This document shows, in pieces, positions 1 through 64,000 of a stretch of DNA of 64,000 nt. A program made the translations under genes and the position numbers. The stretch is from Apostichopus japonicus (taxonomy: Eukaryota > Echinodermata > Holothuroidea > Aspidochirotida > Stichopodidae). The stretch is taken from contig NC_092562.1 of the NCBI RefSeq assembly GCF_037975245.1, positions 29,525,554 through 29,589,553 on the forward strand. Direction: 5' to 3'. The notes under the pieces were generated by a model. It had not been told where the DNA came from. It worked only from the letters and a program-made list of their open reading frames with translations, and ran no database searches. How positions within the stretch are numbered: the first letter of the stretch is position 1; every line of letters starts with the position of its first letter.

Positions 1-939
1 AGAGTAACAAACAGATCATTGTCAAGTAAATTCTCTGGTTCCATTGGAGCCTTCTGTATAAAACACGATGAATTTAAGACAACAACGAAACTTCATCTCA
101 TCATAGTAGCTATAATAGGCCTATGTGCAACCATGATTAATATCTATTTTAGATACAGATTCAAATTGATCCATTCTCAGAATAAATTATGATGTGACAA
201 AGAAAAGCTGCAATCAATTGTGTTTTTGTTGTCCTATATTTTGTCCAAGCTGACACGCTCTGCGTAAACAATGATTCTAAGCAGATGAAAGCATCAAAAT
301 CAAAAGAAAACTTTCGTTGTAGCTCGAAGTAGAGAAGATGATAATTGTTATTGTTCTTATTGTTATTCTTCCGATCTTTTTGTATTAAAAGTCGCAATAC
401 GCTAAATGTTTGTTTATTTTGCTAGTTTAACACGTTTCTAATCCTATATCAGATTCGTATTCTCACCATTTTCTGCCACACACAAACTGAACATATGATT
501 TATTTTATAGCTTTTATATTGTGCGAGTATCTTTACTTTCTAGTATTTTTAAGAGGTTCTTGGGCTATTTAAATTGCGCAACAACGCTAGTTTTACCATT
601 GCCAGTGTAGGCTTACTTCGCTGACTTGTATTTGAATGATAGAACCATTGCCAAATTTTCAAATCTTAAACTTGAATTTATATTTTGTTAATCCTAAAGT
701 AAAGTTACTTTGAAGAACGGATTTATTTAGAAGGCAAGAGACTTGCGGTTGAATAAACGTCTTGAACAAGCTGGGTTTAATGACGTCATTGAAAGGCTTA
801 CGTGATCTTTCACAATCCATGCGTACAGTACACTACACATGTTTACTACTACTATCTAGTAACTGAGTTAGGCCTAACACTACAGTAAATAGGTGATGTA
901 ATACCGGTGCCGTGAAAATTGTACTTTCAGCACAATTAA
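1..939. other. Upstream flank of TIMM23, no gene recognised
   Basis: AT-rich DNA with only short open frames and no recognisable protein. It should contain the TIMM23 promoter and 5' UTR. I see no TATA box. A perfect cAMP-response element lies at 781-788, listed separately. The transcription start cannot be placed from sequence alone. Confidence 0.5.
781..788. promoter_or_regulatory. Palindromic CRE (TGACGTCA) upstream of TIMM23
   Basis: The 8-bp sequence TGACGTCA is the full palindromic binding site of CREB/ATF bZIP factors. It lies 152 bp before the TIMM23 ATG at 940, a usual distance for a proximal promoter element. Function is inferred from position and perfect match only. A second copy lies just upstream of LMBRD2. 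Confidence 0.45.
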
Positions 940-3900
940 ATGACCACTGACACAATGGATCAGCAAGCTTTTCAACCACCCGGCTTATTTGGGTCATATT
1001 CTGGCAATAACGGTGGGCTTAACTTTTCAGGTAACTTGCTGTCCAATGTTCACTAAACGTTCGAGGAAAGTCTTTGCTTGCTTTGGGCCTAACACAAGAG
1101 TAAGGTTTATGTTAGGCTAGGCTACTAAGTACTATATAGCGGACTTGTGTTTGGTGATGTAGCTTAGGCATAGGCACTATATTTAATTTAGTAAAGCAAA
1201 GTTTCACAACAAACTACAGTGTGGGTAATGCTGGTGTGTAGCCAGTCAAAGACAACTTTTTGTCCATTGCAGATACTACAGAGTATACATTTACTGTAAC
1301 TACTGTAGTTTCTTGGAATTACCATAGAAACTGAAAAGGATTTTTAACAAAGTGGCTATTCTTACGACTAGTTGTAAGAATAATAACCGATTACGCATGC
1401 GCAGTTGCTATTTTTACGACCAGGAGTACTATTTTTACGACCAGGAGTAACAATATTTCCGGTTGCTTTATTTACTTTACTGCGCATGAATTCGCCGATG
1501 TCGTATGAATAGTTTATAAATTATTGTTACGACTAGTCGTAAGAATAGCCTTATAGCCATGGCCGATTTTTAAAGGAAAGTTCACAATATTTTTATTACT
1601 TAGTACTTCTAGTACCCAAGCTATCGTTCATTTAACTAGCTAAAATTTGGCCAATTTTGTGGTGTGTATTCAGCAAAAATGGATGTCTTAGAACTTTATT
1701 TGTTGTTTGAATGTAATTTCTATTAGGCCTAAAAGATTAACTTAAAGGGTGTGAAGACTCGCGCAATGAAACGTTTAATGCCAGTAATCTGACCTAGTTT
1801 TGAATCAGGTGTAACAGAAGTGTTAGACACCACCATCGATCCCAGAAATACACACACAGCTTGCTACCGTCAGTAATTAGACACTAGTGTATAGTCAGTA
1901 AATCCAGCTGTGGTCAATACCCACAGCACATTGTTCAAACGATACAGCTATGGACATCTCAGGTCCAGCTAAAGATAGCAAGGTATCCCATTTCATTACT
2001 GTCTGCATTTTGTAGCGACACAAACAAAACGTCACTTGCAAGCAACGGAAAGTTAACTTTTTCAGACGGCCGCACGCGGTTTGGGGCGAGTCTTCGATGC
2101 CTTTAAGTTGGCATATTACAGAGTGCCATATGTATCTATCAACTTCACCTAGCCAAGTATCAGTAATATTTATTATTAGGCTACTAGCCTATATCATTGT
2201 TTTAGGAAGGCTGCGCCTTTTCACAGGGCAGCTGGTAGAATAAGAGTAACACATTATTTTCATCGTTATTTGCCAAGCAGCAGATGAATGAAGTGTTGTG
2301 CCCTCACTATTCATCCAGCTCCCATGCAAATAAGGGAATTGGTCATCTTATACCCCTTGGTAACAGGATGAAACGAATAAAGACTAACACTTGCCCCATT
2401 CCACTGGCTACTGTGTGAATGAGAAAACGTATCATTTTATTCACCAGTCTGTTGAATAAATATGTCACACTGCCCTCGTACTTCCCCCAGCTGCAGGGTG
2501 AATAACATAAATTTCCTTATTTCCACAACAGTTGGACAAATAGGGAATTGCATATTAAAATCCACTAAATCTATTCACTCTATCTATGTACTGTACATGC
2601 AAACAGTACAGATAGAATTGTTAACCAGTTGTTTGTCAGGTTATCATAAGGTCACTCGTTCGGGTCCCAGTCTTGCTACAAAACTTTCTTTGTATGTTGT
2701 TCATTAAACTTTAAATACATAATTGAAGGAATGAATAATGTTCAGTTACAGTTGCCTTGAAACTTGTATGGAATCACTTAACTATGCTTTGTTTTATATT
2801 CATATAGGAACAGCTTCTCTTGGATCAATATCACCGTATATGAATGTAGATCCTTCGTATTTAAATTTGGTGAGTAATCTGTATGATTTGATCTGACTAG
2901 ATGTATCATTTTAATGAATGTTATATTAATAATAGTAATAAATTACACTTATATAGCGCTTAATATGCGTTTCAGAGCGCTTACGTAGGTCAGTCATATG
3001 ACCTTGCACCCCTAAGGTTGTCAGTTGTTATGATTTGATGGCATATATTATCACTGAAATTCTCACAACTTAGGCATCATCAGTCTGTTGTTAGCCATTC
3101 TGGAATTTTATAAAAAAAAACATGTCCAATACTCTTGAGCTTTTGAGCTTGACCCTCTCACAGAGGTTGACCCAGCATTTGACCTTTGTTATGACCCTAG
3201 TGGTCGGTGTATTTTAATTACCAATTACTTCATTATCTTTCATTTCCATTTGAAGGGTGAGCCTCAATTCATAGTTCCCAGTGGACAGGCCAGAACACGG
3301 GGAAGATTTGAGTTTTTCTTTTCACATATTGGAGGATCAGTCATGGCAGGTATGAATATATCTCATTTGGTGCTGGGGGGGGGGGGTGGAGTAGCTAAGT
3401 TATTGTATTTATTAGTAAATGACTCAATATAAGTTTTTTTTATTTGTTAGTTATGTATTGCAAAGAGTGTGTTCACTCAGATTGTAAGATATAATTGCCA
3501 ACCGTACTGTGGTACTGTATGTCACAGGGTTTAATAGTTTATATATATATTGCATGCTGTGTTACTGCATTAACTATCCCATAATTGTATGTTGTATTTC
3601 TGTACTCACTAACCTATAATTATATGTTGTATCACTGTACTAACTATCTCATAATTGTTCCACTTTTCTTCATCAGGTGCTTGTTACGGTGGACTGAATG
3701 GACTTAGACTATCATTATCAGAAACAAAAGATTTAAAAGGAAAAGTAAAGTTTTCACAGTAAGTAACTCAGGTTCAGATGGTCTTGTTTGATGTCCAGTG
3801 ATCTGACACACTACCAGACACAAATGTATGTTTGAATTAATAGATTGTCAGTGAGTTAGATTCAGGGTGAAAGAAACATGTGCCTTAAAACTACTGTGAT

Positions 3901-6900
3901 TTATACTTCCCAAAATATAGATCTGTGATTCCACAAAGACATTCTAATCATGTACTGTATCTAATAGAATTGGCTTTCTTAGTAGAAAAATACCCTGTGA
4001 CCCTTGTCTGCACTTGTAAATATTCAGAACACAGACACAGGTTTGAGATCAGAAAGGGAGGGGGTGGGGGAGGGAGGGGTTGGTAGATGATGGCGGCAGA
4101 GTAAGACGAACTACTGTATCCATGGCAGCATCCCACACCCACACAATTATTCAACATTGTTTTCATCTCATGGCCCATGTCCTCCTCCCCCCTTCCTCCT
4201 GGTCTTAGGTGAATCTGCTATTGTAAATGCACATCCTGGGTCACATTCCTTTTATATATTGTTCAAAGCTTAACATGTTACAGTGAGTTATAACTCTTAG
4301 TCCTGTACTTGTACAGTACATGTGAATACAAGATGTATGGGAAGAATACAGTCTGAATAATTCATATACTGCAGCCTGTTGGTATTTTAAGCAAGGGTAA
4401 ATGAGTATATAAAGGCCTTGTGACAATTTGAAAAGTCTGAAGAAGTGTATCTGTGATGTCGACATCAGTCTGCTACTGGTAAATGTTTCCTTGTTTGGAG
4501 TTCAACATTCAGGAGATTTCATAATATGTTGACCACACAATGGGTGATAACAAGATGCTGATAATTCAATGTGTGAATCTTAATAATGAATTTTTCAGCC
4601 TACATGTTTTAAATTTATCTTTTTTTTTCATTCAATCTTAAACTCATTCTAATTCCCTTGTTTTCATGAGTGATATGTCTTGGTTGATGCTAATGGCTTA
4701 CATCATTGAATAATGTAATCTACCATACCTGTAACACTCAAAGCAATGGTGGATTTAACAGTAAGGTACTGTGTCTGCTTTTCCGTTAGCCTAGAGACAA
4801 TGAAGGGTAAGGTCTTGAGCACAGATTGCCGAGTTTACCCACTTCCAGATCTCTGTTCCCCTTCATTATGAATCCACCATTTAGAACCGTTGGATTTCAG
4901 AAAGAGTCACGTTTGATCAAAAAAGCTCAAAACAGTGTCAAGAGATTTGGCTTTTTCTTTCCACAGAGTGCTGACCTTGGTTACAAAGCAAGGAGCTTCA
5001 TCAGCGAATGTTGTCGGTGTTGTTGGTGAGTTGATCAAACTTATTGGCAGAAATATTAATCAAAAAGTGTCTTTTACAAGTTGTTTTCATAAGTTTTGTG
5101 AAGTAATACAACTGCATCAGCCTTGATATTGCTTTGGATTTTATTGTCAGGCAAAAATAAAGATCCATGAAAGAAAAAAGTTTCTGCTTAAATCCACTAA
5201 CAAACATAGAAGCAGCACATTGCCATGCAAACAAGGCAAATGTTTAAGGAATTGTTACTGATTTTTCCTCGAACAAGAAGGTCTTCTTTTGGTTGTCCAA
5301 ATAGCAACTATGGTTGTCTGACAGACAACAAAGAATGACCAATACTGTATGAAGATGTGTGGGTTTGGTGATTAGAAGACCAATTTGTACACTGTAGGAG
5401 AGATGTGTAGGTTTGGTGATTAGAACAGCAGCTTTGAGTCAGTAAAATTTCCCTTGTATTGATCATGGGCCTACAGAGCTGATTTTGGCTGTCTGAAAAA
5501 AAACAGATATTTGTGAGACAGACAACCAAATGTTACAAATGTGCCCAGACTACTTGAAATTCAAGAGTGGGGCAGAAAGCTTTCTGGAACAGATTACACA
5601 ATTCACACCTTGCTCGTTGGGACTACCTAGTCAAATGGTTGCGACTACTGTTTTATGTACTGTAGGTCTGTTAGATAGATTGATAGATATCTAACCATGT
5701 CTAAATCTGCTTGGATAAGGAAGTTGGTCAAAAGGGAAAACAAGTCCGCACTCAATAGACCATGCAGCTGGAATTCTCTTGTGTGGATCTAAATGCAATA
5801 AGACACACACTCAGTGTATGTGTTAATGTATTAACTTGATGGGCAGGGTAAGTGAGGTGGTGGTTGGTGGGAGGGAGGTTTGTTACATTGCTAACAATAA
5901 CATCTGACTTCATTTATATTCTTCTTTCTTCCATTTCTATGATATGTGTCAGCTTTAATGTACAGTCTGTTTGGTCTTGGAATATCGTGGGGCAGAGGTA
6001 CAGAGGATGAATTAAACACAATAGCAGCTGGAACACTCACTGGCCTTCTTTATAAGTCATCTGGTGAGTTAATAATTAACTTGTTGGGGATCTTGTCGAT
6101 ACCTCTGATGTTATGTAGGTTTTGAATTATACTCTGTTTCAGTGCTAAGTGTTCATGAATTTGAGGTCAGTGAAAGGTCATTATAGGCTGGCTATCTATT
6201 CTTGATGATGATAACACATATGTATATGTACAATGCTCTGGCTTTTAATCATGAAACTGAAAAACATACAACATGGTTGATCTAACTCAATGCCAGTTTC
6301 TCCTTAGTGAGTACAAGTCTGCTATTATGTCTTCCTTTTTTTTGGGGGGGGGGGGGCGGTTGGGTTTCTGGTCAGGTCAATAGAGATCATATGTGAGTAC
6401 TAAAGTCCTATTGCTGTCGATGTAGTTCAAAGTTATGGAAACCGTGTGAACAAGATAACTCCAAATCAATAAAGTGAATGAACTTCTCACTAGGGACATA
6501 GATCAGTCTCAGTGAGTGCAAGAAGTTCCTTACTGTTTCTGTGAGGATGAAAGGTAGAAAGGTCTGGGAACCTTGTAAACATGATCACTCCAGAAAATGA
6601 AGCTTTAATGAGACTCCTACTTGATACAGTATGTGTACAAGGTGCTCATTGTTAACAATGGTCAGAACCTGAAAAACACTAGTTTGTCTATGTTCTCATT
6701 TTCAATGTGGCAAGGTATCAGTAAGTCTGTTGGCATTCTGGTTAAATAGACTCAGTGCATTTAGTATCATCTACATACAGAAAGGAGCGAATATTACTAA
6801 AATTGATCATAATAATTGGTCCAGTAGTGGAATAAGTGGATCATGTGTCAAAGAGCAAGCAGGGACGGTGGTTTGTAAATATTCCTTGCAGCCTTCAACA

Positions 6901-7755
6901 TGACACTTCAAAAATTTTATTTCAACAGTCCTCTGTTCCCCACTGGTCAAAAAGAACATATATTCCACAGCAGGACAACCTGCAAAGCTAACTTTGATCG
7001 TCCAAACAGAGATTTGGATGTCTTGGACGTCCATGAAAGATTTACCCTGGGTATTGATACAATCATGTTTGACATTTATACCTAAAGAGTTGGTAGTTCT
7101 TGTTCTGCCAATCATGTGACTTCATTGGCAAATGGCAACAAATTCAATTCAAACTGTTCAACGTGTCCATTATTAATACTTATGAAAACTACATGAAACT
7201 GCTAAACTGAGGATCTCAAAATTAATCACGGCGGCACGGAACGTGACCTCAAGTCAATAGGTTTCGATATTGATAGAACCTCAAACCCTTTCTTCAGGTA
7301 TTTGGAACCTTAGTGCAATCTGTAAAAAAGAGAGGTGTTTGGTTTCCCAAAGGGAAAACCTATGGAGTCACTCTTACCAACCTAGCAAAATTGTGAGTGG
7401 AGCCGCGGATTGCAAAAACCAGCAATGACTACAAAGCGAAGTGAAAAGTGGGTAATTTCTGTAATGATTGTTGTACCCAAAGCCAAAGTGAATTAATTAG
7501 ATCACACATCTGGAATCATTGCATGCTAAGTTCTTCAATACTGCCCTCGTTAACATTCAGGAAACATCTCATACTGTAGATTTGATTTGTTTCCTTGTTG
7601 TTACAGTATTTGCTAACATCTTTCTCCTTTTCTCTTTTCTTACAGCCGGAATTCCTAAGATGTTGAGAGGAGGTGCAGCCGGTCTAGGTTTATCAACAGC
7701 GTATTGCCTTTACCAGAGCAGGGATCGACTGAAGGCATCCATTGGAATCAATTAA
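940..7755 (+). CDS. TIMM23: TIMM23, mitochondrial import inner membrane translocase subunit Tim23
   Basis: Seven coding exons join in phase: 940-1030, 2808-2869, 3256-3349, 3677-3758, 4967-5025, 5953-6063 and 7646-7755. They give 609 nt and 202 aa, close to the roughly 210 aa usual for animal Tim23. All introns are GT-AG. Tim23 is the central channel subunit of the TIM23 complex, which passes presequence proteins across or into the mitochondrial inner membrane. The N-terminal third (residues 1-65) is hydrophilic and carries SPYMNVDPSYL near residues 39-49, matching the conserved SPYLNVDP segment of the family. Residues about 66-93 (TRGRFEFFFSHIGGSVMAG, then NGLRL) form the first Tim17/22/23 membrane segment. 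The VTKQG and RGTEDELNTIAAGTLTG blocks follow, then a glycine-rich last helix from RGGAAGLGLS. Glycine-zipper motifs are clear. The first ATG is used; a second in-frame Met lies at residue 6. The last exon ends KASIGIN. No frameshift is seen. Confidence 0.95.
1354..1550. mobile_element. Short MITE with perfect 18-bp terminal inverted repeats
   Basis: The 197-bp segment starts GGCTATTCTTACGACTAG and ends with its exact reverse complement. Inside, a block containing TATTTTTACGACCAGGAGTA is present twice in tandem near 1408-1447. No coding capacity is present, so it is a non-autonomous element. The flanks show no clear target-site duplication, so the superfamily is uncertain. It lies in TIMM23 intron 1. 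Confidence 0.7.
1742..2106. mobile_element. MITE with TTAA target site and GAAGACTCGC inverted termini
   Basis: The left end reads TTAA then AGGGTGTGAAGACTCGC. The right end reads GCGAGTCTTCGATGCCT then TTAA. The termini match as inverted repeats except for four neighbouring bases. A TTAA duplication is typical of piggyBac-like insertion, although the TIR does not start with the usual CCY. The interior of about 355 bp has no open frame. It lies in TIMM23 intron 1. Confidence 0.65.
6370..6625. repeat. Diverged tandem duplication in TIMM23 intron 6
   Basis: Two units of roughly 130-150 bp follow each other. Both contain the order 'agatca..tgtgagt..', 'gg(a)aacc.tgt(g)aacaagata/atgatcactcca' and a following 'aa..aa.tgaa' block. 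Similarity is partial, so this is an old duplication, probably of a dispersed repeat. The rest of intron 6 (6064-7645) shows no recognisable gene. Confidence 0.4.
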
Positions 7756-7900
7756 AACCTAATCATAGGTTAATAGACTTTGAACTGTGAGATGTACCTG
7801 CCTCTAGTACAATGCTGTGGGGTTTGACCAAAGAGAGATTTAACCCATGGAACAGTCTATGAATATGCAATAAATCTCAGCATCGAGAATACAATATTTT
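7756..7900 (+). other. TIMM23 3' UTR with candidate polyadenylation signal
   Basis: The TIMM23 stop codon is at 7753-7755. An AATAAA hexamer lies at 7869-7874, about 115 bp downstream, in a suitable AT-rich context. Alternative AATAAA hexamers occur further on near 9065 and 9150. The true cleavage site needs transcript data. Confidence 0.5.
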
Positions 7901-9901
7901 AACGAAAACCAAGGTCAAATTTCTTTCCTGGATGTTTCTTAAAATTGTAAGAAGATGCTTTCATGTCAAGACTTCATTCCTGGGCCAATTATGTGAGAGG
8001 TGAATTCCTAGAGGACGGAGATCAACGATGGGAAATTTCCTTGGAGAGGCAGTTTTCAATATTTCGTCACTAATTTCAGATGATACAAATAGCATGTTAT
8101 TAACCAGGAATACAGTGGACATCACATTTGTTGTGGAAAAATGTTTGTTTAATACTAAACCATGATTCTCATGAAGGACAGGGGAGTGCCAAGTTTACAT
8201 AACAGTTGTTAGTAGTCTTATACGTTAGCCCAGATAGCTAAAACTATGTATTTCCCAGCCATTATAATATTCTAGAATGCAATAGTAGTATGTTGGAGGC
8301 TGGAGCCCTTCGCCCCTCCGAACATAACCAACAGTGGATATATTGCCATAATTATTTTCAAATAAGTCACTTTGGAACTTTTTATGATAGTATAAATTGT
8401 AATACCACTTTGGATTTTTTTCCAGGCCAAGAAAGTTTTAAATTCCCTGGAACTGAGGACATGGCCTTTTGATTTATGGAAAAGGGGTTAAAGAGGTGTG
8501 GAGCAGAATCTTGGAGTACTCATGGTATTGAATCTATTAAGAACATTTGCAAATTGTGTTTGGCATGTGTTCACTAGTTAACATGTTATTTTGCTTCCTC
8601 TGCAAGGCAAGTTGAATGGTACGTCCCAAGGATATGAATATTTCTTCTTAATTTGTTGTGGCTTTTCCTACTTGGTATGAAACCATCTCACCTGTGGTGG
8701 GCCTTCAAGACTTGACAAGTGTAAGTAACCTGGCCTACTCCATAATCAATAACCGGATGATCAACTTATTAAGTCTGTTTCTGTATTTGTTCTTCTGTGG
8801 GTCAGAAGAAGTCCTTATGGAAGAATTAATATATTTATTACTGAAGTGGAATTTTGCAAATTGAAAGATATAAATTTATAATTAAAACATACAGTAACCA
8901 GGTACTTTATATCTTTGCATGGGAAGTGTTATGTTAACTTCCAGGAAAACTTACATTTTTCTGTTTCTCTGGATTGAGTTGTTTCTGCTTGGCATTACTA
9001 GTATGATCCAAGGGGTACATTCATGGTGTATGCTATGTTTTTGAAGTGTACAGAAAGTTTTGGATAAATAAATCAAAACTAGTCAATTTTTGTAGCTCTT
9101 AACAGTTTCGTTATTCTGCTGTGGTTTAATTCATGCCATCTGATGAAGCAAATAAATGATGTGGGTATTTCTATGGCATACATTGATATGCAGACAGCTA
9201 ATGACATAACAGGGTACATAGAAAGTTAGAGATGACTTAAGTCATTAAAAAGTGAGGTGACCAAAACACAACTTTTCCAGAAAGAGATCATACAGGGACT
9301 GTAGTCATCAACTTCACCCCAGAGGGCCCATACGGGTTAATGGCTAGACTCTACCTTAAACTGCATAGACATTTACTAAACCCCGGACATACTGGGTGGT
9401 GGGCACAGCTCCCATTCTACTCCGTAACTCTTGGAAGGAGCTTATCTTGGCTTACACGTATAGGCATGTTATATGCATTCACAATTATCAAACACAACAC
9501 AAAAAGCTGTTTGACAGAAACCATGTTGGGGCTTTCCTTTTAAAATAATGTATTAACAAGTTTTCCAAAGAAACGTTGACAGAAAAGACTTTCCAAAATG
9601 TCAAAAAGGTGAATATTTGGCAACTTATTATTAAAATATACTTTTTACATACCCACAAGTTCATAATTCAATGTTTCATTTACGCTGCATTCTGTCTCGT
9701 CCGTGTTAATAGGCAAACCTGTTTAAATAGTCTGAACTGATAAATCCATTCACTTGATGTCTTTAGTCTTACATTCCAGCAATCAGGCATGTTTGTGGTA
9801 TCGGTGTTTCATCAGTTTGCTTTCTGGAGTAAATTATCTATGTATTATCCTTTCCTCATCTATTTATAAGTTACTGTTTTCTTGACGTCCCTTCCCTCTA
9901 G

Positions 9902-10029
9902 CATCCAGGGTTTACACCAACTGTAAACTGGGTCATCCAGGGTTTACACCAACTGTAAACTGGGTCATCCAGGGTTAACACCAACTGTAAACTGGGTCAT
10001 CCAGGGTTTACACCAACTGTAAACTGGGT
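9902..10029. repeat. 32-bp tandem array, 4 copies, hairpin-forming unit
   Basis: The unit starts CATCCAGGGTTTACACC and repeats every 32 bp at 9902, 9934, 9966 and 9998, with one small change in the third copy. Each unit contains the inverted repeat GTTTACA-CCAAC-TGTAAAC, so each strand could fold into a 7-bp stem with a 5-nt loop. Confidence 0.9.
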
Positions 10030-10101
10030 CAATGCCTTGGTCAGACACAGTAGACATAGCTGACCCGTGGAGTCGACTTCTATGCCTTACAAAGGAATAG
10101 T

Positions 10102-10326
10102 TCATACATACAGGCTCTAGATATAGTCCATACATACAGGCTCAAGAAAAAGTCCATACATACAGGCTCAAGAAATAGTCCATACATACAGGCTCAAGAA
10201 ATAACCCATACATACAGGCTCAAGAAGTAGTCCATATATACAGGCTCAAGAAATAGTCCATACATACATGTTCAAGAAATAGTCCATATATACAGGCTCT
10301 AGAAATAGTCCATACATACAGGCTCA
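10102..10326. repeat. 26-bp tandem array, about 9 copies
   Basis: The unit CATACATACAGGCTCAAGAA followed by ATAGTC repeats about nine times with single-base variants such as CATATATA and CATGTTC. It begins about 70 bp after the neighbouring 32-bp array and is unrelated to it in sequence. Confidence 0.9.
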
Positions 10327-12167
10327 AAATATTGGCTTGAACAGTCAACTATCACACACCCTTTTTTTGTTCAGAACATTGTTGAGACTGCATTCTCAGA
10401 CATTTTCTTTGCTCATTCAGACATCAGATATTAGCTCTAAATGAAGGGACATTTGTGGTGAGAATATGATGCAAACCGGTGGCTTAAAGAATTGAACAGT
10501 ACTCTGTCAACTAAAGTTATAAGGCGTCAGTATGAACCAACTAATGACTGTCTAACAGTGTGGAGTTAGGATTCTTGTCTACCATGCATCGAAACAATCA
10601 CCCTGTTTTGAGTGATGGATTGCAGATATCAAATCAGTTATCAACTTGGTTAGAATAATTAAAGCTACCTTAATTATTAAACACAAAGCTTTGCTGCAAT
10701 TGATAAGTAGGAGAGGACAAATAACAGCTGGTAAGGATCACCCAAGACTGAGAGAAAATCACCGCAGTTTATAATTACTTCCTCCCCTCCCTCTCTCCCC
10801 TTTATGATCCCTCCCCCTTATGACCCCCCTCCCTCCCCCTTATGATCACCCTCCCTCCCCCTTATGATCCCCCACCCTGTTATGATGAAGTAAATACAAA
10901 GTACTGGAAGATTTCAAAATTTAAAATATGACCACCAAATCTTGAATGGAGTGACACCTTCATTGTTTTGTATGATACATATCAAGGATATCTGATCAAA
11001 TTCCAATGTGGAAATTGCGAATATTTTTCTACTGTTATATTGTCCGTTCATGACCAAGTTTTGTTAACGTTGGTATTAATTAACGCAACAAATACCACCT
11101 GGGGTTAGTTTGCTTAAAATTACCTGCGAACAATTCATGTTAATAGTAAAACCATGGATTAAAAACAGAAATGAACCAGATATAAAAACCATGTGGAGAA
11201 ACCGATAAAAAAATAAAAAAAATTGGCCAAAACAAGGAAAGGAAAGTTAAGGTAAAATGTGATGAAATAATTAACTAAAACCTAGTGTGTTTGTAACATC
11301 AAATCAGGTAATGCATGAAGAAACTAAGAGAGCAATTGCCAAAGTTTAGAAGTGTCTGAATGTTAGTAAACCACAAGCAAGCCAGACAGTTAGTTCAAGT
11401 AACTGAATTCTTTAAACATTAAATTTACAATTTCTGTATATCTATGACTAGATTAAAATCAAACAGTGCAACAAAGCCCATACAATCAGATTTGAAGAAG
11501 AGGATGGATTGCAATAAACTACATCACTTCATTACCCAAAGATACTTAAAAAGCAGAGGAAGATATAATCGGGTATTATCAAAAGTTTCATCACTCTGTA
11601 GAACATCGATTGAAGTGGAAATTTACCCAGAGAACAAGAAGCTGTTAGGAGTAGCAATCTCTCAAAAGGTATGTCAACTTTAAGAAAACTTAATACTCCA
11701 CTATCCTTAATTAATGCGACCTAGAAACATTAATGTGAAGTTATTATTGAAGCCAGCATGTTTGTGACACATTGCATAATGTCCAATGTGTATGACACAT
11801 GTTGATTATATCTTTATATATTCATTAAACCTTTCCCTACCCTCAAAAGGACAGTATTATTATTATTTACTTTTTTTAGGCAACATTAGACAATTTTACC
11901 AATTGGACTTCTTTTATATTTTAGTAGTGACTGATAATTAGTCTTCAGCCAGATCTGTAACTGTCATGAAGTGATAAGTGTCATCTGAGAATATATTTCA
12001 ACCATCCAAAAATAATGTTTTGCAAGGAAGATCTTTAGACCTCTATACTTCTTATATCAGGACTGAAGCCAGGCTACGGCTCCTTAGCAACCAAGCTACC
12101 AAACAGTGCCTAGCTTAACATGAATCTACTGCAGGTTTATATTACCAAGTGTATTAACACTAGCAAT

Positions 12168-14323
12168 TCACTTGAAGATGCACTGTCTGTAGTACTGAAG
12201 TTCCTTAATGCTCTCTGTTATGTCATCCATTGCTCTGTGTGCGGCTTCCTTTCGCGGTGCGTTGGAATACTCTTCCGGATACCACCTCCTGAGAACAGAG
12301 AGAAAAGTCAGAAACACTTCTAAGCAATTGGAAGTTTGGTTTAACAATTACTAGTAGGAGAAGCAAGTGTATATGAAGCTACTTCATACCAGCTTAGGAA
12401 CATGGCAACTAATCATCATACTTCAGCCTACAATCCACAAGATTCCACCCCCATCATATGCTATCATTTAGCGTACCTAACCCTGTCATCCACCCAATAT
12501 TTCCCATGGTCCCTCATTACTCTGATTCAAGAAGCTGACCATACCCTAAAGGCTAATGTTTATCTCAGATTGTACATTATTAGCTTCAAATTTCCATTTT
12601 CCCACCAATCATCTATTTGTTGTTATGGAGATAATCAATACATCAACATTTGCCATTTCCTGAGGAATTAACACTACCTACCCCCCCCACCCATCCCCTT
12701 CACATTTATACCTGCAAAGTTCTTTCAGAGTACTGACATCGACAATCCTATAGTGGAGGTGATCCAAGAAGTCTGGCATGTACTTCTTCATGAATACTTT
12801 ATCCATGTGCACCGTGTTGCCAGCTAGCGGACACTGCCCGGGAGGTGTGTGCTGCCGGACAAAGCTGAGCATCTCAATTTCTGCTTGTTGTAAGTTGGTC
12901 TTGCTGACACGCACTGCTTCTGTCAATCCGGACTCGCCGTGATGCGTCTTACACCAATCATTCATGTTCTTCAGTACTTCATCTGATTGATTGACGATGA
13001 TGTTTGGACCCTTAAAAAGACATAAAACAGTGCATACAAATAACCACATAGATGGTAACACACTAGCAGATGTTAGAGGCGTGGAGCGGCTAAAGGACTT
13101 TCCTCTGCTTCATTTCAGTGAATACTATTATCATCTCTCTACCTTGTAATGAGTAACTTCCTTCAGTCCCATAGGGAGTAGAAGACCAACCAGAGGTTAA
13201 TAACAGGTTTAGTGACTCATTGCCACAGTGTACAAGCAAGAGAACATGTGAACACAATATTCATACTTTCTATTGTTGTTCCACATACCAAGCTGTTGGC
13301 GCTATTGTGATTAGATTTCATAACTGTACATCTCAAGTGCAATTGGACCTCCATCGGAAACAATGGTGTTCTTGTATTTAATAAGATGAATTCACATACG
13401 AGGTATGCAGTAAATCCAAGCTTTACCTTACCTTTAGAGTCACTGTGTTTACAACTTACTAGGTTTGCAGACTTTGACCTCTACTGAACACAAAATGACC
13501 TTTTTGACCTCCACAGAAAACACGTACTTAATAAGATGGATATAAACATAGCAAGTATGATGCTCATCCAAGCTTTACATTTGAGTGATTGTGTTTGCAA
13601 GGTTTTCCGACCTCTGTTGACTTGAGATGACATTTAACCATTCATTCATTCATTCATTTAACCATTCATTCATTCATTCATTCAAGAAGGTGAATCCACA
13701 TAACAAATATGAAGTTGCATACCAGACATGGTAACCATTCACTTGGGAGTGAACCATTACTAATTCCAAACAATCTGACCATTGAAAATGACCTAATAGA
13801 TAGGTCACACATCACCCACTGAAAATTAGCTTAGACTATGAGCGCCATAGGCATCACCTTGAATTCATGGGTAGACCCCCCTCTCAGTACAATTATTTTT
13901 TAGGAAACAGTTGGTGAGACATCCACTAATTTAGACATAATATTTACGGTAGATATTCAATAATTAAACTATAACATTGTCGCACTACTGCTTAATAAAA
14001 TCACAGAAAGCATTTTTTACCGTCGCTACAATGTTGAGATCTTCATCTGTAATAAGACAAGCCATCTCCAGAATTTGACATGTATTGGGGTCAAGTCCGG
14101 TCATTTCAAGGTCCACCCAAACCAACCTTTTCTTCAGTCGCTGATGTTCGTCCGTGCCATTGCAATTACTGTAATTTCTTGACATGTTTTCTGCAGATGG
14201 CGCCCAATCGGAATTTGCAGAAACCTTCTGTAACCTTCCTTGTAGGATAGGAGTCACGTACATAGAATAGCCTGACAAGCTTGGTAACTTGCTGAAGCCT
14301 CTGCGTATCAAGTGGCCAATCAT
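12168..14323 (-). CDS. REXO2: REXO2, oligoribonuclease (DEDDh 3'-5' exonuclease)
   Basis: Three coding exons on the minus strand (14323-14021, 13010-12712 and 12288-12168) join in phase to 723 nt, 240 aa. REXO2 removes dinucleotides and other very short RNA in mitochondria and cytosol. The DEDDh active site is visible: WVDLEMTG gives D71 and E73, [11 protein letters not shown] gives D171, and AAHRAMDDI gives H218 and D223. Residues CRRWYPEEY and IKELQYYR are also characteristic. The first Met starts a basic, serine-rich stretch ([20 protein letters not shown]) that fits a mitochondrial presequence. An in-frame Met at residue 47 would give a form without it. The protein ends at CIFK, so it lacks the lysine-rich C-terminal tail of about 25 residues known in the human protein. 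Introns are GT-AG. It converges with TIMM23 and diverges from LMBRD2. Confidence 0.95.
13330..13760. repeat. Dispersed repeat with two tandem units and a (CATT)n tract, REXO2 intron 1
   Basis: Two diverged units of about 180 bp share the words AATAAGATG..T, TCCAAGCTTTAC, TGTGTTT(A/G)CAA and a 'gacctctactga/gacctctgttga' block, with TTTGACCTC motifs. This style of ATGACCTTTGACCTCC repeat is widespread in marine invertebrate genomes, as I recall. A (CATT)n microsatellite, interrupted once by TAAC, follows at about 13638-13684. Confidence 0.55.
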
Positions 14324-17025
14324 ACAGGTTCCAGAGTTACTGAGCTACAAGACTGGATAGCTGGGAAAGTGAATTAACAATTTAAGCAATAATTCAAAGG
14401 AGCATTTATAGTTGGTGGTAAGCTTGTAAACTAGCTTAGAAAATATCTAAAAAGATATCCCAAAATGGACTGTTATTAAAGGTAGAAGCACACATGTATT
14501 TAATGCATTACCTACTCAAACATAAATACGAAACACTAAGTAATCTAAGGGGTTCAGATAAACTGCCAATTAGACAGATGTGCAATGTATCACACTTAGA
14601 AGTGAGAACCAGCATATTAAATCTGTAGAGTTCACCATATGCGACTTTATATTGGTACACATGTTTATGTGGGGAAAAGCAATATCTTTTGATAGCATAA
14701 TGGGCATGTACTGGTTTCTCAAGGTTTTAAGTGTGGACTTCAGCGATTCTCTACAAAATGTGAGAGTATTTCATGCTATTTAAAGTCAAAGAAGTTATTA
14801 ACCTGTATTTAGTTTGGTTTCTTTTCATATTATCGATAAGCTCAAGAAACATTTGAGGAAAACAAAAAAGGTGAAACCCCATCTTTGTCACTAAACACAC
14901 ACCTGTGAGGTTTTCGGCAGGAATAAGTCACAACGGCAACGATGATGCCTTAAATCGATATGATCAACTCTCATTCGTAAATCTGTCGATAATTTGGGTT
15001 TACTGGATTACTAATTATTTCAGTCCAAGGGATGTAAAGCATTCATCAGCAGTTGATATTTGGGGTGCCAATGATTTCTTTCATTTTCTTACAATCGTGG
15101 GTAGATTTTCACGACTCCAAAGAATTATTTCCTTCTTTACGATCCCCTCACCACTAATTTGTGGTGAGGGAGACATTTACCAAGCCATAGACCCCAAGTG
15201 TGACCTGCTGTAGTCATACCTTTTCACCTTTTACATTTTGTCAGTTTGATTAGGCCTATATACAATATGGATAACTTTCAAATTCAATCGCTTACAAGAT
15301 CTAATCTCTACTTTTTCAGACTTATCCAGTATTCCTGTTTGTGTGGAAACTTGAAAAATTCTGATGGTGGGTTTTTAATGATTGTCTCCAAATTACACCC
15401 AATTAATATTTAAGGGACAAGTTGAATCCCACATTCCCCTTAAAATACTTTTCTTGAGAATTTAAATGGCTAGGCCTCGCCTACATTTAAATCATGAGCC
15501 TAGTTTTAGCCAGTACAGAGTTGTAAGGATGTTGGGGAAAGCCAGGGTCTACTGTTTTATTTTATTTTGTCAAAGGGACACGTTTGGTGGTGTATGGTAC
15601 CTAAGTTGCGTTTCACCTTACTTTGTGTAATGTGTAATACATGTGTTTGTAAATCAAATTTCTACAATTTGTTCTTGTTTCCATTGTTTTACAATGTTAA
15701 ATCTTTTACAATGTTAATGTATCTGTTTCTGGCGGAATCGGAAGTCATGTAGCTAAAGCTAATATCACCACTCAGCAAAATCAAAGAAATCATCATTACC
15801 TTTGACCTTTACAAGAACGTTTTTTTCTCTTAGCATCAGTTACTGTATACCATCCTAGTTCCTACATTACTTATTATCTTAAATTTTTGCAGAAAATAAA
15901 AGCAACAAAACTTCACATTATTAGTGTTACTGTCAGTGTTAATCCAACCATAGTAATGATTGTAAATACTGTAGCCCACTCGGTGAAACCCTGGCCTAAG
16001 GCCATACAGCTACTGTAGCATAAATTAAATCAGACTCGAGAAATTTCTTGTTACGTTCTTTACATATCCAGTTAAATCGACCTCAAATAAACGTTACTAC
16101 GAATTAACTAAATCGTTGGTAGTAACTACAATTTCCAAGTAGGCATGGGCTATAGGACGATCAGTTGGACAGACCAGGCCTAGCATAGTCCTAACATACA
16201 GGCCAAGTTATTATAGCGATAGGCTACGAACGACATGCTTAACGACGGGTATTACTAATACTACTACTTTACTAGCATCAACAATCAATCACAATCCTTT
16301 AAATCACTACTTTTCGTTGTATCGTAGTTTCAGATGTAACTAATTGTACCACGTCTTGTCATCTGCATGAAATGATTAACAAAATTAATATCCTGTCTTC
16401 AAAATTGAACCGGGTGGCGCGCAAAGCTGGCATATGTCATTACCGGTATTCGTTAACGCACCAAACCGATATGTGATTGTGCAATTATTATATTTCGCGC
16501 AATTTCAAACTTCTGGTGTGTACGGAAGCTTATGTACATCGTTACATGATTGGTAAGAATTAAACGCCAACATTTCAAGTTTGCTCAGCGCCAATCCATT
16601 TCGATTCGATTGGTGATAATTTAGTGAGAGCTCTAAGTTTATGTGGGTACAAAGTTTGGCTTACATCTGGGGTCGGGTCGAAGGGGAGAGGTTTTTCTGT
16701 TGGTAAGGGTAGTACAAATAAAGTAGTACAAATGTACGACTGGGGGTCGGGGCGGTTAGAAAAGGCACATGCCCCATTCTCCATCGGGTTTGGCCCTGTA
16801 TAATTAACGATATCAAGCATTCACAAATACATGATATTACGTGTGTATAGGTACACTTAGGTATCTTAGTCATGATTGCATGTATTTTATTGACCGGAAA
16901 TGGATAGGTTGAAATTTTTAGTCAAAGACGACAGTCAAGTTCCATAACACGGAACTGTAATTGACTTAATTAAGTGTCAATCATTGAATTAGGGTTTACG
17001 TGTTCAGAGAAAACTTGTTCTAAGC
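14324..17025. other. REXO2 upstream flank, no gene recognised
   Basis: This should hold the REXO2 promoter and 5' UTR on the minus strand. I see no TATA box, tRNA or conserved coding segment. The longest open frame (14905-15213) has no recognisable domain and low-complexity composition. Confidence 0.45.
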
Positions 17026-17321
17026 AGGCGCGTAGCCAATGGGGGGGGGGGGGCGAAGGTGGCGATCGCTCCCCCTTATATATATATATTTTTGTACGTT
17101 TTAATGATATAGCTAGTAATTTCAAATAGAAAATGCTTATATGCAACTTGCAAGGCCTGGGAAGTGCCATTTCCAGCGATCTGGGAGGCATATTCGGCCA
17201 AAATTTTCGTGTACGATTCGCGCCAACTAATGGTGGCGCTACGCTTAGATAGTATATCCAGTGCCGAAATAGTTTGCCTACAGGTTCGCCCCTCCCTTGG
17301 CAAATTCCTCGCTACGCGCCT
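17026..17321. mobile_element. Short inverted-repeat element with GGCGCGTAGC termini
   Basis: The left end reads AGGCGCGTAGC and the right end GCTACGCGCCT, a perfect 11-bp inverted repeat. A G-tract follows the left end. The interior at about 17131-17260 shares a block with the element at 29270-30186, including GCAACTTGCAAGGCCT, GTGCCATTTCC and TGGTGGCGCT. There is no coding capacity and no clear target-site duplication. A related right end (CCCCCCGGTTCCTACGCGC) appears alone near 17540-17560. Confidence 0.65.
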
Positions 17322-18719
17322 TCATAGACTTTCAGTTCTGAATTTTGTTTGGAAGAGAATCGCAGTTTACATGTTAACACTTAAACTTATTAACATCCTT
17401 ATTTACCATGCTATGTAGTATGTACAATATCGTTCAGCTCGGTGGACTTTAATACTCGTTAAAGGTCATGACGTAACTCTCTTCTGCGTGTGATGTGTGA
17501 GCTTGTGCACTGTATGGGCTGTATGGGCTGGCGCCCCTAGCCCCCCGGTTCCTACGCGCTTGAGTTGAATAGTTCTGTTTGACTATGTTAGCTATATGTC
17601 TTTCGTGACTGGCAGTTGTGATCCGTTGGTTCAAATTGACGGTTGCAACTCAAAGGGTTCCTTGAACTTGGGGCTCTGGTTCAATGAACAGTCTGAACCG
17701 CAGATTGCGCCACGCCTCTGTATTTGTGATATTAGCTACTCGGTAGCATACTTCACACAAAATCTCCATTGACACACTATAGAAAAAATAGTGAAGTCTT
17801 TAAAAAGTCCTTACAGAAGTTTGAGTCACTATACGTAACTTAATTACGCTAACATTCCATGGATAGCTGACATGTTGTCCGCTTATGGCTTCTACAGTTT
17901 TCCGTGTCATGACGATGTACACTTAGTTCTAGCTCCAATATTTCTCATAAGTCAACGGTAATCCAAATTCTCTACGCTGCTCTTTAAAGCCCTAACGTGG
18001 TCTAAATTTGCCCCAGTTTTGGCACTTTTTCTAAGGCGAACACTGATGCGGACTTATATAGACACTATATTGAGTGTGCTACAATCTATTATTCGCTGAT
18101 ATTACGCGTGACTGTTAGACGCTGTTAGTGTTTGCTAGCTTCAATCTAATCAACACAAACTGTTGATGACGATTCAAGTGTGATGTCATGGAATACAATA
18201 CATGAATCTTGGTCAGTATCAACCCATACCCGTGAAGTTCATATCAACGTAACCTCTTCATTGTAGTCAAATTCAGAGACAGATTACACCAAACAGGTAA
18301 CTGGGAGGGCCTGTAGATACTCCAGAGGCAATCTTTTATCTGGCTAAGTTCATAAAGCGAAGCAGTCACACCAAAAACCAAAAAAATATTCTTGACTTGA
18401 GGTGCGTTTTACAGAGTATTTCATTTTTTATGGACACAGATCCAGTTCTCGCTCATCACAATTCTTTTCCAATTTGGTTAGCCTAAAGTTAGGCTAGGCA
18501 GCAGGCTAACTTAAGTTGTGGTACAGTACTTGGTAGGCCTCGCCAGGCTATAGTGATTTTAGCCCTTACTTAGCCAAACTTTCCGAGAAAACTAGGCCTA
18601 AATTGACTTCTCAATAGCTCATAAGGAGTACACCCAGCTGTTACTGTCACAGGCCTAACACAACAGTAACACTGTGGCCTAACTCAGAACTGTAAGTTAC
18701 TTAGGCCTAGTAGCATGGT

Positions 18720-20482
18720 GGGCTCATAATTGACGCACTTAAGGATTGGATTGACGATGTCTGTCAACATAAAATCAAAATCACTCAACTGCATGCATTT
18801 TTCATATGTGTAGTTCCTAAGAAATGTAATGATCTCAAAATATTTATTGTTCTGTGCCTATGCAACGTACAATTGAGAAGAATTTGACCTCAAAATGTCT
18901 GCTGAGTCAAGTTCTACATACTAGTGTTTACACGGGTCCAAAAATCGGGAACCGGGTACCCGAGAGCCGTTACCCGTCGGGTATCCGGGTACCCGGGAAA
19001 AAATTGTTTACCCTCGTGTATCACGATTTTCAAGAAATTACATATTAAATGCTATAATAAATTAATTGTATTCTCTACCAACATTTTTTTCATGTTCAAA
19101 AACGTATGTGAACGGTAAGGTATAAAACCTTCCTCAATAATTTCTATTTGCTTTTTTTTCTGTCATAAACTTGTTAATTACTTAATATAATTAACTTAAC
19201 TATTAATTAGTAGTACTGTTGTTAACATCGCACTGCCGCCGCTGCTTATGCTTGCTCTCCACGTCTATTGGGTCAGACCATAAAATATCCCTTTACTTTA
19301 GCTCAGTTGTTACTATCTATTATGCAGGCCCAGGGTTCGCATTAGCCGCGAGATTACGCGATTCTCGCAATCTCGTAGTAAAAAGCCACTTGCGATTATT
19401 ATTTTTTCGTTATCCCGTCTATAATCCATAAACATGTCGTAAAATTCCTTGTCAGCCTTTCCTTCTATGAAATAAACGAATAAATAAATAATAATTTCTT
19501 CCACATGATAGCCTAACACCACACTAAGTCAGTGCATGAAAAATCTAGCAAAGCCTAACCATCTGTTTATTCGCTGAAATTGTGACGCAGTTATAAGATA
19601 TCCATGGAACACATTCATTATTGCTGTTACGTTCGACCACATGGTTGCCTAACACCACACTAAGTCAACGGGGTAATCTAGCATAGCCATTTGTTAATTA
19701 GCTGAAATTGTGACGCAGTTATAAGATATCCATGGAATACTCTCGTTATTGCTGTTATCTTCAACCACATGGTAGCCTAACACCACACTAAGTCAACGGG
19801 AAATCTGCCTAACCACCGGTTTGCATTTTTTTTTAAATCACACGTAGGATTCGAGTGATAAATTAGGAACCGGGTAGTATTGCGTCGGGCGTACCTTCGT
19901 TATTGCTGTTATCTTCGACCACATATTTTAGCCTAACACCACACTAAGTCAATGGGAAATCTGCCTAACCGTAGATTTGCAATTTTTCTTTTTTTAAATC
20001 ACACTTTGCGTAGGATTCGGGTAATAAATTAGGAACCGGGTAGTATTGCGTCAGGCGGGTACCCGGGTACCCGGATAACCCGTGCAAACACTACTACATA
20101 CCCCTAAATTGACACATTCTTCGACAAGCTAACTGTAGTGTAGGCATAAGTATACATCCATTGACTTTGGATGCTGTTTGCTATGCTCTGAACCTCTAAG
20201 CTCAGACAGGTCAGGTCCCAGAGAGTAGTTGTATCATATTGAAGTAATTTTGGTTATTTTTTGGGAGTAAGATTTTCAAATGTCAAAAAAACATGTAAAA
20301 CTGGGGGGAGGGTGTTAAAAGTTTAATAAAAACCACAATTTGGTCAGAAAATAGTTGAAATGGATTCAAACTCTAAAAATATGTAATTCTGCTTGACTGC
20401 AAAAAGTTTATGTGGCCTGCTGTATCGTTGCTAATAATAATTGGAGGTGCGTCAATTACGGGGGTGCGTCAATTATGAAGCC
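18720..20482. mobile_element. Inverted-repeat element interrupted by a hAT-like insertion
   Basis: The left end (18721-18738) is GGCTCATAATTGACGCAC. The right end (20464-20482) is GTGCGTCAATTATGAAGCC, its reverse complement with one extra base. A second GTGCGTCAATTA copy sits just inside the right end at about 20451. The 1172-bp hAT-like element lies between the ends, so the outer element is probably older. No clear target duplication flanks it. Confidence 0.5.
18922..20093. mobile_element. Non-autonomous hAT-superfamily transposon, 1172 bp
   Basis: The termini are TAGTGTTTACACGGGT and ACCCGTGCAAACACTA, inverted repeats with one mismatch in 16. Both flanks carry the identical 8-bp sequence CTACATAC (18914-18921 and 20094-20101). 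An 8-bp target duplication with TAG/CTA ends is the hallmark of hAT elements. Many CGGGTACCCGG words sit just inside each end and resemble subterminal transposase-binding repeats. The interior has about three diverged tandem units of roughly 120 bp, each with CCTAACACCACACTAAGTCA. No transposase reading frame is present, so it depended on an enzyme supplied elsewhere. Confidence 0.88.
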
Positions 20483-23400
20483 TTTACTATACTAGTATAG
20501 TATAGGCCTAATAATACTATAGTAGTAGTACTAGGCTAGTAAAATTAGCTGGCATAAGCTGGCCTTATCACTTTAACAGTATAAGTAACTGTTAGAAATT
20601 TATCGATCTGAAAACAGACAGTCGCAGCCCAGTCTAGTAAGGGCACAGACACTCTCAACGACATGATATATAAATCTGAATGTTGCACTAGCCTAGACCT
20701 GGATCAATTGCAAATTATTTTTCAATATATAGTCGCCTTTTTGCACAAAATTATGGCTTATGGCTGTTATGCATCAGAGAGCCAGTGTAGCTACACAAGA
20801 AACTCCTGTCAGCGGTAAACATTCTATAAATACTAGCCTATGTTAATATATGTGTAGCAATTGCGGAATATCCCGCAATTCACTTTATTGAGAATGATCA
20901 TATATGTTGATTTCTATAGGGATCATAACAGAAGTCGTAACACTGCAACCACAAGGAGTACAAAATAATGCATTGCTGGAGGCACCAATTTGGGCTCATA
21001 ATTAAGTACTTTAGTACACAAACAATACTGTGGTCCCCGTTTAGTCGAAAGAGACAGTAATTTAGAGAAATTTAATTTTAAGGTTAGCAGATTCACACTG
21101 ACCAGAAACGTGATGGGTTAAAGCTAATGAACATACAGGTCACCGTGTGACCTTATTCTGTGGAGTGTGTTGCGAATGCGAAACAATAAAAATAGATTTT
21201 CCACACGTACAGGTACTTCTCATAAGAACTTCTCATAAGAAAGTGAACCTAAATTATTAACTTCACTCTTCCAATATACATGCAGCTAACAAGAGAAAAA
21301 AATGGTTGTTAGAATTGTCACACATTTGTTAACTCATTTTGGGTAGCAATTCTTCAAGTAAAAGTAAATTATGGTTAAAAACTGCCTCAACGTCTGGTCA
21401 TTCTTCGTAACATTCCCTGCTATTATAGGCCAGTATATATACTTTGCCGTATGATATGTAGGTCTTGCGGCAATTGAAATGCCTACCTTGTGAAATATGA
21501 AGACATCTCAGGTAATTCTTCACTTATTTGTTGCTGTTAATCGTGTTTGCAGTTAGTTTCCAGTCAGAATATGCAATATTAATCAAATCCAAAAATATAA
21601 AGCTATGTGTGTGTCTCGGTCTCGCTGCCATAAAGTAAAGCTTTCAGAAAGTAACAATTCCACAAAAGCAGATGTACACCAAGTGAAGGGAACACCACGG
21701 TAAAAAGAGCGCCTAATAGATTCCATATTCCATGAGTTTCAAAATTAAACTAATGTGAAAACTTTTACTGGCTCAGTACAATATGTATACAAGGGCTGGA
21801 AAACCTTACAAACCTTCCAGTCTGGCTGAAGACAAAATAAACGGGGCGAAAAATAAAAATCAAACCAAAGGAAAAGAAAAGTACATCTGTAAAAAACAAA
21901 AAGGAAGATTTCACAAGAAAAGTTTCAGAAACAAAAGGAAAGTAATCAGAGAGCGTGCTCTTAATTTTAGTCGCAATATCAACAAGTAATGATAAGTCCC
22001 CAACTCACTTCAGGGTATACATGTCACACGTACACCCACGACCCAGCGTGGGAAGGTTGCTGTCATATTGAATTTAATAATTAGTCTCGCGGGAAATATT
22101 TTGAACAATGTTGCAATTCCACTTTTTTTTTTTTTTAATGTTCATTGTATGCTACAGTAGTTAGTAAACGATTTTTACGTATGAATTCAATTCAGTTCAC
22201 TTTCAAAAAGTTCACGCGAAAACTAGCATATAGTGCTAAATGCAACTCATGTCATGTTAACAAGGCTCTAGTTCACCCATTTATGAATATACCGTAAGAC
22301 CACATCTGGTGTTAAGCGGGAGAAAAAGTATTTTATAGAATTTCCAAAAATACGTAAAAAAATAATATCCTACCCTAGTTAAGTGTAAAGCAAATAGCCT
22401 AACCACCTAACCACCTCTGCGTATCTGCAGATCTCACATAACTACAAGAACATGGAAAGAATATGTAGCATTTAGTTAATCATGCCAAGTGGCCTAAAAC
22501 ATGTGATTTCAAGGTTACATTCATAAAAATGGCAATAGCTAGGGGCCTTGATATCGTGCTATGCGTGTATGGTATGGACTGTGCCTCATGTTTTCATGGG
22601 GAATAGACATTTTTTATTCATGCGGAGAAGTCAGTTGGCTTGAGGTGTGTTTTACTTACCTCAATGTTACAGGGATTTTGACCTATTTTCTTGATTTTCT
22701 AAGATAATATTTCTCATAACTTTACTGATCCTTTCCTGACTGATCTACTGTATTTAATTCTAGAGTGGAGCCAAAACAGTTTACTCCATGGAAACGTGCC
22801 AAAAAATGTTACAACAGGTGTTAGACAGGGGATGAACTCACAGTTGTTTGGCAAGGTACCTGGGAAAATTCGCAGCACATGTTCCGTAGTATTTTGGGTA
22901 GGGTTAAACACTGCAGTTGTAATATGTACGTATAGTGCAGGCTATTCATTATTAGGCAGTCTAGAAACAGGGCTTTGCCGAACGTTGTTTGTTTCATAAT
23001 ATCGGAAGTTCTGTAAGTTAAACTTTTTAAAGATGGTAAGACAGATCAAATCTCTTTTCATTTTATAACATAATATAGAGCTACTCTTACCTGTCATTTT
23101 CAAATTTTCATCAGTTTCGTGACAATGTAAATTAAAAAAGTTGTCAGTACTGTATTTTGGATCCGCAACTGCGATTTTTTTTTTTAATCGCCAGACACAC
23201 AAATATACCAAAATTTTCTGGGGCCCTTCATCCCCTGGACCCCTGCAAGGGGATCCACTCCTTGACCCCACCGAAAGAAACTTAAGAAGTGTTTTTGCAA
23301 CCTCCGAAGTGCTACACAATTCGTTGGCATTTTTATTTAGCAGTATGACAGTGTGGTATCAGCATAGAGGGAAATATTTACTTCTTTGCATCGTACACAT

Positions 23401-25161
23401 TTAGAAAGTAGAACGCCCAATCTTTTAATCCACTTTTCAGCTTTGTTTCTAACTGTATTATGGTGTGCTAGTTGGTTTGAAAAATGGGCATGTACTGTAC
23501 TGTACATCAGTGATTTGTTAATAATGATATATTTTGTTAATTATACGGTTAAAATGGTTATTAACACAGTTAGTGATCTTCTGCAGTATCTCTTCACTTC
23601 CAACTTAACAAACAATAGTTACCAATGACCTGCAGCAGCTGTGAAAATATGCTGTAATATTACACAGATTTCAAATTACTACCAATATTGTTATTGGTAA
23701 TTGCTTATTCACTCCAGACATGGACATTGCAAATTTTTTGATATAACAGTTTATCCCAGGTAAGGTAGTTTTAGACCTACTGTACTGTTTGCACTTTCAA
23801 CCGTGCTGCTTGGTTTTTTTGATTGATTGATTAATTGATTCATTCAAAGATGGATGGTACAGATTTCAGACAAACAGGCAGCTGTGCAAATGTTAGATTT
23901 CCTGCCATACTACAGCAAATCACTGCAGTGTTTATTGAGATATTACTTGTTGTAGACTGTGCTCATGTACTGTACAGTTAGTCAGGGTATATTGTAAGTG
24001 TGTATAGTTGGGGACACCCACTCCCCTCACCCACTCCCCCACCAGCTCCACCCACCCCCACCCCATCTTATTGTATAAACTATACTTATAGTAGGCTGTA
24101 ATATGAATTAGATCAAGTAAGTGATGTCGTTGAATGCCTTGACCACTAGTACTGTACCATTGGAAACAGAGCTTGTGTTTCTACCAAGCTAAATGCCATT
24201 TGTTCTTTGAAGAATGGATTTAGGCAGAAATTGACTTTATATGTTCTTTTTATATCTAATCCAGGAAAAAAGATGATTTTGAGTGCTAATATTAGTGTTT
24301 CCATAACTATTTTTATTTCTAAGATATTCAGCTCTGATATCTGTGAAATGGTCCTTTAAGGCTAAATTGATGATGTCAGCTCCTAAGTGTTAATATTAAT
24401 GGATCCATTGTTATGTAAATTCTTAACCAAAACAAATGCTTTCAATATAGTACTAACAACTGAGCACCCTTGGGATAACATTCAAGACAATTTAGCCTTG
24501 AAAATGTTGTACAACATTGTAAGCATGCAATATGAGGCGATTAAAAGTCTGAGAAACTGACATGTATTAAATGGCATAGTCCAATCACATGAGTTGATGA
24601 ACCTCAGCTGTTTGAAGGGGTCATTTCTGAGACAAACTAAAAGTGGTTTTGAACAGCCTGCAAACATGTAGAAATTAATTTTGTGCCTGGCAGAGTAATC
24701 TTGTACAGGCTAATAGCAATTAAGCAGGTGTAAATACAGTCAGGCAATAGTACCTGGTTATCAGGGGGTGATAAAATTGGATTATTTCCTCTGTAGACGG
24801 ATGACCTTTTGCTAAATAATGAAATGAATTTTTCCCAATATCTTGGGATGGTTCAAATGCATAGAAAATAAAGTATCCATTATAATCTACATATTGTACT
24901 ATGACCAATGCTTTGAAGGTTTTAGACAAAGTCTACCATTAATGTTTTCATAATGCAAGACTTACATATTTATGATTCTGATAGGATGCTCATCAGTTGC
25001 CTGTTGTCTTTATTTTGGTGGACTACTTGAATGCCAGTCAGGTGATACATGATGCAATCAGACATCAACATCTGTTATCAATCCGTTTGGCACTTTATAC
25101 TCAATCACAATAATTTTTCACTATTTCACAGACTTTGGGAAGCATGTTAGGCACAGAAACA
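20483..25161. other. Intergenic DNA upstream of LMBRD2, no gene recognised
   Basis: Only short open frames occur. One at 21783-21989 encodes a very lysine- and arginine-rich 68-residue peptide with no recognised family and no supporting signal. The region holds repeated TACTGTAC words near 23490-23970, short homopolymers and a C-rich stretch near 24030-24065. No RNA gene was recognised. Confidence 0.45.
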
Positions 25162-25169
25162 TGACGTCA
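25162..25169. promoter_or_regulatory. Palindromic CRE (TGACGTCA) upstream of LMBRD2
   Basis: A perfect TGACGTCA lies 87 bp before the LMBRD2 ATG at 25257. It is the full CREB/ATF consensus at a typical proximal promoter distance. No TATA box is evident nearby. Function is inferred. Confidence 0.5.
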
Positions 25170-25256
25170 CAGTAACGGACCTCTCAGAGGCGTGACCAGC
25201 GGAGTACCAGCTTGAGTTTTATTTATCCTTTGTAGCGATTCAGCCTCAGTGTCGTG

Positions 25257-28200
25257 ATGAGTGTGGGACCTCTAGTGGTAGAGATACTCTGTATCTTTGC
25301 CCTCTCAGCTTATCTGCTTCACAAGTATGGAGACTGGAGGAAACAGCATCCCTTAGTGACAATTATAGTCTTCATCTCGTGGTATTTCTCCTTCATCATC
25401 ATCTTTGTTCTTCCACTCGATGTCACCACAGTAAGTATGAAGTATTAAGTGGTACTTCTGTTAGTTTAAGTAGAGATGTATGGCTGATTGAATGTCACCA
25501 CAGTAAGTATGTCTGAAGGAGTATTCCACACTGTTAGTTTAACTAGAGATGACTGAGTGAATGTCACCACAGTAAGTATGCCTGAAGTGGTACTCCACAC
25601 TGTTAGTTTAACTAGAGATTGAATGTCACCACAGTAACATGCCTGAAGGAGTATTCCACACTGTGAGCTGAAAGCCCATGATCTTGTCCCTAACTAGTGA
25701 TGTATGACTGAATGATTATCACACAGTAAGTATGCCTGAAGGAGTGTTCCACACAGTTAGCTAAAAGCACAGTATCTTGTCCCTAACTAGTGATGTATGG
25801 CTGAGTGAATATTCACCTAGTTTAACTGGTTAAACCATCCATTACTCTAAGAAATGGATCACAGTAGGTGGTCTGTGATGTCATCAGAGAAGATGTTCTT
25901 CAAAAGCTTGGAAGTTCTTTTTATAATCTTCTTAAGTTCATGTGTTCTTGAAATGTGATACATTTGGACTGTTTATGTGAATCTGTCAAATGTTCTCTGC
26001 ATATAGAATTTCATCAAAATGCAACTTTTTTTTATAGAAATATTTGTATTTTCCTCCTTGGATATATGATTTAAATAATCTCAAGAAAAACATACAGTAC
26101 ATTTTCAGCTCTATTGCCATGATGTAATCATTCACCATGCTCAATGCCAGATGCATTCACAAAATATTACCAAATTTGAAAATTCATATCTTTGCCATGA
26201 AAAATTATGCGAGTTTGCAGAAAATTTCCGACACTATCGTTATTAGTTCAGTCAATGGCAGCCACAGGACCACCCCTTTACGAGCTCTGAAAAGCCCAGC
26301 CGATAAATTGAGAGCACAACCCAGCAACCCCCTCCATACCCCCCTCCCTCTCTCTCTCACTTAAATTATGACCTCTGATATGCATTGACAATGTCATGGA
26401 GACTGCTAAGCTTCCTTACTCACCAACCTCTAAGAGGTTGTAGTTTTTCCCAATCACTTATTAAAGTAGACCTGTAAGATGGCATTATGGGATGTCAAGA
26501 ACCCTTTGGAATCATCTTACTTGATGAATAACTTTACCAAATCAAAGGAACTGTACTAGTTACACTTATTTACTATGTTTGAGAACATTTTGTTAAAAAT
26601 ACAACTTGTTCCCCAGTTTATCCTAAAATCAGTGCAAAACCAGCAGTTTAAATAAAACATTGATCTGCCAATTGTTAGGCCTTTAGAACTTGTCATATTG
26701 CGAATCTAAAGTGTTTGCTTTGAACATAGCATGAGCACATGATTTTAATGTTGGGACATTGTACATTGAATTGTAATGTACAGTCCATAAACATATCAAT
26801 GTCACTGTTCACAAGTACAGTACCTATATCTCGGTCCCTATCAGTAATGTATATATTTCATTATTCCTCTTTTTGTTTTGTCACATTAAATCCTGTCATG
26901 CTTTAATTTATATCATAAATGTAATTTATGTATCAGAATCTCTGTTCTTAATTTATCCCCACATCGACTGTTTTTTTCACAATTTCTCCCAATTTGATTG
27001 CTTTTAGACATTTTACAAGCAGTGTGTGCATGATTCTGTGAAGCCAAGTACAGCGGCCCCTTCTAAATTAAACGAAATAGATACCACCCTTTGGGTTGAT
27101 CCCAAAGTAATAACAACAGAAGACGTCGTAGACTCAAATCGGATCCGAAGGGAATCCCCTCCGGTCAACGAATGTCATGAACCCTGGAGTTACGTACCTG
27201 AAAATATTCTACCTATCATCTGGTCCATAGTGTACTGGACATCTTATCTACTCACATGGTAAGCACTATCACATGATATGATCAAAACTAAGATTATAGT
27301 GTACTGGACATCTTATCTACTCACATGGTAAGCAGTATCACATGATATGATCTAAACTTAGATTTAGTGTACTGGACATCTTATCTACAAGCACTATCAC
27401 ATGATATGATCAAAATTAAGATTATAGTGTACTGGACATCTTATCTACTCACATACAAGCACTATCACATGATATGATCAAAACTAAGATTATAGTGTAC
27501 TGGATTATAGAGTAGATTATAGAGTGGATTATAGAGTACTGGAGTATAGTGTACTAAGATTATAGTGTACTATCTACAAGCACTATCACATCATATGATC
27601 AAAACTAAAATAATAGTGTACTGGACATATAATCTACTCACATGCTAAGCACTATCACATGATATGATCAAAACAGACTATAGTGTACTGGACATCTTAT
27701 CTACTCACATACAAGCACTATCACATGATATGATCAAAACTAAGATTATAGTGTACTGGACATCTTATCTACTCACATGGTAAGCACTATCACATGATAT
27801 GATCAAAACTAAGATTATAGTGTACTGGACATCTTATCTACTCACATGGTAAGCACTATCACATGATATGATCAAAACTAAGATTATAGTGTACTGGACA
27901 TCTTATCTACTCACATGGTAAGCACTATCACATGATATGATCAAAACTAAGATTATAGTGTACTGGACATCTTATCTACTCACATGGTAAGCACTATCAC
28001 ATGATATGATCAAAACTAAGATTATAGTGTACTGGACATCTTATCTACTCACATGGTAAGCACTATCACATGATATGATCAAAACTAAGATTATAGTGTA
28101 CTGGACATCTTATCTACTCACATGGTAAGCACCATCACATGATATGATCAAAACTAAGATTATAGTGTACTGGACATCTTATCTACTCACATGGTAAGCA

Positions 28201-29377
28201 CTATCACATGATATGATCAAAACTAAGATTATAGTGTACTGGACATCTTATCTACTCACATGGTAAGCACTATCACATGATATGATCAAAACTAAGATTA
28301 TAGTGTACTGGACATCTTATCTACTCACATGGTAAGCACTATCACATGATATGATCAAAACTAAGATTATAGTGTACTGGACATCTTATCTACTCACATG
28401 GTAAGCACTATCACATGATATGATCAAAACTAAGATTATAGTGTACTGGACATCTTATCTACTCACATACAAGCACTATCACATGATATGATCAAAACTA
28501 AGATTATAGTGTACTGGAAATCTTATCTACTCACATGGTAAGCAGTAACACATGATATGATCAAAACTAAGATTATGGATGGAAACCCTGGAATAAAAGG
28601 TTTCTGTTGACTTTGCAATCTGTAGCAAGTTTGACAGCTTTGAGATAAATTGATATGTTAAATCACCGGGTTGTGTTGGTCACTTCACCAAGCCTACTGA
28701 GTTTTACGGAAAATAAGTTTGCAATCAGTCTGACTGTGACACCATAATTTATTTTCACCCAATGAATCTAATATTTAGTTAATAACAGAACACTGACTGG
28801 GAAATTGATTTTCTCCTCTCTTATCTGTCTCCAAACATCATCTGTACTTTCCCATCTACCTAAACTACATGACCAGAAATCTTTCAGCACTGCGCCCTCT
28901 ATTTCTACTTCTGGGCACCGCCAACTTTTCTCCTCCTTTCCAAGCTACCAATCAGAAGTGTAAGCTACGTGACTTGCGGGATTTTCATACAAGAGCAAAG
29001 CAAGCAAAAAGGAAGAGAAAAGAAATTTGTTGGTCTTTCTAAATTACCAAGTTTAATTAGCGCTTAATTAACGACTCCAATATTTTTCCAAGTAAGGCTT
29101 TGTCCAGACAATCTTATAATACAAATATTTTCACAGTACTATGCAAGACAAGAAACAGACCTGAACAAAAGAAACTTTTGTGAAAGTCTTGAAGGAAAAT
29201 GAAACTGGAAAAAATGTATTCATCAGATACACTGAAATAAGGAAATATTTGTGGTGATGACAATATAGACATAGGTGTACGAGGTGGGGGGGCAGGGGGG
29301 GCAGACTGCCCCCCAAATTTCCAGAGGACAAGAAATTCGGGCAAAAGTCCTGAAAAATTCGGGCAGCCTAAGAGGGA

Positions 29378-29417
<40 letters not shown>

Positions 29418-32400
29418 TGCAGTAGCTTGCCCGAATCTTTTTCAAATTTTTGCCCGACAATTCTGTGGAGAGCGTTTTATGTTATTTGTTTTGTGACATT
29501 AATATTAATATAGGCCTAATGACTTTCTTTATTTAGCATCATGTTGCCAGAATATATCCGTGTAACACCACCGTAAGCGCAGCTCATCTGGGCTACCACT
29601 TTTTAACTAGTCAACTGTATACCTGGACATCCCCGACATGAGTGTATATAAGAAACGTTTTCTTGTTCATGGATGGTGGGGGGGGGGAGTGCCTACAAGC
29701 CTAGAAGTACAGGTTTATCATATTCTTTGTTATTTTTTATACTTTTTTTGTGAGCCAAATCTCACCCGACACAGCCACATTATCCCGCCTACGTGTCGTT
29801 GAACAACGTATGTTTTTCTGGAGGTAGCTGAGTACTGTGTTAAAATAATAAATACGGTACCGGTAACTAAATAGGAGCTTAAAAAATATACTGTCCTATT
29901 TTTCCCCTTCAAAGTGATGTTACCATTTTTTCTTCTTCTAATTTACCAAATTTTTGGGGAAGTGTAAATTTCTAAAACGTGAGATTATAAAAAAAAGAAT
30001 GTTTAGATGCAACTTGCAAGGCCTCAGAAGTGCCATTTCCGGCAGTCTGAGAGTCATTTTTTGCCAAAAAATTTCTTGTACGCTACGCGCCAACCGATGG
30101 TGGCGCTCCGCTTAGATAGTGTCACGGGAACTTTCGGGCACAAAAGTTTCTGCCCCCCCAAACTGAAATGATCCCGTACGCCTATGAATATAGATACCTG
30201 TACTAGAAGTATCTATAATGTTAGCATGTCACCACTAGTCATGAAAAATTAAAGGATTGCAGGGCAGGTTAATCCAAGCTTCAGTCATTCAAAGATCATG
30301 TATCATTTAATAGCTTGGTAGATGAAATATAAATACAAAATATTAAGATATTTCAAAATTCAATAGCACACAGCTGACGGCTACAAGAAATATTTTATAT
30401 TACAGTTTTTCATTTATTTGACTTTTCTACATTTCTAAATACAATAAAGATTCATATTGTAAGTGTCAAGTAGGCCCACAAATTGTTGTGAAAGGAGATA
30501 TTTTGAACTGTCCACAAGACATATAAACGCCATGAAAAATATAACACATTAATGCACTTTAAGCATGCAAAAATAAAGCACAATTACTAGCAATCTTGCT
30601 CCCCTGTCCAAATTATCAAAACATTCACCAGGGAATCTTCATTGCCCTGTTTATCTGAACCTTCACCAGTGCCATCTATCAGAATCATGGCCACCATTTT
30701 GAAAGTTGATATAAGATAATTAACGACCTTCCGAAATCTTTAAAATGTTGTATATTTCTCATAGGCAACTCACTTATGAGAGACTAGTTTTAAGTATTGT
30801 TCATTATCTGTGGCACTCATGTTGCAATTACATATATTTTGTTGTACATGCCAGTTGTCATAATATTAGCAACCCTCTTTAGCTATTAAACATCCAATGC
30901 ATACGAGTAATAATACACACCCAGTTGGGACATGTGTTCATATCCAATACCATGCTCTCAAAGCCATGGTATTGGCAGTACAAACAGTTCCAAACCTTGA
31001 TCGGATAGAAACATGATATTCATACTGCTGGTACTGACAATACGAGTGCTCTGAAGCGGGACACGACACTACAGTTTAGTAAAAAATTGTCCCAACTGGG
31101 TGAATAAATGTAAGGAACTTCATACTATCAGTATAAGTGCTTTGAAGCATTATATGAGAGTACAGTACTCAGAGATTTGTAATAGTATTAGAGAACTGTC
31201 CCCACTGGGCCGTACAAGTCCATAACATATTAATAATGTAGTCTTGATTATCGATTCGATCTGATTCTTGCTTTACAGGATTGTAATGCCAATGATGAAG
31301 TCTTATGTGTCTGCCGGTGCTTTCACCGTCAGAGGAAAATTGAAGGCCGCAGTGGTGGAGAATCTCATTTGGTATGGCAGTTATCTCCTAATATTTGGCG
31401 TATTCCTCATCTACGCGGCGGTCGACCCTAAGATTGAATTAGATATGTAAGTAGTACTGTACCGTTGGAATGTATTCGCTTATACTTTCAGCAATATCTC
31501 TCGATATTAAAAACATATAAAACAAGTGCAGTTTTGCTTGGTTCATGAAGCAATACTGTTACAAGTGTATGTGTGATCTTGAAGTGTTGTTGTTGTTGAG
31601 TGTGTTTCTTATGGGTGTTATTGTGTATTTTGGTATTGGAAAGTTGTTAAATATGTTCTTTTTTAAGGTGTTGTTTGATATTCCTGATTTAGAGGTTAGC
31701 CACATGTTCCTTTTGAAGATATCGATGGACAGAATTTGGGAACATGGTTCTGTAGAGGGTACCGTTAGGTCTATGGGATTTCTGGATTGAAGGTGTCCTT
31801 GGTTATGTACTGCAGTTTGATCCATTGGGAATGTTGCTATATTGTTATGTACGGTTATAAACTTTCAGCATGCAAGGATTTACTTCACTTTGATCACTTA
31901 CCTGTCTCCCCTCAACCTCAGCACTCTCTCTCTACCGTGTCTAGTGATCTGGTAACCTTTCAGCACCATTACCCTCTCTATGACCAGTTACTACCAATCA
32001 ATGACTCTCCTTCTCATTCTACCACCCTCCTTTTCTTTCCACCACCCAAAATGTCTGGAAATATGTCTTTCGTACAGGTGTCCAAAATCTTCAACTTCAG
32101 TGTGATTAACTTGTTTTTTTCCCCCTTTATCTGCAGACAAAACCTTCAGGTGATTGGGATCACTGCCAGTAACACATGGGGTCTGCTCCTGTTGGTATTA
32201 CTGCTGGGGTACGGCTTAGTGGAAGTACCCAGGAAGTACTGGTATCAGTCAAAGAAGGGATACCTCTTAAACTACATCTATTTTCAACTAGCTAAGTTGA
32301 GCACAGAGAAATCAGAGGCTGAGGAACATCTTGAGGATGTTCTGGAGGTAAAGCTCCCCCCCCCCCCCGAAACTCAGGATATGGTTACTTGAATGGAACT

Positions 32401-35400
32401 TAGTTTGGTTGGCTAAAACCCTTCAATTTTTCCCTGGAGTGGATCAAAGTGGTCTGTGAGATATCATGATGTCAAATGTTCTTCAAAAGCTTTATGTTCA
32501 TTTTAATAACTGGTCATCATTTTCAATGTTGCCTTAGCTGTCCATGTTCTCTGTAAATTCATCAAAATGCAACAACTTTGTAGAAATATAATTTTATTTC
32601 TGTGAATTATTCAAGTGAGTATTATCAAAATTAAAAATTATAAAAATTTCAGCTGAATTGCCGTAATGACATCAATCACTCTACTGTTGCCAGATGCCTT
32701 CACAATAATCAGTAGTTATTTTTTTTATTTTTTTTAATAATACAACCAAGTTTGAAAAAAACATGTGTTCTCCGTACAAAATGCTATGAGGATATGACTT
32801 TGAACAAGAGATGTAGAAAGTTTCCGAACACATTTGTAATTAGTAAATAAATATATATTTGTTTAATTTCAAAGTAGGATTTAAAAGATGTTGATAATTG
32901 ATTATCTTTATTTATATTCTTTATTTATTTGTTTGTTTTTTGTTTCCTATTGCAGGATGTCAGGAGGGTGTCAGATGTCATTAAATACAACCATGCCAGC
33001 AGAAAGAATGTTAATACCATCATCTCTAAATGTCCAGACACATTCCAAGATTCATTAGTTAAACACTTAGATGATTTTCAAGATTACGGCCAGAGGAAAG
33101 AACAGGTAGGAAGTATATTCTCAGAGCATTTTACGTTTGCTTTTTTATATCCAGTCATACCTCTCATGTTGTTACCTGCACCAAGGGAAAGCAGATTGAA
33201 AGCACAGAGGTTTCTTCCTAGAGAGGGACACCTCTGATATACAGGGAGATCCTTCTTGATAGTTACCGATAATTTAGTTTAGTTTTGTGACGTAAAGTGA
33301 TTGGTAGGTTCTCACTCTGGGAAAGGTTTTCAGTGCACTGCCAAAAGTAGAACAATGTCAATGGGTTTGAATATTTCTCGTTAAATGATGAGTTTAGACA
33401 GAAATTTATTGCTGATAATATCAAGTCAAATTGATAGTTGTATGTAACACAAAATATCGAGTGCAGGCCATGTTTCTAATTAAGTTTTCAATAGATTCAC
33501 CTCTATTACATCTTGAATCCCCCCTCTCCCCATCACCCTTTAGGAAAAACTTTATGATGACATCATCACCTCAACCCATGAGTAATTGTTAATGTTAATC
33601 TATGCCTTTATTCCATATTGTCAGTGGTGGTATTCTGGTATGAAATCCAACATGATTTGTCCTTGAGGACCTTGTTAATGACTTCTGTCTATTCAAGACT
33701 TCTACAAAATATGGAGCTGTTCCATGTAAATTTGAGTGTTGCTTCTATGACTGATAATCAAAGATGTAACCTAGCCAGTTTGATTGATGAGTCTGATGTT
33801 AACATAACGACTGACTTCTCAGATATGAGAATATTGGTATTAAGTTCTATCCTGCACTGCTAACATATTTTTCAATATCCTGTACCTTTGCAAAGAATTC
33901 TTTGATTTTGTCTAATGTTTTCATGAAAAACTGTCTCAAAAAGTGAGGCATCATAAGTAAAAGGCTGTGTGCATTGGTATTGTTGAAGCCTTACAAACAA
34001 ACAATACCCCATCCGCCTGTTTTGTAGTAACACTACCTCTTGCATCCACATTGGCAAAAAAAGATAATAATAAAGTCTTCCCTTTCATATTTCTAACAAC
34101 ATTTTGCACTTTGTCTAAACAGCATTGAGATGCTCTGTGTTTACATTTAACGTGTTGTTTGTTTGTTGTTGTTGGGGTTGTTTTTTTTAAATGGGTGTGT
34201 TTGTTTTTAATTATGTTTCATATTCTTGAAGTATTTCCAAAACAAACTTTCTCTGGAAAAAACTTGTAACTTTCTACAAATTGAAATCATAGGTCAAACT
34301 TACTCAAATTTCTCAGACTCTCAATTGATTTAATGAATTTAAAGGTAAAAATTTTTGGGAAAAATAGTTTTAGTCATCAGAGAAAACCTTAATGAAAAGC
34401 ATTTTTCCCCTCCTTTTTTCTCGTAAAAGCTAATATTATCAACTATGTTATCAACCTCTGTCCCTTAGCAACAGCTCAATATCTAACTTAATTAAGCCTT
34501 CCAATATATTTGCCATCTCCCAGAAAGAAATTTGAGGCTTCTTAATGACTCTTAATAATGTTTCACTTTACTTGTACTCATTTGCTTTTCTTTATTAAAA
34601 GACTGAACCAGTTATGGTAAGTAGCAATTGAACGCAACCTAACATGCTTATTTTTTTTGCAACCCACAGTTTTGCTTTGTGTAGCTTATAGAAGCCATTA
34701 CCCCCCCCCCCCCTTCCTTTAATGGTGTAACCAGGAAATTGATGATGGGGCTCTTCATAATTAAATAAGGAAGTTTATCCCATCAGTGAAGACCATAACA
34801 TGAACCAACGGTTATATATTACTAACTAAAGAAATCAGTTTACCTCTCAGAGCTGAGTTTGCAGAGCTGGAAAATTTGTTGTCACCAACAACACTTTGCC
34901 TGTTTTGTTATGAAACAATTTGTTACATATTAAAAAACTGAAATACAATGAAACACCAATCTTGGGTATAGACATATTTTCTTTGCCAATTTTACAATTC
35001 TGCCATTTTGTGTACAGTTTGGGCACAAAGTTGAATTAAAATAGCCCCAGTTATCACCAACTGCAATAATTAGCTATTCAAAAGGGAGCTAAACATTATT
35101 ACCGGGCTGGGGGGGGGGGGGATGGGAAGGAAATGGGAGGCTGGCTGTCTTATTGGTTGTACAGGGTGCCTAACCTGGTGGTGTTTTTGTCTCTACACAG
35201 CAATGTCATTTGATGTTCTTGTTGCACCATTGGTTTTTTGTTTTATTATTTATTTATTTATTAACTTACTTATTTATCCTCCTCCCCTAATTTAGCTTTC
35301 ACCTTATAACTCGCACATAACCACAATAACTTTGGCAAAAATAACAAACTAATGAAATACTGCTTATTCAGTACATCTTTGTGTTGTTTCTATTTTAATG

Positions 35401-38400
35401 ACCATTCAGAGTACCACTCTGTGAAGCCTTGTAAAGAATCAAACTTTACAAGTCAAACTGAAAGTGTCCTTCTGAAAAATAGTGACATTAACTCCACCAT
35501 CTGCCCTGAATGTAGAGCCCTATCTAAAGAGAGAGGCAGTGATGTTTCACCGTTTAGTATCGTAGGCTAACTGTAATTGTACACATTGTGCTGTTTGTAT
35601 ATGAATACTGCAACTTGGGTTACTTACATTTGGCTACAACCTGTTGGTACAGTAGCATGTATACACAACTAGTTGAAGAAAAGGCCAGATATTTGCAAAT
35701 GTAGTTTCTACCTTACTTCAGTCCACCAAATTCATCCCAGGAATGAGGAAAATTTGATGTCATGCTTGCATATGAAATGATATCAATATAATAATTTGTC
35801 GGATGCAATTATTTTTCTGTATAATGAGTAAAAATGTTAATAACTCACTAAGTATGATCTCTCTCTTAGTAGGATTGAGAGGATATTATTAGTGTATATG
35901 ACATGGTTTGGTCAGAGGATCACAGAGATACAACCCAACGCATAATACAGCAAAGAAAACATGATTATTAGATGACAAGTTTCTCAGTATGTATTTCTGT
36001 CTCTAGTTATTCTTGTGCAAAAGGGTTTCCCGCTCTATATGCAAATATATGTTCAATGGGGATGAATATTTAACAGTCAATACTCCAGCGATTTCACTTT
36101 TCTCTGATCTACTCCTGGGCGGAGGGTTTCATGGCCTTTCCACTTGTATATGTGTTTTATTAGCTGAATATTTATTTTATCGTTACCCCGCTAATCCGCT
36201 ATGCTTTCTCGGTTTGTCAATCGTCTTTTTATCGTTCAAGTGTACTTTATTGTATGATTGATGTGACTTCACTTAACACAGTATTGTATTTGTTGTGGTC
36301 TTATGGTCCAAATAAGTTTTGTTGAGATAGGATGTTTTCACCATTCTGACGCTAAATGATACCACTATATAGCACAATTGTCGACCAAGCACTACATTGT
36401 ACACAGTGACTGGACTAACAATGAGGAAAGCATGAAGGGAATAAATTATCTGGTACCGCATCGCAAAATGCTATGCAAAGTGGTCAAATTGCTATACGAG
36501 TCCAAAGATGTATAGCAGTTTGTGTACATAGGAACCATTGTATTTTATAAGAGACAAAATTTCAGTACCTTCAAAACTGCGACACAGAGTTTGATTTCTA
36601 AACTGTTCCACAATGACATGTGTTGTGGAATGATTGGAACTTTTATACACAGGCTCTAAATGGAATGTTGGTTTCTGTTTAAAAGGGAACAAAACTCAAA
36701 GGTCAAGAGAGATAAATGAAAACCTTCCTCGTTTAAGGTAATATTGTCTTTAATATCAGTTACTGTGTTGACTTTTATCTGTAGTGGAATCTATTTATGC
36801 TTAGGTCCCACATGCTGACTGCGAATGACTTCCAGTGTGTACATGAATACAGTTTATAGGGGACAATATAATCTTAAGTCAGTTCTCTTATATTTGCTTC
36901 ATCGATGATTCTTCCGACTAACTCCATAAACTCTGAATATGTTACATTCACAAAGATTAATGCTCAGATGCTAACTGTTTGCTGCCTGTGCTAAAAATAT
37001 GAATCAAAATTTTTATTGAAGTATGCTTCTTTTTCACAATCTGTACCTTCTTATGTAGGAAATGTCAGTATGTATGGGGGAAAATAAAAATTAACATTTA
37101 ATTTTTGCTAGCAGCTTTGCAGATATTAATTTTCTTTGGCTTAAGCCCTAGCTGCACATTAACAGATAAATGTCTGCTTAACTAAAGAGGAAGTATGTTT
37201 ACTAACAGTAACAAAGTACATCACATGGATTCATTGTGTAGTCAAAGCTAACTTAAACAGTGACTGAATCTTTCAGCAGTACTAAGGAATGAAGCTAATT
37301 GACGTACATGTACAGTATATATACATTGAATGCATCAATGAAGAACATATGCTTTATTCCAATCAAAGAAATCTTACAACCATCAAATGAAATTTATGTA
37401 ATTTAAATTAAATTTATTTGAAATTTCTTATATTTACATGCACAGGGTTTTTGCAGTAGATAAGCACTTTTGTTTATTAACAATTTTTTCCTCCTTTTGA
37501 AGCAATTTAATTGGAGAGCTCTGAGGTTGCTAGCACTGCAAGACCAGAACATCACTACTAAGTTGAATAGTATTAAAAACACATCAAAGATTGAACACTG
37601 CATTTTTTTTCCTTTTTTCCTTTTTCTTATTTGTCCTTTTTTTTGTCTTTCTTTGCTGTGAAATTTAATTTCATATATATATTTTTGAATTTGAAGATTC
37701 AGCTTAATAGAGGAGAAGACCTCAGCAAAGACTCTAGATTTATCGGTGCCTTAATAACTGGCACCATCGCAACAAGTTGTAGAAGATTTGTTGCTTTCAG
37801 ACTATGCAACTATTTATGATGTCACATTTTAATATCTTACTGTTCATATTTACATTGATATTGATTCATCTTTAGACCTTCTCCTCCTCCCTTCAACATG
37901 ATCTTAATTGAGCATAGTTTTGACAGTACCCATGTCATCTTATCCTCTTTAAGTTCAAAAGTGAGAGGTAGTTAGTTTAAACCTTTGCTTCTTTTTTTAA
38001 GAGTTTCCACAATTTGGGTTTTGTAAATTTGCAATTCACATACAGTCAAAGATATGTGTCTTTTATTTCCTTTTCTTATCATGGAAGTTATTGATAAGAT
38101 TTCAACGTCTGTTTGACAAAGGAACACATTGGTGGCAAGAAAACAACTGTTTGAGTTTGGTTGGCAAGTTAGCCAAATCTATGAAGGATTTACTCAAAAT
38201 CAGATGGCAATTGCTCCACCTAATCCACCATAATGAAAGAGTAACAAGCATATTCAGGTCATAACATTATATCTCCCAGATTTCATAATACTGTTAGTAA
38301 TCTTGATTAAGCAGCATGTTCGAATTTTAAAAGAATATTCAATATTTGGTTCTGTCAATTGAAGTGAAATGTGATTAGTGAAGTAGTGAAGTTAATAATC

Positions 38401-41400
38401 TACATCGTTACTGAACTTCAGGATCAACTAACATCAAACAATCTATCAAAAAACAAGGGAGCAAGCTGCTCTAAACATATAAACCAATAGGAATCTTCCT
38501 TTCTCTGTTTGAAGTTAAAGGAACGGGCCAAAATGTAATTTAAGTTTTGACTGATGCAAAAACAGCATTCCAATCAAACTTGCTTTCGATTCTCATTTCT
38601 AATTCCTACCTGACCTTATCTAGATAATCCTGCTCATTTGTTGGTGTGGTGTAAACCTTACCCATCCACATAATTTACAAGTTAAAACAATGCCCAGTCC
38701 AAAGTTAGAAAGATGCACCTATGACATCACACTTGTTTGCTTCAAGCTCACTTCTAGTAATGAATGTGACAACTTAAACCATTGTTCAACATTTGAAAAA
38801 CTACAAAGTAGGTAACAATTCCAGATTTTGATTGCATACCTAAATTTTGTTCCATTTTATCTGTCCAGAAGCCTCATGCTGTTTTTTTTTTTTTAAGTAA
38901 ATAAAAAATCCAAAGGATAGATCGAGTTTGCTGGTTATTCGTTAAACCTTGCGAACAGATTTCCTCAATTACTGTAGGGTTTTCATTACTATGGATGTTA
39001 TCATACACTTTGGTTTCTTCTCCATGGGCACAGATTCCATCGGAAAAAGATTTGGTGAAGCTACACAGTAAGGTAATTTATGCCATGCAGTCGAGGAGAC
39101 GAACTTCCACCCAGTGGGACATTCTGGTTGAAAAGGCGTTTGAATTGGAGGATGTAAAGAGCAATGAATCCAACCATTCCAAGTAAGTAGAACCCTCTAT
39201 ACAGAAATATATATGTAGTTTGCAGTATTGTCTGAAATATGATCAGTTTTACCATTGAAAAAGAAGCTATAAAAGTTTCATTCACGGAGGTGTTTTCACG
39301 GAGGTGTTATTCATGGAAGTGTTTTTCTTTCGAAAGTCCCACAAATCCTTGTCAATCAACTGATGCAGTAGTTTAACAAATTACCTTTTTATCTTACGAT
39401 GAGCAAATTAGAACTGATTGCAATATTTTCGACGAATTAAAGAACAAAAGCTTCAAGACGATTGTTTTGTACCATGATAAATTGCAATGTAATTTCTCAG
39501 TTACTCTTTTGTTGTTGATTTATTTGATTTCTCATCTAGAGAAGAAATAGCTATGAAAGTGGAGCCTTTCTCTCACTTTTGGTCCTTCATGATTTTTTTC
39601 TCTTGCAGGAATTACCACCACACCTATGACCCGAACTATAACGGCTTGAAGAGTTACATCTGTACACCTAACGTGGAGTGGCACTGGAGGATTCTGCTGA
39701 TGCCGACCATTCTCAAGGTGGTGGCCGTGGTGTTAGTCATCGGTTCCGTTATGGTCATCTGGTGTGAGATGACTTTCTTCTGTCTCAGTCCAAACCTGTC
39801 TCTTTTCTCCATATTCGTGGATTCAGCCAATAGTAAAAATAATTATTTAGTGATAGAGGTAAGTTAAAACTAATTCATACATGATTTACTTAAATAGAAA
39901 AAAAAGTTTAACCTACAGAAAATTCTGTGTCCCACAAATATAATAGAAGGTATCATTGTGTTAATTAGCAACTTCTTTGAATCACTTGGGATATTACGGT
40001 GGATTTAAGGTAGGCTAAAGTAAGGGATTATATGTTAGGCACCCTGTCGTTTATCTCGAATGGTAAAATATGATGCCTGCAGATTTTATCAGATACAGTC
40101 CAATCATGTTTACTTTAATTTACATGTTGACGTCTAGAGGGGAATTTCTTTTAGATTATTACCATCTTGATTCCCAAATCTTTGGCAAGAAGGTGATCCA
40201 TGGTAAATACAGGGGAAATGAACTAGTTAATTTCATGAATATTCATAAAGTTAAATTTATGCTAATCTTCCTTTCTTTTATTTTGCAGATCATATGTATT
40301 GTTATCATGGCATTTCTCAGTGTGTGCTCCTACTACACCGTGTTTAAAATTAGAATATTTGATTTTTACCTTCTGGCTCCGCATCACCAAACAGACGAGA
40401 ATAGTTTACTCTTTTGTGGCATGTGAGTCATTTTTACAGATTTTTTATTCACAATATATTTTGCTTAGGCTTTCAGGTCACTTTGTTTGTTAAATTTTTC
40501 ATACAATTATGAGTGAGATTAATTCTTGCATTTGGCTATCTTACTTTATGATGTGATGCTCTTTGCTAATTTTCCAGACAAAATGCAGTGTTAATTTATA
40601 TAAATTGCAAAATGAGAGAAATCTGTCTTGTAGAAGTATTTGGCAAATGCACTCACTACACATTGCTGCCCAAAACATACAATATGTACCCCATGCATCA
40701 TTTTCTAAAAATGTACAAAAATATATTCTCCCCCCCCCTCCCCCCTAATTTTTACTGACATATCTTTTGCTCTAATAAAGGCAATTGAATCTTTTAGGAT
40801 GCAGGGGTATTAATAATGTATGTCACTGTTGAATTCTGTGATTTATGTATTTTTTAGCTAAACAATTTTTAGCAATTGTTATATTTATAGCAATACCAGG
40901 ATACCAGCAAACTGTAGCAAGCTACTGTACAGGGTATTGGTGTTGGTGTTATTAATGAGAAAACAACTCTATAGAACCAATTTGTTTCTTTCTTTATCTC
41001 TGTTTCTTTTGTTCCGCTTCTCCCATTCTTATTTTTATCTTTTCTGTGGCCAGTTTTATTAATGTAGTTTAAAGGTGAACTCTTTGATCCATCTCCCAAC
41101 TTCGAAACTTACTCTGCCACTTAAATATGAAATACTGATTTTTTTTAAAATTATTATTATTTTTTTTTTTTATAGTTTTGTTGAAAAGTAGTTGAAAAGA
41201 AATGGTGTGATCTGTGGTGTTGTTGTTTCAGACACAAGTAAAATCAACTTCCTTTTGCTCTTTCGAAAAACTGGACAATTTTGCACAATTAATCGTTTTT
41301 AGGCAAAGTCAGAATTTGTCAACTCCCAGTATCGGAAGACAACAGAAAAACAACACCAATCAACAGATTGATGTGTCAATGATTAACCATGTCAGGGGTC

Positions 41401-44400
41401 ATTTGAAAATGTCACTTCCTTATTAAGAAAAAGAGTTCCGAAAGTAATAAAATACTGGTCATAAGTAACAATGCCAAACCTACTAATGTTTCTCTTTTGT
41501 GTTTTACACACAGGATGCTCTGCCGTCTCACCCCACCTCTGTGTCTGAATTTTCTTAGTTTAATCCACTTGGACACCAGGACGGATGAGTTAGAGACAGC
41601 TTATACAGGGGTAAGTGGCACTCAGAGATGTGTGGGTGGAGGAAGTGGTCTTTAGGATCGGACTTGAAATGGTACTTAATTAAAATGGTACTTCAGTCAG
41701 AATAGGATGTGAGTGAAGAATATCTCAATTAATCAATTACTTGGGATGAGAACGGGCCGGTTTGCTGAGACTCTGGAAAAAGATCATTTTGTAAAGTGAA
41801 GTAGACTGCTGATTGGTTTAGCTTTTTTTCGACTAACTGCTGATTGGATTAGCTTTACAGAGACTTTCACATGACTTAATCATATTCAGACAACTAGCTT
41901 TAAAGCAGCATTTTGCGTCCTTTTCTATGATTTTTCTCAACCTCACTGACTTCACTATGCCATAACGACATACATAACTAGCTTATCTATTTATATTTTA
42001 CTTCAAATGGTGGCATAAAAGTCGAAAAAATTGCAACTTTGAACTTTGTTGTTCTCCAAGATATTTCCTCGCCCATAATATGAATATTTAAACACTACGA
42101 ACGTCATTGACAGATACGTAATATAACACCACGCTTGATTTGTGTAAAGTCTATATGGCAGTTGTACCAGAGAGTTGCATAACAACTCCCTGGTTGTACC
42201 AACGCAAAGTCTTGAATCTATTTTTAGCAACGGCTCATAACTAAACCTGCATCTCTGATTGGTTGAATTCAAACTAGTGGGTTTGGGAACTGAATGCGAT
42301 TAATTTTGTATGTGGAATACTCGCCAATTAACGTTTTTGGCAGGGAAAAACTTGGCTAATAACTTAATTTGCTGTTTTGTGATTTGATGTATGTAAAAAA
42401 CTCGATGGACATGTCAAAAAAGTAGAAAACGGCGACCAAACGCAAAATGCTCATGAATAAACATACTATTCACTGATTGGTGGAATTCAAACTAGTGGAT
42501 TTGGAGATATGAAAACTTTGTCGAGGACACTTTTACTCGTTATCGACATAAATCGTTAATTACTCGCTAATTAACGCTCTTGGCAGGGTGAAACTTGGAT
42601 GGTATCTCAGTTTGCTGTTTTATGATTGATACATCTAAAAAAATCGATGCACACGTTAAAAAGGTGGAAAAAAGCGACCCAACGCAAAATGCTGCTTTAA
42701 TTCAGTGTGAAAACTATGATTTTGTTTTTGTTGTATTTTTTATTCTGTCACTGTAGATTTATTCCTTGAAGTATACAATCCTATTATGGTTTCTTTCATT
42801 TTATGTCTGTATGTGAGAAAGTACCAATATTTAATATATTAATAGGGGAGCTCCACATTGCATTACACAGTAAACATCTCAGTTTTGTCCTACCTCCTGT
42901 TTTTGAAAGGCCACTAGTTGTGTGTGCTGTGTGGATGCTCACACAATTAAATATAAGTTTCACGTCACAACGGATATAAAGGCTCATGAAAAATTCCTGC
43001 CTTAACACTCGGTTTAAACCCACAACACTTCGTAGCAGATAGTACCTAAATAAGAGTCGTGGCTTAAGTTGCCATGGTTACAACTGGTCACATGCATGTG
43101 TGAGCATAAAGGTCATAGTGGTCATACATAGCCTTGCCATGATAACTACATGCATGTTGGAGAGGTTAAAGGTCATAGTGGTCGTACATAGCCTTGTCAT
43201 TGTAACAACATGCATGTTGAGATGAGAGGGTAAAGGTCATAGTGGTCATACATAGCCTAGCCATGATAACTACATGCATGTTAGAGATGAGAGGGTAAAG
43301 GTCATAGTGGTCATACATAGCCTAGCCATGATAACTACATGCATGTTAGAGATGAGAGGGTAAAGGTCATAGTGGTCATACATAGCCTAGCCATGATGAC
43401 TGGTGTGGAGAAGTGAGTGGAATTTTGATATGAAATACTTTCAGCTTACTTAAAAAATTTGAGCTAAATTTAGTAGAAACAACAGAACTGTAAGTTTAGG
43501 TTAGGAAAGCTGTTTTGCAAGGTAGTATCTTCCACCTTTTAACTTATAAAGCAATCATAAATATTACCTGTAAAGAACTGTGACAAAGTGACATTAAGAA
43601 CAAAGTTTCTAGGTGCCAGTGTGAAAACTTTGAGGAAGTTATCCTTCTTAGCTATCTTGAAGTGATGATCCCCTTGGATGGTTTCTCTTTGTCAGGTGAT
43701 GGGAAGACATCTCGACCTATTGCCCTTCATTCAGTCCGGTTTCAACGTCTATTATCCGATCATCGTAGCCGTCCTCTGCCTGGCCACTTACTTCCATCTA
43801 GGGAGTCGCTGCCTCTCCTGTCTCGGCTTCCAACAGTTTGTGGGAGACGACGATATGACAGAGGACATGATAGAAGAAGGTCACCAACTCATGAAAAGAG
43901 GTAATCCTCAAAATATGTGTGTCTGCTTGGAGGGACGAAACAAGGTGGTAAATAAATGTAGTTTGGTTTATGAATCAAGGTAATAACTGACATGGTAGAA
44001 GAAGGTCACCAACTCATGAAAAGAGGTAAACATCAAAATATGTGTGTCTTCTTGGAGGGAAGAAACAAGGGAGTAAATAAATGTAGTTTGGTTTATGAAT
44101 CAAGGTAATAAGTGACATGATAGAAGAAGGTCAACTCATGAAAAGAGGTAATCATCCAAATATGTGTGTCTGCTTGGAGGGAAGAAACAGGGTGGTAAAT
44201 AAATTTAGTTTGGTTTATGAATCAAGGTAATAAGTGACATGGTAGAAGAAGGTCACCAACTCATGAAAAGAGGTAATCATTAAAATATGTGTGTCTGCTT
44301 GGAGGGAAGAAACAAGGGAGTAAATAAATGTAGTTTGGTTTATGAATCAAAGTAATAACTGACATGGTAGAAGAAGGTCACCAACTCATGAAGAGAGGTA

Positions 44401-47400
44401 ATCCTCAAAATATGTGTGTCTGCTTGGAGGGAAGAAACAAGGGAGTAAATAAATGTAGTTTGGTTTATGAATCAAAGTAATAACTGACATGGTAGAAGAA
44501 GGTCACCAACTCATGAAGAGAGGTAATCCTCAAAATATGTGTGCCTGCTAGGAGGGAAGAAACAAGGGAGTAAATAAATGTAGTTTGGTTTATGAATCAA
44601 AGTAATTAGTGACATGGTAGAAGAAGGTCACCAACTCATGAAAAGAGGTAATCATTAAAATATGTGTGCCTGCTAGGAGGGAAGAAACAAGGGAGTAAAT
44701 AAATTTAGTTTGGTTTATGAATCAAGGTAATAAGTGACATGGTAGAAGAAGGTCACCAACTCATGAAAAGAGGTAATCCTCAAAATATGTGTGTCTGCTT
44801 GGAGGGAAGAAACAAGGGAGTAAGTAAATGTAGTTTGGTTTATGAATCAAAGTAATAACTGACATGGTAGAAGAAGGTCACCAACTCATGAAGAGAGGTA
44901 ATCCTCAAAATATGTGTGCCTGCTAGGAGGGAAGAAACAAGGGAGTAAATAAATGTAGTTTGGTTTATGAATCAAAGTAATTAGTGACATGGTAGAAGAA
45001 GGTCACCAACTCATGAAAAGAGGTAATCATTAAAATATGTGTGTCTGCCTGGAGGGAAGAAACAAGGTGGTAAATAAATGTAGTTTGGTTTATGAATCAA
45101 AGTAATTAGTGACATGATAGAAGAAGGTCACCAACTCATGAAAAGAGGTAATCATCAAAATATGTGTGCCTGCTAGGAGGGAAGAAACAAGGGAGTAAAT
45201 AAATGTAGTTTGGTTTATGAATCAAAGTAATAAGTGACATGGTAGAAGAAGGTCACCAACTCATGAAAAGAGGTAATCCTCAAAATATGTGTGCCTGCTA
45301 GGAGGGAAGAAACAAGGGAGTAAATAAATGTAGTTTGGTTTATGAATCAAGGTAATAAGTGACATGATAGAAGAAGGTCAACTCATGAAAAGAGGTAATC
45401 ATCCAAATATGTGTGTCTGCTTGGAGGGAAGAAACAGGGTGGTAAATAAATTTAGTTTGGTTTATGAATCAAGGTAATAAGTGACATGGTAGAAGAAGGT
45501 CACCAACTCATGAAAAGAGGTAATCCTCAAAATATGTGTGCCTGCTAGGAGAGAAGAAACAAGGGAGTAAATAAATGTAGTTTGGTTTATGAATCAAAGT
45601 AATAAGTGACATGGTAGAAGAAGGTCACCAACTCATGAAAAGAGGTAATCCTCAAAATATGTGTGCCTGCTAGGAGGGAAGAAACAAGGGAGTAAATAAA
45701 TGTAGTTTGGTTTATGAATCAAAGTAATAAGTGACATGGTAGAAGAAGGTCACCAACTCATGAAAAGAGGTAATCCTCAAAATATGTGTGCCTGCTAGGA
45801 GGGAAGAAACAAGGGAGTAAATAAATGTAGTTTGGTTTATGAATCAAGGTAATAAGTGACATGATAGAAGAAGGTCAACTCATGAAAAGAGGTAATCATC
45901 CAAATATGTGTGTCTGCTAGGAGGGAAGAAACAAGGGAGTAAATAAATGTAGTTTGGTTTATGAATCAAGGTAATAAGTGACATGGTAGAAGAAGGTCAC
46001 CAACTCATGAAAAGAGGTAATCCTCAAAATATGTGTGCCTGCTAGGAGGGAAGAAACAAGGGAGTAAATAAATGTAGTTTGGTTTATGAATCAAGGTAAT
46101 AAGTGACATGGTAGAAGAAGGTCACCAACTCATGAAAAGAGGTAATCCTCAAAATATGTGTGCCTGCTAGGAGGGAAGAAACAAGGGAGTAAATAAATGT
46201 AGTTTGGTTTATGAATCAAGGTAATAAGTGACATGATAGAAGAAGGTCAACTCATGAAAAGAGGTAATCATCCAAATATGTGTGTCTGCTTGGAGGGAAG
46301 AAACAGGGTGGTAAATAAATTTAGTTTGGTTTATGAATCAAGGTAATAAGTGACATGGTAGAAGAAGGTCACCAACTCATGAAAAGAGGTAATCATCAAA
46401 ATATGTGTGTCTGCTTGGAGGGAAGAAACAAGGGAGTAAATAAATGTAGTTTGGTTTATGAATCAAAGTTATAAGTTACAGGTATACCGAGAGCAGTAAA
46501 CACATGAATTGATGTAATCAGCTAAAGTATAAGACTTGAAATGAGAAACTATTTGTAGAAAGGAAACAGTAAAAGGCAAACACATAGGTCCAACTCCATC
46601 TGAATAGCTTGTTCCATTTGCTGTGGTTACAGAATTAATTCCTTTTATTTGGATGAATAAATTGCATGATAATCTGTGATATAATACATGGACTATACCC
46701 CCATACCCCCATAGACCATACCCCATACATACATGGACTATACCCCCAAACTGCTTGTGTGTTTCTTTAAAGTTGAAATGAAATGTTCACAACCTTTGAC
46801 AATAAGTCAACTTTTTTGTGACATCTGCAACGGTTTCTCCCCGACAGAAAAGAGAAAACGAGAAAGAGCCCTGAAAAGCGAAAGCAGGAAAAGGTACATT
46901 GAGAAAATAAAACCGAGAGAAAATGGTCAGAGGCTGGAGAATTTAAACTCCCATAGCGACAGAAGCTTTAACCGGGAAGCTGCATCAGGTGAGTAGTTTT
47001 GTCATAGGTATCAATGTCTAAATGGAGCACCAAATGCATGCCGTGTAGGTGGTTAAGCAATGTTTTGTGTTTGGTTACGACTAAGCAGCAATCTGTCCAA
47101 ATGGACAAAGAATCAAGCCACATTTTGACTGCAATCTATTAAAGCTTTGACACGTTCCTACCTCTGTTTCACACCCAAAAGTACAGATTATCAGCAATTA
47201 ACCAACAACTCTCTTTCCATATTTCAACATGTTTCATCAAGAATCTCTTGTTTCATTAAGTGTAGATTACACGAAAGTCTCTGAACACACTAATGTCGCA
47301 GACATGTGATATTTAGTCAATTTTCTTTATTAGTTTTAAATGAATATTGAAACTGGTTGAACTAAGAAAGTGCTTGTTTAATAGGATTACACCATGAACA

Positions 47401-50400
47401 AACATTCAACTGCTGCATTGAGGGTGTGCCGTTGTACAATAACAAGCTTCATCAACGCATCACTCAGTCTCCATATCACACATTATGTACTGCTTTAGTA
47501 AATGTCTGCTGCAAAATATTCAATTGTTTTCAAACTTTCGTGGAAGTTTTGTGCTTGGTGATAGCATTCATTCATCAACTTGTATTGTCAGTATATTATG
47601 TTGTTGTATCAACATTATAGCATGTTAGCATTACGGCAGCAGATGTGCTGAAAAAACCCACCAAAGTTTCTCTCCAACTACAACAGGAATATGATAAAAA
47701 CAAAACTGTGCTCAGACTTAGGAAACTTCAAGCTATTTACTTGGCTAAATGCCAGGGGATTATGTCACATGCCAGTGGAAATAAGTCTCTTGCATTTTGC
47801 TGCCGTTGCAAGAGTAATGTTGCTTTTGTATTGATCAAAAGAAAGTGAAAGTTGGAATTGATTCAAAGCAAATGAAAAGTGGGAATATTAAATTTAGTCA
47901 TTACCTGTTTTTGCTCTATCGGTTCATAGCAAAGGGCTAAAATTGTGAAGTTCTTCTAGGCCTGGTGCTTTTCCACGAAGTGTGGAGGGGTGAGCTAATG
48001 AGCTGCATTAACTTCCGTGCCAAAAATAATCCCAAAATGGCAGCAGCGACCTCTTGACATCCTTCTTTCCCTTTCATCAGTTGAAGTTGTCAAGATTAAG
48101 TTAGCTTCAGCCTGTTGCACACACTACCAATCAACATTCAACTCATAAGTTGTTACGTTAAAATTGTGGGTAGTCTTGCAGTGTGCATATAGATGCTGAA
48201 GATTAGGCCTGATTGAAATGTTGAACATCAGTTTTAAGGAACGTCAGCTTCAGTCGGGCACACTGAACGTGTAGAGGTGTCCGCAGTGTGAGGTGGTTCA
48301 CTACTAAATATGGTACAGATTGAACAAATGTAGGCAATCTTGGGTACTTAATTTACATGCGACCTAAACGAGCTACGGTTGTTAACAGTAAACGGCCATT
48401 GCGTTCGCTATTCAGTCATTCAGTGTGCGTCCGAGGGTCTTCACAACACTCGAAAACTAGGTCATAAGGGTCAAGTAAAGTCAGGTCATGATAAGTCGAT
48501 CAGTGTGCGGCTTGCTTTAAAGCAAGTGCATTATCGTTAGTGAGCAAGATATTTAGGTGAGAGTTTTGCGTTTGTTTACCACTGATATGCTTTCAGAGTA
48601 TAAGCTATCGTAGTTTGCGTAGCAATCACAAAAGTGTGTTTTATGAAACCTGCCAAACTTTCAAACTGCTGACATACTGCAGGCTTGAAACCAATAGGAT
48701 GAAGACTGGAGGTGACCAATTTATATACCCTACTCCTGCTAGTAGTATAGGTACATAGTAGAACAATATAGTTAAGTGGATATAATCTTAGACCCTCTTG
48801 ATGCATTAACATGTCATAGCTCATCATATGAGGAATGTAACTCACTGCTGTTTCACCTCCTATCTTTAAGGTGGTAGCCTCGTCCACCCAGCAGCTATTG
48901 GTTCCACCTATGGTTCTTAACATTTTGTTACCCTGACACTCTTCGCAGGAAAATCTGCCATTGTTATGGGATGTCAGTATATCAAGAATTCATTTATAAG
49001 CCCTAGTCTAAGCTAGGCATAATAACATATCACATGAGCCCACTACCATGCCATGACTGATGTGCCTAGCCCTAGTCTAAGCTAGGCATAATAACACATA
49101 ACACAGGCCACTACCCTGCCATGAATGATGTGCCCAACCCTAGTCTAAGCTAGGTATAATAACACATAACACGAGCCCACTACCCTGGCATAACTGATGT
49201 GCCCAACCCTAGTCTTAAGCTAGGCATAATAACACATAACACAAGCCCACCACCCTGCCATGACTGATGTGCCAAGCCCTAGTCTAAGCTAGGCATAATA
49301 ACATATCACATGAGCCCACTACCATGCCATGACTGATGTGCCTAGCCCTAGTCTAAGCTAGGCATAATAACACATAACACAGGCCACTACCCTGCCATGA
49401 ATGATGTGCCCAACCCTAGTCTAAGCTAGGTATAATAACACATAACACGAGCCCACTACCCTGGCATAACTGATGTGCCCAACCCTAGTCTTAAGCTAGG
49501 CATAATAACACATAACACAAGCCCACCACCCTGCCATGACTGATGTGCCAAGCCCTAGTCTAAGCTAGGCATAATAACATATCACATGAGCCCACTACCA
49601 TGCCATGACTGATGTGCCTAGCCCTAGTCTAAGCTAGGCATAATAACACATAACACAGGCCACTACCCTGCCATGACTGATGTGCCAAGCCCTAGTCTAA
49701 GCTAGGCATAATAACATATCACATGAGCCCACTACCATGCCATGACTGATGTGCCTAGCCCTAGTCTAAGCTAGGCATAATAACACATAACACAGGCCAC
49801 TACCCTGCCATGAATGATGTGCCCAACCCTAGTCTGAGCTAGGCATAATAACACATAACACAAGCCCACCACCCTGCCATGACTGATGTGCCAAGCCCTA
49901 GTCTAAGCTAGGCATAATAACATATCACATGAGCCCACTACCATGCCATGACTGATGTGCCTAGCCCTAGTCTAAGCTAGGCATAATAACACATAACACA
50001 GGCCACTACCCTGCCATGACTGATGTGCCAAGCCCTAGTCTAAGCTAGGCATAATAACATATCACATGAGCCCACTACCATGCCATGACTGATGTGCCTA
50101 GCCCTAGTCTAAGCTAGGCATAATAACACATAACACAGGCCACTACCCTGCCATGAATGATGTGCCCAACCCTAGTCTAAGCTAGGTATAATAACACATA
50201 ACACGAGCCCACTACCCTGGCATAACTGATGTGCCCAACCCTAGTCTTAAGCTAGGCATAATAACACATAACACAAGCCCACCACCCTGCCATGACTGAT
50301 GTGCCAAGCCCTAGTCTAAGCTAGGCATAATAACACATAACATGAGCCCACTACCCTGCCATGACTGATGTGCCTAGCCCTAGTATAACTTAGGCATAAT

Positions 50401-53400
50401 AACACATAGTACTAGCCCACTTCCCTACCATAGCTGATGTGCCCAACCCTAGTCTTAGCTGGGCATAATAACACATAACACAAGCCTGCTACCCTGTCAT
50501 GACTGATGTGCCTAGCCCTAGTTTAAGCCAGGCATAATAACACATAACACAAACCCCATAATTCTGCTAAGACTGATGTGCACTGGCCTAATTCAAGTTA
50601 AGGAAAATAAAACGCCTGGCCAGCTGTGAGTAAGCCATTCAAGGCAAGAACAGGCACTTTCTGGGTTGAATGGAATGTGTTTATTTAGTTAAAGACTTTC
50701 TGTAAATTGCTACCAGTCACTTAAGAATTTGACAATGGTTACAAGGCTTAGTTCCTGGTATGTCAATGCCAGTAAAGAAAAAAGGGGAATATCCTGCTAA
50801 GCAATAAGGAAGTCACTACAATGATTCAAAATATTTTAATTCGCAAGCTGTGAAATGAATTAGCAAAAAACTTTGCTTAGGAATTGGCAAGAATTATTTA
50901 CGTTTAGTTTCTACTTTCCGTGTGCTAGGTCTCTATCAGGTTTAGAGATATTTTCTTTCTTATAGAAAAGAAAATTAATCATATATTTAGATCTGCCATG
51001 TCACCCTATGTGCATGTATAGGTTGCTGTTATTCTACTTGTTAAATTGTTACTCTGATATATGTATTTAGGGAACAACATTTTTGAACTTGTAAAGAAAG
51101 AACAGTTTATTTCAGTTGTTAGCAATCGCATGGTAAATTAAGATGTTTTTTATTATCTCTACAACTCAAGTGTGAATCCTTAAGGATGAGGCCTTGTGGT
51201 AGTAGTAGCATACTACACCACTCAACTGTTTGTTAAGGAATCTTATAGGATAAACTTTGAGGAGTTTGCATGGGGTTTATTCCATGCTTTATATATGAAG
51301 CAGTAGTTACTGTGCAGGACTACAAGGTGAAACTATTGTTTAGAGGTAGCTGGTATGAACAACTCCCCTCCCCTCCCCCCAACCCACCCTCCACAGCACT
51401 GAGACACCAACTCTACCATCATCAATTGGTCTACTGTATGTAATATATAACTGTCAAGAACCCAACCCCCCCCCCCACCCACCCTCCACAGCACTGAGAC
51501 ACCAACTCTATCATCATCATTGGTTGTAGTCATAGTTCAGTATGATACAGTCATACAACCATTACTTACAGTATCGTGGTCATATTTCAGTATGAAATAG
51601 TCATACTACCATTACTTACATTGCAGTATTGTAGTCATAGTTCAGTATGAAACAGTCATACTACCATTGCTTTCATTACAGTATTGTAGTCATAGTTCAG
51701 TATGATACAGTCGTACTGCCATCACTTACATTGCAATATTGTAGTCATAGTTCAGTATCACTTACATTGCAGTATTGTAGTCATAGTTCAGTATGATACA
51801 GTCATACTACCATTGCTTACATTACTGTATTGTAGTCATAGTTCAGTATGATACAGTCGTACTGCCATCACTTACATTGCAATATTGTAGTCATAGTTCA
51901 GTATCACTTACATTGCAGTATTGTAGTCATAGTTCAGTATGAAACAGTCATACTACCATTGCTTACATTACAATATTGTAGTCATAGTTCAGTATGATAC
52001 AGTCGTACTGCCATCACTTGCATTGCAATATTGTAGTCATAGTTCAGTATCACTTACATTACAGTATTGTAGTCATAGTTCAGTATGAAATAGTCATACT
52101 ACCACTACTTATATTGCAGTATTAGTCATAGTTCAGTATGATACAGTCGTATTACCATTACTTACATTTCTGTATTGTTGTCATAGTTCAGTATGATACA
52201 GTCGTACTACCATCACTTACATTGCAGTATTGTAGTCATAGTTCAGTAGGATACAGTCATACAACCATTACTTACAGTATTGTGGTCATATTTCAGTATG
52301 AAATAGTCATACTACCATTACTTATATTGCAGTATTAGTCATAGTTCAGTACGGATACAGTCATACAACCATTACTTACAGTATTGTAGTCATAGTTCAG
52401 TATGATACAGTCGTACTGCCATCACTTACATTGCAATATTGTAGTCATAGTTCAGTATCACTTACATTGCAGTATTGTAGTCATAGTTCAGTATGAAACA
52501 GTCATACTACCATTGCTTACATTACAATATTGTAGTCATAGTTCAGTATGATACAGTCGTACTGCCATCACTTACAGTATTGTGGTCATAGTTCAGTATG
52601 AAACAGTCATACTGCTTACATTACAGTATTGTAGTCATAGTTCAGTATGAAACAGTCATACTACCATTACTTACAGTACTGTAGTCATAGTTGAGTATGA
52701 AACAGTCATACTACCATTACTTACATTACTGTATTGTAGTCATAGTTCAGTATGATACAGTCGTACTGCCATCACTTACATTGCAATATTGTAGTCATAG
52801 TTCAGTATACACTTACATTGCAGTATTGTAGTCATAGTTCAGTATGAAACAGTCATACTACCATTGCTTACATTACAGTATTGTAGTCATAGTTAAGTAT
52901 GAAATAGTCATACTACCACTACTTATATTGCAGTATTAGTCATAGTTCAGTATGATACAGTCATACTACCATCACTTACATTGCAATATTGAAGACAGTG
53001 TTCAATATGAAACAGTCATACTACCATCACTTACATTACTGTATTGTAGTCATAGTTCAGTATGAAACAGTCATACTACCATCACTTACATTACTGTATT
53101 GTAGTCATAGTTCAGTATGAATCAGTCATACTACCATTGCTCCAGTATATGAGTACCTGTTGGTTGAACAAGGTACCTAACATATCTTACCATTGTCGTT
53201 TCATTGCTGCTCTCTAAAACCATGCATCCTCATTCCTATTCTGTCAACACAACATGAAAGCAGACAGAAATACTGTATTAAGTTTAGAGGAGTACTACCA
53301 GTTTGAGCTTCATTATTCTGGAAAAAGGATTTTTCCTTTGGAAATTTAACACTTTGCAAACATATGTTTCAACCATTGTTAGATATCTATTCACTGAATA

Positions 53401-56400
53401 TACTCCGGTTTAACACAATAGTGTTGAATTTCTTGGTTTTATTCTAGTCAGACAGTTAAAGCTGCACCATAGAAACCACTACGATTTTATTGGCTTATAA
53501 GAAAAACATAATTTTTAGAGAATTTTTACGTTTTTCTTTTGAAATGATTAAAAAATCTGTGTTTTTCTCCCAGGTAATATGGAAACAACAAGCTTGCTGT
53601 GTAAGTCTGTTGCACAATATTTTGCCATTCTCTGTGTTATAACCAGGGCTTTTCCTTCCTACTGTTATGATTTTATATCCTTTCGTTTTTGCTTTTGTTT
53701 AAACATTCATGTTGCTCAAAGCCTACTTGCCTCATGGAGTTGTTATTAGAAGGAGATACTGTAGTTGAGGCCACTCTTGCATTTCCTCCTCAAAATCCAA
53801 AATGTTCTATGTTTGAATCCAGTGGAATGCCCCTCACTATGTCATCCTTGAAAAGTGGATTCCTAACTTTTGTAACATTCCCAGCATCCTGGTCACAGAG
53901 ATTTCAAAATGTAGCAATTTAGCAACCTTGCAAGAAGACACCAGGGGTATCTTGCACTAACAACACTATCTTCTCTTTACCAAGCTGGTAATAAATGACA
54001 ACGTAAGATGGCATATTCTTGAAGTTCGTTTTTTTTCTTTAAGATTTTAAAAATTTGCCCAAGTATCTTTGGGAATTTCATTGCCTGAAACGTTTGAAGA
54101 TGTCACAAATGGAACGGCACTTCGCATCAAAGAAACTTAAAACAGGTCAAGTAAAAAGGAAAGAAGGAGTGGCTTGATAACACTGTGATGTACAACTTGA
54201 TACCAGCACAAATTTTCAGAAATGAAAGATGAATTATACGTTGTTCATAATCATCTGTCTTCAAAAACTGTGTCGTTAATAAGTACTACATGCAACCATG
54301 TACAGTTTGGCAGAAAAGATTCTCTTAACTTGACATTTTTGGTAGGATGTTTGGATATCTGTGTAATGTTTGACCATGTACTAAGGAACAGTATTTTGCT
54401 GTTTAGGAGGACACAGGTCTCCACAAGAAATGTTCAGTTTCAAACAGCCATGTCCCCATCATTGTCAGTTGTCATGGTTTCCTTTGAGGTAAATTTATCT
54501 CAATTGGAATCAAATCAACTCTCAAAACCAGAGCAAGAGGAAAAGTTGTTGCTTCTTCCAAGTCTGCAAGAGCCCCTTACCCACCCTGTTTGATAGTCCC
54601 TCCTTTTTGGTAACTGCTCCTTGATTCCTCCTCACAGAAGCAGCCAGTTTTTTTTCCTTCACATGTCATTCATAATGCTTATTCATCAACATTTGTCTGT
54701 TATTTTAATCTTTGCTTTTCTGTTTTGGGAAATTTATTTATTTATTTGTTTGTTGTTTGTTTGTTTATTTATTTTCTTGTTAATTTGTTTTGGTCTGCTG
54801 CTATTTACTTTTCCTTTGTTGCCTGTTATTAATTTTGTATATATATATATATGCGAGTTAAGCTGTGTTTGGGTATGTATGCTTTATGTTGGATTTCATG
54901 ATTTCAATTTTCCGTTTTTAATCCTTTTACAAACTTCTCTCGACTGGAAATGGAAACGTTCCTTATGTTTGTTTTTTTCATTAAAAAAAAAATACATTGG
55001 TTCGATTCTTTATCAAAAACATTGTTTTTAGGTCCAGTGAGTACTCCCCCCCCCCTTATTTTCCCAATAACAATGTATCTATGATAGTGCATGTTACACA
55101 TAACTGTACTATACACAGGTTCTGATGTATGTCATCTATATGAATGGTTTGGCTGTTTTATTATACTGCCCCCATTTACATCCCAAGCTTTGAAGCTCAG
55201 GTCTTCATGTGTCAATATCAGCCTGCACAGTATAATATATAGTATATTATTATAGAGATTGCCATGTACTATACATGCTGTAGAGACATACTATGGTACA
55301 GTACTATAGGTTATAGAGATTGCCATGTACTATATCATGTTGAGAAATACTACACTAGGGTACGGTACCATAGGTTATAGAGATTGTCATGTACTATATC
55401 CTGTTGAGAAATACTACACTAGGGTACGGTACTATAGGTTATAGAGATCGCCATGTACTATATCATGTTGAGAAATACTACACTAGGGTACGGTACCATA
55501 GGTTATAGAGATTGTCATGTACTATATCATGTTGAGAAATACTACACTAGGGTACGGTACTATAGGTTATAGAGATCACCATGTACTATATGCTGTAGAG
55601 ACATACTACAGTACGGTATCGTACAATAGGTTATAGAGATTGCCATGTTCTATATCATGTTGAGACATACTACAGTACTGTACTGTAGGTTATAGAGATT
55701 GCCATGTACTATATCCTGTAGAGACATACTACAGTAAGGTACTATAGGTTATAGAGATTGCCATGTACTATATCATGTTGAGACATACTACAGTACTGTA
55801 CTGTAGGTTATAGAGATTGCCATGTACTATATCCTGTAGAGACATACTACAGTAAGGTACTGTAGGTTATAGAGATTGTCATGTACTATATCCTGTTGAG
55901 AAATACTACAGTAGGGTAGTATAGGATATAGTGGTTGCCATGTACTATATCCTGTACAGACATACAGTACGGTACTATAGGTTATAAAGATTGCCAGTTG
56001 AGAAATACTACTGTGAACCTGTATTCAGTTGTACATAGTTGTAGTGTAGAATGTCTGTGTGCACCAGAGGAGTGCGGCAGTTTGCTGTTCTTAGAATTGT
56101 ACAGTCTGAATAATATACCACATAGAACAATCCCTTATTTGGACATCTTATATAAACATTGGCTACTTCAGTTGTTTACTTTCCTTGTATCTGAGTAGGA
56201 CTTGACTTGCAGAGCTCTTATACAATGTTACCTTACTGTAGGCAGGGTTTAAAAACATGTGAACTGTAGACAAAGTAATTAAACCAGACTATACACCCAA
56301 ATACACTTGAGGAATACCAGACCTGCACATATAAATAGTATTGTCAATATTAGTATTCTTATTTGTCAAATATATATATATATTTATATATATATATATA

Positions 56401-59400
56401 TATTAATATAGTTTGTCAAATATGTATGTATATATTTATAGATATATAGTTTGTCAAATATGTATGTATATATTTATAGATATATATCTATGTATCTTAT
56501 TTGTCAAATATATTCCACTTTATGGATGCTAACAGCTCACGTGACCAGAAGAGTATTTGGTATTCAGCTGAACTGTGTACCTACCTAAAACATTCCAGAG
56601 AACATAAAGCTCTTCAATCAAGTATTTGAGAAATTATAGAATTTATATGAACATGAATGGAGATTTACACAGAGATTTTGATTTTCTGCATATAATGTTA
56701 TTGTTTTGTTTTGATCAAAGCTTGCCTTGATGTATCAAGCTGTCGATAGAAAGGAGATACAACAAAATGACATTACTCACTCTATCCCTCTTCCCTGTCA
56801 TGAATTGCAACAATGTGGCTAGAAATTGTAAATCTTCACTTGGAGAGTCTTGAGAAAATGTCCATTTTGGGGGTTTTGAATTAAAATATTCCCTTTATCC
56901 AAGTCAAATTTCATCAAATTCTTATTATTATCATTTTTTATTTGATAACTGTGGGAACATTGTAGGCTGGAAAATAGAATTTGAAAATCCAAATCTGTAT
57001 GCATGTGTTCATAGACTGTACCCCTCCTCTCCCATCACACCCCCCCCCCTCCCCCAAGTCATTTCATTTTGTGTTTTCTTTCTGTTTTATACCAGATGAC
57101 GGAATTTCTTGTAAATAACTGCAGAATATTCACGACTACAAAGCAGTTTTCTGCCCAATGCCACCACCCTCCTTGGCCTATTTCTTCTTGCTATATGATT
57201 CTCATATTTAAATAATTTTTTGGCTCCGTCAGATTCTTGTCCCTTTCACTCTTTGCGAGCTTCCTGTCACATTCCCCCGGTCTTACTCATTCATTCAAGC
57301 TTTGAGGTTTCCTGTCAATGAAAAAATAGAGAGCAAATTTGTTTCTTAATGAGGAAACCTTTAATTAAGACTTGTCATTCATTATGACTACACAGGATAC
57401 CGAACAGACTGCAGCAGCGGTAGTAGTCATATATCATGGAAGCACAGTAATCTGTGACCAGAGAGCTATACAACCGATATGCTAGCTCCAGAATGTTATA
57501 CGCAACGCATCCTGACCTATCGTAGTCGGTTATCAGTTAATTTCTCTGCGGTTTCTATATTTATAACTATTAGTGGATATAAGGTAGCTATTAATAGTAC
57601 ACTGTTCTTAGATAATTAATAAGAAGCAAGCAAGTTTTTTTTTTCTTGATGTTTGTTCAAATTGACTATTTCCCATGGATACAGCTCAAGATTAAAGCCT
57701 TTCTAAGTTAATATATAGGTACTAGACGACTGCACTTTTAAAACTATGTACAGTACGGCCTTCCAAATTTGTGCTGGTATAGCTAAAAAGTGCGTTGACA
57801 TTGTTTACATTGTGATGTTTTCCTAACTCTTTGTGGTGCATGCGTAGGACAGAGAGACCATAGCAGCCTTGCAAAGACCTAGTGTGACTTCATTGGAGGG
57901 TAAACAGTCTTTCTAATCAGCTCACCAATTTTGCAAAAAGGTGTTAAAATTTGTTTGTAACTACAGTTTGGGGAGAAAAAGGAAGAAGGATATGTTCTGC
58001 AAGGAACAGTTGAATGCAGGGAGGTTCATAGATTAGGCCATAGAAAGAACCCCTCCCCCCCATCAGTCCTCAGCATGGGGAGGGGTAGGAAGATTTATGA
58101 ATACGGTATACAACTGGAAGAGTATACATAATCTCTCTAAAGCAATCATGTCGGGAAGAAAAACTGCTCGTAGATTTCAACAACAAAAAATGGGTATTAA
58201 AAAAGAACTGAAAAGGCCAAGCCAGATAGGGTGGAGGAGCCACCCACCCACCGACCCACCCATCCACCGACCCGCCTAGTCCTCAATGTGTCATCATTTA
58301 CAAGGAATGAAATGGTTTGCTTCACAGAGTATTAATCAGGTATCACAAAAACCTGCTGTCGTGTCTGTGTGTGTGTCATATGCAGCTCATGAATAATCAT
58401 TTATAGACGTTCGAATTCGAATTATTGTAAACCCACAACAGCAGCTTTGGGAATGAAAAGCATGTTTTGTAAAATTTTAAAAAAGGGTTTGTACACAACT
58501 TTTCCAATGGAAATGACTCCCTCCAACTGTGACATTAGATAAGAATGCACAGTATGGGTGTGTATGTGTGTATAGGTCGCTCAAACTTTGTGTCTGTATC
58601 TGTGTCATCTTGTTAACTAACCTTGGTAAGGTGAGGTACAACTTCATTGATCGCCAAGTGTAAATGTTCACAGGCTCGGTGCCATTTGACAACAAACTAT
58701 AGTGGTTATTGGCAATGACGATAGTCACAACAGGTGATGGATAGAGTGAGAACTTTCTGAATATATCCGGTTTATATCGCAATATCCTCACATCATATTT
58801 GTATGATGTTTTTCAAATCCTTCATGTAATATGTGATGATAGTACATACTGTAGTCTGGGTGATTGTTAAATTAGTTATGCTCATTGTTGCACACACACA
58901 AATGACTTCAATGGATTTTCTATGGTGTACTTCCCAAACGCAAGAGCAGCCATACCAATATGACAAGTCTTCCATGTAACAAAATGCTATCTTTTTTGTA
59001 CCATATTTTGTTTTTTTTCCTCTTTCCTTCTCCAGTTAGCTTCAATTCATGACACTGCCTTCATTATGCTTTATTCTTTCTATCACTTTTATCTAAGTAA
59101 TAATAATAATAGTAATAATAATAATAATACTGCACGAATAAAGCATCATCTATATAGAAAACTTATTCCGAAGTGCAGGATACAAAGAAATTTAAAAGAC
59201 CTTGATGAATAGCGACAGTTGTCGAGTAAACCTCGCAGAAGATAATACCTGGTAGAACTAGAGTAGTGAATTTAGTGTGAAATTCCCAATGTTATTTATT
59301 GGAGAAATAGTTGTATAACTGTGTACCTCAGATTGAAAGAACATTGTTCATTTCCTGTGTCATCAGTAGTGGCCTTAATCCTTATGATAATGATTTAAGT

Positions 59401-60055
59401 TAGAATGTGTCTCAACCATGGTAGGGTCCAGGTTAGTGCTGGTATTTCCTATGTCTGGAAGTGGTTTAAATGTTCCCTACTGTAATTATCCCTAGGGGCC
59501 ATGGATGAAAACAGTTTCTGAACAGTTCTACAAAGTCTTTGCAAGGTGCAATTACATCTGACATATGCTGGCAGAACGCTTAGTATGAAACCAAAACAAA
59601 CTTACCGTTTCGTGGGAGGAATGTCTTGACTAAGTCATCCTCATCCCCCACCCCCCCCCCCCCCACCATAGCCTCCCACCCCCTTTAATGGGCTGTTTGA
59701 AAGACACCTCAAGGTAATAACATGATAATTTGGCCTACCAGTTTCTAGCATCTAACGATTGTGGATCTCTTTAATTATCAATTTACGGTGATATAATTCG
59801 TTTCCATTTTCAGCCAAGTTCTCGAAGGATTCATCCGATGGGGAGCACAGAGTTGAGATCTTTAAAGATGCAGATGGGGTTGACTTCTCGGACAACACCG
59901 TCTCTCACCTGGGAGATGGAGTCGACTTCTCGGACAAAATCACCTCTCACCTGGGAGATGATGTCAACGATTACTCAGCCAGTGGGGCATCATCAGATTC
60001 TGGAATGGGGAGGCAATATGGAAGACAATCAAAAGGCATTTTTGATGATGTGTAG
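25257..60055 (+). CDS. LMBRD2: LMBRD2, LMBR1 domain-containing multipass membrane protein
   Basis: Twelve coding exons join in phase to 2172 nt, 723 aa (human protein about 695 aa): 25257-25430, 27008-27258, 31279-31446, 32137-32347, 32956-33105, 39034-39182, 39609-39858, 40289-40422, 41514-41610, 43696-43900, 46848-46988 and 59814-60055. LMBRD2 is an LMBR1-family nine-pass protein linked in the literature to GPCR (beta2-adrenergic) signalling. Hallmarks are [57 protein letters not shown], a charged cytosolic stretch (about 225-390) with [34 protein letters not shown], a basic tail (EKRKRERA) and the C-terminus IFDDV. Residues 58-115 form a variable loop with two N-proximal cysteines. Residues 664-691 are a tandem duplication of 14 residues. 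The GTG codon just before the ATG is not used. Introns 1, 2 and 10 open with arrays that copy the exon end and donor. Confidence 0.95.
25418..25840 (+). repeat. Exon-donor-spanning tandem array at LMBRD2 intron 1
   Basis: The unit of about 62-94 bp begins with the exon-1 end ATGTCACCACA followed by the donor GTAAGTATG. Copies start near 25420 (the real exon end), 25491, 25561, 25623 and, degenerate, 25716. The intronic part reads CTGAAGGAGTATTCCACACT then GTTAGTTTAACTAG. Two later copies gained an insert with ATCTTGTCCCTAACTAG. Only the first copy is coding. Reading through into it meets a TAA within a few codons. Confidence 0.85.
25855..26250. repeat. Dispersed repeat, copy 1 of 2
   Basis: This segment of LMBRD2 intron 1 aligns by eye with 32441-32847 in intron 4. 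Shared words in order are GGATCA.AGT, GTGGTCTGTGA, GATGT, GTTCTTCAAAAGCTT, TTCATCAAAATGCAAC, TTTCAGCT, GCCAGATGC, TTCACAA and TTTCCGA. The copies are clearly diverged. No terminal structure was found. Confidence 0.6.
27227..28578 (+). repeat. Exon-donor-spanning 69-bp tandem array at LMBRD2 intron 2
   Basis: The first unit is the real end of exon 2 (27227-27258, encoding [11 protein letters not shown]) plus the donor GTAAGC and about 37 intronic bases (ACTATCACATGATATGATCA then AAACTAAGATT). It then repeats about 19 times to 28578. Units from about 27747 to 28440 are nearly identical. The stretch at 27490-27570 is degenerate, with short ATTATAGAGTA repeats. Most units keep both the exon-like half and an intact ATG|GTAAGC donor. 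Some lack the GG of the donor (CACATACAAGC). Read-through stops at once (TGG TAA). Confidence 0.95.
29270..30186. mobile_element. Non-autonomous hAT-like transposon, 917 bp, in LMBRD2 intron 2
   Basis: The left end CATAGGTGTACG and right end CGTACGCCTATG are inverted repeats with one mismatch in 12. Both flanks carry AATATAGA (29262-29269 and 30187-30194), a perfect 8-bp target duplication as in hAT elements. G-rich and C-rich tracts lie just inside the two ends. A (TA)n tract sits at 29381-29412. The block at about 30001-30130 is shared with the element at 17026-17321. There is no transposase frame. Confidence 0.8.
32441..32847. repeat. Dispersed repeat, copy 2 of 2
   Basis: Located in LMBRD2 intron 4 and related along its whole length to 25855-26250. 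It contains GTTCTTCAAAAGCTT, TTCATCAAAATGCAAC and GTTGCCAGATGC. Its T-rich middle carries an extra run of T and A not seen in the other copy. Confidence 0.6.
33106..39033 (+). other. LMBRD2 intron 5, no further gene recognised
   Basis: This 5.9-kb intron lies between the exon ending in GQRKEQ and the exon starting IPSEKDL. It contains several homopolymer runs (C-tract near 34699, G-tract near 35107) and AT-rich microsatellite-like stretches. Open frames inside it are short and lack recognisable motifs. No missing coding exon is required, because the flanking exons join in phase and match the family order. Confidence 0.6.
41900..42700. mobile_element. Non-autonomous DNA element with TTAA ends, 801 bp, LMBRD2 intron 9
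   Basis: The ends are TTAAAGCAGCATTTTGCGT and its exact reverse complement. They can be read as a TTAA target duplication plus 15-bp inverted repeats (AGCAGCATTTTGCGT), or as a TAA/TTA-type target. The interior carries a direct duplication of about 220 bp: 42255-42455 and 42470-42700 share AATTCAAACTAGTGG, ACTCGC.AATTAACG, TTGGCAGG and AACGCAAAATGCT. There is no transposase frame. Confidence 0.75.
43085..43399. repeat. Tandem array of about 62-67 bp, 5 copies, LMBRD2 intron 9
   Basis: The unit contains AAAGGTCATAGTGGTCATAC, ATAGCCTAGCCATGATAACT and ACATGCATGTTAGAGATGAG. Later copies are nearly identical and earlier ones vary (CCTTGCC, CCTTGTC). It lies about 300 bp before exon 10. It shares no sequence with an exon, unlike the arrays at introns 1, 2 and 10. 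Confidence 0.85.
43864..46474 (+). repeat. Exon-donor-spanning 125-bp tandem array at LMBRD2 intron 10
   Basis: The first unit begins inside exon 10: 43864-43900 are its last 37 coding nucleotides (encoding [12 protein letters not shown]). The donor GTAATC follows, then about 88 intronic bases with ATATGTGTGTCTGCTTGGAG and AAATGTAGTTTGGTTTATGA. About 21 copies follow at 125-bp spacing, four of them 3 bp shorter (GGTCAACTC instead of GGTCACCAACTC). Nearly all copies keep the exon-like half and a GAG|GTAATC donor. Most copies read ATGGTAG where the exon reads ATGATAG. The array fills 2.6 of the 2.9 kb of the intron. Confidence 0.97.
49001..50586. repeat. 69-bp satellite with higher-order repeat organisation, about 23 monomers
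   Basis: Monomers begin CCCTAGTCTAAGCTAGGCAT and end near ACTGATGTGCC. Four monomer types can be told apart: A (ATATCACATGAGCCCACTAC), B (ACACAGGCCACTACCCTGCC), C (GGTATAATAACAC, with CCTGGCATAACTG) and D (TCTTAAGC, with CAAGCCCACCACC). Their order is ABCD, ABCD, AB*, A-B-D', AB*, ABCD, then four more diverged monomers. Copies of the same type look identical, while different types differ at many sites. Confidence 0.9.
51525..53141. repeat. Tandem array of about 55 bp with hairpin core, around 30 units
   Basis: The unit contains GTAGTCATAGTTCAGTATGA then TACAGTCATACTACCATTAC and TTACATTGCAGTATT. The core AGTATGA-TACAG-TCATACT is an inverted repeat able to form a 7-bp stem. Full units alternate with shortened units that skip part of the core (TTCAGTATCACTTACATT). 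The array is preceded at 51360-51520 by two copies of a C-rich unit with CACAGCACTGAGACACCAAC. Confidence 0.88.
55250..55997. repeat. Tandem array of about 58-64 bp, about 13 copies
   Basis: The unit contains GGTTATAGAGATTGCCATGT then ACTATATCCTGT, GAGA(C/A)ATACTACA and a GTAC-rich tail (TAGGGTACGGTACTATA). The first copies are the most diverged. Adjacent pairs of subtypes repeat together, as in the ACTAGGGTACGGTACCATA and CTATA alternation at 55330-55560. Confidence 0.85.
56365..56510. repeat. AT-rich (TA)n and 38-bp repeat tract
   Basis: A (TA)n run is followed by two to three copies of a unit with GTTTGTCAAATATGTATGTA and TATATTTATAGATATATA. It is simple-sequence DNA inside LMBRD2 intron 11. 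Confidence 0.75.
59873..59956 (+). repeat. In-frame 42-bp coding duplication in the last LMBRD2 exon
   Basis: Two adjacent 42-nt units encode [14 protein letters not shown] (residues 664-677) and [14 protein letters not shown] (678-691). A shortened third start (DDV) follows. The duplication sits in the acidic, probably disordered C-terminal tail and helps explain why this protein is longer than the human one. Nucleotide differences are few. Confidence 0.85.
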
Positions 60056-60740
60056 AGATAAAACCTTTGTAAAACCATTTATAGTCTTTGAGGTTTGAGA
60101 AAAAGTATATGGTGCAACAGTGCAAGCAAGTTTTGGCTATTAGCGATAGGAAGGCAAGTAACCTATGTAGCCCAGGGGATGTCTGTGTGTATGTATGTGT
60201 TTGATTCCTTAGCTTGTTAACATACTCGCTCAAGAATGGCATGTGAGTTTTCTATGATGAGTACAGACTCCTTGTTGTTTTTGATAGGATCAAAGGTCAA
60301 GCAGAGAGGTATCGGGGGTAGGGCGGGGGGAGGAGTCTGAAAATCTCTATATCTCAACACTTGAAGAGATTGTACCTGCATCAAAGCTTGGCCAAAATGA
60401 GTTTCAGAGAGTTTGTGAAGGTCAAAGGTTATTTGAGGTCAGTGAAGGGTCAACACCTGAAAACATAGTTAAGTAGGGATCTCCAGACTAGGAATGTTGA
60501 CAAGTGCATCTTTCTCAGTAGAAGGTCTGCAGTGCTTTTTGTCAGACTTGACATGTGGCTTTCGCATAATGAATACAAGGTCCTCATTGTTTTAGGTGAG
60601 GGGTTCAAAGGTCACACTGAACAGACTGACATTTTAAGCAATTTAAGTTTGTTTTTTAGCATGGTGGATTCGTTGAATGTGTGCAACAAGTCACAGTTAG
60701 CTAATAAAGATGATAAATAAAGCCCACTTGTTATGAAATT
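60056..60740 (+). other. LMBRD2 3' UTR with candidate polyadenylation signals
   Basis: The stop codon is at 60053-60055. AATAAA hexamers occur at 60703-60708 and 60716-60721, about 650 bp downstream, followed by T-rich sequence. They are the best candidates for the LMBRD2 poly(A) site. There is no transcript evidence. Confidence 0.45.
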
Positions 60741-61175
60741 TTAGTATTCAATTCTATTCAAAAAATTTGCCAAAATCAAGTCTTGATTTTGTGAACAGTG
60801 AGTGCAATGAAGCTACAGCTTTGATGAATCACCATAGCAACTTTTGATTTAATATTCAGCTGTCAAATATTGGGGGACTCAATTTGAGATGTTTTACAAA
60901 TCACAAAAGGCCTTGATCTATGAATATCATTATCTGATAAATTTTATCAGTAGCAAATTCAACTATATCATATTTTCATTATTTTTGATGTCTTTATTTA
61001 TTGCAAGGCTTTGTGAAAGTAGCTTTAGACTTGATAAATCCACATTAGGGCCATTATTTCTGCCTCGTTGAGAGTTTCTATAGTCTCAAACTGACCTACA
61101 AAGCACAGGGATGATATGATTGAATGGGGAGGGGGGGGGGTCTTGTGTGACAATTCGGTAGGATGTGTCAGTAGG

Positions 61176-61640
61176 TCTGACAAGCCACTGCAGACTCGAT
61201 TCGATTAGGTCCAGTACGTCAGTCTGACAAATCACCGGAAACTCGGTTTGATTTGTCAGTAGTTCTGACAAGCCACTGCAGACTCGATTCGATTAGGTCC
61301 AGTACGTCAGTCTGACAAATCACCGGAAACTCGGTTTGATTTGTCAGTAGTTCTGACAAGCCACTGCAGACTCGATTCGATTAGGTCCAGTACGTCAGTC
61401 TGACAAATCACCGGAAACTCGGTTTGATTTGTCAGTAGTTCTGACAAGCCACTGCAGACTCGATTCGATTAGGTCCAGTACGTCAGTCTGACAAATCACC
61501 GGAAACTCGGTTTGATTTGTCAGTAGTTCTGACAAGCCACTGCAGACTCGATTCGATTAGGTCCAGTACGTCAGTCTGACAAATCACCGGAAACTCGGTT
61601 TGATTTGTCAGTAGTTCTGACAAACCACTGCAGACTTAAC
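61176..61640. repeat. 88-bp dimeric tandem array, about 5.3 near-identical copies
   Basis: Copies start at 61176, 61264, 61352, 61440, 61528 and 61616 (partial). The full 88-bp copies look identical to each other. Each is made of two related halves: one with TCTGACAAGCCACTGCAGAC and one with TCTGACAAATCACCGGAAAC. The unit is therefore itself an old duplication of about 44 bp. The ends are slightly diverged. Confidence 0.93.
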
Positions 61641-64000
61641 CTGATGTGGTAGTTTATCTGATAACATCGAAAAAAACTTGTTTCAAATATATTTATTATA
61701 AATGTAATTTAAATTATTACTAAGTGTTCAAAAGTTTGATATTCATATGCTGCAAAATATTTCACTTTGCTGTCATTAGTCCACAATACAAAATATTAAA
61801 TATTATAGATATCATAGATATTATAGATAAATACAATATTATGTCGTGATTGAGCAGAAGGCATCCTTGGTCACATTCAGTATATTCTCACTGATATTGG
61901 GAGCCATAAGACGATTTAAAATCATCAAAGAGAGAGGATTGTAAGATGTTTTAGGCTTGTATTGTAATGCCACATGTAAATACTAGGTTATATGACTACA
62001 ATATACTGCCTTGCGAGGTCACAAAGACACTGTTGGTATACAGTAGGTGAAACAGGCAACAAGTATTAAATCACAGAAGACTTTTGTGGACAAAATGCGT
62101 TTAATGTGATTCTAAGAGACTGACTTCGGTCAGCTTGCGGCTTTGATAAGCCAATGATGGCTTCTTCGTGAGTTCCTGCAAGCAGGAGGATCTAAAATAC
62201 ATACATACATACACTGCATACACTCACTTGATTAGAGAGGTAAAGAAAGTGATATCAGTAGGGTGATAACTGCATTTTAGAAGGGGCAGGGGTGGGAGGG
62301 GGGGATAGGATTCAGTCTCAAATTTGTGATTTTATAAGTACGCCAAGAAATCCAAGTAATATGGAAACAATGCTGGTTTTTCCTGGCTGTCAACAGATGG
62401 GTTGATCCCAAATATTTCACTTACGGTTTGCCCAATAATGGACCTGGATTATCACTTGTCTGAACTTCCCAACCCACCCCTCCTCCTCCTCCCCCTCCCC
62501 TATCCTCCAGCCCTACCATCTAGATGTGATTGGTAGCCATCTGTATAATCACTAGTACCTTGATCCTCATAAAAGCCATCTTCCTTTCTCAAGGCAAGTT
62601 TGAATCTACTTCTAGGAATTCCAAAACATGTAGTCATTTTAGAGAAAAGAATCTCCCATCCCTTTATAAAGGTTTAATCTCAAAGAAAAGTTATTGCATT
62701 CCTCTCTCCTTTAGAGAATGAAGACATTTGTGCTAAGAGATTTAAAAACCTATTAAATGAGGCCTTTTTGAATGACCATGAAGAGTTGTAATTGTCCAAT
62801 GATTGCTTGAGTTTTGTCCGGTGCATGGAGGTGTGGGTTGGGGGGTGGGGGGAGGAGGGTGGAAGTAAGGTCTATAATTATGATGTTATACGTTACAATA
62901 CCTGTTAATGAATCTTTGTGGTGAAACGTTATGCCAGAGGTATATTGTACAGAAATTTAATATCCTGGTCAAAATATTACAAAAGTATTGTTCACATAAA
63001 GATGGCATTTCTTATTGATATGAATCTGCATCTTAAGAGGAGTTTTTCTCCCTTCAAAGTCTAGTTACAAAACTGTTAGATCCTTACAGGCTTTGTGTGT
63101 CCTGCCATCCCTGCGTCCATTGTAACACACCTGTCTTTGTGCATTATCTTCATCAGTAGAATCCTACTTGTCATTCCATAGTGCTAACAGTTACTTTTAA
63201 TATTCTGGACTTGGTATAACTCTGTCATCTGGGATTGGGGAGGGGGTGAGGAGGTGAGGGAGGTGAGGTAGCACTGCAGTATACATTCCGTCGTGCAGAA
63301 ACTATGTGAAGCATGTTAAAGTCATTATTGAGTCTTTGCCTATAGCTGATTTCTTTATATATAGTAAACTATTAACTCTGCTGCATTGTGTGTTTTTGAG
63401 TTAAATCAGTACTTAGTAATATGTAGCTTTCCAGCGGTCACAAATAGTCTTGTTGTCGTAGTCCTCAGTCCTATGATATTAATGTGTAACATTGTAATAA
63501 TGTAGACTCATTCACACATTGACTCATGTATCTTTCTATTAGACATGTTCAAGTTATCCATGGACTTTCAAAGAAGTCTGCATATTGAAAATAATAGAGT
63601 ATCAAAAAAGTCACTCTCAATGCACACAGATATTATCAAGTAGCATCGATGTATGAAACCAAGCAGACTTGCTGTAAATCTAGTCAATGTCTCATTAAAT
63701 CTCATAAAAAGCAAAACAGCTGCGTCTTTATGGACATCACAACTAACAGTGGTAATTAAAAACTGACCCATTTTTAGATATTTTTGTTTTTATCTACATA
63801 CAGGAATTCACTCATGGTTAAATATGAACCAAAATTGACCTTTTCTGTATCCACTCCAGGGTATATCCCAGCTTTGTCTTCAATTGAAACTATGGAACGC
63901 CATCTCTTTCATAAAGTTAGAGAAATATTAATTCATCAGGATTTTTACCTTTTATTAACTCTAAATTATTTGTTCATACTAATATTCAATTGCAACATGG
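61641..64000. other. Downstream flank, no gene recognised
   Basis: AT-rich DNA with C- and G-rich interruptions (62280-62310, 62470-62515, 62835-62865, 63235-63265) and a short (ACAT)n tract near 62198-62215. Open frames are short and unrecognised. No RNA gene was seen. The window ends without entering another recognisable exon. Confidence 0.45.

Follow-up and report, generated by a model that had tools for sequence, protein, structure and literature searches.

Three tandem arrays in the LMBRD2 gene of the sea cucumber Apostichopus japonicus, in introns 1, 2 and 10, have repeat units that span the end of an exon, its 5′ splice site (donor) and part of the intron. The presence of all three was confirmed. 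We propose that they are mirage-type minisatellites, probably derived from ordinary short tandem duplications that were tolerated because the donor still attached to the exon would yield a normal mRNA.

Results

The LMBRD2 gene and its product

The window analysed here is a stretch of 64,000 nucleotides of A. japonicus DNA, and its LMBRD2 gene (Table 1) matches the NCBI protein except for one microexon. The base model gave a product of 723 amino acids, in frame, when spliced. This product was the same as the A. japonicus NCBI LMBRD2-like isoform X2 (P0001), which carries the Pfam LMBR1 domain (PF04791), differing from it by a 27-nt microexon and a junction residue. The eleven introns counted in the preliminary description hold for the base model, but become 13 when two microexons are included. 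The candidate 15-nt microexon is skipped both by the base model and by P0001. In a protein alignment, the related protein P0002 is without 14 residues at the tandem duplication in the last coding exon. Two neighbouring gene models, restricted to coding exons, were built by eye and checked by reading frame and Pfam domain only.

Table 1. Positions of LMBRD2 features, numbered from the first nucleotide of the window.
Feature	Position	Strand	Basis and details
LMBRD2 gene, start to stop codon	25257..60055	+	12 exons (base model) plus two microexons
Intron 1 donor-spanning array	25420..25812	+	TRF, copy listing, donor 20-mer recurring at up to 19/20
Intron 2 donor-spanning array	27227..28574	+	TRF, unit alignment, donor 20-mer recurring at 20/20
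Candidate 15-nt microexon, in-frame TEPVM	34602..34616	+	AG/GT flanks; TEPVM also in related protein P0002
Interior minisatellite, intron 9, 65 bp x 4.6 (comparison array)	43107..43401	+	TRF
Intron 10 donor-spanning array	43864..46476	+	TRF (43864-46484), unit alignment, donor listing
Interior minisatellite, intron 11, 69 bp x 22.5 (comparison array)	48999..50550	+	TRF
Interior minisatellite, intron 11, ~55-bp units (comparison array)	51524..53138	+	TRF
27-nt microexon, in NCBI isoform X2	53574..53600	+	Nine extra residues in P0001; AG/GT flanks
Interior minisatellite downstream of 27-nt microexon, period 64, 12.3 copies (comparison array)	55250..55996	+	TRF
42-bp in-frame tandem duplication, 2.1 copies, last coding exon	59872..59960	+	TRF, protein alignment

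Three arrays cross splice donors

Each of the three arrays starts within an exon and extends only into the intron. In intron 1, the unit comprises 11 exon bases (25420-25430), the donor at 25431 and 61 intron bases. Exon tail and donor are present in 5 copies, the fifth with a degenerate exon tail, and successive donors are 72, 69, 62 and 92 bp apart. The TRF row for this array begins only at 25458, and the first copy was taken from the copy listing. The donor reads ACA/GTAAGT in 4 of the 5 copies and is weakened to GTAACA in one, with GT kept in all five.

The 69-bp unit of the intron 2 array has 32 exon bases (27227-27258), the donor at 27259 and 37 intron bases. It occurs in 18 copies with the exon tail, in addition to a degenerate stretch at ~27490-27612. 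Unit alignment showed GT to be intact in 13 of the 18 copies and lost in 5. The dead donors are those of copies 3 to 6 and 17. Silencing of decoys in intron 2 is not claimed, since intron 10 has no dead donors.

The intron 10 array is the longest, with 21 copies of a 125-bp unit (122 bp in 4 copies) over 2.6 kb. Its unit includes 37 exon bases (43864-43900), the donor at 43901 and 88 intron bases, and all 21 donors read GAG/GTAA. Fifteen of the 21 units are distinct; one variant occurs 4 times, one 3 times and one twice, so that distant copies share variants. TRF also reported a higher-order period of 372 bp. These features argue against an assembly artefact, in which repeats were collapsed or expanded, or haplotypes joined in tandem, as two joined haplotypes would not be expected to give so many distinct units, variants recurring among them and a longer period superimposed. 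Minisatellites are easily mis-assembled, and heterozygosity in A. japonicus is reported as 1.59% (PMC5638244), but the array would fit within the HiFi reads, 14.7 kb on average, of one published assembly, which may not be that of the window (PMC10344927). We consider an artefact extremely unlikely.

Measured spacings (62-92, 69 and 125/122 bp) agreed with the unit sizes of about 70, 69 and 125 bp in the preliminary description. Its exon contributions of 11 and 37 bases also stood, while that of intron 2, put at about 31, is corrected to 32. No BLAST match was found between arrays at E 1e-3, so the units are unrelated, and common ancestry of the three arrays is rejected. The earlier view, that donor-crossing arrays were born three times independently in this gene, was right. 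The further suggestion that exon identity is partly kept was borne out as a trend in intron 10, where the pairwise difference between units was 0.019 in the exon part and 0.060 in the intron part, but the column count was not significant (Fisher P = 0.12).

Placement of arrays relative to donors

Tandem duplication in LMBRD2 is not limited to donors, as the gene also contains four intron-interior arrays and the 42-bp duplication in a coding exon. The window has 10 arrays that repeat a unit of at least 26 bp at least 3 times, of which three cross donors and seven lie away from them. In a simple placement model, whose P values are post hoc as they concern one gene chosen because of its pattern, these 10 arrays are expected to yield 0.18 donor-covering units, compared to 3 seen (P(≥3) = 0.0007). 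The expectation was 0.16 for the 7 of those arrays inside the gene (P = 0.0004) and 0.21 for 16 in-gene TRF loci (period of 10 or more, hand-merged; P = 0.001), again with 3 seen. When covering of any exon-intron junction was scored, P was 0.006 to 0.011. The earlier claim that chance rarely puts three arrays on donors is thus supported (P 0.0004 to 0.001), within a simple model applied post hoc.

Among 21 modelled donors and 21 acceptors, extra copies were found only at the donors of introns 1, 2 and 10. In a 20-mer scan, none of the other 18 donors or the 21 acceptors had copies scoring above the best of 30 shuffles. REXO2 donor 2, at 14/20, equalled its shuffle maximum, and several other junctions equalled theirs at 12 or 13. 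Three donors versus no acceptors, with 21 of each, is weak by itself (one half cubed = 0.125).

Could a process linked to donors have seeded the arrays? In this lineage, and possibly across the deuterostome invertebrates, tandem duplications at 5′ splice sites might be set off by breaks, stalled forks or R-loops arising where exons meet introns in transcribed DNA. The enrichment (3 of 10 arrays, 0.18 expected) keeps such a process alive, as does the lack of an array at any of the 21 acceptors, and several independent cases are described for amphioxus (PMC3087553, PMC3902484). However, the enrichment comes from a single gene picked after the fact, 18 of the 21 donors are without copies, 7 of the 10 arrays lie elsewhere, and amphioxus mirages also hit 3′ boundaries (PMC3087553). 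GC skew was weakly positive in intron 1 (+0.12), negative in intron 2 (-0.11) and strongly positive in intron 10 (+0.43). Since its sign differs among the arrays, they have no common R-loop signature, and R-loops, raised in the preliminary description, fail as a common cause. We therefore regard a donor-linked process as unlikely, and a special cause for donor-crossing births is not shown by these data. Doubtful, too, is the broader idea that transcribed 5′ splice sites are duplication hotspots in A. japonicus, perhaps in invertebrate deuterostomes generally, where a process coupled to transcription or splicing would give rise genome-wide to recurrent donor-spanning minisatellites, which in turn would contribute to the growth of introns and to novel splice sites.

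Splicing consequences and donor strength

An in-frame stop follows the true donors of introns 1, 2 and 10 after 5, 1 and 27 codons, respectively. Splicing from a later copy would add this stop, so spare donors could not rescue the protein. At the protein level, the NCBI sequence is compatible with splicing from the first donor in each of the three arrays.

The true donors of introns 1, 2 and 10 match the U1 consensus at only 6 of 9 positions. The same score was found for 4 of the 5 copies in intron 1, the 13 GT-keeping copies in intron 2 and the 17 of 21 intron 10 copies that entered the U1 and folding comparisons, four 122-bp units having been missed by the search pattern. A preference for weak donors is not claimed: by U1 match count P was 0.035 within the 13 donors of the gene and 0.14 over 21 donors, and by a weight matrix it was 0.14 (gene) and 0.25 (all 21). 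Masking of decoy donors by RNA structure was also rejected. The first copy was the most accessible in intron 1, the least in intron 2 and tied least in intron 10, and there is therefore no common folding rule.

These results bear on whether the arrays are kept by selection, either as spare donors, as a local reservoir of U1 snRNP sites that aids splicing or keeps long introns from being polyadenylated prematurely, or as decoys through which some of the transcript is diverted to decay. Retention of GAG/GTAA in every intron 10 copy, the less variable exon part and the modest match of the true donors, at the P values above, would fit such a role. The copies are themselves modest U1 sites, however, 5 of 18 intron 2 donors are dead, the in-frame stops leave no protein rescue, and RNA folding picks out the first copy inconsistently. 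Overall, selection appears quite improbable. The form proposed in the preliminary description, selection for spare donors, is unlikely given the stops and the lost GTs.

Discussion

How might such arrays arise? In the reading that we prefer, tolerated tandem duplication, an error in replication or break repair would have duplicated ~69 to 125 bp, starting in the exon end and finishing in the intron. As the first copy would stay joined to the exon body, the original donor would give normal mRNA and the event would be nearly neutral. Copy number may then have risen, and the intronic copies been homogenised, through unequal exchange or gene conversion; the recurring variants and the 372-bp period in intron 10 are what exchange within an array predicts. 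Use of the first donor in cells is suggested by the NCBI protein, which its style of name marks as a gene prediction, and by the reported amphioxus cases. By eye, the founder junctions of introns 2 and 10 show no more than 2 to 3 bases of microhomology, and intron 1 is too irregular to judge. Donor copies have decayed in intron 2 (5/18 dead) and intron 1 (1/5 weakened). Some observations run counter to this reading. The number of donor-covering units (3, versus 0.16 to 0.21 expected, post hoc, P 0.0004 to 0.001) argues against chance duplication, as does, weakly by itself, the split of three donors to no acceptors, and in intron 10 the retention of 21/21 donors and the three-fold lower variation of the exon part (not significant by column count) argue against free decay.

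With as many as 20 additional 5′ splice sites following the real one, the arrays amount to a natural experiment in which the spliceosome has to choose the donor attached to the exon among near-identical copies. Donor-spanning arrays are also possible raw material for new introns. Counts of arrays at donors, at acceptors and in interiors would show whether transcription or splicing marks the birthplaces of tandem duplications. Should mirages prove not to be peculiar to cephalochordates but to turn up again in sea cucumbers, those of amphioxus would mark one extreme of a broader phenomenon, whose frequency could be measured in genomes already available.

Comparison with known systems

Mirages were reportedly first described in NAR in 2002. 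They are minisatellite-like tandem duplications of an exon-intron boundary, known in amphioxus Adh3, BflGb6, BflGb9, PGBD5 and troponin C, with units of 10-72 bp (Adh3), 60 and 108 bp (PGBD5) and 150-160 bp (BflGb6) (PMC3087553, PMC3902484). Splicing is reported to be undisturbed for Adh3, globin and troponin C, while for PGBD5 the authors assume it; length is polymorphic in the BflGb6 and Adh3 mirages, and that of Adh3 is somatically unstable (PMC3087553, PMC3902484). Mirages occur at 5′ as well as 3′ boundaries (PMC3087553). No donor-spanning array in an echinoderm appeared among the matches listed from the open-licence literature (titles and abstract starts), and the accessible text on earthworm intronic minisatellites describes none (PMC12783039).

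The LMBRD2 units likewise cross the boundary, the first copy being the real one (11, 32 and 37 nt in exons), and are of minisatellite size with variable copies that keep GT in 5/5, 13/18 and 21/21 cases. They share with amphioxus mirages boundary-duplicating tandem units, the size range and cryptic splice signals in the copies and, as for PGBD5, more than one array per gene. They differ in occurring in an echinoderm rather than a cephalochordate, in forming three donor arrays in one gene and in reaching 21 copies and 2.6 kb. In contrast to BflGb6, where an acceptor boundary is copied, no scanned acceptor carries an array.

The globin paper proposes mirages as a step to new introns (PMC3087553). 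The arrays resemble intron gain by duplication of AGGT-type proto-splice sites in that a stretch with splice signals is tandemly duplicated. However, they copy the donor of an existing intron, and the spliced protein is without array-derived sequence. Intron gain by tandem duplication is not supported within A. japonicus, as the array-free product is the NCBI protein except for the microexon. In unit size and copy number the arrays resemble ordinary intronic minisatellites, namely the interior arrays of the same gene, but the donor-array units start in coding sequence and include the donor. The LMBRD2 arrays are of a kind already described, the amphioxus mirages; they appear to extend it to a further group of animals and not to reveal a novel mechanism.

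Three tandem arrays cross splice donors of LMBRD2

The splicing model of LMBRD2 joined 12 exons into an open frame of 723 residues. It is identical to P0001 (the A. japonicus NCBI protein LMBRD2-like isoform X2) but for a 27-nt microexon and the residue at the microexon junction. The next match, P0002 (76% identity), has five extra residues, which match a 15-nt stretch flanked by AG and GT. As the named sea urchins, sea star and crinoids reached only 55–63% identity to LMBRD2, P0002 presumably comes from another holothurian. The two upstream neighbours encode a Tim17/22/23 domain and an RNase_T exonuclease domain, and we take them to be TIMM23 and REXO2. The GC content of the window (0.370) is near the 36.75% stated for A. 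japonicus in the available text of PMC5638244.

Features of LMBRD2, with positions counted within the window
Feature	Position	Strand	Detail
LMBRD2 gene	25257-60055	+	splicing model
Intron 1 array	unit start 25420	+	11 bases before donor; copy spacings 72, 69, 62, 92
Intron 2 array	unit start 27227	+	32 bases before donor; 69-bp period
Candidate in-frame microexon, 15 nt	34602-34616		AG and GT flanks; residues found in P0002
Intron 10 array	unit start 43864	+	37 bases before donor; 125 bp, 21 copies
In-frame microexon, 27 nt	53574-53600		carried by NCBI isoform X2 (P0001)
Tandem duplication, 42 bp	59872-59960		last coding exon; 2.1 copies, in frame, TRF

The preliminary description had placed arrays at the donors of introns 1, 2 and 10, and our positions agree; it had also called their units unrelated, which was borne out, as no array matched another at E 1e-3. 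When 20-base probes were taken from the 21 donors and 21 acceptors of the three modelled genes, copies were found at these three donors only (best matches 19/20, 20/20 and 20/20, respectively). None of the other donor or acceptor probes scored above the best of 30 intron shuffles, and several equalled it. The exon tail recurs in 18 copies in intron 2, where a degenerate stretch breaks the series, and the intron 10 unit is 122 bp in four copies and otherwise 125 bp.

The window holds further arrays. One in the interior of intron 9 (43107-43401), where there is no known exon, has a unit that by eye contains a donor-like stretch, AGAGGGTAAAGG. The Tim17-family gene has an intronic 35-bp array of 2.7 copies (3564-3656) that ends about 20 bases before the acceptor (exon start 3677), without crossing it. 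An 88-bp array of 5.5 near-identical copies (98% matches; 61155-61636) begins about 1.1 kb past the LMBRD2 stop codon, possibly within the 3′ UTR.

Variation among copies

In intron 10, GAG/GTAA was intact in all 21 copies. Variable events numbered 3 in 35 exon columns vs 19 in 88 intron columns (Fisher P 0.12, a 3-base deletion in the exon part being scored as a single event), and mean pairwise difference was 0.019 in the exon part and 0.060 in the intron part. The exon stretch was among six windows tied as least variable, of 125 circular windows. Either weak selection or continuing exchange between a homogenised array and the constrained exon would fit this pattern. The array comprises 15 distinct units among its 21 (one seen four times, one three times and one twice) and has a 372-bp higher-order period in TRF. 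In intron 2, GT was intact in 13 of 18 copies, having been lost from three by a common change, from one by a 9-base deletion and from one by substitution. The dead donors (27364-27720, 28438) are those of copies 3 to 6 and 17, with GT present in copies 1, 2, 7 to 16 and 18; the common change, GGT to AC, is that of copies 4, 6 and 17. GTAACA was present in one of five intron 1 copies.

Later copies are unlikely spare donors

Read-through past the true donors of introns 1, 2 and 10 meets an in-frame stop after 5, 1 and 27 codons, respectively, in each case before the second donor copy. Splicing from any later copy therefore gives a premature stop before further exon junctions, and the copies cannot rescue the protein, contrary to a spare-donor reading offered earlier. 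A premature stop ahead of exon junctions usually marks a transcript for nonsense-mediated decay, and transcripts spliced from later copies would be targets by this rule. The copies scored, which in intron 2 were the 13 with GT and in intron 10 were 17 of the 21, are modest U1 sites with 6/9 consensus matches, equal to the true donors they copy, except for one intron 1 copy with 4/9. Local RNA accessibility gave no common reason for first-copy preference across the three arrays. The exon body upstream, which is unique to the first copy, could instead define the donor used; exon context is a recognised rule for choice among duplicated donors.

Origin of the arrays

TRF output contained 10 arrays in the window with units of at least 26 bp and at least 3 copies, picked by hand. 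When each founding unit was placed at random, 0.18 donor-covering units were expected (P(≥3) = 0.0007), compared with 0.16 for the 7 arrays within the gene (P = 0.0004) and 0.21 for its 16 TRF loci of period at least 10 (P = 0.001). Counting donor and acceptor junctions alike gave P values of 0.006 to 0.011. All of these values make the pattern look more surprising than it is and should not be read as a test, because LMBRD2 was chosen for showing it. The split of three donor to no acceptor arrays has a one-sided probability of 0.125 (one half cubed).

Do donors themselves give rise to such arrays? This appears unlikely, given that tandem duplication in LMBRD2 also occurred at non-donor sites: TRF found four arrays within introns, and the 42-bp duplication lies in an exon, so the duplication process needs no donor. 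P0002 is without 14 residues at the site of the latter, which may thus be lineage-specific. A donor-crossing duplication can be tolerated, since exon and donor stay intact in its first copy. Within an exon, a duplication should persist only when it preserves the reading frame, and the 42-bp one does. The best account is probably chance birth, tolerance and later homogenisation.

Comparison with the mirages of amphioxus

Minisatellites spanning exon–intron boundaries reportedly received the name 'mirages' from work on amphioxus Adh3. The LMBRD2 arrays fit the structural definition. As far as the available text of PMC3087553 goes, mirage units are 10–72 bp in Adh3 and 150–160 bp in a globin gene, occur at both 5′ and 3′ boundaries and carry splice signals in many copies, with splicing apparently undisturbed. 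The same text describes length polymorphism, with somatic instability at Adh3, and proposes mirages as a route to new introns (PMC3087553). As far as the matches listed in the open-licence literature tell, what is new here is the echinoderm host group and the presence of three donor arrays in one gene.
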